From a virus: 64,000 bases of DNA. The translations under genes were made by a program, and so were the position numbers. The stretch is from the IMG/VR virus record IMGVR_UViG_3300027752_001458, positions 1 to 64,000 of that record. The stretch is one strand, 5' to 3'. Shown in pieces: positions 1-64,000 of the stretch (position 1 is the first letter of the stretch; each line of letters opens with the position of its first letter). The notes under the pieces were generated by a model. The model saw only the letters and a program-made list of their open reading frames with translations. It searched no databases and had not been told where the DNA came from.

Positions 1-1634
1 CAACCTATACTACTACCCGATTTACGTTTGATATTTGGGTTGTAGTCTGGATCGTTTTTATATTTCTCATCGTCATAGTCATCATCGCTTTCGCCTGTTT
101 GACGTCCACGTACTTTCATTTCTACAACTTTAACTTCACCGTCCTCTGTAACAATACGTTTAGCATACAGTGTATTTGTTACACCCACACTATCCGGTGC
201 TTGTATATCGTGGTCATCGCTGATGTCTAGTACTTCAATACTGTCATACCATTCTGCCATACGAGGGAATGTTTCTTTAAAATTAAATCCACGTCTTGCA
301 TCATACTGTTCGTAAAATACTTTAAAGTCGTGATGTAGTAAGTGTTGTTCAGCAGTATTCCTATGTGGAGTTTTAACAACATCCAAATATTCTATTAGTC
401 TGCTAATTTGATCTTGCTCCCAAGGTTGCAATAGTTCTGCACCTGTAATATCTGATTTCTCGCCTTTGGCTCTAACTGCATCTAACCAATCGCTAATCTC
501 ATCATGGTACATCTTACGCAAGTGATCTGGTAATGTCAGTGGACTCTGGAAACTAGGAAAACGCAATATGTTTACACTAATGCCTGGAACATGATGTCCG
601 TACTTACGTTTCATTGTTAGTACCCAATCCCAAAACTCAGTAATAGTGTCTAGGCATAATGCATTAATAGTCATCATACAATGTACACCTTCGTACCTTG
701 CCTCACTGGCAAAACGTTCAAACTGTTTTGTCCACACGTCCCACTCTAGTCCGTCCCTGATGTACTCTGCTTGTGGCCCAAAGGCTTCATTACTAGTGTA
801 CACATGGAAGTGTTCAATGTGCTGTGTTGCATCAATAAACCTATCGAGCAATGCTGGCTTAGCCATTAAGTTACTGTTAATTGCCAAACGCATTTTATGT
901 TTGTTTGGATCATCAGACTCTTTGAACCAGTCGAACAACTTATAAATCTCAGGAGTCATTAGTGGCTCACCACCTGTAACTCTAATCTCTTCTAAGTCCT
1001 TACTTAGTTCAGGCCACCATCTCCAAAACGCATCAACATACGGATTAACATCACCACGTGCATACGGTTCGGCATACGGAGCATCATCAATAAAGTGTCC
1101 ACGAGCATCTGACTTAATGCCTTGATAGCCACCGTTAGTTCTGATATCTTTAACCCATGTACTACTAAATGCTGGGTTACAATAACTACATGCAAGTTGA
1201 CATGTTCTATCAAAAGCAATTTCCATTGTTTTCAAATTAACATCTTCTTGCGGATCTAATGTTGCAATAAGATCCAAGTCATCGTCTTCGTAGATAACTG
1301 TCTTATAAACTCTGTCTGACACTGGCTCATTACCATCTGAGTCTTGGCCCATGTCTTCAATCTTCCAACAGTACTCACACTCTTTTGGACGGTCACCTTT
1401 CTGCATCATATCACGCATCTTTTTCTTATGTCGTGTGTTATGAATAGCTGAAGGATTTGTTTTAATTTCTTCTGTATCTATTTGGTGTGCTGGGGGATGA
1501 TGACAACTGGTTGTACCGCCATGGCCCAACCATATCGTTGCATTAAACCACTTTGCTCCACAGAAGGAATCACTTACAGGATCTATCTTCCTGGCTTTGA
1601 ACTCTCTGTGTGTCTCGTCTACTTTTCTAACCAT
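1..1634 (-). CDS. N-terminal-twitch radical SAM protein, truncated by window edge
   Basis: Radical S-adenosylmethionine enzyme; the 544 codons present run off the left edge, so the true C-terminus is not seen. The radical SAM motif CX3CX2C is at residues C145, C149 and C152, and a downstream VTGGEPLM segment matches the GGEP strand that contacts SAM. Before the core lie four more cysteines (C25, C44 in SCHHPPAH, C86 and C89 in ECEYCW). They fit a second iron-sulfur cluster site in the N-terminal 'twitch' arrangement (family known as N_Twi_rSAM). The ATG overlaps the stop of the upstream dehydrogenase gene by one base (TAATG), implying translational coupling. It is a paralogue of the gene at 3960-5597 with the same N-terminal layout. 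The visible C-terminal part is acidic and low in complexity (GESDDDYDDEKY). The substrate is unknown; nearby MetK could supply SAM. Confidence 0.88.
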   Translation of the reverse strand, partial: MVRKVDETHREFKARKIDPVSDSFCGAKWFNATIWLGHGGTTSCHHPPAHQIDTEEIKTNPSAIHNTRHKKKMRDMMQKGDRPKECEYCWKIEDMGQDSDGNEPVSDRVYKTVIYEDDDLDLIATLDPQEDVNLKTMEIAFDRTCQLACSYCNPAFSSTWVKDIRTNGGYQGIKSDARGHFIDDAPYAEPYARGDVNPYVDAFWRWWPELSKDLEEIRVTGGEPLMTPEIYKLFDWFKESDDPNKHKMRLAINSNLMAKPALLDRFIDATQHIEHFHVYTSNEAFGPQAEYIRDGLEWDVWTKQFERFASEARYEGVHCMMTINALCLDTITEFWDWVLTMKRKYGHHVPGISVNILRFPSFQSPLTLPDHLRKMYHDEISDWLDAVRAKGEKSDITGAELLQPWEQDQISRLIEYLDVVKTPHRNTAEQHLLHHDFKVFYEQYDARRGFNFKETFPRMAEWYDSIEVLDISDDHDIQAPDSVGVTNTLYAKRIVTEDGEVKVVEMKVRGRQTGESDDDYDDEKYKNDPDYNPNIKRKSGSSIG

Positions 1635-2230
1635 TACATATTCCCTACGTCGAAACTTATGTTTCTTACTTGTACATGTCTTTTTAGGTCTATTAGCCAT
1701 TCGATCTGTTCAGCAACACTATCAGCTGTCATCATAAAGTCCTCTGCGAAGTCTTTAAACACTGCTGTACTGTCGGTATCGACAAACCCTGGCTTAACTA
1801 AACTCACTCTACACTTCCCCTGTTTATGCATATTGGATAACTGTAAACTCGCCCAATCTAATCTAGCCTTGTCGCTTACATATGGCGTCCAGTCTGCATT
1901 GTAACCCATCTGACTAAAGTTTGTAATACTGTCGCTACTAGTAGCACCCATATTAATTATTAGTCTAGGTTTCTCTTGCCATTGCTCATACATCAAATAC
2001 ATTAACCGTACTTGGTTGTCCGGAACGTATGCATTATTTACAAACACATCAGCGTTCCATTCAACAGCTTCCTTTACAACTTTCTTGCATGTACTTACTT
2101 TCTGTAAGTTGTAACCATTGGACTTACTAAAGCCTTTAAGCTCAAAACCTCTGTCCTCTAACCGATTCCAAAGTTCCTTTCCGATGCCTCTAGTATGTCC
2201 AGTTATAGCAATTTTTTTAATGTGTGGCAT
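1634..2230 (-). CDS. Short-chain dehydrogenase/reductase (SDR) family protein
   Basis: NAD(P)-dependent oxidoreductase-like protein of 198 aa, short for a classical SDR (about 250 aa). It has the Rossmann glycine motif TGHTRGIG (residues 10-17), an NNA motif (65-67), a possible catalytic serine around 97-99 (GATSS), the YXXXK pair Y117/K121, and the VKPGFVDTD stretch that follows the active site in SDRs. The essential residues therefore look intact; the substrate cannot be told. The ATG at 2230 has no ribosome-binding site and lies exactly 5 nt after a late-promoter-like box (2236-2243), so a leaderless message is possible. The stop overlaps the start of the next radical SAM gene (TAATG). MetK ends 25 bp upstream on the same strand. 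Confidence 0.85.
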   Translation of the reverse strand: MPHIKKIAITGHTRGIGKELWNRLEDRGFELKGFSKSNGYNLQKVSTCKKVVKEAVEWNADVFVNNAYVPDNQVRLMYLMYEQWQEKPRLIINMGATSSDSITNFSQMGYNADWTPYVSDKARLDWASLQLSNMHKQGKCRVSLVKPGFVDTDSTAVFKDFAEDFMMTADSVAEQIEWLIDLKRHVQVRNISFDVGNM

Positions 2231-2235
2231 GTGTA

Positions 2236-2243
2236 TATTTACT
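2236..2243 (-). promoter_or_regulatory. Variant late promoter box (AGTAAATA)
   Basis: The minus strand reads AGTAAATA, then 5 nt, then the ATG of the SDR gene. It differs at the first two positions from the GATAAATA box seen at eight other places, but its spacing to the ATG equals that of four other genes here. Confidence 0.45.
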
Positions 2244-2255
2244 CTATTATGTTAT

Positions 2256-3356
2256 TTATTCAAACAAATCTACGTTTTCCCAAGGCATGCTTTCTTTGCC
2301 AAAGTGTCCGTAGTTTGTAGTTTCACTAAGGTCTAACTCGAACAGTTTAAACTTATCGATAATACCTTTAGGAGTTAGGTCAACTAACGCCCTGATCTCT
2401 GCTGTAATATCATTTCGTACATCACCGTCTGCATATACATACACACTAGTAGGCTCTTTAACACCGATAGCATAACTTAGTTGCACAGTACAGTTGTCTG
2501 CTTTACCACTTGCTACAATATTCTTTGCCAAGTAACGTGCCATATAAGCCGCACTTCTATCTACCTTAGTGCAGTCTTTACCACTAAATGCTCCGCCACC
2601 ATGCGGGGCATAGCCACCGTATGTGTCTACGATAATCTTACGTCCTGTAAGTCCTGTATCTCCGTCAGGCCCGCCGATAACAAATTTGCCTGTTGGGTTA
2701 ATTAAATATTCCGTCTGGTCATCAATGGGAGCATTCAAACTGCTTAGTGCTATTTTAACTAACTCCTTAAGAGTTTGTCTTGTAACGTCTAATGAAAATT
2801 CCTCTGTGTGCTGACTACTGCACACAACTCTGCTTATCCTAACAGGTGTGTTGATGTCACTGTATTCCATTGTAACCTGTGCTTTACTATCTGGCCCAAT
2901 CCAATTGGCACCAGTACGTCTCTGTGATTCGATATACTTTAATATTGCATGACTGTAATAGATAGCACTTGGCATATGGACAGGTGTCTCGTTACATGCG
3001 TAACCAAACATGATACCTTGGTCACCTGCACCAAAGTCGTCTGTGCCCATCGCGATGTCAGGCGATTGTCCGTGTAACTCATTATACACTTTTAACGTAT
3101 TCCAATGGAAGCCGTCTTGCTCGTAACCAATATCTTTTACAGTATCTCTGACAATCTTCTCAATTACATCTTTGTCAAAGTTATCCGATTTATATTCGCC
3201 CGCCAACGTTACCATGTTGGTAGTTACAAGTGTTTCAATTGCCGCTCTGTGAGTGACGTTTTTGTCTAGTAAGTAAGTAGCAACCTTGTCTGAAATTAAG
3301 TCTGCTATCTTGTCTGGATGTCCAGTACTAACACTTTCGCTCGTAAATTCGTACAT
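2256..3356 (-). CDS. metK: S-adenosylmethionine synthetase
   Basis: Makes S-adenosylmethionine from methionine and ATP. The 366-aa product has the family signatures in order: STGHPDKIAD (10-19, with the catalytic-site His), GAGDQGIMFGYA (109-120), GGPDGDTGLTGRK (228-240) and HGGGAFSGKD (252-261, phosphate-binding). It is slightly shorter than cellular MetK (about 380-390 aa), but every motif I could check is present, so it is probably active. The start is supported by GGAG six bases before the ATG. It sits between an SCP2-like gene and an SDR gene, with radical SAM genes on both sides, which suggests it feeds SAM to those enzymes or to methylation during infection. It would count as an auxiliary metabolic gene. 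The 36-bp gap upstream is too short for a known SAM riboswitch. Confidence 0.96.
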   Translation of the reverse strand: MYEFTSESVSTGHPDKIADLISDKVATYLLDKNVTHRAAIETLVTTNMVTLAGEYKSDNFDKDVIEKIVRDTVKDIGYEQDGFHWNTLKVYNELHGQSPDIAMGTDDFGAGDQGIMFGYACNETPVHMPSAIYYSHAILKYIESQRRTGANWIGPDSKAQVTMEYSDINTPVRISRVVCSSQHTEEFSLDVTRQTLKELVKIALSSLNAPIDDQTEYLINPTGKFVIGGPDGDTGLTGRKIIVDTYGGYAPHGGGAFSGKDCTKVDRSAAYMARYLAKNIVASGKADNCTVQLSYAIGVKEPTSVYVYADGDVRNDITAEIRALVDLTPKGIIDKFKLFELDLSETTNYGHFGKESMPWENVDLFE

Positions 3357-3381
3357 TTATTTCTCCGTTATAGTTTATATA

Positions 3382-3398
3382 GAATAGTTATACTATTC
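3382..3398. repeat. Perfect inverted repeat at the SCP2-like/metK junction
   Basis: GAATAGT - TAT - ACTATTC, 7-bp arms with a 3-nt loop, covering the stop codon of the SCP2-like gene and lying just upstream of metK on the minus strand. No U-tract follows, so it is not a standard terminator. It might tune metK expression or mRNA processing; its role is unknown. Confidence 0.4.
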
Positions 3399-3716
3399 GA
3401 CGAACAAGCCTTTAAGTTCTTTGCCTTTAGCCATGTCGCCATTGAACGTCATTTTGCCGCCCATTACCAATGATATAGGATTGCCACCTGCTAAGAACAT
3501 TTCTAACAATGTGTCCTCATTAACAAACCCAACAGTGATATCTGATTTGTCTAACTGCTTGTGTGCAATACTACATTCTTTGTCGTGAATACTAACAGAA
3601 AATTTACCGTTAGTCTCACTAATAACATTAATATTAATGTCAATATCAATACCATCTGCTTTTTGTACTTGGAAGTTTTCTTCCAATTGTGTTTTAATTT
3701 TATCGTAGTCTAACAT
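3393..3716 (-). CDS. SCP2-like (sterol carrier protein type) small protein
   Basis: A 107-aa protein that looks like an SCP2 lipid-binding fold. The C-terminal half has the family pattern: a DITVGFVNEDTLLEMF segment (acidic 'DvT...sdEdll' strand/helix), then GGNPISLVMGGKMTFNGDM, which matches the 'G..np..a.m.Gk..i.GDm' signature. I chose the ATG at 3716 rather than an upstream in-frame codon at 3782, because it overlaps the previous stop by one base (TAATG) and the upstream part lies inside the neighbouring gene. SCP2 domains bind lipids or hydrophobic ligands; what this phage protein binds is unknown. SCP2-like proteins are uncommon in phages. The assignment rests on pattern recognition by eye. 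Confidence 0.65.
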   Translation of the reverse strand: MLDYDKIKTQLEENFQVQKADGIDIDININVISETNGKFSVSIHDKECSIAHKQLDKSDITVGFVNEDTLLEMFLAGGNPISLVMGGKMTFNGDMAKGKELKGLFVE

Positions 3717-3967
3717 TATGTGTTCTCCTCTGGGTACCCAATGTACCACTTCTGTATTGTGTTGACTCTTACATCTCTCCATGCCTTTCTATCTAATGCA
3801 TACATTACAATTGTAGAACAGTCAGGTGATTGATTCGTTATGCTCGTACTTAAATTTGCGACTTCACTATTTAGAGTGCAAGCCATTGACCTAATCTCCT
3901 TAGTGTCTATCTTTTCGAACACAACTGTTACTACGCCTTCCTTTAATGCTTTTATTAACTTATCCAT
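3716..3967 (-). CDS. WYL_2-like (DUF2693) small protein
   Basis: An 83-aa protein resembling the small phage family WYL_2/DUF2693, an Sm/SH3-like beta-barrel. It opens with a strand carrying VVTVVFEKIDTKEIRSMACTL (charged turn, then the 'cTL' motif) and ends with a 'D..aWRdvRvntI..w' strand. Members are thought to bind nucleic acid or act as accessory regulators; the exact role is not known. The ATG overlaps the radical SAM stop by 8 bp (ATGGATAA), and its own stop overlaps the SCP2-like start by 1 bp, so three genes are tightly coupled. Confidence 0.6.
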   Translation of the reverse strand: MDKLIKALKEGVVTVVFEKIDTKEIRSMACTLNSEVANLSTSITNQSPDCSTIVMYALDRKAWRDVRVNTIQKWYIGYPEENT

Positions 3968-5597
3968 TCAATGCCTCTGCTTCCTCACACATAAACCAGA
4001 AGTCGTGCATCTCTGGAAACGTTGCTAAGTAATTTGTATTTCTTCGTCTGTCATGTTCTGTAAAAAACTTATAAAAGTCTGCACGGTCTCTTATTAGTTT
4101 ATCATGTGGTAGCTCTGCTTTCATAAACTCTAAGTTTCGCTTTACCTTTGCTATCTCAAAATCCTTAAAGCCTTTGTAATCTACATACTCTTCGTTGGCT
4201 TTATTTTGTTCCATAAACTGTATTGCTTCTTGCATATACTCTTGATACTGCCCTGGCAATACTTGTATGCTTTGCCAAGCAGGAGCTCTGAGCAATGGAA
4301 CATCGAACCATATACGTTGTTCAGGAACTTCCCAGCCCATCGAGTACTGAACCTCTTTGCTCCACTTTTCTCTAAGGTCTAGTATGCCTTGTAAGAATTC
4401 TTTAAAACTTGTTACACTTAAACAGTTAAATGTATTAATGAAATTGATACTTGTGAATCGTGTTTCGTCTAAAAACCTGTGACAGTTATTCCAAACAGTA
4501 TCGAAGTCCATGCCACTACGCATATACTCCGCTTGTTCACCCCAGCCGTCTAGACTACAGAACACACTAAAGTTATGGTATGCCTTGTCGTTGTATTCGT
4601 ATATGTATGTGAAACTATTGTTATCTTGTTCCTCACACTGTCCAACTTGCAGGAATGTCTGCGGTATTGCTTCACGCTCAATTACAGGTAGCTCACTGCT
4701 GTGGTAACGCTTTGCGTCCTCACCTATAATAGAATGTTGCCATGTTTGCCAGTCAGTGCCGTCGAGCGGATCTGTTACATATACTTCAGCACCATGCTGT
4801 ACATTGTCCATCTTCTTAACTGCATTCAAAAACTTTACAAACAATGCATCGTTGACAGGACACATGTTTGATGTTATACTTAACTCTAAATCTTTATTAG
4901 GATTGTCTAGTACATAGTCTAGTACCTTAAAAGTATTCTTATCCATTAACGGCTCACCGCCTGTCATTCTAAATACTCGTAGTGTCTTATACATCTCAGG
5001 CCACCACTTCCAAAACGCTGTAACATAAGGATTGTTATCTTGGCTAAGTTTAAGTGGCATAAGCCCTTTACGATCTAAACTCTCTACATTGTTGTGCGGT
5101 GCTGTAGTTGGGTACTCGCCGAACTCGTCAATCTCTTCTTGCCATGCTGTACTTAAATGCGGTGAACAATAACTACACTTAAAGTTACATGCTTGATTAA
5201 AGTTTACTTCTACATAACGTGGATTAATATTGCCACTAGCACCAGCATCCATAATATCTTCTTTACTGTCCTGTGCCCAGTACTCGCCACTGCGATATAC
5301 CCGGTCACTTCTTGCGCCAGTGTCTTCTATGTTCCAGCAATAACTACAACCGTCCGGCTTCTCGCCTTTAAGCATTTGTCTGCGTTGGTCTTTCTTCTCT
5401 TCTGTATTATGTAATGCTGAAACATTCTTTGCTAGTTCTTCTAATGGAATTTTATGTGTAGGTGGGTGATAGCAACTATGTGTTGTGCCATTAGTTAAGT
5501 GCATAGACACTTGGCTCCACTTTGCATAACACATGGTAGGACTAATAGCGTCTAGTTGTTTTTCTGCCTTATCTGCGGCTTGGTCGTATATACTCAT
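3960..5597 (-). CDS. N-terminal-twitch radical SAM protein
   Basis: Complete 545-aa radical SAM enzyme and paralogue of the left-edge gene. The SAM [4Fe-4S] motif is C137, C141 and C144 (CNFKCSYC), followed by RMTGGEPLMDK. An N-terminal cysteine set, C23 (CYAKW), C42 (SCYHPPTH), C84 and C87 (GCSYCW), likely holds an auxiliary iron-sulfur cluster, as in N-twitch radical SAM proteins. I set the start at the ATG at 5597, which shares one base with the stop of the 52-aa gene upstream (TAATG); an in-frame TTG at 5603 is a weaker alternative. The substrate is unknown. Placement next to glycosyltransferase-like genes leaves glycan or peptide modification possible; that is inference. Confidence 0.9.
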   Translation of the reverse strand: MSIYDQAADKAEKQLDAISPTMCYAKWSQVSMHLTNGTTHSCYHPPTHKIPLEELAKNVSALHNTEEKKDQRRQMLKGEKPDGCSYCWNIEDTGARSDRVYRSGEYWAQDSKEDIMDAGASGNINPRYVEVNFNQACNFKCSYCSPHLSTAWQEEIDEFGEYPTTAPHNNVESLDRKGLMPLKLSQDNNPYVTAFWKWWPEMYKTLRVFRMTGGEPLMDKNTFKVLDYVLDNPNKDLELSITSNMCPVNDALFVKFLNAVKKMDNVQHGAEVYVTDPLDGTDWQTWQHSIIGEDAKRYHSSELPVIEREAIPQTFLQVGQCEEQDNNSFTYIYEYNDKAYHNFSVFCSLDGWGEQAEYMRSGMDFDTVWNNCHRFLDETRFTSINFINTFNCLSVTSFKEFLQGILDLREKWSKEVQYSMGWEVPEQRIWFDVPLLRAPAWQSIQVLPGQYQEYMQEAIQFMEQNKANEEYVDYKGFKDFEIAKVKRNLEFMKAELPHDKLIRDRADFYKFFTEHDRRRNTNYLATFPEMHDFWFMCEEAEALNG

Positions 5598-5755
5598 TAC
5601 CAATTATGTATGTTCCCTGCAATAATAACAAAGCATGTGATGAAATTTACTAATACAATTACTGTTCTGATTAATGCTATCTTGTCTGCTTCAGCGTCAG
5701 TTGTTCCTTCCTTTTCGCCAATGGCTTTAGCCCAAAGGCGCCAAAGTTGTCTCAT
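5597..5755 (-). CDS. Small single-span membrane protein, 52 aa
   Basis: A short gene between two larger ones. It begins MRQLWRLWAKAIGEKEG, has an acidic middle (DAEADK), then one hydrophobic segment at about residues 27-47 (ALIRTVIVLVNFITCFVIIA), and ends in NIHNW. The charge pattern suggests a cytoplasmic N-terminus and one transmembrane helix. The ATG overlaps the upstream stop (ATGA) and its stop overlaps the next start (TAATG), so it is coupled on both sides, which strongly supports it being real. No function recognised; similar tiny membrane proteins are conserved in marine T4-like phages as far as I recall. Confidence 0.75.
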   Translation of the reverse strand: MRQLWRLWAKAIGEKEGTTDAEADKIALIRTVIVLVNFITCFVIIAGNIHNW

Positions 5756-6756
5756 TGTATTAAACCTTTTTCCAGTAAGTCCTGGATCTGTTTCTCTCTA
5801 ATCATTGCACCCCAACGTCTAGGATTCACATAAGTTTGTTTGAAGAACTTACACATCTCCTTACTGGGGTCAAACAACATCATAGAGTTTATGTCTGCGT
5901 TTAACTCTCTGCCTATGCTACAAACTCTTTTGTGTAGCATAGCACTATCCCATTGTAATTTACTATAACGACAAGTCATATCATTTAATCCGTCGAACTC
6001 AGGTGCAACTTCGTTATTAAAGAAATCTTTAAACCACTCGTAGTCTGATATTTTGTTAGTGTCCCAATCACTAAGCACTGTCATTTTACAACCAAGTCTT
6101 GCTCCGTAGATAGCCCATATACCATTCTCTACATCACTGCCTATGTTGCACCATGTTTGTAATCTGTTGTAGTTACCATACCAAATCTTCTCTTTAAACT
6201 CGTCTGGTGCTACACGTTTACCTTGGTCAGTACTCATTTTAACACCTTCCCTAAACCCTGCTCTGAAGGCTTGGAAAGGACTTGCTGTTTGGTGTACTTC
6301 ACTAAATGTGTCGTTAAGTTGAATGTAATCTAACTTCCAGCAAAACTCCATACCCTCACCGTCTGTTGCGGCTTCATGTGTGTTAATGCTTTTAGTATAC
6401 TCTGTGGGCCAACATTTAAGTCCACCGTTACCGTACACTAATCCGTTAAGAATGTTTTTAGCATTCCAACTAAAGATACATTTGCTGATGTCATTGCCAT
6501 CATGGTCGGTTTCTGGTACGTCAAGTTCTTGTTCGAAGAAGTCATCCATTACAATGTTGTCACCGTCTACGGTAATGAATCTATCTGTATCTGATTGCTC
6601 GGCACAAGCCTTATGTGCGGCATCGAAGCCTTTAACTCCGTGTACTCGCTTTGCCCAAGGCACCTTGTTTAGTAAGTCTGCCCAATGTTCTTCGCAGTTG
6701 GGTTCGTCATAACTGATATAGAATATATCTAGTTCGGTAACATCAATTTTTGCCAT
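5752..6756 (-). CDS. Glycosyltransferase-like protein with DXD motif
   Basis: A 334-aa protein. Residues 8-70 look like the start of a GT-A nucleotide-sugar fold, ending in FITVDGDNIVMDD with a DXD-type motif (D64-G65-D66) that would hold the metal and sugar nucleotide. Later stretches rich in aromatic residues (FSWNAKNILNGLVYGNGG) resemble acceptor-site regions of phage glycosyltransferase-like proteins. A late promoter box at 6785-6792 and an AGGA site 7 nt before the ATG support the start and late expression with a short leader. The stop overlaps the 52-aa gene (ATGA). It could modify virion proteins or host surface sugars; donor and acceptor are unknown. Confidence 0.6.
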   Translation of the reverse strand: MAKIDVTELDIFYISYDEPNCEEHWADLLNKVPWAKRVHGVKGFDAAHKACAEQSDTDRFITVDGDNIVMDDFFEQELDVPETDHDGNDISKCIFSWNAKNILNGLVYGNGGLKCWPTEYTKSINTHEAATDGEGMEFCWKLDYIQLNDTFSEVHQTASPFQAFRAGFREGVKMSTDQGKRVAPDEFKEKIWYGNYNRLQTWCNIGSDVENGIWAIYGARLGCKMTVLSDWDTNKISDYEWFKDFFNNEVAPEFDGLNDMTCRYSKLQWDSAMLHKRVCSIGRELNADINSMMLFDPSKEMCKFFKQTYVNPRRWGAMIREKQIQDLLEKGLIQ

Positions 6757-6784
6757 GTGCGTGTCCTGTGTTTCGCTATAGCAA

Positions 6785-6792
6785 TATTTATC
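6785..6792 (-). promoter_or_regulatory. Late promoter box (GATAAATA)
   Basis: Minus strand GATAAATA, 28 nt before the ATG at 6756. If transcription starts 6 nt past the box as in T4, the leader is about 23 nt and includes an AGGA ribosome-binding site. Confidence 0.7.
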
Positions 6793-7398
6793 TTATTTAA
6801 TACTGTAGTTCTCGAAAATCTTGTGAGTGTACACACTATACGCTTCTGGCAACGTATCTTTGTGTTTTATCTTTACTACATTACTATCTTTAAACATTTC
6901 AGGGCTTACTACTATACGTTCTAATAAGATATGCGGATCTTTGAGAGGTGTAACATAAAAACTCATCGGTTGTTTCAATACTAACTTTGCATTTTTACTA
7001 ATCTTCCAATCGTTCTTTGTTGTAGAGAATAAAATATCATACGCTTTTGAAGTTGATGTTATCTCAGATAAGAAGTCCCTAGATGCTTTTGTTTTAGCAA
7101 CTTCTAAACTTCGTACTTTAATATGGCACACCTCATGCTCGTCTTCGTGTATAATAAACTGTGCAATACTTTTACCTTGTTGGTCAGTTATAGCAACATC
7201 CCGAGTGTTAAACTTATACGATTTGCAATCGACATACGTTGACATATCAGGTTCTGTTAACCCTTTGTATAGTATGTTACCGTCCGGCTGATACACCATG
7301 TATGTGTGTTCTTGGTTTGCTACTATTACATCTTTGTAATCGCCCTTAATTTCTTTCTTTGCCAATGCTAGTCTTTCGCCTGGTGTTAATTCACTCAT
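6793..7398 (-). CDS. Hypothetical protein, 201 aa
   Basis: I do not recognise this family. It is a soluble, mixed-charge protein with no signal peptide or membrane segment and no cysteine cluster. It begins MSELTPGERLALAKKEIKG, followed by beta-rich stretches (YMVYQPDGNILYKG, VAITDQQGKSIAQFIIHED). It lies between two glycosyltransferase-like genes, and the ATG overlaps the upstream stop by 4 bp (ATGA), so it belongs to the same operon. Its stop is followed directly by the late promoter box of the next gene. A role linked to the sugar-modifying cluster is a guess from position only. Confidence 0.7.
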   Translation of the reverse strand: MSELTPGERLALAKKEIKGDYKDVIVANQEHTYMVYQPDGNILYKGLTEPDMSTYVDCKSYKFNTRDVAITDQQGKSIAQFIIHEDEHEVCHIKVRSLEVAKTKASRDFLSEITSTSKAYDILFSTTKNDWKISKNAKLVLKQPMSFYVTPLKDPHILLERIVVSPEMFKDSNVVKIKHKDTLPEAYSVYTHKIFENYSIK

Positions 7399-8258
7399 TT
7401 GTTTACCTCAATTTCCATCTGTTGTATTTTATCCTTAGTCATCCATGTCTTATCTACATAGTGGAAAGGTTGTGTTATCTGAAAGTTACCTACTTTAAAA
7501 TTGTTATATGATTTATAATATGTGGGAATACTGTCAGTCCAGTTATCTTCCATTTCGCTAGTGGGCACGTTTTGTACAAAACTTTTCATGTGTACAAACG
7601 TAGGTAAGTCTGTTATATGATCCATAGTACATTCATCTTCTATGCCTAGTAACTGTATAGCCAAACTAAATGCCACGTCAGCACTTAACCATTCTGGCTT
7701 ACCCTTTGGCATGTATTTGTAATACATACGTTCCCAATTCTCAAAAATAATCTGTATCATTTTGAACAACTCACTTGCTAGGTCGCTCTTCTTAAAGTAA
7801 AAGAATGCGGTGTACACATTAGGCATATTGTTTCTTTTCATGTCTAGTCTGTAGTGCAAATCGTTTACTAATTCGTCTCGGTATGTTTTTACATTAGTAC
7901 ATGCCCACACATCTCTCTGAGATAAATGTTCCCACCAATGGCTTACATCATATGGGAATATCATATCGGTATCTAGTATAACTGTCTCATCATAAGGCGA
8001 CATGTAATAATATTTCCACTTGTTATTAATTTTCCACTGTGCATCAGCGGCATGGTCTTCCCACGGTATATCAACAATATGGTCAAATATTCTTTTGTGT
8101 TTTGGTTGTATTAATGCTTTAGTCTTGGTGTCAACACACACCGTCAGATTGCTTACGTTGCCCTGTGTTAGTTTTAAATTCAGTGCGAGTGCATACGCTT
8201 GTTCTAAATAATCAACAGTGTCGTTATTCTGTGCAATTACAATATACCCTTTGCTCAT
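7395..8258 (-). CDS. Glycosyltransferase-like protein (GT-A type)
   Basis: A 287-aa protein. The N-terminus MSKGYIVIAQNND leads into a nucleotide-binding strand; a central MSPYDETVILDTDMIF holds a DXD-type motif (D96-T97-D98) typical of metal-dependent GT-A glycosyltransferases. The gene at 9861-10745 is a paralogue with the same MSPYDET-LD-D core. I chose the ATG at 8258 over an in-frame TTG at 8291 because it overlaps the stop of the 56-aa gene (ATGA) and has GGAAA upstream. It probably transfers sugars to a phage or host target; specificity unknown. Confidence 0.72.
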   Translation of the reverse strand: MSKGYIVIAQNNDTVDYLEQAYALALNLKLTQGNVSNLTVCVDTKTKALIQPKHKRIFDHIVDIPWEDHAADAQWKINNKWKYYYMSPYDETVILDTDMIFPYDVSHWWEHLSQRDVWACTNVKTYRDELVNDLHYRLDMKRNNMPNVYTAFFYFKKSDLASELFKMIQIIFENWERMYYKYMPKGKPEWLSADVAFSLAIQLLGIEDECTMDHITDLPTFVHMKSFVQNVPTSEMEDNWTDSIPTYYKSYNNFKVGNFQITQPFHYVDKTWMTKDKIQQMEIEVNK

Positions 8259-8425
8259 TTTATTAATTTCCAATCTTCTTTGTATAAGCAAAAACGAGAC
8301 TGGTCTTTGTCTGTTCTATATGTAAACTGCATTGACAATAATTGCTCAACTACACCCTCGTTTGTTCTATTGAACCCAGGTTCGTTATGTATAATTCTGT
8401 CGCCTACTTCTGGTGCTTTAGCCAA
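8255..8425 (-). CDS. Small conserved-looking phage protein, 56 aa, TTG start
   Basis: A short gene filling the gap between two larger ones. It reads MAKAPEVGDRIIHNEPGF at the start and ends KEDWKLIK; the segment VGDRIIHNEPG resembles the first strand of an SH3/KOW-like barrel. The start is a TTG at 8425, supported by GGAG seven bases before it and by overlap with the last codons of the upstream gene; its stop overlaps the next ATG (ATGA). No function recognised. Coupling on both sides and a protein-like composition support it. Confidence 0.68.
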   Translation of the reverse strand: MAKAPEVGDRIIHNEPGFNRTNEGVVEQLLSMQFTYRTDKDQSRFCLYKEDWKLIK

Positions 8426-9674
8426 GTTGTTTCTCCATAACTTTATCCATTAGCGGATGTATACCTTCGTTAAAATTAAACGTATGGTACTTTAAATAAT
8501 TTCTATAATGTTCAAAAAACTTTTGTTGATTACGTTCTAACTTTTCTTGCACTGCTGTACTTGTAAAAAGTTCGTGCAATACACTTGTAGGTGTGTGTAT
8601 TATCTTTAATAGTTCTTCTTTTACTTTATCCATTCGTTGTGTAGTATCTATCATTTCATCGTATGACTCATCAAAGAACTCTGGAAAACTTTCAAATCCT
8701 AAACGTTTCCATGTTTTTAAACTTCCGGGTAATCCACATATCAGCATTGGTAATTTAAAAAATGCAGACTTTAAACTTTTCTCTGTGATGTATGCATACG
8801 TTATATCGTCTGAGTGTAATCTAGAAACATAAGGTGCGTGGTCATAATTAAATATTTCTGTGTGGTCAAAAAATGTTTCGGTACTAACGTATGTGTATGC
8901 AGAGTTCATTAATTTATAATCCGGTCTGTCTTGCACAATGTTTAAGTCTGGATCACGCACAGAGAAAGGATCCTTTCCTACGTAGGTGTACTTGCATTTA
9001 TCTTCATGTTGCTTACATAAATTAGTAATTGTATTTCTGTGCTCTTTTACAATGTTATTCAGCGATAGTATGTGATATGGTTTTGCATTTGTTGTTTGTT
9101 CGTAAACAGTGTCGTGGGCTAAGTTACTGTAAACCATTCTAGAAAAGTATATAGAATAATAGTTTATGGTTGCGTTTGGTAATGCTTGCCTGTATGCATC
9201 TACTACATCATAATTTACCAAGTCCATAATAATGTTTTCTTGTTTTACTTTTCTTGTTGCGTGTTTAAACCAGTCAATTCGTTCTTGTTCGCCTACTCCG
9301 TATAGATCATATCCGTTTGAAAATCGCCACTTTAATTTGTCAAATCCTTTTACGTCTGCGAATTGGTCAATCATTGTTTCCAGTTCTGTACAGTCTATAT
9401 CATACCAAGGGTACACTCTGAAACCTAGATCTACTATGTACGTTATATTATTTCTTCTGGCGTTTGCTTCCATTAGTTGCTTTAATACAAATGACTTAAC
9501 TTGTCGCAACTTTGCCTCAATGCCGTATTCTTTTAACTTGGTAATATTATAATGGTCTAAATTATGTGTACAAAATTTATTATCAAACTCGCCAATGTAA
9601 AACATACTACGGTCTTCCATCTGCGATTGATGTGTATAATAATGTACAAGTTTTTCAATCACTACAACTTCCAT
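8418..9674 (-). CDS. Glycosyltransferase-like protein (GT10/exostosin-like C-terminus)
   Basis: A 418-aa protein. The C-terminal half has the pattern ITEKSLKSAFFKLPMLICG, then a short PG loop and a GFESFPEFFDESYDE segment. It is seen in fucosyltransferase-like and other phage or bacterial glycosyltransferase-like proteins, where it forms the sugar-nucleotide side of the fold. A middle segment (HILSLNNIVKEHRNTI) matches the 'LN...R.hR' strand of the same proteins. The N-terminal 200 residues are unrecognised. The start is uncertain: the ATG at 9674 is given, but a GTG at 9662 has a good GGAAG site 5 nt upstream and overlaps the previous stop (TAGTG). It is part of the sugar-modification cluster. 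Confidence 0.62.
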   Translation of the reverse strand: MEVVVIEKLVHYYTHQSQMEDRSMFYIGEFDNKFCTHNLDHYNITKLKEYGIEAKLRQVKSFVLKQLMEANARRNNITYIVDLGFRVYPWYDIDCTELETMIDQFADVKGFDKLKWRFSNGYDLYGVGEQERIDWFKHATRKVKQENIIMDLVNYDVVDAYRQALPNATINYYSIYFSRMVYSNLAHDTVYEQTTNAKPYHILSLNNIVKEHRNTITNLCKQHEDKCKYTYVGKDPFSVRDPDLNIVQDRPDYKLMNSAYTYVSTETFFDHTEIFNYDHAPYVSRLHSDDITYAYITEKSLKSAFFKLPMLICGLPGSLKTWKRLGFESFPEFFDESYDEMIDTTQRMDKVKEELLKIIHTPTSVLHELFTSTAVQEKLERNQQKFFEHYRNYLKYHTFNFNEGIHPLMDKVMEKQLG

Positions 9675-9868
9675 TCAATTTTGTCATCACATGCCATCTG
9701 CGATGCCTGGATATAATCTCTGTCTTCTTCTGACAGGACACTCCAAAACTTGCTGATGTTTAATGTGTGTTCGTATACTTTATCACTGTGCTTCAAGTGA
9801 TAGTTACTTTCCATCCATTCTTGTAGCTGGTCCATTCTACTGTTTATCTTATCTCTTAAATCAGACAT
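9662..9868 (-). CDS. Hypothetical protein, 68 aa
   Basis: A small acidic, helical protein: MSDLRDKINSRMDQLQEWME, then NISKFWSVLSEEDRDYIQAS. It has no membrane segment or metal-binding cluster. It overlaps the upstream glycosyltransferase-like gene by 8 bp (ATGTCTGA), and its stop lies in the start region of the next gene, so it is translated in a coupled operon. I do not recognise a function; its helical nature and position suggest a partner or adaptor for a neighbouring enzyme, which is inference. Confidence 0.7.
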   Translation of the reverse strand: MSDLRDKINSRMDQLQEWMESNYHLKHSDKVYEHTLNISKFWSVLSEEDRDYIQASQMACDDKIEWKL

Positions 9869-10745
9869 ATCGTAATAGTTCCTTGCTTATTCTGTTTATT
9901 GCCCACTTGTTCATTACGTGAACATCAAGTCCTCTCCACCTACACAACATAAAGTCGCCTAAACTTTTAGGTTTCTCTAGATAAAAAATGAGTTCATTTA
10001 GTGCTGGAGCACTGTGAACGTCATCAGTATCAAATGTTTTGTATAAGTGTGGTACTGGTAGTTGTGGTATACCTTTATCTACAAACCCGCCGAGCATGTG
10101 TGCCGCTACACTAAAACTGTAGTCATTACGGTACAGTGACCCGGGCCACTTGTAAACGTCTTGATAAAATTCTCTGTTGTCTCTAACATGCTTAACAGTT
10201 TCAAACATCTGTTCTGCAAATTCTGTTTTACGAAAGTACACTACTGTGGCCCAATACATTGTTATACCTGTCGGACTTAATCTGCGTAGAGTGTCGTCAT
10301 TACGTTCTGACATTATATCTTCGTATGACCAGTTCATCATAAATTCATTTTCATGGTCCCAACAACTGTTTAACGTGTCACTTAGTATTAAGTAATCAGC
10401 GTCTATTAGTATAGTTTCGTCATAGGGCGACATATTGTATGCATCACACCTGTCCACGTTGTAGAAGGGCAACGGCTTGCTTGTATGGCTGGTATCTTTG
10501 TATAGCCTAGTATTACTACGTTTAAAGTTTTTATCTTTTTCTGTAATTACAATATTAGATATTGCATGGTGTACAAATTCTTTGCCGAGTATTTCAGTAG
10601 TGTAATCATAACTGTGTTGATTAGTTACTACTGTGATATCATGTATGCCGCAATTCTTTTTGATTAAGTATGCGTTTGTCACAGCCAACTTGAGATAATC
10701 TATCTCCTCGTTGTTGTGTGCAAACATTAAAAAGCCTTTACTCAT
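9861..10745 (-). CDS. Glycosyltransferase-like protein (GT-A type), paralogue
   Basis: A 294-aa paralogue of the 7395-8258 product. It opens MSKGFLMFAHNNEEIDYL and carries MSPYDETILIDADYLI with the DXD-type motif D115-A116-D117. The sequence between the N-terminus and the DXD is about 20 residues longer than in the paralogue. The ATG overlaps the phosphatase stop by 8 bp (ATGAGTAA). A phosphomannomutase-like gene directly upstream makes a mannose-derived donor plausible, but that is inference. Confidence 0.72.
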   Translation of the reverse strand: MSKGFLMFAHNNEEIDYLKLAVTNAYLIKKNCGIHDITVVTNQHSYDYTTEILGKEFVHHAISNIVITEKDKNFKRSNTRLYKDTSHTSKPLPFYNVDRCDAYNMSPYDETILIDADYLILSDTLNSCWDHENEFMMNWSYEDIMSERNDDTLRRLSPTGITMYWATVVYFRKTEFAEQMFETVKHVRDNREFYQDVYKWPGSLYRNDYSFSVAAHMLGGFVDKGIPQLPVPHLYKTFDTDDVHSAPALNELIFYLEKPKSLGDFMLCRWRGLDVHVMNKWAINRISKELLRYV

Positions 10746-11433
10746 TTAATAAAAACCCTCTGGTGTGTTCCCAACCTATTACAGAATATACATGCGATGG
10801 ATTTAAACGTGATGCAATTGGGAAATCGTTTCCAGCAACATCTGTACGGTCACCGTAAAATCTTATGTTGCTTATAACAGGAAAGTCTACGAGTATCTGT
10901 GATTTGTCTGAGCCTAATGGAGCAATATCGATACCTGTATCACCGCCTGGGCGAGCTTGTAATGTTGGGAACAATGCATTAAAGGTTTCAGCTATACGAT
11001 TACGCTCGGGTTGGAATATTTCGTATTCTACATATCTTGCACGTTCGTCTGTGTTAGCATTACGTCCTACCACACTAAAGTTTACCATGCCAGGTCGATG
11101 TTCAAAGTGTAAACCTGTTCTAAGGCTAAACTTGCTTTCAGTTAGTTGTACACTTAACCATGTGTGTGCATCTTCAGGCAGTATCCAATGCGATGCTCTT
11201 ATATTCGTAGAGCCCTCATAGACATCACACCCAGAGCAATTGTATACACGTTTACAACTGTTGTAAATTTCTTCGCCTACTTGCTCTAATGTTTTTGGTC
11301 TGTCACTGCCTGTAACAAGGTATACGTTATGTGTTCTAGCGAATGCCAGAAACTCTTTCTTAAACTGTGGATCTATTGTGCCTCTGCTAGGAGTTAATGT
11401 ACCATCGACATCAAAAATATATTCAAGTTTCAT
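10738..11433 (-). CDS. HAD phosphatase of the phosphomannomutase (PMM) type
   Basis: A 231-aa member of the HAD superfamily that resembles the eukaryotic-type phosphomannomutase branch. Visible motifs: FDVDGTLTPSR (residues 7-17) with nucleophile D8 and acid/base D10; VTGSDRPK (40-47) as motif II with a later lysine; a GGDTGIDIAPLGSDKS stretch, which matches the substrate-binding part of PMM; and FYGDRTDVAGND as motif IV with metal-binding aspartates. It would interconvert mannose-6-phosphate and mannose-1-phosphate, or act as a sugar phosphatase, supplying GDP-mannose precursors for the adjacent glycosyltransferases. It overlaps both neighbours (11 bp upstream, 8 bp downstream). Confidence 0.78.
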   Translation of the reverse strand: MKLEYIFDVDGTLTPSRGTIDPQFKKEFLAFARTHNVYLVTGSDRPKTLEQVGEEIYNSCKRVYNCSGCDVYEGSTNIRASHWILPEDAHTWLSVQLTESKFSLRTGLHFEHRPGMVNFSVVGRNANTDERARYVEYEIFQPERNRIAETFNALFPTLQARPGGDTGIDIAPLGSDKSQILVDFPVISNIRFYGDRTDVAGNDFPIASRLNPSHVYSVIGWEHTRGFLLNE

Positions 11434-11785
11434 CTAAATTTAAATCTATCAACTTATGTACCTTTCTGCTTTTCTTTAACTTAGTGTATTCAGCATGATA
11501 TTCATTTGTAGCTTCAAAGTACCTTGATAAAATCTCGTCTAAGAAATCGCCTAGTCCGACAATTTCGATTGGATTGTTATACACATCTAGCAATATTGCT
11601 TTGACATGCCCCTGTGTTATTAATGTCTGCACAAATGCTATAAGCTCTTGTGAGATTTCAAACGTACCACCATTAATACTAAAACTTAATAGTGTCTGGA
11701 CTTTTGCCTTTAAGGCATTGTGCTGTACATTGAGCGTGGTTCTATAATTCGCAAACTCTAATGCTTTTGATAGTTTAGTTGACAT
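11423..11785 (-). CDS. Hypothetical protein, 120 aa
   Basis: First gene of the leftward accessory operon. It is a mostly helical protein with a middle strand region (VKAILLDVYNNPIEIVGL) and a basic end (KLKKSRKVHK); no known domain recognised. Two ATGs are possible, at 11791 and 11785. I prefer 11785 because it lies exactly 5 nt after the late box GATAAATA, the same geometry as four other genes here; the earlier ATG overlaps the box itself. No ribosome-binding site precedes either, so initiation may be leaderless. It overlaps the phosphatase gene by 11 bp. Confidence 0.72.
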   Translation of the reverse strand: MSTKLSKALEFANYRTTLNVQHNALKAKVQTLLSFSINGGTFEISQELIAFVQTLITQGHVKAILLDVYNNPIEIVGLGDFLDEILSRYFEATNEYHAEYTKLKKSRKVHKLIDLNLDET

Positions 11786-11790
11786 AAGCA

Positions 11791-11798
11791 TATTTATC
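11791..11798 (-). promoter_or_regulatory. Late promoter box (GATAAATA) for the accessory operon
   Basis: Minus strand TGATAAATA-TGCTT-ATG. It probably drives the gene run from 11785 leftwards. The ATG falls where T4 late transcription would start. Confidence 0.7.
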
Positions 11799-11802
11799 AG
11801 TC

Positions 11803-11834
11803 AAAAAAAAGCCAGTTACTGTGAACTGGCTTTT
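11803..11834 (-). terminator. Rho-independent terminator
   Basis: A GCCAGTT/AACTGGC stem (11811-11817 with 11824-11830, loop ACTGTG) extended by A-T pairs. On the minus strand it is followed by eight U residues (A-run at 11803-11810). It ends the structural-gene transcript from 12900 and insulates the accessory operon. The T-run at 11831-11834 also makes it weakly usable on the plus strand. Confidence 0.88.
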
Positions 11835-11853
11835 AATTATTTTAATTTAAATT

Positions 11854-12900
11854 TTATAGATTGCTTACTGCGCCGTACGTTGGTGCAGTTAAAACAACAC
11901 CGTTGTTTGCACGTTTAGTTTGGATAGTACTTGTAATAGTACCGTCTACACTATCTACATATCCCACAGTATCATCTGAGTTACCGTCAACACCATCTGC
12001 TCCGATGCCATTGCCTAGTGCGTGATCATCTCTCATTGTAACTTTAAACGTTATAACAGTTGGATTAGTAGTGCTGTTTACTTTAGCATGTAGTTGGTAG
12101 TAGTTACTTGCATAAGAACCTGAACCGTACTTGATATACATTTGTACATAGCCTGTAGTTAGTTCCATAAAGCCTTTACTAGCACTTGTACCTGTTGATC
12201 CTGAACTAACCAAGTTGTCTAAACTAAATGTCAATGTTCCCAATGCACTTAATGTACTTGTCCAGTTACTGTTCTGTGAACCAATAGTTCCTGCGGAACT
12301 GCCTGATGTTCCACCACTTCTGCTTGCTGTAAATAGTACTTCACCGCCTGCGTTAAAAAAGCCTCTACAATGAGCTTCGCTTGCGAAAGTTGCTGTAAAT
12401 TCATGTGTAATTGATGCAGTGGATGAACTACCCCAAGCCGCTGTTCTGCTTGTTGTACCGCTTGCATCAGTTGTTAAACTGCCACTTGGTACTGCATTTC
12501 TTGCATCGAACACATCTTTAACATCGTCCATCAAGTTAGACCAATCACTTGCAGTCAACGTTGAGCCTGCAGTTTTATCTGAAGCTGAAGATGAATTTAG
12601 TGAGTGTCCTAAAAATGTTGCTAAGGACTGTATTTCGTCCTGTAAGTTCTTGTAACCTGTTGTACTATTCACTGCTTGAATTGAGCTACCTGATGTAGCG
12701 TTTAAACTACCAACAGATTGATTATAACCGTAGTTACTGCTGGCGGCGTAAGACCCAACTGTTGTATCTGCCGGCGTGCCTAGCTGTCTGTATACATTAG
12801 CTACCATGTTGTTGTAATCTGCGATACCAATTTGGTCGCCGGCTACTACCTGCACCATGTTAATTCCGCCTGTTACTGTTAGTGTTGATCCACTTGCCAT
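11854..12900 (-). CDS. Virion structural protein, tail-fibre-like
   Basis: A 348-aa protein rich in Ser, Thr, Gly and Ala with little charge, typical of fibrous virion parts. The N-terminal part (to about residue 120) looks helical and contains a repeat-like DYNNMVANVYRQLGTP and DWSNLMDDVKDVF; the rest is beta-rich. A segment FNAGGEVLFTAS resembles a motif common in marine T4-like phage fibre or surface structural proteins. The start is supported by AGGAG 7 nt upstream, and a late box GGTAAATA is 37 nt before the ATG. A strong terminator follows. Fibre versus decoration protein cannot be decided from sequence alone. Confidence 0.65.
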   Translation of the reverse strand: MASGSTLTVTGGINMVQVVAGDQIGIADYNNMVANVYRQLGTPADTTVGSYAASSNYGYNQSVGSLNATSGSSIQAVNSTTGYKNLQDEIQSLATFLGHSLNSSSASDKTAGSTLTASDWSNLMDDVKDVFDARNAVPSGSLTTDASGTTSRTAAWGSSSTASITHEFTATFASEAHCRGFFNAGGEVLFTASRSGGTSGSSAGTIGSQNSNWTSTLSALGTLTFSLDNLVSSGSTGTSASKGFMELTTGYVQMYIKYGSGSYASNYYQLHAKVNSTTNPTVITFKVTMRDDHALGNGIGADGVDGNSDDTVGYVDSVDGTITSTIQTKRANNGVVLTAPTYGAVSNL

Positions 12901-12937
12901 TGTTTTCTCCTACAATACAATATTATGTTATTACTAC

Positions 12938-12945
12938 TATTTACC
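12938..12945 (-). promoter_or_regulatory. Late promoter box variant (GGTAAATA)
   Basis: Minus strand GGTAAATA upstream of the structural gene starting at 12900. The predicted leader is about 32 nt and contains the AGGAG ribosome-binding site. Confidence 0.6.
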
Positions 12946-14934
12946 TTATTTAACGCCAATTACCGCTTCTACTACGCCCTGCCCTTCAGAAGTTTTATCT
13001 TCTAAAGACCTGCCTATGATTGCTTGTAATGGAGTGTCATCATTTGCCGCACAAGCAATGCCTGATACGTCACTTGATGTTAATCGTTGACCTTTATTAA
13101 CAAGTCCAATTACGTTAACTGGAACTCGTCCTGCTAATGCTACTGGAATACCTGTTGCGCCACTGTTCATTAAGTATGCTGGGGTAGTAGAAACTACACC
13201 AAATACTTCAGTGTCTTCAGGTCCTGTAGTCTGTGTTATTTCAGCGTCACCGCCAATCTTAACAACTGTGCCTGCATCATAGTCAACATCGGATGAATAT
13301 ATCTCAGCCAAATCCGCAAACTGTGCCGAGGTTGCTGTACCGTTAAAGTGATCGCCTGCTACGTTACCTGAGAACGTTGCTGTTACACCACCAGTTAAAT
13401 TACCTGAAGTAATAGTTGCTGTACCATCTGTTAATGATCCACCTGTTACTGCACCACTAAACGTTGCGGCTACACCACCAGTTATAGTACCTGATGTACT
13501 AGATAGTGATCCGTCAGTTACCGTTCCACCTGAAACAGTACCACTTAGTGTTGCGTCAACACCACTGAATGTTGAACTGTGTACAGTGCCGACCTTAGTG
13601 CCTGCGTTACCAATGTTAATGCTGTTGTCTGTAACTAGTATATCACTACCAAACGTCTTGTTTGATACTGTTGCTACACCAGTTGTCGTAATAACTGCAT
13701 CGCCACTAACATCAACAACAATATTACCTGTTGTTGGATTTCTTAAGTCTCCGTAGAAGCCTAAGTTATTTGTCCACACATTGCCTTCGTTAACGATTAC
13801 ATTAGATGCCCAAACTTCGTCAATTGCCGCTGTGTTAGAACCAAAGGTTTCAATGTTTAGACCACTAATAGTACCGCCATTAGCAAGTGTAATATTGGAT
13901 ACATAAATGTTATCAATAGGAGCATCACTTTCACCAATGTCTAAAACAACACTAGTTGATCCACCTGTCTTTGCTTTCTTAATATATTGTGCTGTTGCAG
14001 ATGCTGGGTTACCAATAAAGATAGTGTCAGTATGTACTTCACTAAATCTAGAACCTGCCGCACCCAATGTTTCGTTATCAGTTGTTGTAGGTACATAACT
14101 TTTGCCAGAGTGTATGATTATGTTAGCATCAATTTCACCTGCGCCTGTTAAGATAGCATTTGCTCTGTCAGCCTGTGTTGCCACGTTTGCTAATGCAATA
14201 GCTGTCGATGCATATTTTGTTCTAAGGTTCATACCTGGTTTAATAGTATCACCGATACCATCTGAATCTGTCATTTGTGCATACATGTTTGTATCAGCTA
14301 AACCTTCAATCTTCCATGATGTGTTAGCCTGTACAGTAAATGATGCATGGTCACTGAATATAGCCATAATGCTTTCACCACCAGTGAAACCTGCTAATCC
14401 GTTGCTACCGTCATTCACATACATAAGTGCCATAACTGAATGGAAAATTCCATCTTCGCCTGGTACATACATTGATCTAAGTCTAGTACCGTAAGAGCTT
14501 GGACTACCTACGTTAGATACTCCGCTGTACTCGTTAGATACTTTACCTGCATAAGATGAATCTACAAAAGTAGTTCCATTATGCACTTTTAATTTATCGT
14601 CTACTGTATCATAGTAAGCAGTTCCTGAAGCTACACCGCCGCTTGGTGCCGCCGCCGATACTGTAATACTTTGCCTTTGCCATCCTGTGCCGTCATAAAC
14701 TCTCATCACGTCTTCTGTCTTATCATACCAAATCTGACCTTCTAAAGGAATATCAGGAGTTGGTGCTGATGTACTGGCAAAGTTTTCTAAATGTCTTATT
14801 GAGTTTTGAACAAAATATTGTCCATATCCCGATACATTTCTACCGACCAGTGCAACGCTGAAAGAAGAGTTAACCTGACTAGCGGCTACGTTGATGGTCT
14901 TCGAACCATCTGTATTTTGTACTGAATAAGTCAT
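12946..14934 (-). CDS. Tail fibre protein with internal 29-aa repeats
   Basis: A 662-aa fibre-type protein. The N-terminus carries the phage fibre pattern GQIWYDKTEDVMRVYDGTGW (about residues 65-86), a beta hairpin repeated in weaker form at residues 105-120 (YYDTVDDKLKVHNGT). The middle is Ser/Thr/Gly-rich and ends in two 29-residue repeats (ATFSG-V-GG-LTDG type). The C-terminal ~130 residues start with ADLAEIYSSD and contain GVVSTTPAYLMNSG, a module found at the ends of other phage fibres, which may be a chaperone-like or trimerising tip. The start has GAGGA about 10 nt upstream. It probably contacts the host cell surface. Confidence 0.78.
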   Translation of the reverse strand: MTYSVQNTDGSKTINVAASQVNSSFSVALVGRNVSGYGQYFVQNSIRHLENFASTSAPTPDIPLEGQIWYDKTEDVMRVYDGTGWQRQSITVSAAAPSGGVASGTAYYDTVDDKLKVHNGTTFVDSSYAGKVSNEYSGVSNVGSPSSYGTRLRSMYVPGEDGIFHSVMALMYVNDGSNGLAGFTGGESIMAIFSDHASFTVQANTSWKIEGLADTNMYAQMTDSDGIGDTIKPGMNLRTKYASTAIALANVATQADRANAILTGAGEIDANIIIHSGKSYVPTTTDNETLGAAGSRFSEVHTDTIFIGNPASATAQYIKKAKTGGSTSVVLDIGESDAPIDNIYVSNITLANGGTISGLNIETFGSNTAAIDEVWASNVIVNEGNVWTNNLGFYGDLRNPTTGNIVVDVSGDAVITTTGVATVSNKTFGSDILVTDNSINIGNAGTKVGTVHSSTFSGVDATLSGTVSGGTVTDGSLSSTSGTITGGVAATFSGAVTGGSLTDGTATITSGNLTGGVTATFSGNVAGDHFNGTATSAQFADLAEIYSSDVDYDAGTVVKIGGDAEITQTTGPEDTEVFGVVSTTPAYLMNSGATGIPVALAGRVPVNVIGLVNKGQRLTSSDVSGIACAANDDTPLQAIIGRSLEDKTSEGQGVVEAVIGVK
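13381..13554 (-). repeat. Two 87-bp tandem repeats in the fibre gene
   Basis: Coding repeats with units beginning at 13554 and 13467 and a partial third at 13380. Each encodes a 29-aa unit starting ATLSG or ATFSG. Such units usually form a beta-helical shaft; copy number may vary between strains. Confidence 0.6.
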
Positions 14935-14950
14935 TTGTTTTTATCCTCTA

Positions 14951-15541
14951 TTAATTTAACTGTACTCTGACAGTATATATTATTTCAATTGTTCTGTTTG
15001 CACTCTTTTGAACTGGGTGAAATATTACATGTGTTAGCAACTTAGCATCCGTTGGATCTGTTGCGTAACTTAGTAAACCTAGTTCGTCAAAAACATAAGT
15101 ACCTTCGTTAGTAGTGCTACTATCGAAGTCGTCCTGTCCGGCAGGTTGATTATAACCTAACGTACAAGTAATTTTTAAATCTGTAAAACTGGTGCCAGTG
15201 ATTACTTCAATCTTATCTGTTGTTGTGTTGTTACTTACTACTTTCTCATAAGTTCTACTATACAACGTTGCACTGTTTTCGTATGATTCACTTACTCTTG
15301 GTGCTTTGTAAATTACTTTACCAGCAGAGTCAACTGATGTTGCTCCGTTACCGAAAGCCATAAAGTGAATGTATGCACCTGCTTGGTTAGTAAGTGCGTT
15401 CGCAATCATGTTTGCCATGTTGCCGTAGTGGATGGCGTTTCTCTTATTAATAAGTTCTTCGCCGGTATCTACATCTCTAATCAGGATGTGTCCTGACATT
15501 TTAATACCTGCTGATTCATCTACTGGTTTGGCATTTTTCAT
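14951..15541 (-). CDS. Conserved virion structural protein
   Basis: Structural protein of 196 aa from the ATG at 15541. The pattern GHILIRDVDTGEELINKRNA, followed by IHYGNMANMIANALTN and HFMAFGNGATSVDSAGKV, matches a conserved structural protein of marine T4-like phages of unknown place in the virion. I prefer 15541 because GAGG lies 5 nt before it. In-frame alternatives are the ATG at 15574, exactly 5 nt after a late box, and a GTG at 15589 that overlaps the box. If 15574 is used, the product has 11 more residues and the message is leaderless. It lies between the giant gene and the fibre gene. Confidence 0.75.
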   Translation of the reverse strand: MKNAKPVDESAGIKMSGHILIRDVDTGEELINKRNAIHYGNMANMIANALTNQAGAYIHFMAFGNGATSVDSAGKVIYKAPRVSESYENSATLYSRTYEKVVSNNTTTDKIEVITGTSFTDLKITCTLGYNQPAGQDDFDSSTTNEGTYVFDELGLLSYATDPTDAKLLTHVIFHPVQKSANRTIEIIYTVRVQLN

Positions 15542-15579
15542 GTCGTCCTCAACTTTTTCATTGCTATCGTTCATATTCT

Positions 15580-15587
15580 TATTTATC
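15580..15587 (-). promoter_or_regulatory. Late promoter box (GATAAATA)
   Basis: Minus strand TGATAAATA-AGAAT-ATG. It drives the structural and fibre genes to the left. The box is 6 nt before the ATG at 15574 and about 38 nt before the SD-preceded ATG at 15541. Confidence 0.7.
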
Positions 15588-15624
15588 ACTTTTCATTATA
15601 TATTGTTTTAATTCTTACTCTTTT

Positions 15625-18600
15625 CTACTCAAAATTGTGTAAAAAGTCAATTATACTCACATTCGATTTTAGAACAGTACCTTTGTCAGTAATACTACCT
15701 GCTTCCTTAACTGTCTTATTGCCTGAGTCCCAACCATTAACTTCATCTTCGTCAAATAGTGGCCAATTTAATACTGAATTATTATTTCCGCCAGGTCTAC
15801 CAGTTGGATTAAACGTGCCCGAACCATCCCACGAACTATCAAAGCCATATGTAATATTATCTGTATCACCGTCATACGTTACGTTTGCATAGTTTACATT
15901 AGCACTGGTTACTGTTAAGTTACCACTGCCGTCCCAATCATCATCAAACGGAATTGTGTCATCGAATATCTCAACTGGTTTAATCCAGTTAAAGTCTTCA
16001 GGGTCTCTAACTAATAGCCCGTTTGCATCACGTAATCTAATGTTCTCAGATTCTTCTCCGTTATACACTTCAGCGCCAACTGGTATAATAGTATTAGGTG
16101 TTGTGCCTTTAGTGCCTCTAATAATACCTGATATACTCTTCGTTGCTAAGTTCTTGTTCTCATATTCTATTCTTTCACCGTTAATCCAAATAACTGATCT
16201 ATCTTGCTTAGTAGCATTTGGAATCTTAGTAACATCAGCAAACATAATTTCAGTATCCCAAATTGCTAATGGGCTAGTTACTGTAGTTAGTGGTGTAATA
16301 TTACGTCTGTAATACTCTGTTTGACCAAACATATCCATGAACACCATGAAGCGTACATCAGTACTGTCTGTACTAATTTGCGTGTTACCTTGTGTCATAA
16401 CATCCATTACTAATGTTTCTAGTGGCTGTACAACTATAAGTTCTTCTGGTCTGTCAGGACCGTACTGCGACTTGAGGAACGTTACAGAATCAAATCCGTA
16501 TACTGTCTCATCGTCAACTCTGTAATTAACATTGCCTTGTGAATCTTCACTAAACACACCTACAAAGTTATTAACTTCAACTTCTCTGTCAAACAATCCA
16601 TCATCCCAAGTATTAGCATCGAATCCTCTAGTATCAGTATAGTGTGTTGTAGGATGCGTTCCAGGAACAACATCAGTAAATATGTTTCCGTCTAACTCTT
16701 GTCCTTGGAATGTTGCATGTACTTTACTCTTCACTAAGTTAAGTGCTGTAGTAAGGTTACCACTGCTAACCATTTCTGAGACTACACTAATGTTAGTTGT
16801 TATAGAAGTGTTAGAGCTTGCACCTACGCCGTATGCTAAATCAAATGCATTTGTTACTGCTGTACGCACACTTGGATTAAACTTCCATAAACGTTCTGGT
16901 GCTGTCCACTGTAGCGAAGTATTTGAAATAGATGTATTAGAAGCAGTTTCTATTGCAACAATGTTCTTAGCAATAGACACATTCATAGTTTCTAATGTAG
17001 GATCAAATCCGTCAATATATTTAACTTCAATTTTATCACCGTTGCCAGGTAAGCCCACAGCATTGTTAACACCTGCTTCATCTGTAAACGATATAAATGC
17101 ATTACCAACGTCAACTAGATAGTTTGTTACTGTTGTATTAGCACTGGTCGATGTCTTATCAATCTTCCTGCCGTTTACAAAAATCTCTAATCTATCCGAA
17201 TCCTGTACTTCAAAGTTTAAGTTGAATACTGATGTTGTTCCGTCTGCAACAATAGTTTGTACACTACCGCCAGTTGTATTTTCATACAATGCGCCTTTAA
17301 CTCTGTCAAACACAATAGTCTGATCCATACTTCTTATCTTAGAAGGAGTATTGCTAAAGCCAGTATAGTCTTTATCTGTAGACAGTGTCAACGCATCTGC
17401 TGGCACATTCTTGTCTAAGATCCTTACAGCCTTTAAGCCTTCATCGTAGAACGGAGGTCTATCAAAGTCTGACGTACTGCCTGACATTATTTCTACAGGT
17501 GCTTTCTTAATATCACTGTAGTTTCTAATCTTACTACTGTAAGGCTTAACTTCGTTAAAGTATTCAACCGCTTTATCAAAGTTATCAATCTTGAATCCTT
17601 TGAATGGTACAAGGTCAGTTTCTTCTTTTACAATTTTCAAGTAAGTTGTTTTAAATGCATAATCTAATTCGCCTTGTTCTGCGTATGCGTATTTCAACAT
17701 TTCAAAGAAGAACTTGTTCCAATGTGCGGAGTATGTATTAACAAATACGTTACTGTAAAGTGCATTTAATATTAACCTTACTTCTTTACCTATTGCCAGA
17801 CTTTGTCCTGAACTGTGTACAGTGTTAGTCCAACGTACAGTTTCATTTTCCATTGCAATTAATGTAAATTTATCAGTCTTCTTACTGTACTCGTATAATG
17901 TATATCTAGCACTGTCGTCTTTTTGTACTTGGATAATACTCTTGTCTAATACATTTTTCAGTAGTCCAAACTGTTTTGTATCTGCAACTTTCCTCAATGG
18001 CTTATATGTGTTGTCGTAATACACTGTAGAATTATTTGTTTTATCTATTCTTATCTGCTCGTACCAGTTAACTCTTTCTAAGAGTGCGTAATCAGTTGGT
18101 AAATTATCTCTCCAATCTAAGAACGTTGTTTCCATTTGCAGTTGTCTAAATATATCATTAAGAATAACAAACATTTGCTTTCTTGCTTTCTTAATATCTT
18201 TAAACATTGTTTGTCTAGGTCTAAACTTAGAGCCGTATCTTTCGGATACACTTAGTCCTGAGCCCGGTACTGCTTGATCCAATCCGTTATATCCTGCTAA
18301 ACTATCAATAAGTTTCATGCTTAGGTTATTTGGTATAGTACCGTCTCTGTCGCCTTCGCCTGCTAATGTCCAACTAGTATGCTTCTGAGCATTTTCGTTT
18401 TCCTTGCGTTTGAAGTTTACACTTAAAATGCTGTCGTCTGTTCTAATTAACGAGCCCATTGTGTTAACAACCATTGCGTCAGGTGAAATAATACCGGAGT
18501 ATGCAACTCTTTCTGAATCTATGTCTTGTAATAATCTTGTTAATTCTAGTGTGCTTCTCTCTTTCTGGAAGTTAACTCTAGCCATATCTGAAACTATTGA

Positions 18601-21600
18601 CAAGTCGCTCTGCCAGAAGTAGTAATACGTTTTCGGTTTACCGTTTTTATCTGCATGTGTCTCAGTAATAAAGTTATCTGTATTACTAGGAGCAGTGAGG
18701 CTTTCAACCCATTCGTTAATTACAACTCTACTACCTGGGAACATCTCTCCCCAATTTTGTGAACGCTCGTAGTTATTGTAGCCAGTCGAACTGTAAGTGC
18801 CTGGTCCTTGCTCATACCATGTATAACGTAATGTGGACGTATCCCACCATCTAAGACCTACATCTTTTCTTCCGTATTTTACTTTACGTGGATCGTAAAC
18901 AACAGGATCTCTTTCAGTTCGGAAGTCAATTTCCTTGCCAATGAATCCAGGTAGTATACCTTTGAACGGATCGTATAAGTCTATATCAAATTCTTTCTCT
19001 GCACTATCTTCATCGTATGTAAATACATCTCTAATGAACTTAGTGTCTACTAATTTTTCTTGTTGTCTAATAACTGTACCGCTTTCTAAATAAGCCCACT
19101 TGTTTGTATTTTGATAGTTATCAACCCACACATTGCTCAAGCTCGTTACATTGACCTTAACAGTTCCATTTGCATTTAAATCGTTACTAATACGCTGACT
19201 TTGTAATGCATAAGGGTTAACATGTATAGCTGAAACATCACTTGCTGTAATGCTAATAGGTGATGCGCCATCTAATCTTCTTAGTTCATATTTGTACAGT
19301 TGTCCGGATTGTACTAGGTCACCAATTGCTGTACCAATAGCAAACGGGCTTCTGCTTTGGAATCTAATTGCTTTACCACTGTCAGGTCCGCCAGTTTTGG
19401 TTCCGTCACTTGCTCCTGCGCCTACTCCAAAGCCTCCACCAGTGCCGTCACCTGCTCCACCGCCGCCTGCAGTGCCGCCTGTGCCAGGTTGAGTACCGTC
19501 TTCGTTGAAACCGTCACCGACACTTGCTCCGCCACTGACTACATCAATAGCTGGTGGTATCTCAGGAATATACGCACCCGAGTCAATATTCATACTCTCT
19601 AGTAGTCCTGGGAAACTGCCTTCTAATTCAATGCCGTCACCAGCTTCTGTACCTAGACGTAGCCCAGGTATAACACCACTGTCATCTACACTAGCTGTAA
19701 AGTATGGCATGCCATTTGGATCTTTTTGACTGTTAGCGTTAATAGAGTCTACCATGTTCTGTAAGAAACTGCCTGGATCCTGTGCGCCTTCTTGTAAGCC
19801 CATGTCCTGGATTGCTGTGCCTTTTTGTCTACAGTCGCCGATCAGTCTTCCTGTTAGGAATACACGACCACCTGTTCCTGATCCTCTTGATGTATTACTA
19901 ATTGAAGAGAACGTTTGGTCACCTGGTTTAGTACCTGTTGCGTTTTTAGTAACGTGGTATTCTAATGGAACACCTGAGTTAAGATCACCAGGGAATGTTT
20001 GGTACAAGCCTCTGTGTAGTACTGCTAAGTCTATAATAGCACCGTCATCGTCTACATCTGTTACTCTAAATACTGCAACTTCTTCTTTACTACTTGGCTT
20101 TTCATTTGCCCAAACTACTTGTCCAACTGCGTCTGCACCTGAACCTATAATGTTAATTGTTGGTGGATTGTTAAATACATATCCTGTACCTATTAGCTGT
20201 GAACCGTCATTGGCTGTTACAGCCTGAAGTCCCATAAACTGTCTAAGTCCGTCAGTAAATGCTACACCTACTAATGCGCCAGTATTGGCATCAACTGTGA
20301 TATGGTCTGCGTCAAACTCGAATCCGTATCCACTAGTGCCTGCTCCGCCCACTGTAATTCTTATACTACCGTCTGCTTGATAAAGTCCAGTAGCCTTATC
20401 TAGTTTGCCGTATCCACGTCCGCCTCTAGTAAACTGTATGCCTGCTATTGACATGCCGTCACCTGCAAAACCTGTGTTACTTTGTTGTGATACCGCTACA
20501 CCACCTACTGCTCTTAATATGTCGCCTCTTCTATAACCAGTGCCGTTATGACCTTGTGTTATAGTTGAAGGTTGATTTCTGTCTTTACGTTGCTGTGCAC
20601 CAATTGTATTACTAATATAATCAGTACCAGTTGCGGTAGTTGAAACACTACCTACTTCTGAATCTGCTGTGTTGGCGTCTGAGTCAGTGTCTGCTAGTAC
20701 TTTAGTGTTCACCGTATTTGTATTTGTTCTAGTGCCTGCTAATGTGGTTGTTTCACTGAATGCAACATTCAGTTTGTTGTTAACAGTATAGTCGAGTACT
20801 TCTTTTAATATGCCGCCTTTACAACCGTTTCTCAGAATTGGTACATCTGGAGTGTTGTCTCTCATTAATATTTGTAGACATTTAACACCGTCTTCTGTTA
20901 TAATAGTAGCATCAATCTGGTCACCCATTACTTGTTGTACTCTAGCCTTCATAGCCTCTACACCAGTAATGCCGGACGTTGATATCTGCTTGTCGTTAAT
21001 CCAAAACGTATCACCGTCTCTTAAATTGTATTGTGAGTGGTCAGTTGCAACTGCGCCTGAGCCTGCTGTACTTGCTCCATCCTTTCCAGGTATCCATGTG
21101 TTACTAGAACATAACTTAATCTTTGGCTTCATGCAATATTTGTTTAATTCGACATCCATTGATGCTTGGCTTCCGCCTGCAATAAGTGGCTGGTACAAAC
21201 CTGTAATAGTTTTCTTTAACAATTTAATTGTCATAAACCTTGCTTTAGGCTTCTCAGGATTTGACTGAGGGTTAAACGTATCATTAGTCGGGATCGGACT
21301 GTTAGTTTTACCACTGAATGTTCCGTCTTGTGCCACAAACGATGGTCTGCCATCTAGTGGACGTAATGGTCTTTCAGCGGAGTTAGTAAAGTTTACTGGG
21401 CCTGCTTTAATACTGCCTTTGTAAAATGACTCCTGGTTATCAAAACGCTTAACACTGTTAGACTGCCCTGTTTGTCTTATGTTGGGCTTAGTGCCTAGTC
21501 CTGCACTGTTGCCGACATGATTAATATTTATTCCACCAAAGTTGTTTCCACCGACGCCAGTAAATTGATACTGTTGAGCTGGACTGGTAGCAACAAGATT

Positions 21601-24600
21601 TCCGTTGTTGTTTTGCTTTGTTGTAGGACTGCCTTGCCCGCCGTTAGGACCGGGCCATACATGTGTAGCACCAGCAAAGGTACCACCAATAGCACTATTA
21701 CTTGCGCCACCGCCTATGTTAACATTTATTGGTACACCGGGATTGCCTGATCCACCACTACCACTATGTACAGTAGTTGGTTGGCTGTTAGCATTCTTGC
21801 TACTAGCAATAGTCGAACCTGTTGAAGCAAAGCCTACACCGCCTGCATTAGATTTTTCCCAGTACCAAGTTTGTTGTCCTTGGTTAATAGGTAATTGGTT
21901 GAAGCCCCAATAGAACACAGCTGAGTTACTGCCGTTTACGCCTCTAGAGGTCTTAATTGTTATCCATCTTCCTAAGCCAGGCTTGTAGTTGAACGAACAC
22001 TTTCCTACATTCTTTCTGCCGCCGCCTAGTATGCCGCCCATGTCTCCTGTTCTTTGAATTGAATTAATTGCTCCGTCATTTGCCCCGGGTGCATTGGTAA
22101 TTAATTTCTTAAATTGAGCCTTTTCTGCTGTTGTCTGCACAGTACACGTTGAATTAGAATTTGTTGTAGCAACTACTTTATTCATCATGTACTTCGATGT
22201 ACCTTGATAAACATCCATTCTATCTTCAGCACTGTACATGTTAAAGAACACATTCAGTTGCTCGTCAATGGATTGGTCAGCCGCTAATTGGAAACTAACA
22301 ACTTCAGGTGAAGGTCCACTGGAGTGATACAAGTAGTAGTTCACTCTCTCAAATGGCGGTATAGGAGCTATCGAGGTATCATCAATTATAACTCCTACTG
22401 GTGATACAGCTGAACTGCCTACTAGTCCAACAGTTGCACCATTTGAATCTGTAGCGCCTGCTGTTAGTGTAGCTGTCTCAGTACCTTCAGTAAGTACATC
22501 ATTTCTTGTAACTACCTGGGCTGTTGCTTGCCACTTAGTTGTTGAACCTATTTGTGCCATAGCAAAAACAAGTGTCATAGAGTTAGTTAAGTCGCCGCCT
22601 GTTGCAAAGTCAGTGCGTGATACACCTGACATTGTAGCAGTAACAGTAGCGCCTGCAGATAAGTGCTTACCTAATAATGTGAATGTAATCTCTTCGCCGT
22701 TCTCTCCCACTCTGTGTTTGTTAGCAGTCATGCCAGTGTATGTAGGTACTGGATCTAAACTAGTATCATTAACAGTAACGATGTCGCTCGGTTGCCCTGT
22801 TAATGCGCCTTTGCTTGTCGATGCTCTCAGTCTAAACTTCAACAGCTCAGAGCCTTCAGTTGTTCCGTCTGCTGTAAATGTTACAGTCTTTGTTGCTGTA
22901 CCATTTGCATTAAATGTCATTGTGAATGGAGTTGTTAAGCCTCCATTAATGTCAGCGGCTAAGTCTACACTACCAGTTGCATCAACTACTATAGTTTCGC
23001 CTGCTGTGATGTTATTTGCTTGTACAACAAATGTGCCTGTTCCGCCTTCATTAACACTGTCTTGTTTCCACTCTGCTGTAAAGCCGCTAGCATATGGCTT
23101 GTAACAAGAAGCAATATTGTCTACGTATTCAGTAATCTTTGGTGCGTCACATTTACCTTTAGTTTCGTCGCCGGCATGTATACACTTTGAATCTACTCTT
23201 TGTGTACCTGCTCCGTTAAAACCGTTAGCATCTACTGTGCATGATCTACCAGTTTCTACATATTCATGTGTGTGCTTAATTGCATCAACACAGTTATGGC
23301 TAGCATGTTGTATACCGATGTTTGCAGGATCATCTCCTGTGAAGTCATTAGTAAATGCAATCTTAGACTTTAGTGTTGGATCGACTTTATCAATAGAATG
23401 TGTTTGCCCACCATATACTTTTCCGTAATCTGCATAGTCTTCGCCCATGCCGCCCATTGTACCTTTTTCAAGCCTTGTTGCCGATGTTGCCCATACACTA
23501 CCATCCGATGCTGTAATAGTACCGTCTGTTTGCATAGTAAACTTAATATCGTCTCTAGTCCAACTTGTGCCGCTTGGAACTGATTCCCACTGACCTGAAG
23601 CATAATCAAACTCTTGCTTCGATGTGCCCCACTGGCTTCCGCCTGCTCCGTATTCAGTCTCTGCACCGTTAAACGCTCCGCCACCAATTGAGTAGCCGCC
23701 GCCGGATGTAGTGCCTTGTTGATCTAAGTATCTCTGTGCAAGTGGCTTAGTAAGCTCTTGCTGTCCAGGTAAAATACTCTTTGACTGATCAAATAATGCC
23801 TGCTGTAGTGCCTGAGATGCTACTTCTTTTGGAGTTAGTGTAGGAAGATTGTCAACCTTTGGATCACCGTTCTTACCTGTTCCTGTTTTTAGAGTAGGAT
23901 CGTATGTATTTTGTGAGCCATCGGAGCTATTAGACTTAGCCTTAGTAGTAGTCTTCTTGGCTGGTCCGCTAGTAACTTTTACTGCCGCCGAGCCTTTTGG
24001 AGCCGCTGAATTCTTAACTGTTGTTCCTGCTGTTAACGGTATCGCATTCTTTCCTGGCTTCTTAACAGCGCCTTTACCTTTGTTCGCCATATAGTCTTTG
24101 ACTTTCTGTGAAACGTCTGCCCAATTGATGTTAATAAACATCGAACCTTTCTTGACTACCATGCCAGCTTTACTGTACATAATATCTTTAATGTCAGCGG
24201 CATATTGTTCTACACTGTGCCACGGGTAAGTACTTGTTACAACGTTAGCACCGTTAAAGGAAATATTACCTTTATGGTCTGCAATAAAGAACGGAGTAAA
24301 TCCTTCCTTACCTGTAATGCCTGGAGCATCTGTTCCGTACACTTTATAATCAAATTCTGATCTGTATGTAACTCCGCCAGTTTCATATGGATGGGAGAAT
24401 GCAGGGTAATCAATAACGATTGTGTTTGCAGTCGGTATATCAACAACTGTAAATGTGTTGTTATAATAGTCTGGATCGTATGCATGTACTGTTATGCCGT
24501 TACCAACAAGTGTGTCTGAACCGTCTATTGCAAATGTGTGATTCTCACCTGTAGTAATTACAGTATTAGCACCCATAAACGTTGCTTCTTCGTATGTTGT

Positions 24601-27600
24601 TCTATAAGTCTCTACAGTATCGCCCGCAGTTAATGTTACGTTGTCTGACAACGTAATAATAGTATCGCCAACTATAGTAGCAATTGTTGTGCCAGCTGGA
24701 ACACCTGTGCCAGTTACTCGCATACCTTCAATTAGTCTATTAGTGTTTCCTAAAATAGTAACACTTGTACCAGCAGTAACATCACTTGCTACTGTTAGTG
24801 TTAGTCTAGGTGCGTCGAATAATGTTTTGTTTATCACAAACGAGTTGCTAGTTGTATCAATTCGTCTTACAGACTCTACAATATCCTCACTGGATAGTTG
24901 GTTAATTTTTACATATTCTAAATTAACAAGTGTTGATAGATCTGTATCTGTTGTAATTTTTGTTGCGTCATTAATAGTAAACGATAAGTTCGCTTCGTTC
25001 AACGCTCCGCCTGTGTAACTGGCAGGGTTAATGTCAAATACTACTAGCTCGACTTCTTGTGCCGGAGTAGTAGCTTCTACTTCACGTATTGCTTTTGCAA
25101 AATCAACTATGTCGTCAGCCGCCAAAGTAACAGCATTCTGTAATGTTACGTTTGCAACTTGACCATCGCCTGTATGCAAGAAGTACAGTGTAGCATCTCC
25201 GCTAAATGATCTACCGTCTGCAAGGTTTATATCAAAGTTATTAAGTGATGCGTCAAGTGCGTCTCCACTTGCGTATGTTCCCGCTGGTAGTGGATTAGGT
25301 ACTGTAAGCGATGTAATGCCCTGTGACAGCGTTATGTCGTTGCCTGATATAGTTGCTACAGTTACTGAGTTAGCAGTGTCATTAATGTCATGCCCTAATA
25401 CAAGCGGTACTATAACATAGTCGCCTACGTTAACACCAGTTGTACTGGATAATGTAATTACGTTAGTGCCACTGTCTGCACCTCTAATTGCTTTAGCTGG
25501 CTCACTGCCATAGTTAGGTAAATCGTATGCAACACTTATAATTTGTGTTGGCTCAGTAACAGTTGAATGGAACAAGTACATGCCCTTTTCAAGTGTTTCA
25601 GCTGTGTTAATGTTTACAACTGTGCCACTAGTAACAGCATTTTCAACAGTACCTTGTACAGGTGTTGATATGTTGCCTAGTGTAGATAAACGTTCTGTGA
25701 AGTTTTTGTTTAATACTTTTTCAGTTCTGATGTTCTTTGGAGAAAAACTAGCGCCTGCTAATTCAGTGCCTGACTCGTCTTTAAACTTAACTGTTAAGCC
25801 GTCAAATAATGACTCACCAACAAAGTCGAAACTGTCGCCTTTTAATGAGAGTGCATTAGGAACTGCTGTAACTTTGAGGGTTGTTTCTGCTAATGAAACT
25901 GTTGCAGTATCTGTTATAACATTTAATGCTGTGTGAGTACCGTATAGTGCAGAGCCTAGTGTGAACGTTGTATCAGTCTTGTCTTTAACAACAAATACGT
26001 CTCCTACTGTTGCACCTATGTTATCAACATTGAACACAACATTACTGCCTACACTAAATGGATGCCCTGGAGCAACAATTTGTACGGTATAATCAACAGA
26101 TGTGTTACCTGTCTTAGCATTACCGAAGTTTATAAAAGTAAGATTTGCTTTAGTTACAGTTTCAGTCATGCCGCCTAGCACTGTTGTATTTGCATACAGT
26201 TGTACTTCGCCTGCAGGTGTTATGTTTGCAACTTGGAAAATATTACCGTTTAAGTTAGAGCTACTGTTATCATGAAACTTCAACCAGTGCCCTTGTGCAA
26301 CGCCGTCTAACTGTCCGTTATTAATAGTGAACGTTAACTGCTTGTTGTGTACTTTCATGTTAGGTATAGCATCTACACTTCTAAAAATTGTTATGTCAGT
26401 TGTAGGTGTAACTTCTTCTGCTCTAGCATACTGGTAAGCATTTTGTAATGTTACTGCTTCGGCATTAATAATGTTACCACTTAGTTGCGGTGTAATTGTA
26501 CTGATAGTGTTAACACTAGGTACAGTATAATTAATGTTACCCATCTCAACTGAACGCTCTGCAACTTTCTCTTCACTTACAAATCTAGTAATAGGATGAT
26601 CAACTTCTAGTTGGTCCGTTACATAAATTGGGTTACCATCATATGAAACTAAGTTTGCATAGTTAGGTGAAATTATGTTATTGCCTTTAAGTGCTAGTAC
26701 TTGATCAAACCATTTAGTGTGGTCATAATCTGCACTTACGTTAGAATTATCGTTGTTGTCTAAAATTATATCAGATAACTTTACGTCTGCCCAAAGGAAC
26801 GATGTTCCAACACCTTCGTCAAATTCTACATACGAAACATTACTGCCTGTGCTAGTAAGTTTGTATACTTCAAATTCTTCATGCTCGCCTTTTGCAAAGT
26901 GGATAGTGTCATTCTCTTTTGGCAATTTAGATGCATTAGCAAGTTGATTAACATCAAACAAGTTCTCAAAGTCGTAAATATCAAATGCTTGGTACTGTAC
27001 GTTATACTTGGAAACATAACCTGAGTTTGGTAACGGAGCATACTTGCTGTCAACTAAGCCCACGTAACTAACACTTGAAGTCAGAGGCCATAAGCCTTTC
27101 TCTGCCATGTCTGACGGTCTAACTGGAAGTCTTATAGGATCATCAACGTCAATTAATATTGTTGCATCATCCTTGCTGTCTGGGTATATCTCGAATGTTC
27201 TCATCTGTGTTAGCTTCGCCGCTAAGGCATCGTTTGCAAACACTTTGATGTTCATTGAACTACCTGGTAAGTCACCGTAGTATGTATCTTCTAAATCAAT
27301 TGTGCCACGCTCAACAATTTCTATTACTGAGTTGGGCTGTATAGGTGCACCAGGGATAGCGCCACAGTCTAAGAAGTTAAGTGTGGATGTTCCTGCGCCT
27401 ATATCACTAGTAATTGTATATAATGCTTCTTCGCTTGTCTCTGGTAGTTTAGCGCCATTAATGAATACATCAACATGCGGGTAACTACCGTTAATAATTT
27501 GTAAGTTGTCAGCGGCAAGTGGTGTTGTTGTAGTTATACCGTCGCCTACTTCTACTGGAGTAAAAGTAAAGCTCTGTGATACATTGCCTGATAACAACGA

Positions 27601-30600
27601 GTTAGTTGTAATGTTTGTTCTACTACCTTCGTCAAATTCCCAATCATGTGAGCCGCCGGCTCCAACAATATTACCTGTTGTAGTTCCACCGTTAACTGAA
27701 ACAATTATGTCACTAAATGTTGTGCTGTTTGCAGTTTGGAAACTATAACGTTGTCTTGGTTGGTAACGTTTTGCAGGTAAGTTTAATGTGCTTTCTAACG
27801 TGGTGCCTGCGCCTTGCTCTGCTAGTGTAAAGTCGTTACCTTTAATTGTTAAGTAGAACTCTTCAATGCCTGCGCCTGCTGTTCTAGTAAACGTTGCTGA
27901 AATATTTGCACTAATGTCGTTTGTTGAGTTAATTGCGTTAGCAACATCTTGTACAGAAGTCACACTACTCAAGTCAATAATAGTGTTTACGTTAGAACTA
28001 AAGTTGTCTGTAATTAATATATTGCCAGCACTTGTTAAATCTGCAACTGTTATGTTAGCAGTAGAAACAGCATATGGTTTTAAGAATGTAGTAGTAATAT
28101 TTGCTGTAAGTAATTGTGCCGCAACAACTGTTACTGAAGGATTAATGGTATAACCATATCCTGGCTCGTTAACTGTTACGTCAGATATTCTACCATCTGT
28201 TCCAATGTTAACAGTAGCCTTTGCTGTTGTGCCGCCGCCATATTCAAAACTGCCTGGAATGTCTGCTGGTGGTGGTTCAATTTCTAAGAATGGTCTTTGA
28301 TAGAACTTAGTTGTTCTGTCAAGTACCTCTACGGCTTTAACTTTACTTACAATATCTTCTGGGTAAGCAATTTGTATAAGTTGTCTTTCGTTAGTGATTT
28401 CACTCTCACTAACTTTAATATCAATTGTTTGGTAGTTGCCAGTATCACCGAAGTCACCTGCTTTAAGAGCCCATTCGTCATAAACTGCAACACTACCAGG
28501 AACAAGTACCTTGTCACTGTTAAGCAATACTTCGATACTGTTTTTAGTACCCTTACTACGAATCATGCCTGCATAAAAATCATACTGGTCATCTTGTGTA
28601 AGTTCAAATTCTCTAAGGTACTTTCTTTCTTCGTACCCGTATTGTCTTCTACTTGCTTCGTATAGTTGCTTCTCTACAGGCACATGTCCAATTTCATTGT
28701 ATCTACCCATGTCACTAGCAAGTGTATCGAAGTTAGGCTTTAAGCCATCTGGTGTGATAATATAACCTTCTGCTGTCAGTGTTCCGTTCCAGCCTGCAGT
28801 TCTTTTACCTTTAATTTTTATTCTACGTTGTCTCTGATTTAAGACATCGTTGTATATAGTGTCACCGAATATTGTTTTATTCGATAATACCATTGCATGT
28901 TCAATTTCATTTGTGTACAATATTACGCCGTAGATTTGTTTACCTGTCGGTGGTATAATTGTAATTAAATTTGTGTCTCTAGTAATCTCGCACTCGGAAG
29001 TCTTTATTGATTTACCTTCCTGGTCTAGTATACTGTACTGACTCTGGTCTACATCAATAATTTTACTTACTCTGCCGATAGGCGCTAGAAACTTCACATT
29101 GCTTGCTAATGGACTGAGACTTAGCGTATTGCCTGGTGCCCATTTACCTATGCTCCAGAACAAGAACTGTTTTCCGCTGTACAACCAATTGTTAATGTCG
29201 TTGATCTCGCCGTTGAATTCGCCGAAGTCGTAACCCATTGCTTCTTGCTTTCTGCCTAGGCTAATTAAGAAGTCAAACAATTCGTTTACTGTAGCAAACA
29301 CTGTGCCATATTCAACTTTCTTAATTATGCCAGTGCCTTGTAAGTATAATGTTGCTTCAGCGGCATTGGTCATTGGCAATGACGGAAGTCTCTGCCATAA
29401 TGCCGTGTCCGTTACATTACTGCCTGCAGGAGAAAAATCTTTTGCTTGGTAGAAGTTGTACCCTGATTTAATTATTGTGCCTGTTATGTAGTTAACACTG
29501 TTGCTGTAAGTACCGAAGTCTACTGCTTCGCCACCAACACTTACTTCTGTTGCTGGACCACTAGTGTTACTTTCTTCAACTTCAAAGAAACGTTTTACTG
29601 CATTGTAGCCTTCTACTTTATACTTGCCAGCAGTTGTGTAAGTAATTAATACACCTGAGAAATCATTTGTTGTGCTGTAAGGACCAACGTGTACGCCAAT
29701 ATCGATATCTTCTTGTGGCAATATCAAACTTGAACTGTTACCTGTTGAGCTATAACTATCACTGAACACAGTCATAGTATCTTTATCTACATATCCAGCA
29801 AACTTATGTCCAAGTTTACTAGTAATTGATCTATAAGGTTTAACAAATTCTTTTGTTGTGTTAAGACCTTGGAATTTTAAAAATGCGTTAATGTACTGCG
29901 TGAAACCTACAGTATATGTTGTAGTTTCTGATGCAGTAACTTCGCCGTGTATTTCTGCGAGCTTTGCTTTAATTCGTCTATTAGTTGTTCTGTCTAATAA
30001 CTGCTTTGGATTTGCAGAACGTCTAACTGGCTTTCTTGGATCAGAGAACACAGTAGCAAACTTACCTGGCTGTGCTAACAATAGTGCCTGCATAACTGCA
30101 AACGGATAGCCTTCAGATATTTTCCATGCATTCTCAACTGGAGCACCATCGCCAAACTTCCAGTCTTTTCCTGTCAGTGTGCTATCAGCGGCGTACACAG
30201 TACTTAATGTACTTGTTAGTGAGAACGTTGCACCAGTGCTGTCTACTGCTGTTGTGCCAGTGTTGTTTGTACTAACATGCGTAGGTGTTTCTGCAAAACT
30301 TGGTCCAGTAGTATATGGGTACGCAGGTTTGTTACTAGCATCTACAGTTGCTACATAATAGTATGTACCAGCTGGAAATTCGGGTGTTGGTCCACTGCGT
30401 CCGTTATAAGCATCTAGGTCGCCGGAGTTAGCAATGTATTCGTAATCCTCAACAAACTCGCCTGTTGGCGTGCCACCAATTGTTGCTCTTGTTACAGTTT
30501 TTAAACCGTAACTACTGTCAATTCGTTTAATACTGCTCGATGCATTAGCTCTGTCTGAATAACCATATGGCCCGTAAATTGGGAAACCATCAAATGCCCA

Positions 30601-33600
30601 ACCGACGATTGGCGAGTGAGTGGATGTACTCCAGTTATCTAATGCAACTGCCTGTGGGCTAGGCTGAATGTAACCGTAAATGTTATTACTGTCAGGAGCT
30701 CCACCGGCGTTATCTCTGCTAACTTCATTTCTATACATACTGTTGTAAGTAAATGTAGTGCTGTCAGTGTGCGTAACACCTGAATTAGCATTTGTAATTA
30801 ACGCACCGTTAGTTGCTATACCAATTGCTGTATTGCTTGTGGTAGTAGCATTTGCAAACTGAGTGCCTAAGCTGGAAGGATCTACTCGTCCTACCAACGA
30901 TGTTAACTTGTAAGTACTAGCCTTATCTTGTATAATGCTTGTGTTGTCTGCTGTTGGGAATGTACCCACAGCATGATTCATAATATTGTTTGTTGTAATA
31001 TTTAAAACGTTAGCAACCTGAGAAACACTTACACCATCAACATGAATAAACGTGTTGGCACCTCCATTGTTGTCTGATACACCAGTTGTTGTCTCTGCCC
31101 AACTAATTGTTTTAGTTGTTGCTGTTGTGGCAATAATGTTTGCAGGAGCAATCAATGTACCACTTGCGTCAACAGGTAATTCGTATTTTAAACCAATACG
31201 TCTATACGGATTGTCTACTTTATATCTGCTGTTAGTAACATTCTCTCTTGCGCCTTGTCTAATAATACCTTCTTCTAAGTCACTCCACAAGTTGGAATTA
31301 CTTGAAGCATAACTAGTGCCGTACTGTGTTTCCCACCATGTAGGCTTTCTAGTAAATCCTAGCATTTCCCATGGATGCGTGTGAGGTCTATCTGTATCGT
31401 AACATGCCTCAAATATGCCTTTCCAATGTGCTGGCTTACTTGTGCCATGGTTATAGTTCCATGTCCACAGATCGTCTGCTAGATAAAATTCATTTTTAAC
31501 AAAGTCTACATCATTTCTTGTTATGTAGTTGTTAAAGTTAGAACGTAATAAACCATAATACTCATCACGATCTCTACCTGTTTTTCTAAATTGACCAGGT
31601 CTAATGTCACTGACATTTAAGTCTGGTAAACTGTCATTGTTTCTAAATTGCTGTAATGTTGCATTGTATACTCTTTTCTCAAACTCTAAAAGTATGAAGT
31701 CATGCACATCATTCGTTGCAACTGATTTACTTCCATCATGTCCCACTACCATTTTAATAGGACTTATAAAAGTAGTATCTGTAATAATTTCTGGATATGT
31801 AATAGGATACATACCTAATGCACTAGGCGTTGAAGGTACTTGAGCACTTTCTCTATTTGAGTCGTATAGTCTGACTTTAATAGTATTACCTAATGTTATT
31901 GTGTAAGCAGTTTTGAAAGTAACTGTAACAGCACCGAGTGTGGTTGTTATTTCGTAATCAACATCTGCACATAATAATTTGTCTGGGTTAACGCCATCTG
32001 ATTCGTAAAGATAAATTGTGTTTTCAATTTTCAGAAGATCTAGATAGTTTGTTAATGTGTATTCTCTTTTTAATACATTGTTCATAACTAGTTTTTCTTC
32101 GATGTACTTGTCACCAAAGGCTATCATAAACGTATCGTCGAATACATTCTTGCCTTGGTTGTATGCAATAACATTCTCTAAAACTAATTCTAGCATGGCG
32201 CTGTACGACATTGCTGTGTAGTCTGAACTGTTTACAAAGTTTTTAATTTCTTTCTTTAATCTGTTCTTATACTTTACATATTCTTCTGCAACAAAATCCA
32301 TACTGTCTTTAATATTGAACTTGTCATTACTGAACAAGAATGCCGATAGTCTTAAATCGTCATCAGTTTGCATAATCTTATCTGCGTACTTTATGTCTCG
32401 TTTAACATTTTCAGAGTTGTTTGCACCTAATGAGTCACCTGTGTGATCTTCCTGAAACTCTATTAAGTTTTTAAAGTGTTCCAAGTACTCAGGTTGTGAT
32501 ATTGAAAGTATATCTGCATTGTCTAAGTTACTGTGCCAACTGCCTGGTACGTGATATCTACCGTTAGTGTTTACACTTTCAAAGTATCCAGTGTCTGTCT
32601 CAGTAAATATATCAATGATATCAAATTTGCTAAATGTAAAACTTGCAAAAATAACTGCAACTTGTGAGGCATCGTATGAGAACAACTCTGTTCTCTTACC
32701 GTTAACATAAATGCGTATGCTCTTCTCAACTAGCCCTGCAATATCACTCTTGGAGTTAGTTGGTACTGCTGATATGTGGTATAACCTTTTAGCACTTTCG
32801 GAATCACTGTCATTAATAATGTATCGGTCTTCCACACGTTGCTTTAATTTTTCTTCTAATGGTCTCCATGCAGTATCGTAAGTTACTTTAGCATTATTCT
32901 TTTTATAATAGATATAACCACTAATTTGTTTCTTAGCTGTGCCACCGAAAGGTGTGTAAGATTCAAAGTAGTCATCTATATGGTTAGTAAATGATATTTC
33001 ACTAAAGTTGTTAAAGTTTTTATACTCTAACGGGAAGTTTAAAACAGGGTCAGCTGTTCTGTTTGAACTTGTCGGAGTGTACCCAAAAATGTTGTTGCCA
33101 GTAAATGTGCTTGATGGGTAAGTAGCATCGCTGTCTAGCCTGACTTTGCTACTGTCGTACATAACAAACTCAATTGGCGTATTAATTTTTGTCTTCTGCT
33201 GTCCTGCTTTCCATTCAGTGCCTGTCCAGTAGTATTCTATACCCTGGTATTTAGAACCAAACTTAACTGTAATAACATCACCGACTTGTGCAACATATGG
33301 CACAAACCCTGCTTGCCCGTCTAATAAGCCTGCAGGACTAGTAGCGTCTGCTACTTTAGTTAGTACTACATTCTCTGATCCATCATCGCTAATAATATAT
33401 GCATGTTGTGAAACAGATGCATCATCACTAGCTAGTAGTATTGTGTTACCTGGCTGTAATGTTACAGAGTCAATTGATGCGCCTGTCGGTCTACCAACAA
33501 TCTCACTTTGTACATATCCTTCTGCACTCATATCTACTGCAAATTTACCAGTAAGACCAAAGTTCTGTAATTCAATATTTCTATCAAATTCGATAATAGG

Positions 33601-34710
33601 TCTTACTGCACGTTTGTCTTTAGGCGGTAACTGGTCACCGACTTCTAAGAATGTGTTCTTGTGGTGCCAAAAGTTAATTCTGCTCCACACGTTATTATCA
33701 GTTGAGCCACGCTCCATGATAATGTAGTCTGGATTTTCCTGAGTGTTATCACTGTCGTACGGTTCGATGTCAAATGCACCTGCGCCGCCCACTGTGTAAA
33801 CTAGTTGTGATCCGAGTGGTGCAACATAGCCGTTCCATAATGGAAGACCTGACTGTGGATCTGTTTGATCGAATGCGTAATCAGGTGCACCTACTTGAGT
33901 GTACTCGCCACCTGCTACTAGTTGTCCCCAGGATTCATAGTTCGTAATGCCTTGTAATCCGCCACTGTTAAAATATGTGCCTGTTGAGCTAGTTTCTATA
34001 AGAGTGTCTTCGACTCCAATAATTGTTTGGTCAAACTGAATATAATCTTCAGTACTGAAAACAGTTGCAAAGTTTTGATCCTTGTTGTGTAGTATAATGC
34101 TTTCGCCTACACCTTCTACAATATATCTGTTTTCATCTTTAAATTTGTTTGGGATAACATAGTTGCCTGCAAAAGTAACAACCATTCCACTTTTTAATGT
34201 AGTTCCTGCGGGTGTTGTGAATGACCTCTGACCTACAATGTCCTTCTCAATGTTTATAGGAGATGCAGATGTACCTTCAACAATAACTGGTGTCGGGCCG
34301 TTTGGACTCCAAAAGTATTCTTGGTAGTTAACAAACTTGTCAATATTAACTGGTGGTAAAAACGTGTATGCTTCAGAATCAAATATTGAATTTTGATTAA
34401 GTGTATTAACACCATAACTTTTAAGCACGTTGATATAGTCCTCATAGAACATAATGTTTGTGCTTTTACCTGTTGTCTGGTCAATAGTACTTACTGCTGG
34501 CTCTAAACTAAACTTGTCTCTATCAGCAGTTGGTTGCAAAATGTATGTATCTTTTGCACTTAACAGGTCCTCTTCTCGTCTACCAACATAAGCAGACATT
34601 GTCTCAACGTTTGCTTTACTAAAAAGTTGCTCAACTGTTGTATCGAAAAAATTCTTTATAACAGGTGTCTGGTGAATTACGGGAAGTTTTGTATATTTTT
34701 TATCAGCCAT
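15625..34710 (-). CDS. Giant virion structural protein (6,361 aa) in the gp7/gp8/gp10 position
   Basis: One uninterrupted 19-kb reading frame directly downstream of gp6, where T4 has wedge genes 7, 8 and 10. No whole-length family is recognised. Visible parts: residues ~1290-1470 hold a YHYH-type domain (WAFDGFPIYGPYGY, later TYYYVATVDASNKPAYPY); residues ~3530-3640 are a Lys/Pro/Ala/Ser-rich linker; a Cys-containing patch follows (~3790-3870); residues ~3880-4130 look like two Calx-beta-type domains (VNEGGTGTFVVQ, then TVTFTADGTTEGSE). Residues ~5065-5110 are very Gly-rich. The C-terminal ~1,100 residues contain WRDNLPTDYALLERVNWYEQ and EYFNEVKPYSSKIRNY, patterns found in large phage structural proteins. 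The start lies 5 bp after the gp6 stop. It probably forms peripheral baseplate or fibre-attachment structures; a fused gene 7-10 product is inference. Confidence 0.8.
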   Translation of the reverse strand: MADKKYTKLPVIHQTPVIKNFFDTTVEQLFSKANVETMSAYVGRREEDLLSAKDTYILQPTADRDKFSLEPAVSTIDQTTGKSTNIMFYEDYINVLKSYGVNTLNQNSIFDSEAYTFLPPVNIDKFVNYQEYFWSPNGPTPVIVEGTSASPINIEKDIVGQRSFTTPAGTTLKSGMVVTFAGNYVIPNKFKDENRYIVEGVGESIILHNKDQNFATVFSTEDYIQFDQTIIGVEDTLIETSSTGTYFNSGGLQGITNYESWGQLVAGGEYTQVGAPDYAFDQTDPQSGLPLWNGYVAPLGSQLVYTVGGAGAFDIEPYDSDNTQENPDYIIMERGSTDNNVWSRINFWHHKNTFLEVGDQLPPKDKRAVRPIIEFDRNIELQNFGLTGKFAVDMSAEGYVQSEIVGRPTGASIDSVTLQPGNTILLASDDASVSQHAYIISDDGSENVVLTKVADATSPAGLLDGQAGFVPYVAQVGDVITVKFGSKYQGIEYYWTGTEWKAGQQKTKINTPIEFVMYDSSKVRLDSDATYPSSTFTGNNIFGYTPTSSNRTADPVLNFPLEYKNFNNFSEISFTNHIDDYFESYTPFGGTAKKQISGYIYYKKNNAKVTYDTAWRPLEEKLKQRVEDRYIINDSDSESAKRLYHISAVPTNSKSDIAGLVEKSIRIYVNGKRTELFSYDASQVAVIFASFTFSKFDIIDIFTETDTGYFESVNTNGRYHVPGSWHSNLDNADILSISQPEYLEHFKNLIEFQEDHTGDSLGANNSENVKRDIKYADKIMQTDDDLRLSAFLFSNDKFNIKDSMDFVAEEYVKYKNRLKKEIKNFVNSSDYTAMSYSAMLELVLENVIAYNQGKNVFDDTFMIAFGDKYIEEKLVMNNVLKREYTLTNYLDLLKIENTIYLYESDGVNPDKLLCADVDYEITTTLGAVTVTFKTAYTITLGNTIKVRLYDSNRESAQVPSTPSALGMYPITYPEIITDTTFISPIKMVVGHDGSKSVATNDVHDFILLEFEKRVYNATLQQFRNNDSLPDLNVSDIRPGQFRKTGRDRDEYYGLLRSNFNNYITRNDVDFVKNEFYLADDLWTWNYNHGTSKPAHWKGIFEACYDTDRPHTHPWEMLGFTRKPTWWETQYGTSYASSNSNLWSDLEEGIIRQGARENVTNSRYKVDNPYRRIGLKYELPVDASGTLIAPANIIATTATTKTISWAETTTGVSDNNGGANTFIHVDGVSVSQVANVLNITTNNIMNHAVGTFPTADNTSIIQDKASTYKLTSLVGRVDPSSLGTQFANATTTSNTAIGIATNGALITNANSGVTHTDSTTFTYNSMYRNEVSRDNAGGAPDSNNIYGYIQPSPQAVALDNWSTSTHSPIVGWAFDGFPIYGPYGYSDRANASSSIKRIDSSYGLKTVTRATIGGTPTGEFVEDYEYIANSGDLDAYNGRSGPTPEFPAGTYYYVATVDASNKPAYPYTTGPSFAETPTHVSTNNTGTTAVDSTGATFSLTSTLSTVYAADSTLTGKDWKFGDGAPVENAWKISEGYPFAVMQALLLAQPGKFATVFSDPRKPVRRSANPKQLLDRTTNRRIKAKLAEIHGEVTASETTTYTVGFTQYINAFLKFQGLNTTKEFVKPYRSITSKLGHKFAGYVDKDTMTVFSDSYSSTGNSSSLILPQEDIDIGVHVGPYSTTNDFSGVLITYTTAGKYKVEGYNAVKRFFEVEESNTSGPATEVSVGGEAVDFGTYSNSVNYITGTIIKSGYNFYQAKDFSPAGSNVTDTALWQRLPSLPMTNAAEATLYLQGTGIIKKVEYGTVFATVNELFDFLISLGRKQEAMGYDFGEFNGEINDINNWLYSGKQFLFWSIGKWAPGNTLSLSPLASNVKFLAPIGRVSKIIDVDQSQYSILDQEGKSIKTSECEITRDTNLITIIPPTGKQIYGVILYTNEIEHAMVLSNKTIFGDTIYNDVLNQRQRRIKIKGKRTAGWNGTLTAEGYIITPDGLKPNFDTLASDMGRYNEIGHVPVEKQLYEASRRQYGYEERKYLREFELTQDDQYDFYAGMIRSKGTKNSIEVLLNSDKVLVPGSVAVYDEWALKAGDFGDTGNYQTIDIKVSESEITNERQLIQIAYPEDIVSKVKAVEVLDRTTKFYQRPFLEIEPPPADIPGSFEYGGGTTAKATVNIGTDGRISDVTVNEPGYGYTINPSVTVVAAQLLTANITTTFLKPYAVSTANITVADLTSAGNILITDNFSSNVNTIIDLSSVTSVQDVANAINSTNDISANISATFTRTAGAGIEEFYLTIKGNDFTLAEQGAGTTLESTLNLPAKRYQPRQRYSFQTANSTTFSDIIVSVNGGTTTGNIVGAGGSHDWEFDEGSRTNITTNSLLSGNVSQSFTFTPVEVGDGITTTTPLAADNLQIINGSYPHVDVFINGAKLPETSEEALYTITSDIGAGTSTLNFLDCGAIPGAPIQPNSVIEIVERGTIDLEDTYYGDLPGSSMNIKVFANDALAAKLTQMRTFEIYPDSKDDATILIDVDDPIRLPVRPSDMAEKGLWPLTSSVSYVGLVDSKYAPLPNSGYVSKYNVQYQAFDIYDFENLFDVNQLANASKLPKENDTIHFAKGEHEEFEVYKLTSTGSNVSYVEFDEGVGTSFLWADVKLSDIILDNNDNSNVSADYDHTKWFDQVLALKGNNIISPNYANLVSYDGNPIYVTDQLEVDHPITRFVSEEKVAERSVEMGNINYTVPSVNTISTITPQLSGNIINAEAVTLQNAYQYARAEEVTPTTDITIFRSVDAIPNMKVHNKQLTFTINNGQLDGVAQGHWLKFHDNSSSNLNGNIFQVANITPAGEVQLYANTTVLGGMTETVTKANLTFINFGNAKTGNTSVDYTVQIVAPGHPFSVGSNVVFNVDNIGATVGDVFVVKDKTDTTFTLGSALYGTHTALNVITDTATVSLAETTLKVTAVPNALSLKGDSFDFVGESLFDGLTVKFKDESGTELAGASFSPKNIRTEKVLNKNFTERLSTLGNISTPVQGTVENAVTSGTVVNINTAETLEKGMYLFHSTVTEPTQIISVAYDLPNYGSEPAKAIRGADSGTNVITLSSTTGVNVGDYVIVPLVLGHDINDTANSVTVATISGNDITLSQGITSLTVPNPLPAGTYASGDALDASLNNFDINLADGRSFSGDATLYFLHTGDGQVANVTLQNAVTLAADDIVDFAKAIREVEATTPAQEVELVVFDINPASYTGGALNEANLSFTINDATKITTDTDLSTLVNLEYVKINQLSSEDIVESVRRIDTTSNSFVINKTLFDAPRLTLTVASDVTAGTSVTILGNTNRLIEGMRVTGTGVPAGTTIATIVGDTIITLSDNVTLTAGDTVETYRTTYEEATFMGANTVITTGENHTFAIDGSDTLVGNGITVHAYDPDYYNNTFTVVDIPTANTIVIDYPAFSHPYETGGVTYRSEFDYKVYGTDAPGITGKEGFTPFFIADHKGNISFNGANVVTSTYPWHSVEQYAADIKDIMYSKAGMVVKKGSMFININWADVSQKVKDYMANKGKGAVKKPGKNAIPLTAGTTVKNSAAPKGSAAVKVTSGPAKKTTTKAKSNSSDGSQNTYDPTLKTGTGKNGDPKVDNLPTLTPKEVASQALQQALFDQSKSILPGQQELTKPLAQRYLDQQGTTSGGGYSIGGGAFNGAETEYGAGGSQWGTSKQEFDYASGQWESVPSGTSWTRDDIKFTMQTDGTITASDGSVWATSATRLEKGTMGGMGEDYADYGKVYGGQTHSIDKVDPTLKSKIAFTNDFTGDDPANIGIQHASHNCVDAIKHTHEYVETGRSCTVDANGFNGAGTQRVDSKCIHAGDETKGKCDAPKITEYVDNIASCYKPYASGFTAEWKQDSVNEGGTGTFVVQANNITAGETIVVDATGSVDLAADINGGLTTPFTMTFNANGTATKTVTFTADGTTEGSELLKFRLRASTSKGALTGQPSDIVTVNDTSLDPVPTYTGMTANKHRVGENGEEITFTLLGKHLSAGATVTATMSGVSRTDFATGGDLTNSMTLVFAMAQIGSTTKWQATAQVVTRNDVLTEGTETATLTAGATDSNGATVGLVGSSAVSPVGVIIDDTSIAPIPPFERVNYYLYHSSGPSPEVVSFQLAADQSIDEQLNVFFNMYSAEDRMDVYQGTSKYMMNKVVATTNSNSTCTVQTTAEKAQFKKLITNAPGANDGAINSIQRTGDMGGILGGGRKNVGKCSFNYKPGLGRWITIKTSRGVNGSNSAVFYWGFNQLPINQGQQTWYWEKSNAGGVGFASTGSTIASSKNANSQPTTVHSGSGGSGNPGVPINVNIGGGASNSAIGGTFAGATHVWPGPNGGQGSPTTKQNNNGNLVATSPAQQYQFTGVGGNNFGGININHVGNSAGLGTKPNIRQTGQSNSVKRFDNQESFYKGSIKAGPVNFTNSAERPLRPLDGRPSFVAQDGTFSGKTNSPIPTNDTFNPQSNPEKPKARFMTIKLLKKTITGLYQPLIAGGSQASMDVELNKYCMKPKIKLCSSNTWIPGKDGASTAGSGAVATDHSQYNLRDGDTFWINDKQISTSGITGVEAMKARVQQVMGDQIDATIITEDGVKCLQILMRDNTPDVPILRNGCKGGILKEVLDYTVNNKLNVAFSETTTLAGTRTNTNTVNTKVLADTDSDANTADSEVGSVSTTATGTDYISNTIGAQQRKDRNQPSTITQGHNGTGYRRGDILRAVGGVAVSQQSNTGFAGDGMSIAGIQFTRGGRGYGKLDKATGLYQADGSIRITVGGAGTSGYGFEFDADHITVDANTGALVGVAFTDGLRQFMGLQAVTANDGSQLIGTGYVFNNPPTINIIGSGADAVGQVVWANEKPSSKEEVAVFRVTDVDDDGAIIDLAVLHRGLYQTFPGDLNSGVPLEYHVTKNATGTKPGDQTFSSISNTSRGSGTGGRVFLTGRLIGDCRQKGTAIQDMGLQEGAQDPGSFLQNMVDSINANSQKDPNGMPYFTASVDDSGVIPGLRLGTEAGDGIELEGSFPGLLESMNIDSGAYIPEIPPAIDVVSGGASVGDGFNEDGTQPGTGGTAGGGGAGDGTGGGFGVGAGASDGTKTGGPDSGKAIRFQSRSPFAIGTAIGDLVQSGQLYKYELRRLDGASPISITASDVSAIHVNPYALQSQRISNDLNANGTVKVNVTSLSNVWVDNYQNTNKWAYLESGTVIRQQEKLVDTKFIRDVFTYDEDSAEKEFDIDLYDPFKGILPGFIGKEIDFRTERDPVVYDPRKVKYGRKDVGLRWWDTSTLRYTWYEQGPGTYSSTGYNNYERSQNWGEMFPGSRVVINEWVESLTAPSNTDNFITETHADKNGKPKTYYYFWQSDLSIVSDMARVNFQKERSTLELTRLLQDIDSERVAYSGIISPDAMVVNTMGSLIRTDDSILSVNFKRKENENAQKHTSWTLAGEGDRDGTIPNNLSMKLIDSLAGYNGLDQAVPGSGLSVSERYGSKFRPRQTMFKDIKKARKQMFVILNDIFRQLQMETTFLDWRDNLPTDYALLERVNWYEQIRIDKTNNSTVYYDNTYKPLRKVADTKQFGLLKNVLDKSIIQVQKDDSARYTLYEYSKKTDKFTLIAMENETVRWTNTVHSSGQSLAIGKEVRLILNALYSNVFVNTYSAHWNKFFFEMLKYAYAEQGELDYAFKTTYLKIVKEETDLVPFKGFKIDNFDKAVEYFNEVKPYSSKIRNYSDIKKAPVEIMSGSTSDFDRPPFYDEGLKAVRILDKNVPADALTLSTDKDYTGFSNTPSKIRSMDQTIVFDRVKGALYENTTGGSVQTIVADGTTSVFNLNFEVQDSDRLEIFVNGRKIDKTSTSANTTVTNYLVDVGNAFISFTDEAGVNNAVGLPGNGDKIEVKYIDGFDPTLETMNVSIAKNIVAIETASNTSISNTSLQWTAPERLWKFNPSVRTAVTNAFDLAYGVGASSNTSITTNISVVSEMVSSGNLTTALNLVKSKVHATFQGQELDGNIFTDVVPGTHPTTHYTDTRGFDANTWDDGLFDREVEVNNFVGVFSEDSQGNVNYRVDDETVYGFDSVTFLKSQYGPDRPEELIVVQPLETLVMDVMTQGNTQISTDSTDVRFMVFMDMFGQTEYYRRNITPLTTVTSPLAIWDTEIMFADVTKIPNATKQDRSVIWINGERIEYENKNLATKSISGIIRGTKGTTPNTIIPVGAEVYNGEESENIRLRDANGLLVRDPEDFNWIKPVEIFDDTIPFDDDWDGSGNLTVTSANVNYANVTYDGDTDNITYGFDSSWDGSGTFNPTGRPGGNNNSVLNWPLFDEDEVNGWDSGNKTVKEAGSITDKGTVLKSNVSIIDFLHNFE

Positions 34711-34715
34711 TTTTA

Positions 34716-37700
34716 TTAATATCCACTTGAGTCGCTTGAGTTATTGCCTGAACTAGTTGCACTAGAACCTGTAATCTGATTGTTAATCACGTTATCTTGT
34801 GTAGTAGTTGCTTTGTTCTTACCTTCTTCCGCTACATAGTTACCCATGTATGTTGTTATGCCGTTTGGCATATAAAATGTCTTTCCAAAGAAATCATGTG
34901 TATGCGATGTACCGTTGCCTACAAAGTCTGATGCTTCTTTTGTTGGATACAATGGATAGTAACCATTGATTGCAAAAGGACCAATCTCACTCTCTGGGTT
35001 TTCATATGAAGTAAATGTTGGTGTGCCACTGGTAGGCTTAATGTTCTCTTTAGTGATTTTGTCAACGATGTCAATATCGTCAACTGACGCTGTACTTAAA
35101 AATAACTCGTCACTGTCGCTCTTCACTTGAAATAAGTCTCCGAAAACACCTGTTGCTCGTTTAGGTACGATAACAATACTTCCGATCGAGTTACCTACTT
35201 CTTGATGTATGTAACTACTTAGTTCCGTAAAGTAGAATGTATCGCCAAATTCCCAATTGTCTATACTGAAATATTTAGTAACTGATTTAATAATTTTGGT
35301 TTTAATCTCGTTGTCACTTAGTGACGTGCCTGGTAGTCTGACTACTTTGAATCTTGCTTGTAGTTCTGCCTGTGCATCGTCGCCAAATAATAACTTAAAT
35401 CTGCCGCTCTTGAATAAAATTTGATCACTAGCCGCTTTGTAAGTTTGTAAAATTTGGAACTCTGTTTCAAGTTCTAATGTGCTTGGCTCTTCGGGCCATG
35501 CTGTTCCTGGAACGTTAATATACGAAAGTACTTCATCGTAGTAAGTGTCTGTTAACATGAAAAACTCATGTACATTACTAATACTAGGATCAATTCTCAT
35601 ATCGTTATTTGCAATATGGTTCCACTTAAATACTACACTTTCTTGTGTAGCGTTTTGCGTATCTTGTGTAAAGCTCTTGCCAATTTTAGCTCTATGCTTT
35701 GAACTTTCATAGTTGTTAACAACATTAAGGTTTGTGCTACTGTAGGACATCAAGTAGACTTTACCTGTATCTTTTGCATAAACTTTCTTGTTATGGAACT
35801 TGCCGTCAACATTGTTAAACGTGTCTACAATGGCTTTCGATTTAACTAGGAAAATATCGTAGTCTGCAATATTGTAATATGTGCCTGATAAGTTTAATGC
35901 ACTACCAGTCGAGTTGCCTGCAATCTTATCTTTAGTTGCACTAAAGTTAACACCTGGCTCTCTGCGTAAATCTAATATTCCTGTCTTAACAGGCTTAGTA
36001 TAAGTGTATCCGTCGAAGCTATCGAAGTCTTCAAATATCACAATATCGTTTGGCCCAACAAAATCATCGAACTGTATAGGATTATCCGGACTGTCATCGT
36101 TTGTTGAATTAAACGGAGTTACTTGCACTTTTCTAGCATCAGTATGCCCATCTGCGTAAACAAAGTTCTTAACAGCACTCCAAGTAATAGGAGTATCTAG
36201 TCTGTCTTTTGCTCTAGCATAGTTTACATTAATAAGGTCTTTACTAGCCAAGCCAGTTGAATCGACAGCATAATGTCTGTTGTCATCAAAGTCCACAATT
36301 GTTAATGTGCCTGTCTGTGTGGCAACGTTTGCATTGGATACATAAATGTGTCCACCGCCTCTGTTAGAAATAATGTTGGACTCATATGTAGCCGTGTCAT
36401 GCCTGTATGCTATGTTGCCTTGTGCATTTAGTATCGGGAAGCCAAACGTTGTGCTTGTAAAGTCAATGTTTACTTTACTAGGTAATGAGTGTACAACACC
36501 TGTGTTATTTGCAATAGTAACATTTATGTTACTTGTTAAATCCGATGTATCGAAGTTAGAACCTAACGGTATAGTTAAGTTGTGTACAAATGTGTTACCA
36601 GATGAATTACCATTCTTAAATAAACCAAAGTTTGAGTTAACTGTGAACTCTACTTGGCTATAGTTTACACTTCTTGATTTCAAAGGTATGTCAGTAAAGT
36701 TAACACCATCTTTGGTTGAGTACCACTTATCACCAATGTAATCTGGTGTAGGTGTCGTTGTATCTCTCCACTCAAAGCCTTCTAATGTCTGACCTTGTGT
36801 GTTAAGTGTTGTTAGCTCTAGCGTATCATATTTTGCTCTACCTGTAAAACTATCTACAATTCTATTTTGGTTAATGTTATAAAATCTGCAATCTTCATAA
36901 CTTTCAAAAATATACTTTGTGCCTCTTAGTTCTACATTGTATCTAAACGACAACGTGTCAATTGGCTCATACATAAACTTCATGAGCCAACTTCTATCTC
37001 TGTTGTTTCCGGATGTATCTTCTGAGTTACCGATATCAAACGTGTTAGTCAAGTCCATATCATTATTATTAACAACATAGAACGTGTCTGTTGTTGCATT
37101 ATAGCCAACACCGAATGTTTGCTTTTTAGCAATAGCAGATGAAATTTTGTTGCTTTCGACTTCGTAAAACTTACTTCTTAATGTAGTAATAATTTCTTTA
37201 CCAGCCCAGCCATCTCTTACATTTTCACTTAATGCGAATGGACCGTTTGCTGTAGTACTAGAGCTAACACGTCTGCCCGAGTTTCTAACAGAAACTATTT
37301 TAACCCACTTATACTTTGTAATATCTGCAGGATCTACGAACTTTATCATGTGCCCGGGCTGTATAAGGGACAATTCTGTTTTGGAAATATTTACGTCACT
37401 TACTGTACCTGTTTGAGTAAAGGTCTCAGTCATGTAGCCTGTATCATTTTCCGTTGTCTTAGGAAGCGTCTTCCATACTATGCCGTACTGGTCTAATTTA
37501 AATTTGTTTGGCTGTGTCTCAATCCACTTATTTCTAAAATCGCTATAGATAAAATCTCTTAATTCTAGATTCTTTAAGTATATAGGGAACACTTTTTCAA
37601 TTTGTTCTTTTGCTGTGTTGTTACCGTCAATAATAAACGAGTAACTTTGCGGAGAATCTTCTTTGTATAACGCTCCGTCTTCAGCAATAGTAGTTGTTGT

Positions 37701-39125
37701 CTGGAATGTGCTAGTAGGATCGGTAATATCGATATATCTACTGTGTCCAGCATGTGTTTTATTAGTAACTTTTAGTTTTCGTATGTTATTGCTTTTTGCT
37801 AAAGGCAATACTTGATAATCTTGTGCTGACACCATTCTGTCTTGAGCATAAAATGCCTGTGGTGCTCTTTCCTTAATCCCTGCCAATGTCTCTGATGGCA
37901 ATGAATTGTTAATGCTTGTTTGTAATCTAGCAGTAATAGTGAGTACATACTTCTCACCTGTCTGAGTTTCGTATGTTATGTCTGAAACTACGTTGCCCAT
38001 GTCGTCAGGTTGAATACTGTATCTCTCGTCTGCACTTGCTCTGTAAAACGCTCTGTAGTTGCCTACTGGAACGTTTGCAAAGTTACCATCAGCGAACTGT
38101 AATTTAATACCGCCTGTACCTAAGTTTTGTATTGCATACAAGTTAGGTGACTTTTTCGCTAAAGTATTGTACTGTAGTGTCTGCCCAACGGTGTTAGGAA
38201 TCTGTTTCCACTTGGACAGCACACCACCGATAGTACTTACTTGTTGAAAATATACATCAGTTTCATTAATGCCGTCAACAGCAATAGTCTGTGATCTATT
38301 TTCTTCTGGGGTCTCAAAATCGAAAGTTTGTGACTGCAATACTCCTTGTTTGAACATTAAGAAGAATCCGTTATTTGCACTGGAAAGCCCTAGCCCGTCA
38401 TTTCTATGAATTAATCCAAAGTTGTTTGATGGGTCAGGATGCTTTTCAAAGAAGAAATTGTTATCTTCAAAGTCAGCGTTTACGATTTCAAAGTCTCTAC
38501 TAACACCGTTTATACTCTTTTTAAACTTGTAAACAAATGGCGCATTTATTTGAGTGTTAACTTCATATAAGTCGGTAATAATTGAGTTTATTGAACCAGT
38601 CTTAACTGGCTTACTAAATCTATTCACATTGCCAAAGGCACTGTTCATTACAGTAATAAATTGTTCGTAACTGTCTGGGTTGTTTGCATCATTCCAAGTA
38701 ATAGCTCTATTACCTATGTCTGATCCGCCACTATCCGTTAGTGGCTCTGTGGTGCTTACACTTACAATTTTTAACAATCCACCTGCCGCTACGTTCCTTT
38801 TAGGATTATAGCCTAACTGTCTTGCTAGTTTGTATACTGAGTCTTTTCTTTCTGCTGTTTCAAGAAAGTTTTCTCTAGTGTTTACATCCATTCTAAATGC
38901 AATACTCTGTGCCATGTATGCAAGTAATTCTATGATAGCAATGAATTCAGAACTTTCAATGTAATCGTTGAAGTTTTCAGGGAAGTTAGTTCTAATGTAC
39001 TCAATCATCGCTGTACGAATTGTTTCAAAATCGTATGCTTGGAAGTTTACATTGCTGTAAGCCTTATAGGCTATATCCCAATCTTCTGCCGCGAACAAAT
39101 TGTTCTGTCTGTTACTCGTTGCCAT
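34716..39125 (-). CDS. 6: Baseplate wedge protein gp6
   Basis: Homologue of T4 gp6, the wedge protein that forms the continuous ring around the baseplate hub. The N-terminus (residues 12-120) has the characteristic run of helices: FETIRTAMIEYIRTNFPENF, a 'FIAIIELLAYMAQSIAFRMD' segment and ENFLETAERKDSVYKLARQL. The product is 1,469 aa, more than twice T4 gp6 (660 aa), with long beta-rich insertions. A region near residue 430 (ERAPQAFYAQDRMVSAQDYQ) matches the baseplate J-like core. The C-terminus ends in a Ser/Asn/Gly tail (SATSSGNNSSDSSGY). The gene follows gp25 by 2 bp, the usual T4-like order. Confidence 0.9.
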   Translation of the reverse strand: MATSNRQNNLFAAEDWDIAYKAYSNVNFQAYDFETIRTAMIEYIRTNFPENFNDYIESSEFIAIIELLAYMAQSIAFRMDVNTRENFLETAERKDSVYKLARQLGYNPKRNVAAGGLLKIVSVSTTEPLTDSGGSDIGNRAITWNDANNPDSYEQFITVMNSAFGNVNRFSKPVKTGSINSIITDLYEVNTQINAPFVYKFKKSINGVSRDFEIVNADFEDNNFFFEKHPDPSNNFGLIHRNDGLGLSSANNGFFLMFKQGVLQSQTFDFETPEENRSQTIAVDGINETDVYFQQVSTIGGVLSKWKQIPNTVGQTLQYNTLAKKSPNLYAIQNLGTGGIKLQFADGNFANVPVGNYRAFYRASADERYSIQPDDMGNVVSDITYETQTGEKYVLTITARLQTSINNSLPSETLAGIKERAPQAFYAQDRMVSAQDYQVLPLAKSNNIRKLKVTNKTHAGHSRYIDITDPTSTFQTTTTIAEDGALYKEDSPQSYSFIIDGNNTAKEQIEKVFPIYLKNLELRDFIYSDFRNKWIETQPNKFKLDQYGIVWKTLPKTTENDTGYMTETFTQTGTVSDVNISKTELSLIQPGHMIKFVDPADITKYKWVKIVSVRNSGRRVSSSTTANGPFALSENVRDGWAGKEIITTLRSKFYEVESNKISSAIAKKQTFGVGYNATTDTFYVVNNNDMDLTNTFDIGNSEDTSGNNRDRSWLMKFMYEPIDTLSFRYNVELRGTKYIFESYEDCRFYNINQNRIVDSFTGRAKYDTLELTTLNTQGQTLEGFEWRDTTTPTPDYIGDKWYSTKDGVNFTDIPLKSRSVNYSQVEFTVNSNFGLFKNGNSSGNTFVHNLTIPLGSNFDTSDLTSNINVTIANNTGVVHSLPSKVNIDFTSTTFGFPILNAQGNIAYRHDTATYESNIISNRGGGHIYVSNANVATQTGTLTIVDFDDNRHYAVDSTGLASKDLINVNYARAKDRLDTPITWSAVKNFVYADGHTDARKVQVTPFNSTNDDSPDNPIQFDDFVGPNDIVIFEDFDSFDGYTYTKPVKTGILDLRREPGVNFSATKDKIAGNSTGSALNLSGTYYNIADYDIFLVKSKAIVDTFNNVDGKFHNKKVYAKDTGKVYLMSYSSTNLNVVNNYESSKHRAKIGKSFTQDTQNATQESVVFKWNHIANNDMRIDPSISNVHEFFMLTDTYYDEVLSYINVPGTAWPEEPSTLELETEFQILQTYKAASDQILFKSGRFKLLFGDDAQAELQARFKVVRLPGTSLSDNEIKTKIIKSVTKYFSIDNWEFGDTFYFTELSSYIHQEVGNSIGSIVIVPKRATGVFGDLFQVKSDSDELFLSTASVDDIDIVDKITKENIKPTSGTPTFTSYENPESEIGPFAINGYYPLYPTKEASDFVGNGTSHTHDFFGKTFYMPNGITTYMGNYVAEEGKNKATTTQDNVINNQITGSSATSSGNNSSDSSGY

Positions 39126-39127
39126 AT

Positions 39128-39499
39128 TTAAATCTCTCTGCTATCCTGTGTGTATTCCACAAGCAGGGTTTCTTCATCTAAGAAAGGCTTAAGAGTTAGC
39201 TGAACCTGTATGCTAATTGTATGATCAATCACTTGAGTAAACACCTCTTGGATATTAACTCTGGGATCTTTAGTACATATTCTCACTACTTCGTCTCTTA
39301 CTTCTTGTTCTACATAAGTGTCTAGTGGATTCATGATAATATCATAAATAGTAGTACCAAACGTAGGACGCATGACTCGCTCGCCCCTTCGTGTATACAA
39401 TTCGTTTAATAGGTCAACTTTTACTGCTTCACCATTAGTAACAGTGTAAGGAGGTCTAATTTTACCTATTGTGCTAAAGCCTTTATATATGTTTGCCAT
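39128..39499 (-). CDS. 25: Baseplate wedge protein gp25
   Basis: gp25-like protein (123 aa from the ATG at 39499), related to T6SS TssE. The central pattern is GERVMRPTFGTTIYDIIMNP, where the PTFG..i.d.i..p run is the gp25/lysozyme-like family core, followed by a helix (EQEVRDEVVRIC) and beta strands to LLVEYTQD. An upstream in-frame ATG at 39514 overlaps the late box. The ATG at 39499 is exactly 5 nt after GATAAATA and begins MANIYKGF, comparable to T4 gp25 (MANINKL), so I prefer it. No ribosome-binding site is visible. It forms the sheath-attachment part of the wedge with gp6 and gp53. Confidence 0.9.
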   Translation of the reverse strand: MANIYKGFSTIGKIRPPYTVTNGEAVKVDLLNELYTRRGERVMRPTFGTTIYDIIMNPLDTYVEQEVRDEVVRICTKDPRVNIQEVFTQVIDHTISIQVQLTLKPFLDEETLLVEYTQDSREI

Positions 39500-39504
39500 A
39501 TCAA

Positions 39505-39512
39505 TATTTATC
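39505..39512 (-). promoter_or_regulatory. Late promoter box (GATAAATA) for gp25 - gp6 - giant gene
   Basis: Minus strand TGATAAATA-TTGAT-ATG. It drives one of the longest structural transcripts here; the 5-nt spacing makes the gp25 message possibly leaderless. Confidence 0.72.
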
Positions 39513-39520
39513 ATCGTTCG

Positions 39521-39536
39521 TTAAAACATGTTTTAA
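39521..39536. repeat. 16-bp perfect palindrome between divergent promoters
   Basis: TTAAAACATGTTTTAA lies between the late promoter of gp25 (minus) and the early promoter at 39579 (plus). A possible dimer-binding operator; a small GCCC-ATTTC-GGGC hairpin (39541-39553) follows. Function is inference. Confidence 0.4.
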
Positions 39537-39578
39537 TACAGCCCATTTCGGGCCTTGAAAAGTACGCCAAAATAACGG

Positions 39579-39608
39579 TTGACTTTGGTATGATTTAGAC
39601 TATATAAT
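39579..39608 (+). promoter_or_regulatory. Early sigma70-type promoter
   Basis: TTGACT (39579-39584) and TATAAT (39603-39608) with an 18-bp spacer; the -35 continues as TTGACTTTGGTA, shared with the promoter at 52697. It drives the small operon at 39661-40751. Confidence 0.78.
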
Positions 39609-39660
39609 ACTGGAGCATAATACTTTTTATGCATTTTTTACTTTTAAATTTAGGACAGTT

Positions 39661-39945
39661 ATGAAAAACGTTTTAGACAAATTTAACAGCATCGTTGAGC
39701 TTGCAGACAAGGCTAACAAAGCCATTGCCCGCAACCGTTATGAAGGAACTACAGGCTATGGCCCCAGGTTCAGAAAAATGATGCACTTTAACAACAGGCG
39801 TGTACACTCAGTGGGCATTTACGATTACCATCTTAAGAACTACGTTCTGTTTGAGCTAGTCAATATGGTCGGTCAGTCAAAGCACTCGATTCCAAAAGAA
39901 TTGCGTCAAATGGAGCGACTAATATTAGATGCCAAGATTGCCTAA
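39661..39945 (+). CDS. Hypothetical protein, 94 aa
   Basis: First gene after an early promoter. It is a basic protein with a helical N-terminus (VLDKFNSIVELADKANKAIA) and an aromatic/basic middle (YGPRFRKMMHFNNRRVHS). No metal site, signal peptide or known domain recognised. It overlaps the hydrolase start by 17 bp. Its early position and basic nature would suit a nucleic-acid- or host-protein-binding factor, but nothing in the sequence proves that. Confidence 0.7.
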   Translation: MKNVLDKFNSIVELADKANKAIARNRYEGTTGYGPRFRKMMHFNNRRVHSVGIYDYHLKNYVLFELVNMVGQSKHSIPKELRQMERLILDAKIA

Positions 39946-40579
39946 CGTAGTATTTGTTCACGGATCAGGTCAATCAGGGCTTAGTGTTAGTTATTTAGAA
40001 GTATTTTTGCCAGAATGTAATCTAGTTTGTCTAGAATACAAAGTGCAAGAAAACCCAGATGATATACTGAAACGATTCAACTTGCTTACTCGTAATGAGT
40101 TTGGAGACGAATCGTTTCATATAATTGCACATAGTTACGGTTGTTTGATCTCTAGCCTGTTTGCCGCGAAGTCGAAACGAGTATTATCATTCGTTGCATT
40201 AAGTTCCCCATGGGGAGGCAGTCAAACAGCACGTTGGATATCAATGGTATTCCGACAAAGTAAACTGTTTAACAATGTAAAGCCGAACAGTAACTTTATG
40301 CAAGACATACAAAACATCAAGTTAGACTGTCATGTTACGAATGTAGTAACAACAGGATCGACAGGCTCTGCTAATGACTTGGCAGGGCTAGGAACACAGC
40401 ACAACGACGGACTACTCACAGTTGCTACTCAGACCAATGTACCGAAAGGATTTTCTAACGTGGAAACTGTTTACCTTCCGTTGAGTCACAACGAAGTACT
40501 TTTATCATTCGATACTATAAATATAATTAAGAAACATACCTTCGGAGACACTAGTGGCACAGAATACTTCTTTAAATAA
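39929..40579 (+). CDS. Alpha/beta hydrolase (lipase/esterase-like)
   Basis: A 216-aa serine hydrolase of the alpha/beta fold. The oxyanion loop HGSG is at residues 11-14; the nucleophile elbow AHSYG places the catalytic serine at S69 (first Gly replaced by Ala, which is common in lipases). A candidate acid is D160 (HNDGLL) and a candidate base H187 (LSHNEV), in the right order. SSPWGG after the nucleophile resembles lipase/PGAP1-like proteins. No signal peptide, so it should act in the cytoplasm unless exported with lysis. Expressed early; substrate unknown (lipid, ester or acyl-thioester). It lies between two small unknown genes in one operon. Confidence 0.8.
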   Translation: MPRLPNVVFVHGSGQSGLSVSYLEVFLPECNLVCLEYKVQENPDDILKRFNLLTRNEFGDESFHIIAHSYGCLISSLFAAKSKRVLSFVALSSPWGGSQTARWISMVFRQSKLFNNVKPNSNFMQDIQNIKLDCHVTNVVTTGSTGSANDLAGLGTQHNDGLLTVATQTNVPKGFSNVETVYLPLSHNEVLLSFDTINIIKKHTFGDTSGTEYFFK

Positions 40580-40751
40580 TACACTCGAAGAAGAGTTAAG
40601 ACTAATGCTGATACAGAAGAATAACGAATGCAATCTCTACAAAGAAGAAATTAAAATATTAAAAAGGTCTGTTGCTGAAGAACAAGAAGGCAAATACAGA
40701 GCTTACATTAAGATTGCAGATTTACAAAAAGCAAACCCTCAGAAATACTGA
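40554..40751 (+). CDS. Small coiled-coil-like protein, 65 aa
   Basis: Begins at a GTG overlapping the end of the hydrolase gene by 26 bp. The sequence is almost wholly helical with heptad-like spacing of Leu/Ile (LEEELRLMLIQKNNECNLYKE, IKILKRSVAEEQ) and many charged residues, suggesting a coiled coil. It ends 3 bp before the convergent gp5 gene. No function recognised. The long overlap and alternative start lower certainty. Confidence 0.55.
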   Translation: MAQNTSLNNTLEEELRLMLIQKNNECNLYKEEIKILKRSVAEEQEGKYRAYIKIADLQKANPQKY

Positions 40752-40754
40752 CCG

Positions 40755-43493
40755 TTATAATCCTTTTGCTAACTTCTGCATAAGATACAAATCAGCTTGT
40801 TTGAAATCATACCCGTTACTGTCACTTGCAATTCTCATAATTTCAGGCAACATGCTATCTGATGATTGCCATAAGTAGGACATAACTGCACCCTTACCTT
40901 GGTCAACAGATTTAGACCCTGATACACCCTTTGATCCGCTAAATTTGGATAATGCAAAACTTCTAGCAATGTCGTTGTCACTGCCTGCCATTATGCTTCG
41001 TAGTGCTCTACTACTATCAAATCCATCTTTGCCCAGTGTGTGAGTTAACATAGTTAGTGCGATGCCTTGTTGCGTTGACATAGGACGGTTAGCTTTCTTA
41101 AATGCGTACCTAGACATTTGTTTCAAGTCATTGTTTAATAATTGCTTACTTGCATTTTTACTCATACCAGCGGCAACTTGGTTTATAAATATAGGTTCTT
41201 TATAAGCGCCACCTTTCGGTACGATGGCATACGCAGAATCACCTGCACTAAACTTACTACTAACTTGACTTGCTTTAAGAATGCCTTGTGAGGATAAATC
41301 TTGTCCTGGTCCAGCCGTTTTAATAATGTCTGCAATGTCTGCCGAAGATAGCTTTCCTTTACCTGTATCAATCATTGTAGTAGCTGATGTCGGGTCAAAG
41401 TTCTTGCCATCACCAAACATAACTACGCCAGCCTTTTGTTCTGCCTCGCCCAGTATGTGCTTGTACCCAATTGCCTTTACAGGCTTATCAGGCTTAATAC
41501 CACCCGGGTATTGCATTTCATGTTCTGTTAACATTGGTGCAGAACATGATGTAATCATGTCCTCTGTTGCTTTTAAGCCAGGCCCATTAGCAAATTCACT
41601 TGCCAATGCATCACCTGCCATTGTCTTACTTTTTAGTAACGGGGCATCTTTGTAATTAGGCACCATAGTGTTAAGTGTTTCTACATCTTTAGGATTACCT
41701 GATGTATCATAAAATTGTCCTCTAACGTGTCCTTCTAATGCTGGACCAGTTACTCCGTCAAAGCCAGTGCCTTGTTTAACACTACCATCTGGAGCGACTA
41801 TGGTGTCTGGGCCTATGTAACCAGAGTCCGATGAACCTGGGGCCATGTTGTTAGCCGCAAATTTATCACCTGCTATAGCATCCGAACCGCCTGGGGCAGG
41901 GATAGTAATGTCTTGTGTTAAATGTCCGAACCACGGTTCTCTGGTTGTGATCATTGTTGTCGTAGATGCGACTTTTATTTTCTTGCCTCGAGGGTCTTGG
42001 AAATTGCCTGCATACTTAGAATCAACTGTTGCTGGTAAAGACGGATCAACTTGTCTTAATCCGTTTGTAGGTAAAGGATTGCGAGTGTCTGTTTCTGCAT
42101 GGTCATAGTCCATAACAGGAATGCTCAACGGCTCGTCCTGAAATACTGTTACTGTTAAGGGTGTAATCGGTCCAGGGACGCCAGCTGATCCTGTGCTTCC
42201 ACCATCATTAAGATGTACAGTTGCCCCTTTAACATAACTAGGTCCGCCTGATACAACGTGTGTTGATCCACCTGTACTTATAAATGCATCACTACCGGAT
42301 TCTATCACAGTGGTTGCAGGAGTTTTAACTTCTATGCCTGACTCACCATATAGTTGCACACCGCCTTTTGATGCCGCCGATATTAAACTGCCGTCTTTAA
42401 GTGTTTGCATTTTAATTTGATTGTTTGTTAATTCGTTAATGCTATTACCGGCTTGTATATAAACATCACCACCAGTTGCGCCGCCTAAGTTTATTGTGTC
42501 TACTTCGCCGCCGGCATCTTCTAGCAACCCTGCGTTTATGTTTACCCTAACACCAGCATCTAAGTTTAATGTATGATCTGCTCTAATATTAACATTAGCG
42601 GTTGCTCTCATGTTTAAGTCGCTGTCGCTAAACACTTGTATACTGCCGTCTGCGGATAACTCTACCCAAGCAGTACCAGGACTGTTGATAACATAAACAA
42701 GTTCATTTGTATCGTCTATCAATACCTGTCCGCCACCAGCAGTTCTCATTCTGATATGACGCTGTTCCAAGTTATCGTCCATTACAAAACTGTGTCCGCC
42801 TAATCTATTTGTGCCGTCCTTTTTTCCTGTATCAACATTTACTTGCTCTGGCCCAGGTGTTAAAAACCCAAATACTTGTGAAGGACTTTCTCGTCTTGCA
42901 CCACTAGTTGTTGTACCTCTAACAGGGTCATTAATTAGTCCCTGCATTACTATAGGAAATGCTATGTATGGATTAAGTGGTCGCTGTGGAGTTTTACCGT
43001 GGCTTTTATTTTCGTCTCGTCTATTCTTTTCTGCTGTCGGTAATGGCTGGCTTGTGCCAAATGTTGCGCCAGCTGGGTTACCGGGCACCATGTTTTGCAT
43101 TTGGTCCGGGAACATGCATCCTATAATAATAGGTTGTTTCTTTTTACCGTCGCCGAATATTACTAACACAAAGTTGCCTGGATCAGGTGGAACCATCCAC
43201 ATGCCATATGTCTTCATTGTGTCTTGATATTTCGTTGTATTCTTTCCAACTGATGCACTAGGAGTTGTGCCTGCAAAAGGACTACTCCAGTAACAGTTAA
43301 AATACCCTTTTGGATCGTTTCTGTCTTTTGACAACATTGGGATATAAACAGGTATACGTCCGCTGTGACTTGCATCTTTAGGTCTTACAATTACTTCGCC
43401 TACATAGATACCGTGATCCAGATTTGCCTCTTCACGTGACTTGTCTACTGGATTCTTTCTACTTATTTTATATTCGTCTGCCTTATACGCCAT
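40755..43493 (-). CDS. 5: Baseplate hub/needle protein gp5 with C-terminal lysozyme-like domain
   Basis: Cell-puncturing hub protein, 912 aa (T4 gp5 575 aa). Residues ~25-150 form the OB-fold domain (GIYVGEVIVRPKDASHSGRI, PPDPGNFVLVIFGDG). Residues ~245-430 are a beta-helix-like needle with repeated short strands (VNIRADHTLNLDAG, VQLYGESGIEVKT). Residues ~655-860 resemble a T4-type (GH24) lysozyme: HEMQYPGG with a Glu at 659, AIGYKHILGE at the place of T4 'TIGIGHLL', and KQLLNNDLKQMSRYAF with MSTQQGIALTMLTHTLG for the second half. The Thr of the catalytic triad appears to be Ala (674) and the Asp is shifted, with ~100 residues inserted. The domain follows the needle instead of lying between OB and needle as in T4. 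ATG with AGGG upstream; 1 bp from the hub-like gene. Confidence 0.85.
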   Translation of the reverse strand: MAYKADEYKISRKNPVDKSREEANLDHGIYVGEVIVRPKDASHSGRIPVYIPMLSKDRNDPKGYFNCYWSSPFAGTTPSASVGKNTTKYQDTMKTYGMWMVPPDPGNFVLVIFGDGKKKQPIIIGCMFPDQMQNMVPGNPAGATFGTSQPLPTAEKNRRDENKSHGKTPQRPLNPYIAFPIVMQGLINDPVRGTTTSGARRESPSQVFGFLTPGPEQVNVDTGKKDGTNRLGGHSFVMDDNLEQRHIRMRTAGGGQVLIDDTNELVYVINSPGTAWVELSADGSIQVFSDSDLNMRATANVNIRADHTLNLDAGVRVNINAGLLEDAGGEVDTINLGGATGGDVYIQAGNSINELTNNQIKMQTLKDGSLISAASKGGVQLYGESGIEVKTPATTVIESGSDAFISTGGSTHVVSGGPSYVKGATVHLNDGGSTGSAGVPGPITPLTVTVFQDEPLSIPVMDYDHAETDTRNPLPTNGLRQVDPSLPATVDSKYAGNFQDPRGKKIKVASTTTMITTREPWFGHLTQDITIPAPGGSDAIAGDKFAANNMAPGSSDSGYIGPDTIVAPDGSVKQGTGFDGVTGPALEGHVRGQFYDTSGNPKDVETLNTMVPNYKDAPLLKSKTMAGDALASEFANGPGLKATEDMITSCSAPMLTEHEMQYPGGIKPDKPVKAIGYKHILGEAEQKAGVVMFGDGKNFDPTSATTMIDTGKGKLSSADIADIIKTAGPGQDLSSQGILKASQVSSKFSAGDSAYAIVPKGGAYKEPIFINQVAAGMSKNASKQLLNNDLKQMSRYAFKKANRPMSTQQGIALTMLTHTLGKDGFDSSRALRSIMAGSDNDIARSFALSKFSGSKGVSGSKSVDQGKGAVMSYLWQSSDSMLPEIMRIASDSNGYDFKQADLYLMQKLAKGL

Positions 43494-43494
43494 C

Positions 43495-45900
43495 TTATCG
43501 CCCTGTTAGATCTATTTTAGATAGACTTAGTGATGTTACTTTTGGTGCTCTGGTCATTTCAACTTCAAACAATCCACCTGAGAAACTTGCTGTAAGTCCG
43601 ATAATCGCGTATACTCCACTTATAAAGAATGCTGTTCCTTGCTGTGTCATATAACCTGTGTTCTCATCTTCATCGTCAACGTTTGGGTCTCGGACTCGAG
43701 GTGTTTGCATTGTAAACAAAAAGTAGTTATCACTATTGCCATACACTGCATACTCATCCGTGGACTTTTTATCTTCGCTCGCCGCGTCTGCGTTACCTGG
43801 GTTACGCTGGTCTCTTGCGTTTGCATAAGGCATTGGTCTACCTAGGTACCATGGATCGCCACGTACTTTTAAATTTAAATCTATTAAAATACCTGCATCA
43901 TTTACATTCTGGTACATGTACCCAAACAGTGTTGCACTTGCTGTACCGTCATTTGTTTGGTTCGATGTTGCTATTACACTCTTGCCGTAATTATATTTTG
44001 GCTTAGGCGATGTATCGATATCTTCTGCTGTTTTCTTTGTGCTTTTCTTTAGTTGTTGTAATGCTTGGTATCCTGATAATTCACCGATAACGGTTGTTGT
44101 ACCACCATAATCACTTAGTAAGTCTGCACTATATAAGTATCCGCTTGCTTCTGGCTTGTATGGCTGTGCATTAGGATTAGGTGCCGGAGAGTCAACAGGG
44201 AAGTCTTCTTTTCCTTGTTCTGTTTTTCTGTAACCCAACGGATCTGAGCCTTGGTTATTAACGTACAAAATAGTATCTGCTAAATCGGCTCGTCTTTTAT
44301 CATCATCCATTATATCTGTGTATTCGTCACTTGATAGTCCTAGGGTGTCTTGTACTCGCTGGGCAAACACATCATCATCTAACGCCGCATTAATTCCTGC
44401 ACTGTCTTGTACCTTTGCCGCCACTTCTGCATCACGATCTTTGCCGTCAAGGTCAGTAGTAGCATCTTGATTCATTGTCGGAGAGTTTGCATTTGTGGCC
44501 ATGTCGCCCATTGTGCCTCCGCCTGGAACAGCAAGTAATAATTGACCTGCATTATACGAAATATCTGCACTTAGTATTTGGTCATTCAAGCCTGTGTATA
44601 GATAGTTGTACACCTTTTTAATGTTCATCTCTCTTACACGTTTTGTTGTTTGCTCTTTGTTAAGGTTGTTTTCTGCCGCCGCAACTTCGACGTCAGCTCT
44701 ATCATATATGATAGGTTTATAAATTATCTTCTTTGGATACTTGTTACGTTTGGTATCAAACACAGCGGCACCTGTTTCATCTAGTTCATATGATATCGAT
44801 GATTCAATCTTGTACCACTTAGTAAATGTTTGTGCTAGGTCAAATCCATCTGCGTTCACAGCCGGCTCATCGAATACTTTTTTCCTACTAGTCTTATCTA
44901 AGAAACCAGGACACATTACAAGTAGTGTGGTAAAGAACTGATTCATGTCTGTTCCTTCCTTCATTGCAATATTTTGATTGAACAGCCAGTCTGTGCCTGC
45001 TTCGACTCCGCCATCGAAACTTTCGGGGTCGTCTTCTAATCTCTTCTTGTATTCGTCTAACGTCTTAACACCTTTTTCCTGTGAGTTAATTAATCTATTA
45101 ACTTCTTCAGCCGCGTTGGCTCCTGCCTTGGTAACTTCTAAATCAGATATTTCTGATTTAAGTTGGGTAAGGTCAAACACAATTTCGTCATGTATGCCTT
45201 CTGCTTTTAAATTGTCTTCTCTATATTTTTTTAATTGGTCTTGTAAATCTTGTACAAGAGTTTCGATATCGTTACCGCTAACTTTTAAGTCTTTTGGTAA
45301 CTTAAAGTACTCGTCTGTGTAAGCAACTTGCGATCCTACTGGGCACGAAAAGTCGTATGTGCTACCAGTGGAGTCAATAGCAACACCTACTTCTGCGATA
45401 GTTAGTTTGTAAATAAATGGTCCGCCGATTGGACTGCCCGTTGTGTCTGAACTTTGAACTGGTGCGCCACCTACATCGTTGTCAGCATTCGGATTGTTCT
45501 CATATCCTTTAAATTCAACTGCTAAAAATAGTGGAACATCTGCCCACATATATTTGTGACCTAATGCCAACTTAGCGGCTTGTATCTGATCTAGTAAATC
45601 TGCGGCACTTGGCTGGAACAATTGGAACGTAGTCTTAATTGCCATTGCATTACCTGTTTTAGGCGATCCAACAATTTCAATATTGAGGTTGTCTATTTGC
45701 ACACCAGTAACACCGGTCTGTGCAATAACAACTGTACGTCCTGGCTCTGCGGCATACTGTCCTCTAAGCCACTCCTCTTCACCGATCATGTACAACTTAA
45801 GATTGTAACTGGTGTTTTCGTAGTGGTCTAGTATGTTACCCATCACTGCGTCTAGGTATACATTTTCTATCGCTTCTTTTTTATCTTTCGTTTTTGCCAT
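43495..45900 (-). CDS. Large baseplate/hub-like structural protein, 801 aa
   Basis: Unnamed structural protein between gp53 and gp5. N-terminal strands (NTSYNLKLYMIGEEEW) and a C-terminal beta-rich end (GGLFEVEMTRAPKV) look like tail-hub proteins. Residues ~200-290 contain a predicted coiled coil (DIETLVQDLQDQLKKYRED, then SEISDLEVTKAGANAAEEVNRL), and the middle (~460-600) is acidic and flexible. Its place next to gp5 and its size would suit a replacement for T4 hub protein gp27, which I do not find elsewhere in the window; this is inference. The ATG overlaps the gp53 stop by 1 bp (TAATG). Confidence 0.65.
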   Translation of the reverse strand: MAKTKDKKEAIENVYLDAVMGNILDHYENTSYNLKLYMIGEEEWLRGQYAAEPGRTVVIAQTGVTGVQIDNLNIEIVGSPKTGNAMAIKTTFQLFQPSAADLLDQIQAAKLALGHKYMWADVPLFLAVEFKGYENNPNADNDVGGAPVQSSDTTGSPIGGPFIYKLTIAEVGVAIDSTGSTYDFSCPVGSQVAYTDEYFKLPKDLKVSGNDIETLVQDLQDQLKKYREDNLKAEGIHDEIVFDLTQLKSEISDLEVTKAGANAAEEVNRLINSQEKGVKTLDEYKKRLEDDPESFDGGVEAGTDWLFNQNIAMKEGTDMNQFFTTLLVMCPGFLDKTSRKKVFDEPAVNADGFDLAQTFTKWYKIESSISYELDETGAAVFDTKRNKYPKKIIYKPIIYDRADVEVAAAENNLNKEQTTKRVREMNIKKVYNYLYTGLNDQILSADISYNAGQLLLAVPGGGTMGDMATNANSPTMNQDATTDLDGKDRDAEVAAKVQDSAGINAALDDDVFAQRVQDTLGLSSDEYTDIMDDDKRRADLADTILYVNNQGSDPLGYRKTEQGKEDFPVDSPAPNPNAQPYKPEASGYLYSADLLSDYGGTTTVIGELSGYQALQQLKKSTKKTAEDIDTSPKPKYNYGKSVIATSNQTNDGTASATLFGYMYQNVNDAGILIDLNLKVRGDPWYLGRPMPYANARDQRNPGNADAASEDKKSTDEYAVYGNSDNYFLFTMQTPRVRDPNVDDEDENTGYMTQQGTAFFISGVYAIIGLTASFSGGLFEVEMTRAPKVTSLSLSKIDLTGR

Positions 45901-46196
45901 TATCTGAGTCTGTCTATTGCATTAGTTGAAGGTATATAAATTTCTTTACCTGAAGTAAAATCTTCAAGCGGGTCCACTAACAAATCTGGATTTCTTAATG
46001 CAAACACCCACCACAGTTTCGTAGTGCCGAATAATTTATTAGACAACAGATCTGGTCTCTTGTCAAATTTACTTTCAATAACATAGACCTGGTCAGCAGG
46101 CGATGATCCAATTTTTGGTAGCGTGTTAACATCTAAGTAAAACTTATTAACAGGCGCTCCTCGTAAGAAACTGTTAGTGTCGTGGAAGGAAGCCAT
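45900..46196 (-). CDS. 53: Baseplate wedge protein gp53
   Basis: gp53-like protein of 98 aa, half the length of T4 gp53 (196 aa), corresponding to its LysM-like core. The signature is RPDLLSNKLFGTTKLWWVFA, followed by LRNPDLLVDPLEDFTSGKEI and YIPS, the 'L..kLYGt..LWWvf...N....P...l..G..i.iP' pattern. It joins wedges to each other and to gp25 and gp6. Both ends overlap neighbours by one base (TAATG at start and stop), so it is coupled to gp48 and the hub-like gene. Confidence 0.88.
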   Translation of the reverse strand: MASFHDTNSFLRGAPVNKFYLDVNTLPKIGSSPADQVYVIESKFDKRPDLLSNKLFGTTKLWWVFALRNPDLLVDPLEDFTSGKEIYIPSTNAIDRLR

Positions 46197-46951
46197 TATA
46201 CAAACCCTTTATTGAATTGTGCACCACTGGAAAAAGCATTTAAGTCAAACTGACTTCTTAGTTTCTTCTGTGTATACTGCGGTACCATTTCGATCATGAT
46301 GTCTGTCTCTGTGGGCATGTACGTTATTGTCTTGCCCTGTGTAGGGTGATTGTATTCAACTGGTACATAGTCCACGCCGTCCGGTAATTGTATGTTAAAA
46401 CTTCTAATAATTACTGGCACTTTGTTGAATCCAAAATGACCCAAGTATTCAAAAATTAGTACAGGAGGTGGAGTACCATAGTACCCTTGCTCAACTGCTG
46501 AATCTCCGTAGTAACCTTTTGTCACACTCCTTAAAAAATGGAATATGGACAACAGGTACTGTGCTTCTTCTAGTGTGTTTGCTGTAAACTGTCCTTGTAC
46601 TGGCAATGTTGCAGGCTTACTATTAAGGTAAGTGTAAAACGGATAGTTAGATCCGTGTTGGCTATGCTCATCATAGTCCACTTGACCTTGTAAAAATATG
46701 TTTGGTGTATAAGGATACACAATTCCGCCACGTTCTTTCAGAGGACTTAATATACTAGGCTGGTCTTCGCCCTTATGGTTCTTGGTACCATAGGCAATGT
46801 CTTCTCCGCCTTTCTTAGGTCGGATCCTAGCTCTCCAATCGAAATTACCTATATCTTTTCTGTTTGATGGTAATTCGTTTATGTTTAGTCCGATTCCCCC
46901 AGCCTTGCCTTGTCCTGCTGGTTCTCCGTCAATTAATATGTCATCTGCCAT
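46196..46951 (-). CDS. 48: Baseplate tail-tube cap protein gp48
   Basis: Resembles gp48, which caps the baseplate hub and starts tail-tube assembly. The conserved block includes PNIFLQGQVDY, YPFYTYLNSKPATLPVQGQF, YLLSIFHFLRSVTKGYYGD and PPPVLIFEYLGHFGFNKVP, as in T4-like gp48/gp54 proteins. I set the start at the ATG at 46951 (251 aa), preceded by AAGGAG 6 nt away; an in-frame ATG at 46978 overlaps the late box. The other member of the pair (gp54) is not visible here. It is the first gene of the leftward baseplate operon gp48 - gp53 - hub - gp5. Confidence 0.82.
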   Translation of the reverse strand: MADDILIDGEPAGQGKAGGIGLNINELPSNRKDIGNFDWRARIRPKKGGEDIAYGTKNHKGEDQPSILSPLKERGGIVYPYTPNIFLQGQVDYDEHSQHGSNYPFYTYLNSKPATLPVQGQFTANTLEEAQYLLSIFHFLRSVTKGYYGDSAVEQGYYGTPPPVLIFEYLGHFGFNKVPVIIRSFNIQLPDGVDYVPVEYNHPTQGKTITYMPTETDIMIEMVPQYTQKKLRSQFDLNAFSSGAQFNKGFV

Positions 46952-46968
46952 TATATGCTCCTTGCTAT

Positions 46969-46976
46969 TATTTATC
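46969..46976 (-). promoter_or_regulatory. Late promoter box (GATAAATA) for gp48 - gp53 - hub - gp5
   Basis: Minus strand TGATAAATA, 17 nt before the ATG at 46951; the predicted 12-nt leader holds AAGGAG. Confidence 0.72.
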
Positions 46977-47024
46977 ATAATAAATAAAAACGTATTTTAA
47001 TTATCATAACCTTTAGAATAAACA

Positions 47025-47052
47025 TTGACATCGGTACATTTTAGTGTATAAT
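47025..47052 (+). promoter_or_regulatory. Early sigma70-type promoter for gp55 - gp47 - gp46
   Basis: TTGACA (47025-47030) and TATAAT (47047-47052) with a 16-bp spacer. The -35 extends as TTGACATCGGTA, like the two other early promoters, and the -10 as TATAATAC. Confidence 0.75.
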
Positions 47053-47087
47053 ACAATATAAACGAATTATAGTTTTGAGGAGACAAA

Positions 47088-47963
47088 ATGACTACAACAG
47101 GCAGAAAAGTTAATTATCTTAATAATAAAGATATTTTAAAAGAAATTCACAAGAGCAAGTTAAGTTACTGTTATGTAACTGATGACGACTACATCCAGCA
47201 AGACATTATCTTAACAGACGTGTCAGAAATTAACGCAGAAACAATTGAACAAGCAAAACTGAACAAAGCACATGTGCAGTCTAGGGCCGCATACGAACAA
47301 GCTATTAAAGAAGGGAAATGGGTTAAGAAGCCTAAGCAGAAAGAATTTGCTGTTGATCCTGAAAGTTTAGCTGTTGATGGGTTAGTGTTTAGAGTTATGG
47401 GATATGATCATATTCCGGATGAGCCAGGCAGGAAGAAGACTACAAAAACTGTTGCTGACACAAAAGCAAAAGTAAACTTCCCTCCGTTCAAGCATTATAT
47501 TTTAGATAGTGCTGGTGCTAATCCTAGAGAAGTTGTGCGTAGCCACTGGATAGGTGGACTACACAATGGACACTTTAGCGTTACCCACGGTAACATCAAT
47601 AACGAGCTAGGCAAGATGTTTATGAAACTTGTTGAGCGTTACAGTCAGCGAGGTAACTGGAGAGGTTACACTTATGTTGATGAGATGCGTGGACAAGCAT
47701 TAGTGCAACTTGCACAAATTGGCTTACAGTTTAACGAAGCAAAATCAGACAACCCGTTTGCATATTATACGGCTACTGTTAATAATAGTTTTACTAGAGT
47801 ACTGAACTTAGAGAAACGAAATCAAACTATCAGAGATGATATTTTAATCGAGCAGGGACATTTACCCAGTTACGGCAGACAGATTGCACATGAAAACTCG
47901 CTAAGAGAAATGCGAGCAAGTGCAGAAGCAGAATTGGAAAACTCCGGCAACGCAACTAAGTAG
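47088..47963 (+). CDS. 55: Late-transcription sigma factor gp55
   Basis: gp55-like sigma factor that directs host RNA polymerase to GATAAATA late promoters with the help of the sliding clamp. The C-terminal half carries the sigma region-2-like block: YTYVDEMRGQALVQLAQIG, then FNEAKSDNPFAYYTATVNNS and FTRVLNLEKRNQTIRDD, matching T4 gp55. At 291 aa it is longer than T4 gp55 (185 aa), mainly through an extra N-terminal ~150 residues with basic linkers. The ATG has TGAGGAG 5 nt upstream. It is expressed from an early promoter, as expected for a late-gene activator, and lies next to gp47/gp46 as in T4. Confidence 0.88.
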   Translation: MTTTGRKVNYLNNKDILKEIHKSKLSYCYVTDDDYIQQDIILTDVSEINAETIEQAKLNKAHVQSRAAYEQAIKEGKWVKKPKQKEFAVDPESLAVDGLVFRVMGYDHIPDEPGRKKTTKTVADTKAKVNFPPFKHYILDSAGANPREVVRSHWIGGLHNGHFSVTHGNINNELGKMFMKLVERYSQRGNWRGYTYVDEMRGQALVQLAQIGLQFNEAKSDNPFAYYTATVNNSFTRVLNLEKRNQTIRDDILIEQGHLPSYGRQIAHENSLREMRASAEAELENSGNATK

Positions 47964-47971
47964 GGACTCAT

Positions 47972-48991
47972 ATGGCAAACCTTTTTGAAAGGGCCGCATG
48001 TTTTACAGATATACATTACGGCTTAAAACAAAACAGTAGACAGCATCTTAAAGACTGTCACAATTTTATAGATTGGTTTATAGCAGAAGCAAAGGCTCGA
48101 GATTGTGAGACTTGCTTCTTCTTAGGCGACTGGCATCATCACAGAGCAAGTATTAATATTGCTACGATGAATGCTACTATTAAAGATCTTAAAAAGCTGA
48201 ACGACAACTTTAGCAAAGTTTACTTTATAACTGGTAATCACGATTTGTACTATAGAGAGAAACGTGATCTTAACAGTGTAGAATTTGCTAGGGATTTAGA
48301 AAACTTTGTTATGGTAGACGAACACTTCTTGCAAGACGGTGTTGCTATTATTCCATGGCTAGTCGGTGACGAACATAAACTGTTAAACAAAGTAGATTGC
48401 AAGTACATGTTTGGGCATTTTGAGTTACCATACTTTAAAATGAATGCAATGGTAGAGATGCCAGACCATGGTGGTATCACAGCAAAAGACTTGTCTAATC
48501 CAGAATATGTATTCAGTGGTCACTTCCACAAGCGACAATACAAAGGCAATATCCATTATATGGGTAATGCGTTCCCGCACAACTATGCTGATGCACAAGA
48601 TAACGAGCGTGGTGCTATGTTCCTCGAATGGGACCAAGAGCCACAATATGTTAATTGGGCAGAATGTCCTAAGTATGTTACTATGGGACTTAGAGAATTA
48701 CTAGAAGCACCTGAGAAATTCTTAGACGAGAATACACATGCTAGGATTAAATTAGACGTTGCTATTAGTTACGAAGAGGCAAACTTTATAAGAGAAACAT
48801 TTGCTGAAAAGTTTAGTGTTAGAGAACTACAACTTATTGTCGTAAAAGAAGAAGACGAAGTTTTCGATGGAGAAGAAATTAATTTTGAGAGTGTTGACCA
48901 AATTGTAATTAGTCAATTGGAAACAATCGAAAGTCAATTGGTAGAAACACATCGACTAATTGAAATTTATAGGAATATTGAAATTGCTTAA
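47972..48991 (+). CDS. 47: Recombination nuclease subunit gp47 (SbcD/Mre11-like)
   Basis: Nuclease half of the gp46/gp47 complex that resects DNA ends for recombination-dependent replication. All metallophosphoesterase motifs of the Mre11/SbcD family are visible: FTDIHYG (D13, H15), FFLGDWHHHR (D53), FITGNHD (N89, H90), YMFGHFEL and VFSGHFHKRQ. At 339 aa it equals T4 gp47 in size. It starts 8 bp after gp55 and overlaps gp46. It needs gp46 for ATP-driven activity. Confidence 0.95.
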   Translation: MANLFERAACFTDIHYGLKQNSRQHLKDCHNFIDWFIAEAKARDCETCFFLGDWHHHRASINIATMNATIKDLKKLNDNFSKVYFITGNHDLYYREKRDLNSVEFARDLENFVMVDEHFLQDGVAIIPWLVGDEHKLLNKVDCKYMFGHFELPYFKMNAMVEMPDHGGITAKDLSNPEYVFSGHFHKRQYKGNIHYMGNAFPHNYADAQDNERGAMFLEWDQEPQYVNWAECPKYVTMGLRELLEAPEKFLDENTHARIKLDVAISYEEANFIRETFAEKFSVRELQLIVVKEEDEVFDGEEINFESVDQIVISQLETIESQLVETHRLIEIYRNIEIA

Positions 48992-50759
48992 AATTAAAAA
49001 TGTAACAGCCAAGAACTTTATGAGTGTAGGTAACAACTTGCAAGCCGTAACGTTCGATACTGATTCATTGACATTAGTGTTAGGTCATAACTTAGACCTA
49101 GGTGGCGATGGTAGTAGGAACGGTACAGGTAAGACTACTATTATTAACGCACTCAGCTATGCACTTTACGGCGAGGCACTGACTAACATCAGAAAAGATA
49201 ATCTTATTAATAAGACAAATGGTAAAGGAATGATTACCACTGTTGACTTTGAGATTAAAGGAACTGAGTATAGAATTGAACGTGGTCGAAGACCTAACGT
49301 GTTAAAGTTCTATATCGATGGTAACGAATCGGCTGACAACGAACAGCAAGGTGATATGCGTGAAACTCAAAAAGACATCGAGCGTGTCATTGGGTTCCCA
49401 CATAATATGTTTAAGCATTTAATTGCATTAAACACATACACTGAACCGTTCCTCAGTATGAAAACAAATGACCAACGAGACATGATTGAACAGTTGTTGG
49501 GCATTACTGAAATTAGTTCTAAGGCAGAAGTGCTAAAGGAATTACTCAAGTCTACTAAAGACAGTATTAAAGACGAAGAGTCTAGGATACATGCAGTACA
49601 GAATGCTAACAAACGTATCGAGTCCAGTATTAAAGACATCGAAAGTCGGAGTAAGGCTTGGGGCAGACTCAAAGGAGATAAAGTTCATGGATTGCAAACT
49701 AGTTTAGATACATTAGAACACACTGACATTAAAGCAGAGCTAGACTGTCACAGAAAGATTGTGGATATTAATGAAAAACAAGCAAAGCTAACGGCACTTA
49801 AAACAGACTTGACCACAAGAACAACGTCAATGAATCGAAGTGACAATAAACTTACTACCTTAGAAGCTAACTTAACAAAAGCACTCGAAGGTGTATGTCC
49901 TACATGCGAGCAAGGTACTGCACATTTAAGCACACATGAAAAGTATACTGATGATTTGAGTGAAGAGATTAAAGAAGAGCAACGGTACAATGTTGAGCTA
50001 GTTGATAAAATTAGAGAGATTACTTCTACTATTAAAACACTTGGCAATATTCCTGAGACGCCTATTACGTTTTATAACAAAATGGAAGATGCGTTACAGC
50101 ACAAACATAATGTTGAAACGTTACAGGCACAAATTGAAGAAAAGATTAAAGAAGAAAATCCGTATGTCGAGCAAGTAGATCAACTTAGAACATCGGGTAT
50201 CGAAGAAGTAAGTTATGAATCAATAAACGATTTCACTAGTTTAAAAGAACACCAAGAGTTCTTGCATAAACTATTAACCAGTAAAGACAGTTTTATTCGT
50301 AAAAAGATTATTGACCAAAACTTACAATACTTAAACTACCGACTGAACTACTATTTAGAAAAGTTGGGCTTACCACACGATGTTAAATTTAACAGTGACT
50401 TAACTGTTGATATTACAGAGTACGGTAGAGACTTAGACTTTGATAATTTAAGTAGGGGCGAACGTAACAGACTTATACTAGGTATGAGTTGGGCGTTTAG
50501 AGACATTTACGAAAGTCTTAACCAGCCTATGAACTTGATGTGTATCGACGAACTAGTAGATAGTGGCATGGACACAACAGGTGTCGAGAATGCACTAGCA
50601 GTTCTTAAGAAGATGGGCCGAGAGTCAAACAAGAATGTATTCCTTATTTCGCACAAAGAAGAATTACAAGGGCGTGTTAACAATGTCTTGTATGTTGTTA
50701 AAGAAGGAGGATTCACTAGTTACAGTAATGACATAGAAATCCTTGATGAGAATACGTGA
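48984..50759 (+). CDS. 46: Recombination ATPase subunit gp46 (SbcC/Rad50-like)
   Basis: ATPase half of the recombination nuclease. The Walker A motif GDGSRNGTGKTT lies near the N-terminus; two long coiled-coil arms flank a central CPTC zinc-hook motif (GVCPTCEQGTAH); the C-terminal half has the ABC signature FDNLSRGERNRLILGMSWAF, Walker B NLMCIDELVDSGMD and a late His (FLISHKEEL). Length ~591 aa (T4 gp46 560 aa). The start is a TTG: 48984 has AGGA 9 nt upstream and leaves a short overlap with gp47; TTGs at 48978 and 48960 are possible. It is followed by GTGA overlap with the nuclease-like gene. Confidence 0.94.
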   Translation: MLKIKNVTAKNFMSVGNNLQAVTFDTDSLTLVLGHNLDLGGDGSRNGTGKTTIINALSYALYGEALTNIRKDNLINKTNGKGMITTVDFEIKGTEYRIERGRRPNVLKFYIDGNESADNEQQGDMRETQKDIERVIGFPHNMFKHLIALNTYTEPFLSMKTNDQRDMIEQLLGITEISSKAEVLKELLKSTKDSIKDEESRIHAVQNANKRIESSIKDIESRSKAWGRLKGDKVHGLQTSLDTLEHTDIKAELDCHRKIVDINEKQAKLTALKTDLTTRTTSMNRSDNKLTTLEANLTKALEGVCPTCEQGTAHLSTHEKYTDDLSEEIKEEQRYNVELVDKIREITSTIKTLGNIPETPITFYNKMEDALQHKHNVETLQAQIEEKIKEENPYVEQVDQLRTSGIEEVSYESINDFTSLKEHQEFLHKLLTSKDSFIRKKIIDQNLQYLNYRLNYYLEKLGLPHDVKFNSDLTVDITEYGRDLDFDNLSRGERNRLILGMSWAFRDIYESLNQPMNLMCIDELVDSGMDTTGVENALAVLKKMGRESNKNVFLISHKEELQGRVNNVLYVVKEGGFTSYSNDIEILDENT

Positions 50760-51181
50760 GCCAGTGGACATATAAAGGTAAACAAGTAGACGAGCTACCG
50801 ACAGACTGCGAAGCATTTGTTTACCTAATCACAAACTTAACTAGCGATAAGAAGTACGTTGGTAAAAAGTTAGCAAAGTTCAAAACAACCAAGCCTCCCT
50901 TAAAGGGAAAGAAGAATAAACGCCGTGGCACTAAAGAAAGTGACTGGCGTACATATTGGGGCAGTTCGGATCACTTAAATGCTGATGTGTTAGAGCTAGG
51001 CGAAGATAAGTTTACAAGAGAAATATTGCATTATTGCCCAACTAGAGGCATAGCAAGTTACATCGAAGCAGAAGAACAATTTAATCGAAATGTTCTCTTG
51101 ACAGATGAGTATTATAATGGTATAATAAACGTCAGAGTAGGCGGTTCAAAAATACTAAAGGAACATTTTGGAAAGACATAA
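50756..51181 (+). CDS. GIY-YIG-like nuclease
   Basis: A 141-aa protein resembling small GIY-YIG nucleases of T4-like phages. AFVYLITNLTSDKKYVGKKL gives the two strands (VYLI for GIY, YVG for YIG); a conserved-looking Arg lies in KFTREILHYC and a Glu in SYIEAEEQF, as in the catalytic set. The RGTKESDWRTYWGSS block is typical of the phage subgroup. It may cut branched or modified DNA during recombination, or be a homing relic. It starts at a GTG overlapping the gp46 stop (GTGA), so it is coupled to the recombination operon. Confidence 0.7.
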   Translation: MSQWTYKGKQVDELPTDCEAFVYLITNLTSDKKYVGKKLAKFKTTKPPLKGKKNKRRGTKESDWRTYWGSSDHLNADVLELGEDKFTREILHYCPTRGIASYIEAEEQFNRNVLLTDEYYNGIINVRVGGSKILKEHFGKT

Positions 51182-51425
51182 CTATATATTGAACATGGCA
51201 CACACCGACACCCAGTCTCGCTAATAAAAACGATCCCAGACACAAAGTCAAACTAATAAAGTACAACACATAGGACTATGCACCAGCCCCAACCGAGGCC
51301 AATATCGGACTCTTCGACAAACCTGAACAAGGTGCGAGAATTAGAGATGCATAGCGGTAAAGATACGACACATACGAAAAACTGTATTAGAAGGATGTAG
51401 GCACTGAGAAAAAGCAACCTACAAG

Positions 51426-51458
51426 TTTGTATAACTAAACTCTACAAGGTTATACAAA
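51426..51458 (+). repeat. Strong hairpin in the non-coding region
   Basis: TTTGTATAAC (51426-51435) pairs with GTTATACAAA (51449-51458), ten perfect pairs with a 13-nt loop; A-U and G-U pairs could extend it by two. The longest hairpin in the region. Confidence 0.6.
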
Positions 51459-51567
51459 TTTCCGTGAGATGAGACGGTAGTGTATGGGGACAGAAAGCTC
51501 ACTGGTTCCTTTAAGCACCCGAGTTAGAGATGATGATGGCTCATATGATGACAATATGACCGAACAG

Positions 51568-51589
51568 CTTCTCCTTGCAATAGGAGAAG
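51568..51589 (+). repeat. Eight-base-pair hairpin in the non-coding region
   Basis: CTTCTCCT and AGGAGAAG around the loop TGCAAT. The right arm contains AGGAG, a ribosome-binding-like sequence hidden in the stem, but no ORF follows. Confidence 0.55.
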
Positions 51590-51702
51590 TATGACTCCAA
51601 CTATATGATAACTTTAAATTACTTCTTTAATTTAAAAAAGTTACTTCAAGAACTGAAATGAATGAAATGATTGAAGTTAGTAGAAGTAAAGATACGAAGT
51701 AT

Positions 51703-52221
51703 CTATAAAGTATTAAACAATTCAACAGTATCTCTGTAAGACAAACGTAAATTAACTGTATACAAATAAAAGTCTTTGTTTAATGAATGTAATGAAGCTC
51801 CATGGAATTTAGTTACGTCTAGTATACACACTTCACCTGGATGTAACATTTTATTGTGTTCTGAGTCTTTATGTATTATTTCAATTGGAACATCTTCTAA
51901 GTTAAACATTATATTAGTTTTTCTTGTTAGAGGGTTCTTCCATCCCATTAACCAATCCTGATGTAGTTTCACCATTGTACCTTGCTTAACAGTTTCTATT
52001 GCTACACTATGCTCCGCAATGTCTAACGGCAACGGAGTAGCGTCTATTATTTGTTGTTGTAGGCTTTGAGGCATGTCGCGGAGTAAAAAAATGTGCTGAT
52101 CCATTTCAGCACGGTCTTCTACTAAATGAAACTCACTAGCCTCTTTGAACTGCGTTATAGGTTCAACAAGTTGTCGCATTGCGTCAACATCATAGTCCCA
52201 CTTTAAAATTGTGCTATACAT
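51703..52221 (-). CDS. 2OG-Fe(II) oxygenase-like protein (first of two)
   Basis: A 172-aa protein with the iron- and 2-oxoglutarate-binding pattern HXD...H...R: H87 and D89 (KLHQDWLMG), H140 (TKFHGASLH) and R159 (VNLRLSY), with beta strands of a double-stranded helix between (KTNIMFNLED, GEVCILDVT). Such enzymes hydroxylate proteins, nucleic acids or small molecules; the target here is unknown. The paralogous gene upstream overlaps it by 19 bp and shares the GE..I.D.TK.HG block, so the pair likely arose by duplication and may act together. A weak hairpin (AGATAC-TTC-GTATCT) sits at the stop. Confidence 0.75.
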   Translation of the reverse strand: MYSTILKWDYDVDAMRQLVEPITQFKEASEFHLVEDRAEMDQHIFLLRDMPQSLQQQIIDATPLPLDIAEHSVAIETVKQGTMVKLHQDWLMGWKNPLTRKTNIMFNLEDVPIEIIHKDSEHNKMLHPGEVCILDVTKFHGASLHSLNKDFYLYTVNLRLSYRDTVELFNTL

Positions 52222-52652
52222 TCGCTGTAGAACATCCTATTATTGACTGTTACAAACTCAGCTTTGAAGGGATTTTCGCGGTTATCACACCCATGTTCTT
52301 TAGTAGTATCTATTATAAAGAACTCGCCTACTTGTATAGTGTGGTCTTCTATTACACCATTATTAGTGTGCTGTACTGTAGCAGGCCCCTCTCCCACGTT
52401 AATCAGTATATTACTGTTTCTCCCACCGATATCTATGTGCAAGTGCAGTTGATCATGTTCCATAATATACTCTAATCCCACGTGGTGTAACGGCTCAATA
52501 TGGTACTTTTCGATGAAGTCAGCAGGCATCCTGCTCCATAACTGCTGGGCAGAATACAGCTTTTGGCGAATCTTCCTAAGCTGTACTACGCTACTCAGCA
52601 TCTTGTCTGTACGCAAAAACTCGAGGAATTGCTTAAATTCTATACTTTCCAT
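52203..52652 (-). CDS. 2OG-Fe(II) oxygenase-like protein (second of two)
   Basis: A 149-aa protein with the same fold pattern as its downstream neighbour: H72 and D74 (LHLHIDIGG), H120 (TTKEHGCDN) and R139 (VNNRMF), with GEFFIIDTTKEHG matching GEVCILDVTKFHG of the paralogue. The N-terminal 50 residues are helical. All metal ligands are present, so it may be active; if not, it could be a regulatory partner. The ATG at 52652 has no ribosome-binding site and sits exactly 5 nt after a late box (GGTAAATA), pointing to leaderless initiation. The start also lies within a 10-bp repeat shared with the divergent early promoter. Confidence 0.72.
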   Translation of the reverse strand: MESIEFKQFLEFLRTDKMLSSVVQLRKIRQKLYSAQQLWSRMPADFIEKYHIEPLHHVGLEYIMEHDQLHLHIDIGGRNSNILINVGEGPATVQHTNNGVIEDHTIQVGEFFIIDTTKEHGCDNRENPFKAEFVTVNNRMFYSECIAQF

Positions 52653-52722
52653 ACCAGTATTTACCTAATTAGGAGCCAGAAAGAATGGTAAAAAGGTTGA
52701 CTTTGGTACTAGATACCAGTAT
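52651..52722. repeat. Two copies of ATACCAGTAT between divergent promoters
   Basis: The 10-mer ATACCAGTAT occurs at 52651-52660, over the start codon and late box of the minus gene, and at 52713-52722, over the -10 region of the plus early promoter. The copies are 62 bp apart, about six helix turns. This looks like a shared operator. Confidence 0.5.
52658..52665 (-). promoter_or_regulatory. Late promoter box variant (GGTAAATA)
   Basis: Minus strand GGTAAATA-CTGGT-ATG upstream of the two 2OG-like genes; same 5-nt spacing as four other genes. Confidence 0.6.
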
Positions 52723-52725
52723 AAT
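52697..52725 (+). promoter_or_regulatory. Early sigma70-type promoter with inverted repeat in spacer
   Basis: TTGACT (52697-52702) and TATAAT (52720-52725), 17-bp spacer. The spacer holds TGGTA-CTAGA-TACCA (52704-52718), an operator-like inverted repeat. It drives the 52759-56105 operon. Confidence 0.8.
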
Positions 52726-52758
52726 ACATGTATATTAAGCAAATAAGGAAAGAGAACT

Positions 52759-53226
52759 ATGTACAATATATACCAAATCAAACTAAGCGAAGCAGTATAC
52801 AACTTTGTTAACGGTCCAGAAGGCGGACACACAAAGACTGCTGAAAAGTACCCAGAGTACAACACTCATATGGAAGTAATGCACAAGGGTTCAAAAGGAT
52901 ATACTCCTGAGATGTTTGCACATTACACTAAGGTTTGTGAGGTTGCTAACTTTGAACCTTCAGATCAAATTCTAGAAGAAGTGTTTAAAATCTTAAACGG
53001 TTACTACTTCGATGAAGAGACTGAGACAGACGAGACATTTGATGCTTTCGTTAGTGGTTTTAAAATGAAGACAGTCACTCGCAAGAACGGTGAAGTTGTA
53101 ACTTTCAGAGACATGCATTCACTATCACTTGGTGACATTGTTGAAGACACTTCAACTGGTGAGTTCCACATGGTAGACGGCATGGGCTTTAAGCAAATTC
53201 AAACTAAAATAGCGGAGTTAGTGTAA
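52759..53226 (+). CDS. Hypothetical early protein, 155 aa
   Basis: First gene of the early operon, with AAGGAAAGAG before the ATG. The N-terminus MYNIYQIKLSEAVYNFVN leads into a helical region, and the C-terminal half has short beta strands (KTVTRKNGEVVTFRDMHSLS, LGDIVEDTSTGEFHMVDGMG), which resemble a small domain found in other marine phages. No catalytic residues recognised. It is acidic overall with a run DEETETDETFD near residue 92-102. Function unknown. Confidence 0.75.
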   Translation: MYNIYQIKLSEAVYNFVNGPEGGHTKTAEKYPEYNTHMEVMHKGSKGYTPEMFAHYTKVCEVANFEPSDQILEEVFKILNGYYFDEETETDETFDAFVSGFKMKTVTRKNGEVVTFRDMHSLSLGDIVEDTSTGEFHMVDGMGFKQIQTKIAELV

Positions 53227-53457
53227 ATGGCTGTTAAGACTAAAAAGTATGTGCGTATTGATTCATACAACGACTTGTTAATGCCACTTGAGGTGTTTGA
53301 GCGTGTTGCTGATCAAATTATGTTTGTGCGAACTGTATACGAAGACGGTGCAACACACCTTTCTGAGATAACTGAAATTGATAAGTTTCACTTGCACACT
53401 CCTGCAGAAGTTGAAAATTTACTGATGCACGACAAGTTGAGTAAATCGAATGATTGA
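53227..53457 (+). CDS. Hypothetical early protein, 76 aa
   Basis: Starts directly after the stop of the previous gene. It begins MAVKTKKYVRIDSYNDLLMP and ends in a polar tail (HDKLSKSND); its middle (ADQIMFVRTVYEDGATHLSE) looks like two beta strands and a turn. No known domain or metal site. It overlaps the SWIM gene start by 8 bp, so it is co-translated with it. Function unknown. Confidence 0.7.
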   Translation: MAVKTKKYVRIDSYNDLLMPLEVFERVADQIMFVRTVYEDGATHLSEITEIDKFHLHTPAEVENLLMHDKLSKSND

Positions 53458-53764
53458 TATATTACAAGAAGTAACAGACTGGGGCAAGTACTCAGTTAAC
53501 AACGGCATTTATCATGTGAACGGTGCAGGACAGTTAGTTGCATATAAGCCATCAGATGATGCTGAACTTAAAACGTTTATTAACCCATTAAAGCAGTTTA
53601 GCAAAAGTAGACGTAAGTTTGTTAAGCTCGGGCAAGTAGAAGAGCAGTTAGCAGATGACGTTATTGTTGTACAAGGCAGTAACGGAAAAACTTACACAAT
53701 CCAAGATGGCAAATGTAGTTGCCCTGGTTACACTTACAGAGGAGATTGTAAACATGTTAAATAA
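53450..53764 (+). CDS. SWIM zinc-finger protein
   Basis: A 104-aa protein whose C-terminus carries a SWIM-type zinc-binding motif: KCSCPGYTYRGDCKHVK, i.e. CXC...CXH, preceded by the usual strands (GKTYTIQDG). SWIM domains bind DNA or proteins, often in recombination or transposition factors. The protein stops directly after the motif, so no further domain follows. Expressed early from the promoter at 52697. The last 11 bp overlap the lipoprotein gene. Role in infection unknown. Confidence 0.82.
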   Translation: MIDILQEVTDWGKYSVNNGIYHVNGAGQLVAYKPSDDAELKTFINPLKQFSKSRRKFVKLGQVEEQLADDVIVVQGSNGKTYTIQDGKCSCPGYTYRGDCKHVK

Positions 53765-56105
53765 AATTATTAGTGTATCAGCAGTATTATTGTTAGGAGC
53801 ATGTGCAAGCGGCGGTGGGTCATCCCCTGCTCCAGTGACACCTGTAGTATCTACTTCACAAGCAACTACTACACCCACAGACCAACGGCATGCGTTTGAC
53901 ACATGGTCTAAAGTGTTCACTACTAATTTGTCAGGCTACAGTGCTAGTGTAACACAAAAGTATGACATGACGGATTATACCACAACAGGTTTGCCTGCTC
54001 CAACTGAAAAATATAAAATAGCAGACTATGGTTTTTTCCGTTCTACTATTACAGGCAGTCATCCTGGGTTTGACTACGAAGACACAACACCTATTTTAAG
54101 TTTCATGCAACATGGTCAGATTATCAGAGCTGACTTAAATGGCGATGGATGGCAAGACTTTTACTTGGCGAATTGGGTCGGCAATGACAGGTCTGAATTT
54201 GAACCTGACAGTATGTTGTTTGCATTTTTAAATGATGGTGACGGTAACTTTATATTAAGCAACGATTTGTTTCCAGAAGGCAACCCTTGTTTTAGGGGCT
54301 CCGGTTGTGACAACAATACTGAACACCAAAAAGGTTTAGTGGTTGCAGACTTTAATGGAGACGGCATTGACGACATCTATCAAGGCACTACACTTGTGCT
54401 CAGCGACAACGGAAAGTTATACGATAAAGGCGACACCCATTTGCCTATGGCAGAGTTGTTTGAGAAGTGTATGCCTGGTCAATATAACAGTATGTGTTTC
54501 CAGCACGATGCTGATGTAGGCGATGCAGACGGTGACGGTGACATAGACATTTTTATTCCTATCTCGTCAGCACATGTTGATAACTATCCTATGCCTTGGG
54601 CAATGTTAATAAATGACGGCACTGGTAAGTTTACTGCTAATCAAAACTTCCCAACACAGGCGGCAAATGTGTTTGCTACAGCGGCTACTATAGGCGACTT
54701 CGATGGTGACGGACACGGTGATGTTGCTGTTGGGTGGTTTATGACAGCCGAAGCAAAAGCAAATGGCTTTAGCGAAAACTATGACAATAGTGCAGGCACG
54801 GTATTTTGGAATGATGGAAATAATGATTGGAGAAACAGAGCATGGACAGAGCTTCCTGACAACTACTACGGTGCAAACGGAAATGCAAACGACATAAAAG
54901 CATTTGATTTTAACGGAGACGGCTTACTTGATATTATACTTGCGTCTACTAAGCACGAACCATATTACGATGGCAGGGTTGTACAGTTTTTCTTAAACAA
55001 CGGTGATGAGACATTTAGTGATGTTACAAGCACAGTTAATCCAGACACAAAATATGTTAACGGTTTGTGCCCAGACTCAACTGGTCCTTGCTATTGGAAC
55101 GGAGACGGCAACTTAGAAATATTAGACTTTGATGCAGACGGTGATTTAGATATCGTCGACACAGTGTTTGGTACTTATGCGTTAATAAACGAAGACGGCA
55201 CGTTTACAATATACGATGACTTTCCTACTTTTGACGACAGCACATCTTACTACCCAGTAGAAATAGACAACAAGTATTTCTATGACTTTATTGCTTCAAC
55301 TACGGAATACAGCGACACAGAAAGTATCCAAACATTTTATCAAGTGTTAGATCCGCCTTTTGTAAAAATGATGGAAGAGATTACTAACAAGCCTAAAGCA
55401 TACGTTGAAGGTATATTTGAAAGTAAGATGTTGTTTAGCGACTTACGACAGAACCAACGCTCAACCTCATTGTTTGCTACTGATATGGAAACATACGGTA
55501 TGGCAGGAGTGACACACAGAACAGACACGTTCGGATTTAATGCAGGTAAACTTACTGGTGATAACAATGGTAGTTTTGTTGGACTTGACTATGTAAGCAA
55601 TAACATACACGTTGGCATTAACTATGTTAACAACACTATGTCAATGTATAATCCTACAGAATATTACGGCACAGGTTCAGCTGATGTTGACTACGACACT
55701 GTTAGTGTGTTTGCAGAACAAGTGACTTATTTGACAGACACATGGTATACATCATACGGTGTTGAACTTTACCACACTGAAGTAGATAGCTTTACTGAAC
55801 AGAACAGTACACACAATGTTACAGTGGATGCATTTAATATGTCTGACGCAAAACTGTTTGCTGATATTACAGGCAAGTTTAATTCTAAATTAGGCTCAAC
55901 GTTTGTAAGTTTAGGGTATGAAGTTTATCGTGGACTAGGTAGCAGTACTGTTAACTTTGCTGATGTACTAGAGTATGATTCATCGCGTGAACTGGACTTA
56001 GGTAAGATTTCGGTATTACACATGTATAACTCTTTTTATGCAAGAGCTTCTATGAATACAGAAGAGTATAACACTTTTGAAGTTGGTTTTTTAATTAACT
56101 GGTAG
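53754..56105 (+). CDS. Outer-membrane-type lipoprotein with FG-GAP/VCBS-like repeats and beta-barrel-like end
   Basis: A 783-aa secreted protein. The N-terminus MLNKIISVSAVLLLGAC is a lipoprotein signal with a lipobox (LGAC, lipidated C17); Ala at +2 favours outer-membrane sorting. After a Gly/Ser/Pro/Thr linker come six calcium-binding DXDXDG-type loops of FG-GAP/VCBS repeats (DLNGDGWQD, DFNGDGIDD, DADGDGDID, DFDGDGHGD, DFNGDGLLD, DFDADGDLD), which fold as a beta-propeller. The C-terminal ~240 residues are alternating polar/aromatic strands and end in FEVGFLINW, with a terminal aromatic residue as in outer-membrane barrels. I chose the ATG at 53754 (AGGAGA upstream) rather than an in-frame codon at 53655 inside the SWIM gene, because only it gives the signal peptide. 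Early expression suggests alteration of the host surface. Confidence 0.85.
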   Translation: MLNKIISVSAVLLLGACASGGGSSPAPVTPVVSTSQATTTPTDQRHAFDTWSKVFTTNLSGYSASVTQKYDMTDYTTTGLPAPTEKYKIADYGFFRSTITGSHPGFDYEDTTPILSFMQHGQIIRADLNGDGWQDFYLANWVGNDRSEFEPDSMLFAFLNDGDGNFILSNDLFPEGNPCFRGSGCDNNTEHQKGLVVADFNGDGIDDIYQGTTLVLSDNGKLYDKGDTHLPMAELFEKCMPGQYNSMCFQHDADVGDADGDGDIDIFIPISSAHVDNYPMPWAMLINDGTGKFTANQNFPTQAANVFATAATIGDFDGDGHGDVAVGWFMTAEAKANGFSENYDNSAGTVFWNDGNNDWRNRAWTELPDNYYGANGNANDIKAFDFNGDGLLDIILASTKHEPYYDGRVVQFFLNNGDETFSDVTSTVNPDTKYVNGLCPDSTGPCYWNGDGNLEILDFDADGDLDIVDTVFGTYALINEDGTFTIYDDFPTFDDSTSYYPVEIDNKYFYDFIASTTEYSDTESIQTFYQVLDPPFVKMMEEITNKPKAYVEGIFESKMLFSDLRQNQRSTSLFATDMETYGMAGVTHRTDTFGFNAGKLTGDNNGSFVGLDYVSNNIHVGINYVNNTMSMYNPTEYYGTGSADVDYDTVSVFAEQVTYLTDTWYTSYGVELYHTEVDSFTEQNSTHNVTVDAFNMSDAKLFADITGKFNSKLGSTFVSLGYEVYRGLGSSTVNFADVLEYDSSRELDLGKISVLHMYNSFYARASMNTEEYNTFEVGFLINW

Positions 56106-56115
56106 GTATTACACT

Positions 56116-56421
56116 TTACTCGGGCGGCATTGATGGAGCATCACCGCCCCAATTAGCTTCACCACCCTCGTTAGACCCCCAATCATCTCCATCGTAACTA
56201 GCACCTTTGTCGCCACCCTTAATTTTATTATATCTATTAAGTGTTTTGATTAGTGTTTCCCGCTCAGCAGGACTAAGATGCCATCCCTCAGTATATGAGA
56301 CAGCCCCTTCGCTAAAAATTGCCAGCTCTGCAACTTGACGAGTGATTAGTTTTTGTTCTTTATCGAGTCTGCCTAGGTAGCCCGTAATTTCTTCAGGCTC
56401 AGCCGATCCTAGGAACCCGTG
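56116..56421 (-). CDS. -1 frame extension of gp26 (probable frameshift product)
   Basis: A 101-codon open frame in the -1 phase directly behind the gp26 slip site, with no start codon of its own near the junction. It encodes HGFLGSAEPEEITGYLG at the start, a helical middle (EQKLITRQVAELAIFSEGA, LSPAERETLIKTLNRYNK) and an acidic Gly/Asp/Trp-rich tail ending MPPE. If read by frameshift at the slip site, it gives a 387-aa fusion (286 + 101). It may correspond to T4 gp51 or to tape-measure chaperone extensions such as lambda gpGT; that link is inference. It fills what would otherwise be a 300-bp gap. Confidence 0.68.
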   Translation of the reverse strand, partial: HGFLGSAEPEEITGYLGRLDKEQKLITRQVAELAIFSEGAVSYTEGWHLSPAERETLIKTLNRYNKIKGGDKGASYDGDDWGSNEGGEANWGGDAPSMPPE

Positions 56422-57278
56422 AAAAAATTTACAGGATCAAAGTTAATAGGTGCATCGAATTGGTTATCGCACTTTTCATTTTGACAATCTATATATACTG
56501 ATTGCTTAACACCTTTAGCATTAATCTCATTAACAAACTCTTCAATTTGTTTACCAGTTACACTGTCTGTATTTTCCAGAAACTGCCTAATTTGTTTAAC
56601 GTCACTAACAATGCCGATCTCACCATCTTCATCTGTGTATCGAATTTCTTTCACACTGTCAATTATCATTTCAAAATTTAAGTCTGCTAATTTAACAAAA
56701 CTTGTATTGAATGCTTTTAGACGTTCCATATCATCTGTTAGCTCTGAAATAGCCTGCATACTTCTAGTACTTTGGAAACTGGCTAAACCAGCTTTAATTG
56801 TACTACCATATGTAAACGGCAATGTTACTAACGTAAGACCATTTGAAAGTTCTTTAACATATTCATTTTCAAGTGATTCCATAGTTGCTAATGAACTATC
56901 AATGCTAACCATAACAGTACTTAACTCTTTACAAGTCGGGCACTCTGCGTTAACTGTGACTTCGTCACCGCCACTTGCACCTCGAATAGCAATTAAGATT
57001 GCATCAACGTCTGCACTAAAAAGTAACTTAGGCTTCTTGATTTCAGGAACACATGACTTAATTAAATTAGAAACAGCTTCACCATTTAATAATGCATCTG
57101 GGTTCTTAAGCATCAGTTCGTCTTTAGTAGTCATTGGATAAATTGCAAACTCACCAGATTCTGGTGTTGCACATATATCATCAGTATAAAATTTAGCACT
57201 ACTAGGAATATCTAAATACATCTTAGGTGCTCTAAAGTAAGCACTTAACGGATTACTTTGATTTTTTTGTTCGCTCAT
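56409..57278 (-). CDS. 26: Baseplate hub protein gp26-like (T4 baseplate family)
   Basis: A 289-aa protein of the T4 baseplate hub family to which gp26 and gp51 belong. It has a conserved N-terminal SAYFRAPKMYLDIPSSAKFY, a block IYPMTTKDELMLKNPDALLNG, and a zinc-type cysteine set C113XXC116 (ECPTC) with C265 and C270 near the end. The ATG has GGAGC 5 nt upstream; a late box is 40 nt before it. The last codons NFFTGS lie at a slippery sequence, from which ribosomes can move to the -1 frame. It is next to, but opposite in strand to, the tape-measure-like gene. It probably helps assemble the hub and load the tape measure. Confidence 0.85.
   Translation of the reverse strand: MSEQKNQSNPLSAYFRAPKMYLDIPSSAKFYTDDICATPESGEFAIYPMTTKDELMLKNPDALLNGEAVSNLIKSCVPEIKKPKLLFSADVDAILIAIRGASGGDEVTVNAECPTCKELSTVMVSIDSSLATMESLENEYVKELSNGLTLVTLPFTYGSTIKAGLASFQSTRSMQAISELTDDMERLKAFNTSFVKLADLNFEMIIDSVKEIRYTDEDGEIGIVSDVKQIRQFLENTDSVTGKQIEEFVNEINAKGVKQSVYIDCQNEKCDNQFDAPINFDPVNFFTGS
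56421..56430 (-). promoter_or_regulatory. -1 programmed frameshift site
   Basis: The minus strand reads A AAT TTT TTC in frame, giving two X-XXY-YYZ heptamers (A AAT TTT and T TTT TTC). The zero-frame stop follows 3 codons later (TAG at 56411-56409), and the -1 frame is open for 101 codons. Confidence 0.72.
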
Positions 57279-57317
57279 TTTTGCTCCATATAATCCTTTG
57301 TGGATTAACTATGTACT

Positions 57318-57325
57318 TATTTATC
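57318..57325 (-). promoter_or_regulatory. Late promoter box (GATAAATA) for gp26
   Basis: Minus strand GATAAATA; the predicted leader to the ATG at 57278 is about 34 nt and contains GGAGC. Confidence 0.7.
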
Positions 57326-57391
57326 TATATTAACAATAGTTTTAATGAATTTATTGAAAACTCCTCATTAAAAGCAGTTTTAATAATAGTT

Positions 57392-57399
57392 GATAAATA
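57392..57399 (+). promoter_or_regulatory. Late promoter box (GATAAATA) for the tape-measure-like gene
   Basis: Plus strand TGATAAATA, 25 nt before the TTG start at 57425; divergent from the gp26 late promoter 67 bp away. Confidence 0.72.
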
Positions 57400-57424
57400 T
57401 GATTAGTAACAGAGGATACCCAAA

Positions 57425-60400
57425 TTGGCAGTTTCATTTAACTTAGACGGACAAGCCTTAACATTCCCAGACTGGGCGAGTGAGGCAACAGCGGAGCAGA
57501 TGCTAGATATACTGAAAGGTATAGCTAAGTCATCAGGTGCTTCAGAGAAAGATCAAAAGAAAGTTACAGATTCTGCTAAGAAGACGTTAGATGAACTGAA
57601 GAAAGGTAACGCAAATGATGACGTTACAGCAGAAGATCAAAAGAAGCGAGACGAGAAACTACTTAAAGAAAATAAAAAACTAGGAGACGGCTTTAAGGAA
57701 CTGGGCAATCAATTAGAGCAATATAAAGTAGACAAAGCATTTGATGCCTCGTTCTTAGGTACATTAAAAGCATCGTTTGAAAGCGAAGGTGAGAATGTCG
57801 GCAGGGCTATAATGACCACCGGCGAACACTTGTATAAAGGTGCGGCATACGTTGGCGGTGCAGTTCAGCAATATGGTGCAATGCTGGGCAACAGCATATT
57901 AGGTGCAGGCGAAAGTTTAAATGACTTAGCTAAGGTAGGTGTTGGCTTTAACGATACCTATTCCGGTATGGCAGAAACAGCTGGCTTGGGCGTGGCCCAA
58001 CTAGCAGGACTAACAGGAAGTTTCGGCGGAGCGGCGGCACTAATTTCAGCATCAGCAAAAGTTGTAGCAACACAAGGCTTTGGCAACTTCACTAAATCAA
58101 TGAGATTTGCTTCAGATATATCTGAAGAATTAGGCATGAGTTTAGAAGACAGCATGGGTGTGTTCTCAGAATCATTAAAGTCACGTCAGATGTTGATGAA
58201 CGTAGGTAATGCTGACCAAGGCAGAATGAACAAACAAATTCAGAAGTCGACAAAAATGCAGATGGCGTATGCTACTGCTATAGGTGTCTCAACAGAAGAG
58301 ATGTCAGCGTTTGTCGAAAGTTTAACCCGCAACAACGGTCTATTAACATCATCGCTATTGAGATTCGACGATACACTACGAGGCGATGTAATTGCTGGTA
58401 TCGAAGTATTTGCTAGTGGACTAGCAGGTATGGGCGGACAAGCAGGACAAGACATTGCATCAGCATTCCTAGAAGCAGGTACGGCAGGTGCAATTGGTAT
58501 GAGCCAAGCGGCAACAGGCTTTGTTACAGCATTGCCAAGTTTAGCAGGCCCAATGAACGAGTTTGCAAATGCAATGAAAGACGGCACACTTACCCAAGAA
58601 CAATCAAAAGATATGGTTAACAGTTTAACCGGTCAACTAGGAAATTTAAGTGCAGGTGAAAAAGATCGTATCTACCAAATGGCTAGAATCGGTGATGAGT
58701 CTGCAAAAACAATGGCTAATGCTATTGCACAGTTTGAACAAAGCGAAGACAAGTTAAAAGAAGTAAACGAAAAGTTCGGCACAGCATTCAATATGGACGC
58801 AGTGCAAAAAGGTACTAACCAGTTTAATAAGATGATGACAAACATATCAGGTGGCGCCTCGAATGCGTTCTACAGTTTGTTTGCAGATCCCGAAATAATG
58901 AAAGTTATTGAAGACGGGATGGCGGAAATATTTGCCATGTTTGGCATGGGTGTAGATGATCTAGCAGGCTCGGCAATGGATGCAGGCGGCATGGTTAAGA
59001 GCATGGTCCCTGCTGTTAAGAGCTTTGTTGGATTTATAGTAGACATTGGTAAATCAGTAGCAGGCTTTTTTGCAAAATTTAAAACAGATGAAGGCTTTGA
59101 CTTTGGTGCAATGTTTAGCGGCATCATAGGTAAGGCTAAATCGGCATTGTTCACAGCAATATTGACTTTTGTGGGTATATGGCTAGGTGCAACAGTTGCC
59201 ACACATTATGCAAAAACTGTATTAGGTCCAGCAATCGGAAAATTTGGCAAAGAACTATTTGCTAAACACAAAGGCCCAGCAATGGCTATGGCCAAAAATG
59301 CCCTTGAATATACCAAAGGCATGTTTGCAAAACATGGACCAGCCGCAATGAACATGGCTAAAAATGCACTTAACTACTCCAAAGGTCTGTTTGCAGGTGG
59401 AGCCACAACAGGCAAAAATATTCTCAATAATTCTATAGCTTATGCAAAAGACGTATTTAACACTTCTGGTGCAAAAGGTGTAGCAAGTAAAATGAGCGGT
59501 TACGCATCAGCATTTGGTAAAAAAATATTCAGTGGCGGCGACAAAATAGCAAAAACAGTTGCCAGTGCCGCCTCATCCTTTATGGGCAAACTTACAAAAG
59601 GTGGCGCACCTGATGTTGTAGGCAAAGGCGTGGCAAAAGCTGGTGGCCTAGTGTCTAGTTTAGGTGCAAAAGCAAAAGCACTTGTGCCAAAAGGATTGAG
59701 TGACAAAGTAAGTGGCATGGGCGGTAAAGTATCAGGCATGTTAAAAGGTGCGTCAGACAATGCAGACAAGGCCACAATGCCAATGGGCAAAGGCGGCGGC
59801 TTCTTACAAACAATAGCAGATGCAGTTAAAAAATTCGGCGATAGCAAAGTTCTTAAAGGAGCGGCGGCTATTGCATTGTTGGGAGCTTCAGTTGGTATAG
59901 CAGGTGTAGGACTTAAACAATTTAACGATGTTGACTTTGCATCAATAGTTAAAGGCACATTGGCGTTAGGCGGCTTAGCCGCATTGGCGCAAGTATTAGG
60001 TAAAGGTTCTATGGGAATGATACAGGGCGCCGCGGCAATAGTATTGTTAGGAGCCGCAGTTATACCATTAGCATTCGGTCTTAGTTTAATGAAAGACGTC
60101 GGATTTAAAACAATTGGCGTATTGGCGGCAGGACTTCTTACACTAGGTGGTGCGGCGGCAATACTTAGTTTTGCATCACCATTTATAATAGCAGGGTCTT
60201 TTGCAATCGCGGCATTGGGCGTAGCACTTGGCGTGTTCGGCGTAGGAATGTCACTGGTAACTGGTCCACTAAATGAGTTTATAACCGGTATGAGTAACCT
60301 TGCAGAAGTTAACGGAAAAGGACTAGCATCTGCGGCTGGCGGAGTATTAGCAGTAGGTGCCGCAATGGCGTTATTAGCCCCAATGCTTCCGTTCATGCTG

Positions 60401-61657
60401 ATAGGCGCATTAGCGGGCCCGGCTATTGAAAAGATAGCACTAGCCACAATGATGTTTAACTTTACTGATATGAAAAACTTAGCGTTGGCAGGTCCGGCAT
60501 TAAAATCATTAGGTGAGGGCATGAGTTCATTGAGTGGCGGCTCATTAATGAGCAGTATCAAAGATGGCATTGGCTCATTGTTCGGTGCAGATAGTCCTAT
60601 AGAAAAAATAAAAAACTTTATTGAAGGCTTCAAAGGCATTGACTATTCAGGTTTATTCTTTGCATCTGAAGGCTTACTACTATTACAGTCATCTATATTA
60701 GGCTTGCCTAAAGCATTAGACTTAGCAATGTCATACATGAATGTGCTGGGCGAGCATTTCCTTACTCTTGCAGACAGCTCAAGGTCAATAGGCATATTTG
60801 GATCTAGGATTGGTCCTTTTGCACAACACATGGAAACACTTGCGATTTCGTTCATGTTATTAGGCGATAGACCGTTTAGTGCATTTGATGGTGTAGAAGA
60901 ACAAGCTAAAGGCATGGATATGTTCGCAACATCAACTGAAAGACTTTCCTCGGCACTAGGTAGTATAGAATTCGACTATATAGCGGATGGGTTTCAGGAA
61001 ATCGCTTACAGTATAGAGGACATGGCGGCTGCCATGTCAGATATTAGCATGGGAGACATGCTAAAAATGGGTGCAATGAGACTGCTCGGTCCTAGCAAAG
61101 AAGAGATTCAAGAGGACGATAAACAAACAGCAGTTAAACATGTTGCAGGAGAGAAACTCCGCGGCACCTTCGGTTCAGATGAAGGCCTTCAAGGGCTAAT
61201 GGACAACATATCCATGTCATCCGGTAAGAACACTTACGCCCCAGGAGAAAGTGCTAAAGAACAAATGTTACTCCGCCTGCCTGAGATAGGTGCGGCAGGT
61301 ATTGATCTTGATGTTAAAAAAATGCAAAGTAAGGAACTAGGTGTTGCGGCAACGGAAATGCAACGGGTTACAGGACTCTTACAATCACAAATTGACATGT
61401 ACAGGATGCAAGAAAGCTCAGGTGTTATTGTTGCAAAAGACGTTCCTACTACAGCACAACCAGTCAAAGAAGAATTGGTAGCTACACCAGGTAAAATATC
61501 GCCTAACTCTCCCACAGCAGATAAGAAAAAATTGGAAGAAGCTATTGGCGGCGACATGACACAATCAGAATTACTTACAGAGTTAGTTAGGTTAACGCAA
61601 CTTAATAACAACTTGCTCAAGAAAGGCAACAAAATCACTGCTGAAATAGAAGTTTAA
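57425..61657 (+). CDS. Tape-measure-like tail protein
   Basis: A 1,410-aa protein with the build of a tail tape measure: a charged helical N-terminus (to ~residue 110), long Ala/Gly-rich helices, a 22-aa tandem repeat near residue 612, and a series of hydrophobic segments at ~815-1010 (IALLGASVGIAGVG, AAAIVLLGAAVIPLAFGL, FAIAALGVALGVFGVGMSL). The start is a TTG with AGAGGA 8 nt upstream. It is more than twice T4 gp29 (590 aa), so if it sets tail length at about 0.15 nm per residue the tail would be near 210 nm. The neighbours gp26 and portal fit. I cannot show homology to gp29 directly; a different structural or injected protein is possible. Confidence 0.75.
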   Translation: MAVSFNLDGQALTFPDWASEATAEQMLDILKGIAKSSGASEKDQKKVTDSAKKTLDELKKGNANDDVTAEDQKKRDEKLLKENKKLGDGFKELGNQLEQYKVDKAFDASFLGTLKASFESEGENVGRAIMTTGEHLYKGAAYVGGAVQQYGAMLGNSILGAGESLNDLAKVGVGFNDTYSGMAETAGLGVAQLAGLTGSFGGAAALISASAKVVATQGFGNFTKSMRFASDISEELGMSLEDSMGVFSESLKSRQMLMNVGNADQGRMNKQIQKSTKMQMAYATAIGVSTEEMSAFVESLTRNNGLLTSSLLRFDDTLRGDVIAGIEVFASGLAGMGGQAGQDIASAFLEAGTAGAIGMSQAATGFVTALPSLAGPMNEFANAMKDGTLTQEQSKDMVNSLTGQLGNLSAGEKDRIYQMARIGDESAKTMANAIAQFEQSEDKLKEVNEKFGTAFNMDAVQKGTNQFNKMMTNISGGASNAFYSLFADPEIMKVIEDGMAEIFAMFGMGVDDLAGSAMDAGGMVKSMVPAVKSFVGFIVDIGKSVAGFFAKFKTDEGFDFGAMFSGIIGKAKSALFTAILTFVGIWLGATVATHYAKTVLGPAIGKFGKELFAKHKGPAMAMAKNALEYTKGMFAKHGPAAMNMAKNALNYSKGLFAGGATTGKNILNNSIAYAKDVFNTSGAKGVASKMSGYASAFGKKIFSGGDKIAKTVASAASSFMGKLTKGGAPDVVGKGVAKAGGLVSSLGAKAKALVPKGLSDKVSGMGGKVSGMLKGASDNADKATMPMGKGGGFLQTIADAVKKFGDSKVLKGAAAIALLGASVGIAGVGLKQFNDVDFASIVKGTLALGGLAALAQVLGKGSMGMIQGAAAIVLLGAAVIPLAFGLSLMKDVGFKTIGVLAAGLLTLGGAAAILSFASPFIIAGSFAIAALGVALGVFGVGMSLVTGPLNEFITGMSNLAEVNGKGLASAAGGVLAVGAAMALLAPMLPFMLIGALAGPAIEKIALATMMFNFTDMKNLALAGPALKSLGEGMSSLSGGSLMSSIKDGIGSLFGADSPIEKIKNFIEGFKGIDYSGLFFASEGLLLLQSSILGLPKALDLAMSYMNVLGEHFLTLADSSRSIGIFGSRIGPFAQHMETLAISFMLLGDRPFSAFDGVEEQAKGMDMFATSTERLSSALGSIEFDYIADGFQEIAYSIEDMAAAMSDISMGDMLKMGAMRLLGPSKEEIQEDDKQTAVKHVAGEKLRGTFGSDEGLQGLMDNISMSSGKNTYAPGESAKEQMLLRLPEIGAAGIDLDVKKMQSKELGVAATEMQRVTGLLQSQIDMYRMQESSGVIVAKDVPTTAQPVKEELVATPGKISPNSPTADKKKLEEAIGGDMTQSELLTELVRLTQLNNNLLKKGNKITAEIEV
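59258..59455 (+). repeat. 66-bp coding tandem repeat in the tape-measure-like gene
   Basis: Three 22-codon units beginning at 59258, 59324 and 59390, each starting FAKH or FAGG (MAKNALEYTKGM, MAKNALNYSKGL, then a diverged copy). It probably lengthens a helix. Confidence 0.65.
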
Positions 61658-61677
61658 TAAAAACTTTTCCGTTTTGC

Positions 61678-61706
61678 TTGACATTATTCCTATGAAGTGA
61701 TAAATA
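61678..61706 (+). promoter_or_regulatory. Hybrid promoter: -35 TTGACA plus late box GATAAATA
   Basis: TTGACA (61678-61683) lies 17 bp before TAAATA (61701-61706), which is part of the late box GATAAATA (61699-61706). The portal gene follows at 61728. Both host-type and gp55-type polymerase might use it. Confidence 0.6.
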
Positions 61707-61727
61707 TACACATATAAAGAGGATTTT

Positions 61728-63413
61728 ATGGCTACTTGGCGAAAATATTTTAACAGTGCAAACGGCGGATTACCTGTAAACGTTACAGGCAACAACACCG
61801 ACGGATACAGTGCAACACATTCTAGATACAGCAGTTGGCTCCCAGAAGTCTATGCTGGCAGTCCTAACAGGTTAATGAGATACATGCAGTATGACCAAAT
61901 GGACAATGACTTAGAGATTAATGCGGCGCTAGATATTCTAGCAGAATTTTCTACTCAAGAAGATGACACAACTAAAACTCCGTTTAGATTTAGATTTACT
62001 GAAGACCCTAGTGAAACTGAAATGAAAATTTTAAGTAAAACACTAGACCAGTGGAACAACTTAAATGATTTTAGTCGTAGAGCTTTTAAAATGGTAAGAA
62101 GTACATTAAAGTACGGAGACCAATTTTTAATTAGAGATCCTGAAACATACAAGTTATACTGGACTGATCCAGCAAACATTGAAAAAGTTATTGTTAACGA
62201 AAGTAAAGGCAAGAAAATTGAAACTTACTTTGTTAAAAACTTAGAAGCAAACTTTGAGCAACTAGCGGCAACATCTGCGGCGGCACTACACTCCAGACCA
62301 TATGGCGCTGGCGGCGGAATGTTAGCAGGCGGAAACATTGGCACTAGTGCAGGCGCACGAAACGATACAAGTCAAGGCGCAAGCCAAGGCATGCCTGTTG
62401 ATGCAACACATGTTGTACAACTAAGTTTAACAGAAGGCATGGACCACAACTGGCCCTTTGGTATTAGTATTCTAGAACCTGTATTTAAAGTATTCAAGCA
62501 AAAAGAATTGCTGGAAGACAGCATTATTATTTACAGAGTGCATAGAGCACCTGAAAGAAGAGTGTTCTTTATTGACGTAGGTAATATGCCTCCGCATAAA
62601 GCACAACAGTACTTAGAAAAAGTTAAGTACGAAGTACAGCAAAAGCGTGTGCCCAACAAGAATAAAGATGGACAGAATGTTGCAGATGCGGCATACAATC
62701 CAATGAGCATGTTAGAAGATTATTTCTTTGCTCAAACGGCAGACGGCAGAGGTTCGAAAGTTGACACATTACCAGGTGGTACAAACTTAGGTGAGATTGA
62801 CGACTTAAAATACTTCAACAATAAACTGTTAAGAGGACTTAGAGTACCAAGCAGTTATTTGCCTACTGGTCCAGATGACGGAACAGCACAGCATAACGAT
62901 GGTAAAGTGGGTGTAGCATACATTCAAGAACACCAGTTTGCAAAGTACTGTCAGCGTCTACAAAGACAAATTATTAGAAATTTAGATAGAGAATTTAAGA
63001 TGTATCTAAATTATAAAGGCATCGAAATTGATAACAGTACGTTCAGTGTAGAATTTACTGACCCTCAGAACTTTAGTAGTTACAGAGAGTTAGACTTAGA
63101 TACACAAAGAGCTCAACTGTTTACAGGTTTAGAAGCAGTACCATATTTAAGTCAGCAGTTCAAGTTGAAGAAGTACTTAGGTCTTTCTGAAGAAGAAATG
63201 AGAGACAACGAGCATTACTGGAAACAAGAGAACAAGTATAACACGTCAGGCGCTGGCACTGAAGATGTTGGTTTAAGAAACGTAGGTGTTAGACCCGGTC
63301 CAAGCATGGACTTGGACATTGATGCACCAATAGATGATATTCCTGATCCAGCATTAGATGCAGAAACACCGGATGTTGATGTTATGCCACCGGTGACTCC
63401 AGGGGAACTATAA
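61728..63413 (+). CDS. 20: Portal protein gp20
   Basis: Portal vertex protein of the T4 type, 561 aa (T4 gp20 524 aa). It forms the dodecameric ring through which DNA is packaged and to which the neck attaches. Typical blocks are LMRYMQYDQMDNDLEINAAL and DILAEFSTQ (N-terminal), KYGDQFLIRD, DHNWPFGISILEPVFKVFKQ, YRVHRAPERRVFFIDVGNMP, KAQQYLEKVKYEVQQKRV and the GTNLGEIDDLKYFNNKLLRGL block with LRVPSSYLP. A Gly/Ala insertion (about residues 185-215, YGAGGGMLAGGNIGTSAG) is loop-like. The ATG has AGAGGA 6 nt upstream. Its stop overlaps the next start by 1 bp. Confidence 0.96.
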   Translation: MATWRKYFNSANGGLPVNVTGNNTDGYSATHSRYSSWLPEVYAGSPNRLMRYMQYDQMDNDLEINAALDILAEFSTQEDDTTKTPFRFRFTEDPSETEMKILSKTLDQWNNLNDFSRRAFKMVRSTLKYGDQFLIRDPETYKLYWTDPANIEKVIVNESKGKKIETYFVKNLEANFEQLAATSAAALHSRPYGAGGGMLAGGNIGTSAGARNDTSQGASQGMPVDATHVVQLSLTEGMDHNWPFGISILEPVFKVFKQKELLEDSIIIYRVHRAPERRVFFIDVGNMPPHKAQQYLEKVKYEVQQKRVPNKNKDGQNVADAAYNPMSMLEDYFFAQTADGRGSKVDTLPGGTNLGEIDDLKYFNNKLLRGLRVPSSYLPTGPDDGTAQHNDGKVGVAYIQEHQFAKYCQRLQRQIIRNLDREFKMYLNYKGIEIDNSTFSVEFTDPQNFSSYRELDLDTQRAQLFTGLEAVPYLSQQFKLKKYLGLSEEEMRDNEHYWKQENKYNTSGAGTEDVGLRNVGVRPGPSMDLDIDAPIDDIPDPALDAETPDVDVMPPVTPGEL

Positions 63414-63616
63414 TGAAATTAACAGAATTTTATAATCCGGAAGCAGATAGATCAGCAACAAGAGACTTTGACGATACTCGTAAAACTAAACTTACTTTAC
63501 TATCTCTTAATAAATTAAGAAAGTACAGAGAGTTAAAGAAGAAAGAGAATATCGAACAGGCAGAGTTTGCATCTATTATGTATTCCAAAGCACAAGAATC
63601 AGACGCGGCCCTATAA
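63413..63616 (+). CDS. Small head-region protein, 67 aa
   Basis: A short basic, helical protein following the portal, where T4 has core genes 67/68 before the protease. The pattern DDTRKTKLTLLSLNKLRKYR matches a small protein located between gp20 and gp21 in marine T4-like phages. The ATG overlaps the gp20 stop (TAATG). It may be a prohead-core or assembly factor; not proven. Confidence 0.78.
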   Translation: MKLTEFYNPEADRSATRDFDDTRKTKLTLLSLNKLRKYRELKKKENIEQAEFASIMYSKAQESDAAL

Positions 63617-64000
63617 ATGAAATTAGCTGTTGTAGGCTGTAGCTGGTCTAGCCGAGATGTAGATTATCCTGATGTGGAATTTGGCAAGTTAGTAGCAGAC
63701 TATTACGATGCTGAATACATTAACATGGGAAAGCCTGCATGTAGTAACCCAGGTATAGCACTCCAAATAGATTACATCCTCGATGGTCACATGGGCCCAC
63801 TACCTGACTTAGTATTGATCAATGCTACCACAGTAACCAGAACAGAACTTAAACTAAACAGTAAACGCAGATTTGATCCTAAAGCAAGTTGGGATAATGT
63901 GCAGTTCAACATGATGTTTGGAGAGAAGCTTAGAGACATACATGCACCTGGGTACGGCAAAGGATACGATCCTAGTATTGTAATAGACAGTTTCTCTACT
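63617..64000 (+). CDS. SGNH-hydrolase-like protein, truncated by window edge
   Basis: Begins directly after the previous stop and runs off the right edge (128 codons seen). The N-terminus MKLAVVGCSWSSRDVDYPDV resembles the block I nucleophile region of SGNH/GDSL-like proteins (G-x-S after a beta strand), followed by YINMGKPACSNPGIALQIDY (block II-like Gly and Asn) and PDLVLINATTVTRTE (block III-like Asn). The catalytic Asp-His end is outside the window. Similar proteins occur in marine phages; the substrate is unknown. No clear ribosome-binding site; translation may be coupled to the upstream gene. Confidence 0.65.
   Translation, partial: MKLAVVGCSWSSRDVDYPDVEFGKLVADYYDAEYINMGKPACSNPGIALQIDYILDGHMGPLPDLVLINATTVTRTELKLNSKRRFDPKASWDNVQFNMMFGEKLRDIHAPGYGKGYDPSIVIDSFST

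What the first reader, a model, noticed from the sequence alone, without database searches (positions are those of the whole stretch)
53754..56105. Early-expressed phage lipoprotein combining FG-GAP propeller and barrel-like C-terminus
A lipobox, Ala at +2, six DXDXDG loops and a C-terminal region ending in an aromatic residue predict a surface-exposed host outer-membrane protein made early. Small phage lipoproteins (e.g. T5 Llp, T1/N15 Cor) block receptors, but a 783-aa calcium-dependent propeller with a barrel-like end would be a new type of superinfection exclusion or surface-remodelling protein.
Basis: inference. Interest (0 to 1): 0.8.

Follow-up and report, generated by a model that had tools for sequence, protein, structure and literature searches.

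The report
Phage-made autotransporter displaying a propeller
A large marine phage carries a gene, probably switched on early in infection, for a lipid-anchored protein that seems able to push its own calcium-binding propeller domain out through a self-made pore in the host's outer membrane, a type of surface protein also found on SAR86 bacterial chromosomes and suited to changing what an infected cell shows to other phages or neighbours.

Summary
ORF 53754-56105 encodes 783 aa with a lipobox (LGA|C-Ala), six canonical DxDxDG loops (FG-GAP_3, E=1.8e-22) and a C-terminal barrel ending in Trp. Modelled alone it is confident (pLDDT 90, pTM 0.83): helix plus 12 strands, and the solved structures it best matches are type V autotransporter translocators (EspP, EstA, NalP, Hbp). 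It is therefore best read as a lipidated classical autotransporter with a beta-propeller passenger.

"Early" is supported: a near-consensus sigma70 promoter lies upstream of the SWIM-finger/lipoprotein gene pair in the window and in 31 of 33 related phage loci, with none on the opposite strand.

The family is phage-wide in IMG/VR (32 different proteins in the tree), absent from 50,697 GenBank phage records, and also chromosomal in SAR86 (8 of 151 genomes). One chromosomal copy is 74% identical to a phage copy, pointing to SAR86-like hosts. Barrels are swapped, and in some lineages absent, at one junction (QVLDPP).

Surface exposure is inferred. Superinfection exclusion remains the leading but untested role. 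Phage autotransporters already exist as database annotations, so this is a new variant of a known kind.

The parts
52697..52725 (+). near-consensus sigma70 promoter TTGACT-17-TATAAT (11/12) before the four-gene operon
   Evidence: a site of at least 11/12 lies upstream of the SWIM gene in 31 of 33 related SWIM-lipoprotein loci, 0 on the reverse strand of the same 70.4 kb
52759..53226 (+). operon gene 1, 155 aa, weak YodL-like C-terminus
   Evidence: Pfam YodL E=3.2e-4, below cut-off
53227..53457 (+). operon gene 2, 76 aa, no family
   Evidence: conserved in relatives (family F7)
53450..53764 (+). operon gene 3, 104 aa SWIM-like zinc finger (CxCPG...CKH), overlaps the lipoprotein gene by 11 bases
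   Evidence: Pfam SWIM E=0.001, just below cut-off; Cys/His residues invariant in 12 relatives; adjacency conserved
53754..56105 (+). the finding: 783-aa lipidated autotransporter-like protein
53754..53804 (+). lipoprotein signal peptide; lipobox LGA|C at residues 14-17, Ala at +2
   Evidence: invariant in alignment A1
54003..55352 (+). passenger: FG-GAP beta-propeller, residues 84-533, six canonical loops and a probable degenerate seventh (residues 501-513)
   Evidence: Foldseek to integrin alpha4 headpiece E=5e-5
55338..55361 (+). passenger/translocator junction (Y/F-Q-V-L-D-P-P), site of barrel swaps and barrel loss
55353..55454 (+). linker helix, residues 534-567, probably in the barrel lumen
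55467..56102 (+). 12-strand C-terminal autotransporter-type barrel, last residue Trp
   Evidence: pLDDT 90.3, pTM 0.83; Foldseek EspP E=5.7e-8, EstA 1.1e-6, NalP 4.9e-6, Hbp 1.4e-5

Best explanation
The gene encodes a lipidated classical (type Va-like) autotransporter made early by host RNA polymerase. The chain crosses the inner membrane by Sec and is lipidated at Cys17. BAM inserts the C-terminal 12-strand barrel in the outer membrane, and the helix and propeller thread outward so that a calcium-binding propeller is displayed on the infected cell. The most likely benefit is exclusion: the displayed propeller masks or captures surface structures that competing phages, or sibling virions hitting debris, would bind. 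Shown by computation: lipobox, propeller, autotransporter-type barrel model, conserved sigma70 promoter, chromosomal homologues in SAR86. Inferred: outward topology, host identity, and the exclusion role. My estimates: anatomy 0.85, early expression 0.8, outward display 0.65, exclusion given display about 0.4-0.5.
For: Lipobox and C-A-S-G-G-G-S are invariant. FG-GAP_3 E=1.8e-22. Confident barrel model whose top nine PDB matches are all autotransporter chains: EspP, EstA, NalP, Hbp. The order passenger, helix, barrel is that of type Va autotransporters, and lipidated type Va autotransporters exist (NalP, SphB1; PMC8151025). In the model, long loops sit on one side and short turns on the other, with both barrel termini at the short-turn (periplasmic) side, as in outer-membrane barrels (my reading). 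An invariant Cys pair (C179/C185) fits an oxidising compartment. Sigma70 promoter in 31 of 33 loci; the T4 late box TATAAATA is absent from the operon. Homologues lie on SAR86 chromosomes beside rpoD/dnaG and guaA/guaB, one 74% identical over 777 aa to a phage copy.
Against: No Pfam or PDB sequence match for the barrel: the assignment rests on a predicted fold with TM about 0.5-0.6. The propeller is poorly modelled (full-length mean pLDDT 62). The position of the helix in the lumen was not seen directly. Some phage loci carry barrel-less lipoproteins in the same SWIM slot (L016/L066, L080/L081, L093, L109), so outward export through an own barrel is not needed in every lineage. The propeller is more conserved than the barrel, which is not the pattern expected if the displayed part were in a receptor arms race. 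No adsorption data exist.
Confidence: 0.35

Rival explanations
1. It is a host-type adhesin or polymer-binding protein carried by the phage to keep or alter host surface behaviour (attachment, aggregation, ligand capture) during infection, rather than to exclude phages.
For: Homologues with the same architecture sit on SAR86 chromosomes (8 of 151 genomes), so the function makes sense for a cell. One (L034) lies among glycosyltransferase and UDP-glucose dehydrogenase genes. The passenger fold matches integrin alpha propellers. The passenger is more conserved than the barrel.
Against: The chromosomal function is unknown. Early expression in a lytic-looking phage gives little time for an adhesion benefit. 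Presence in only about 5% of SAR86 genomes.
Confidence: 0.25
2. The propeller stays in the periplasm, tethered at both ends to the outer membrane (lipid and barrel), and acts on outer-membrane proteins from inside, as T5 Llp does on FhuA.
For: Llp acts from the periplasmic face (PMC9586334). Barrel-less lipoprotein variants occupy the same slot and would by default be periplasmic. For lipidated autotransporters the final leaflet of the lipid is not established (PMC8151025).
Against: The domain order and the helix before the barrel are those of translocators that export the passenger; a 12-strand barrel would be needless for a periplasmic tether.
Confidence: 0.2
3. It is a virion component such as a receptor-binding or decoration protein.
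For: In the window it lies next to baseplate, tape-measure-sized and portal genes.
Against: Lipobox and outer-membrane barrel; sigma70 promoter; in other phages the same gene pair sits in an unrelated neighbourhood beside an ATPase and enzyme-like genes; chromosomal homologues.
Confidence: 0.05

Closest known systems
Classical type Va autotransporters (EspP, Hbp, BrkA, EstA)
   Same: Signal, passenger, helix, C-terminal 12-strand barrel; best fold matches
   Different: Passenger is an FG-GAP propeller, not a beta-helix; encoded by a phage; no detectable sequence similarity
Lipidated autotransporters NalP and SphB1
   Same: Lipobox plus translocator; NalP barrel matched at E=4.9e-6
   Different: NalP and SphB1 passengers are subtilases (own knowledge); here a propeller with no protease domain
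FG-GAP propellers, integrin alpha type
   Same: Pfam FG-GAP_3 well above cut-off; fold match to integrin alpha4
   Different: Bacterial/phage secreted lipoprotein; only six canonical loops
Phage superinfection-exclusion lipoproteins T5 Llp and T1/N15 Cor
   Same: Phage-encoded lipoprotein with evidence for early expression
   Different: Those are small and have no barrel; Llp works from the periplasm (PMC9586334)
Unstudied phage proteins annotated 'Autotransporter beta-domain containing protein' (BFVD A0A6J5KUW0, A0A6J5L9T3, A0A6J5R861) and A0A6J5L9S5, 831 aa, 'Repeat domain in Vibrio, Colwellia...'
   Same: Phage proteins whose predicted fold matches this barrel; the last may share the repeat-plus-barrel design
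   Different: Names only; no work on them found in the paper library

Membership tests
Type Va (classical) autotransporter | N-terminal export signal | tested here: met
   Lipoprotein signal, lipobox invariant; by pattern, SignalP not available
Type Va (classical) autotransporter | C-terminal 12-strand beta-barrel with hydrophobic/aromatic last residue | tested here: met
   Model pLDDT 90.3, helix plus 12 strands; Trp at the end
Type Va (classical) autotransporter | Alpha-helical linker before the barrel, running through its lumen | tested here: inconclusive
   Helix present with high confidence; lumen position not inspected
Type Va (classical) autotransporter | Fold match to solved translocators | tested here: met
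   EspP 5.7e-8, EstA 1.1e-6, NalP 4.9e-6
Type Va (classical) autotransporter | Sequence match to the Pfam autotransporter beta-domain | tested here: not met
   No such match for 16 members even at E up to 10; a lead test only, not a structural definition
Type Va (classical) autotransporter | Passenger secreted to the cell surface | not testable with these tools
   Needs cell experiments
Lipidated autotransporter (NalP/SphB1 type) | Lipobox in an autotransporter | tested here: met
   precedent in PMC8151025
FG-GAP / integrin-alpha propeller | Repeats above the curated cut-off, with DxDxDG calcium loops | tested here: met
   80.2 bits against 26.9; six loops
FG-GAP / integrin-alpha propeller | Seven-bladed closed propeller | tested here: inconclusive
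   Low confidence in the full-length model; six canonical and one degenerate repeat
Llp/Cor superinfection-exclusion lipoproteins | Small lipoprotein without barrel | tested here: not met
   783 aa with barrel
Llp/Cor superinfection-exclusion lipoproteins | Blocks receptor-dependent adsorption | not testable with these tools
   Needs adsorption assays

The most novel reading that the evidence does not exclude
A conserved early-expression slot (sigma70 promoter, SWIM-finger gene, overlapping lipoprotein gene) lets large marine phages, probably of SAR86-like hosts, carry an interchangeable surface-display protein. The propeller passenger is kept while autotransporter barrels are swapped, or are lacking, at a fixed junction. 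The phage thereby rebuilds the outer face of the infected cell with a protein type shared with host chromosomes.
Probability: 0.35. Interest if true: 0.8.

Novelty: new variant of a known kind. Interest (0 to 1): 0.62.

Why it matters
Known phage exclusion proteins that sit at the outer membrane are mostly small lipoproteins. A phage that makes a full autotransporter early would show that phages can install a large exposed domain on a dying cell using the host's own BAM pathway. The SAR86 link matters too: SAR86 is an abundant and hard-to-culture ocean group, and a gene shared at 74% identity between a large phage and a SAR86 chromosome is a usable host tag. The swap junction and the barrel-less variants make the question of what the barrel adds directly testable.

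Tried and rejected
Pfam, PHROGs and PDB sequence searches of the barrel gave no family, so the assignment rests on structure. INPHARED phages: no match; plasmids: no match for the SAR86 relative. T4 late-promoter box as an alternative timing signal: only 2 in the window, none near the operon. A virion role was rejected as main explanation (see rivals). That the SAR86 copies are prophage or contamination was rejected for L042 and L043, whose flanks are core chromosomal genes on 218 kb and 479 kb contigs; for L020 and L021, on 3-4 kb contigs, it was not rejected. Paper searches for phage autotransporters returned nothing describing this type. One search showed that autotransporter-annotated phage proteins already exist, which lowered my novelty rating.

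Full report
Observation. The ORF at 53754-56105 (+) is real and 783 aa long. Its N-terminus MLNKIISVSAVLLLGAC|ASGGGS is a lipoprotein signal, and C-A-S-G-G-G-S is invariant in the first eight aligned members. FG-GAP_3 is matched at 80.2 bits (cut-off 26.9) with six strict calcium loops at residues 127, 199, 257, 315, 385 and 458. A degenerate seventh repeat (PVEIDNKYFYDFI, residues 501-513) is conserved in sequence and would complete a seven-blade propeller; this is my reading, and the full-length model is too weak there (pLDDT 62) to prove it.

The barrel. The C-terminal 255 residues, modelled from 16 relatives, give pLDDT 90.3 and pTM 0.83: a helix followed by 12 strands. The nine best PDB matches are all autotransporter chains (EspP, EstA, NalP, Hbp), and BrkA and AaaA follow close behind. 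The full-length model independently matches EspP and NalP for the barrel and integrin alpha4 for the propeller. Sequence profiles see none of this. The protein therefore has the order signal, passenger, helix, translocator of a classical autotransporter, with the lipobox known from NalP and SphB1 (PMC8151025).

Early expression. A TTGACT-17-TATAAT site (11/12) at 52697-52725 precedes the operon 52759-56105. In 12 relatives from two different genomic neighbourhoods a site of at least 11/12 lies directly before the equivalent gene group. In the wider set of loci with the SWIM gene, 31 of 33 with a lipoprotein have such a site within 1.1 kb upstream, against none on the opposite strand in 70.4 kb. 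These loci are related to each other, so they are not independent trials, but the site has been kept. Loci with the SWIM gene but no lipoprotein mostly have the site too (24 of 31), so the promoter belongs to the gene group and not to the lipoprotein alone. Near-consensus sigma70 promoters are the early class in T4-like phages (established knowledge); timing in this phage was not measured.

Neighbourhood. The lipoprotein gene overlaps the SWIM-finger gene 53450-53764 by 11 bases. The pair recurs in two contexts. Context A is the window type: recombination nuclease genes, SegE-type gene, SWIM, lipoprotein, baseplate gene, tape-measure-sized gene, portal. Context B has an ATPase gene series upstream and nucleotide- and sugar-enzyme-like genes downstream (enzyme names from reading the sequences). 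The SWIM gene is found in at least 184 viral loci; of the 80 kept, 41 have an FG-GAP lipoprotein of more than 500 aa right after it. Others have different small genes there.

Family and host. After merging near-copies, 32 phage and 10 bacterial-genome proteins went into the tree. No GenBank phage has one. Among 151 genomes of the SAR86 order 8 have a full-length relative, and a sample of 369 Gammaproteobacteria gave only the SAR86 query genome itself. Two chromosomal copies are beyond doubt: one beside rpoD and dnaG, one beside guaA and guaB and near glycosyltransferase genes. The latter, L034, is 74% identical to the protein of phage contig L077 over 777 aa, and the two pair with 100/100 support in both the propeller and the barrel tree. 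L077 has the window-type neighbourhood. A gene has thus moved between such a phage and a SAR86 chromosome, which makes SAR86-like hosts the best guess for the window phage, whose portal is nearest to PA5oct-like jumbo phages at about 55%.

Module exchange. L011 has an L012/L013-type propeller (88/84%) with an L005/L010-type barrel (74/70%). L009 has an L005-type propeller (86%) with a window-type barrel (52%). Identity switches at residue about 530, and both trees place the parts accordingly. L010/L098 and L074/L075/L078 share a propeller clade but carry different barrels. Barrel-less forms end at the same junction (L080, L109, L093, L020); in phages they carry C-G-G-G-G after the lipobox where barrel forms carry C-A-S/G. 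The propeller is conserved more than the barrel (window against SAR86: 46-53% against 17-39%).

Mechanism. The architecture and early promoter fit a protein meant to change the outer face of the infected cell before progeny appear. Exclusion of other phages is a well-documented reason for a phage to do that early (PMC9586334), so I commit to it as most likely, at 0.35 for the whole chain. The SAR86 homologues show the protein has a use without a phage, which supports an adhesin or ligand-binding role as the main rival. Barrel-less variants and the periplasmic action of Llp keep a periplasmic role open.

Novelty. A structural search of viral proteins shows uncultured phage proteins already annotated as autotransporters, including one 831-aa protein with a Vibrio/Colwellia repeat name. 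This is therefore a new variant, not a new kind. I found no paper describing a phage-encoded lipidated propeller autotransporter; the library is partial.

Noticed in passing
window 51098-51700: A perfect 12/12 sigma70 promoter (51098-51126) at the end of the SegE-type gene precedes about 500 bases without a plausible gene that stay alignable in L003 and L004 (84% mean column identity; part of the 5' end is coding). No Rfam match. Candidate early non-coding RNA.
   Followed up: partly
window 15625-34710: Uninterrupted minus-strand ORF of 6361 aa, about 19 kb; not examined.
   Followed up: no
window 51703-52652: Two overlapping minus-strand genes of one family lie between the SegE-type gene and the operon and recur in context A relatives; H-x-D...H motifs suggest hydroxylase-like enzymes (my reading).
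   Followed up: no
L020 (3,126 b contig, Piscirickettsiaceae MAG): Propeller 73-75% identical to the window's, but with an ordinary secretion-type N-terminus carrying an extra calcium-motif repeat, no lipobox and no barrel.
   Followed up: partly
L066, L080, L093, L109: Barrel-less phage lipoproteins in the same SWIM slot carry C-G-G-G-G after the lipobox, whereas barrel forms carry C-A-S-G-G-G or similar: the linker seems to travel with the presence of the barrel.
   Followed up: partly
L048-L127: The SWIM-finger gene is a widespread marine phage gene (184 loci) with several alternative neighbours, including ~70-aa membrane proteins ending in KYxDGDNT. Its function is unknown.
   Followed up: no
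window 39929-40579: Alpha/beta hydrolase gene (Pfam Abhydrolase_1 E=9e-7) on the plus strand with an 11/12 sigma70 site upstream at 39579-39608.
   Followed up: no
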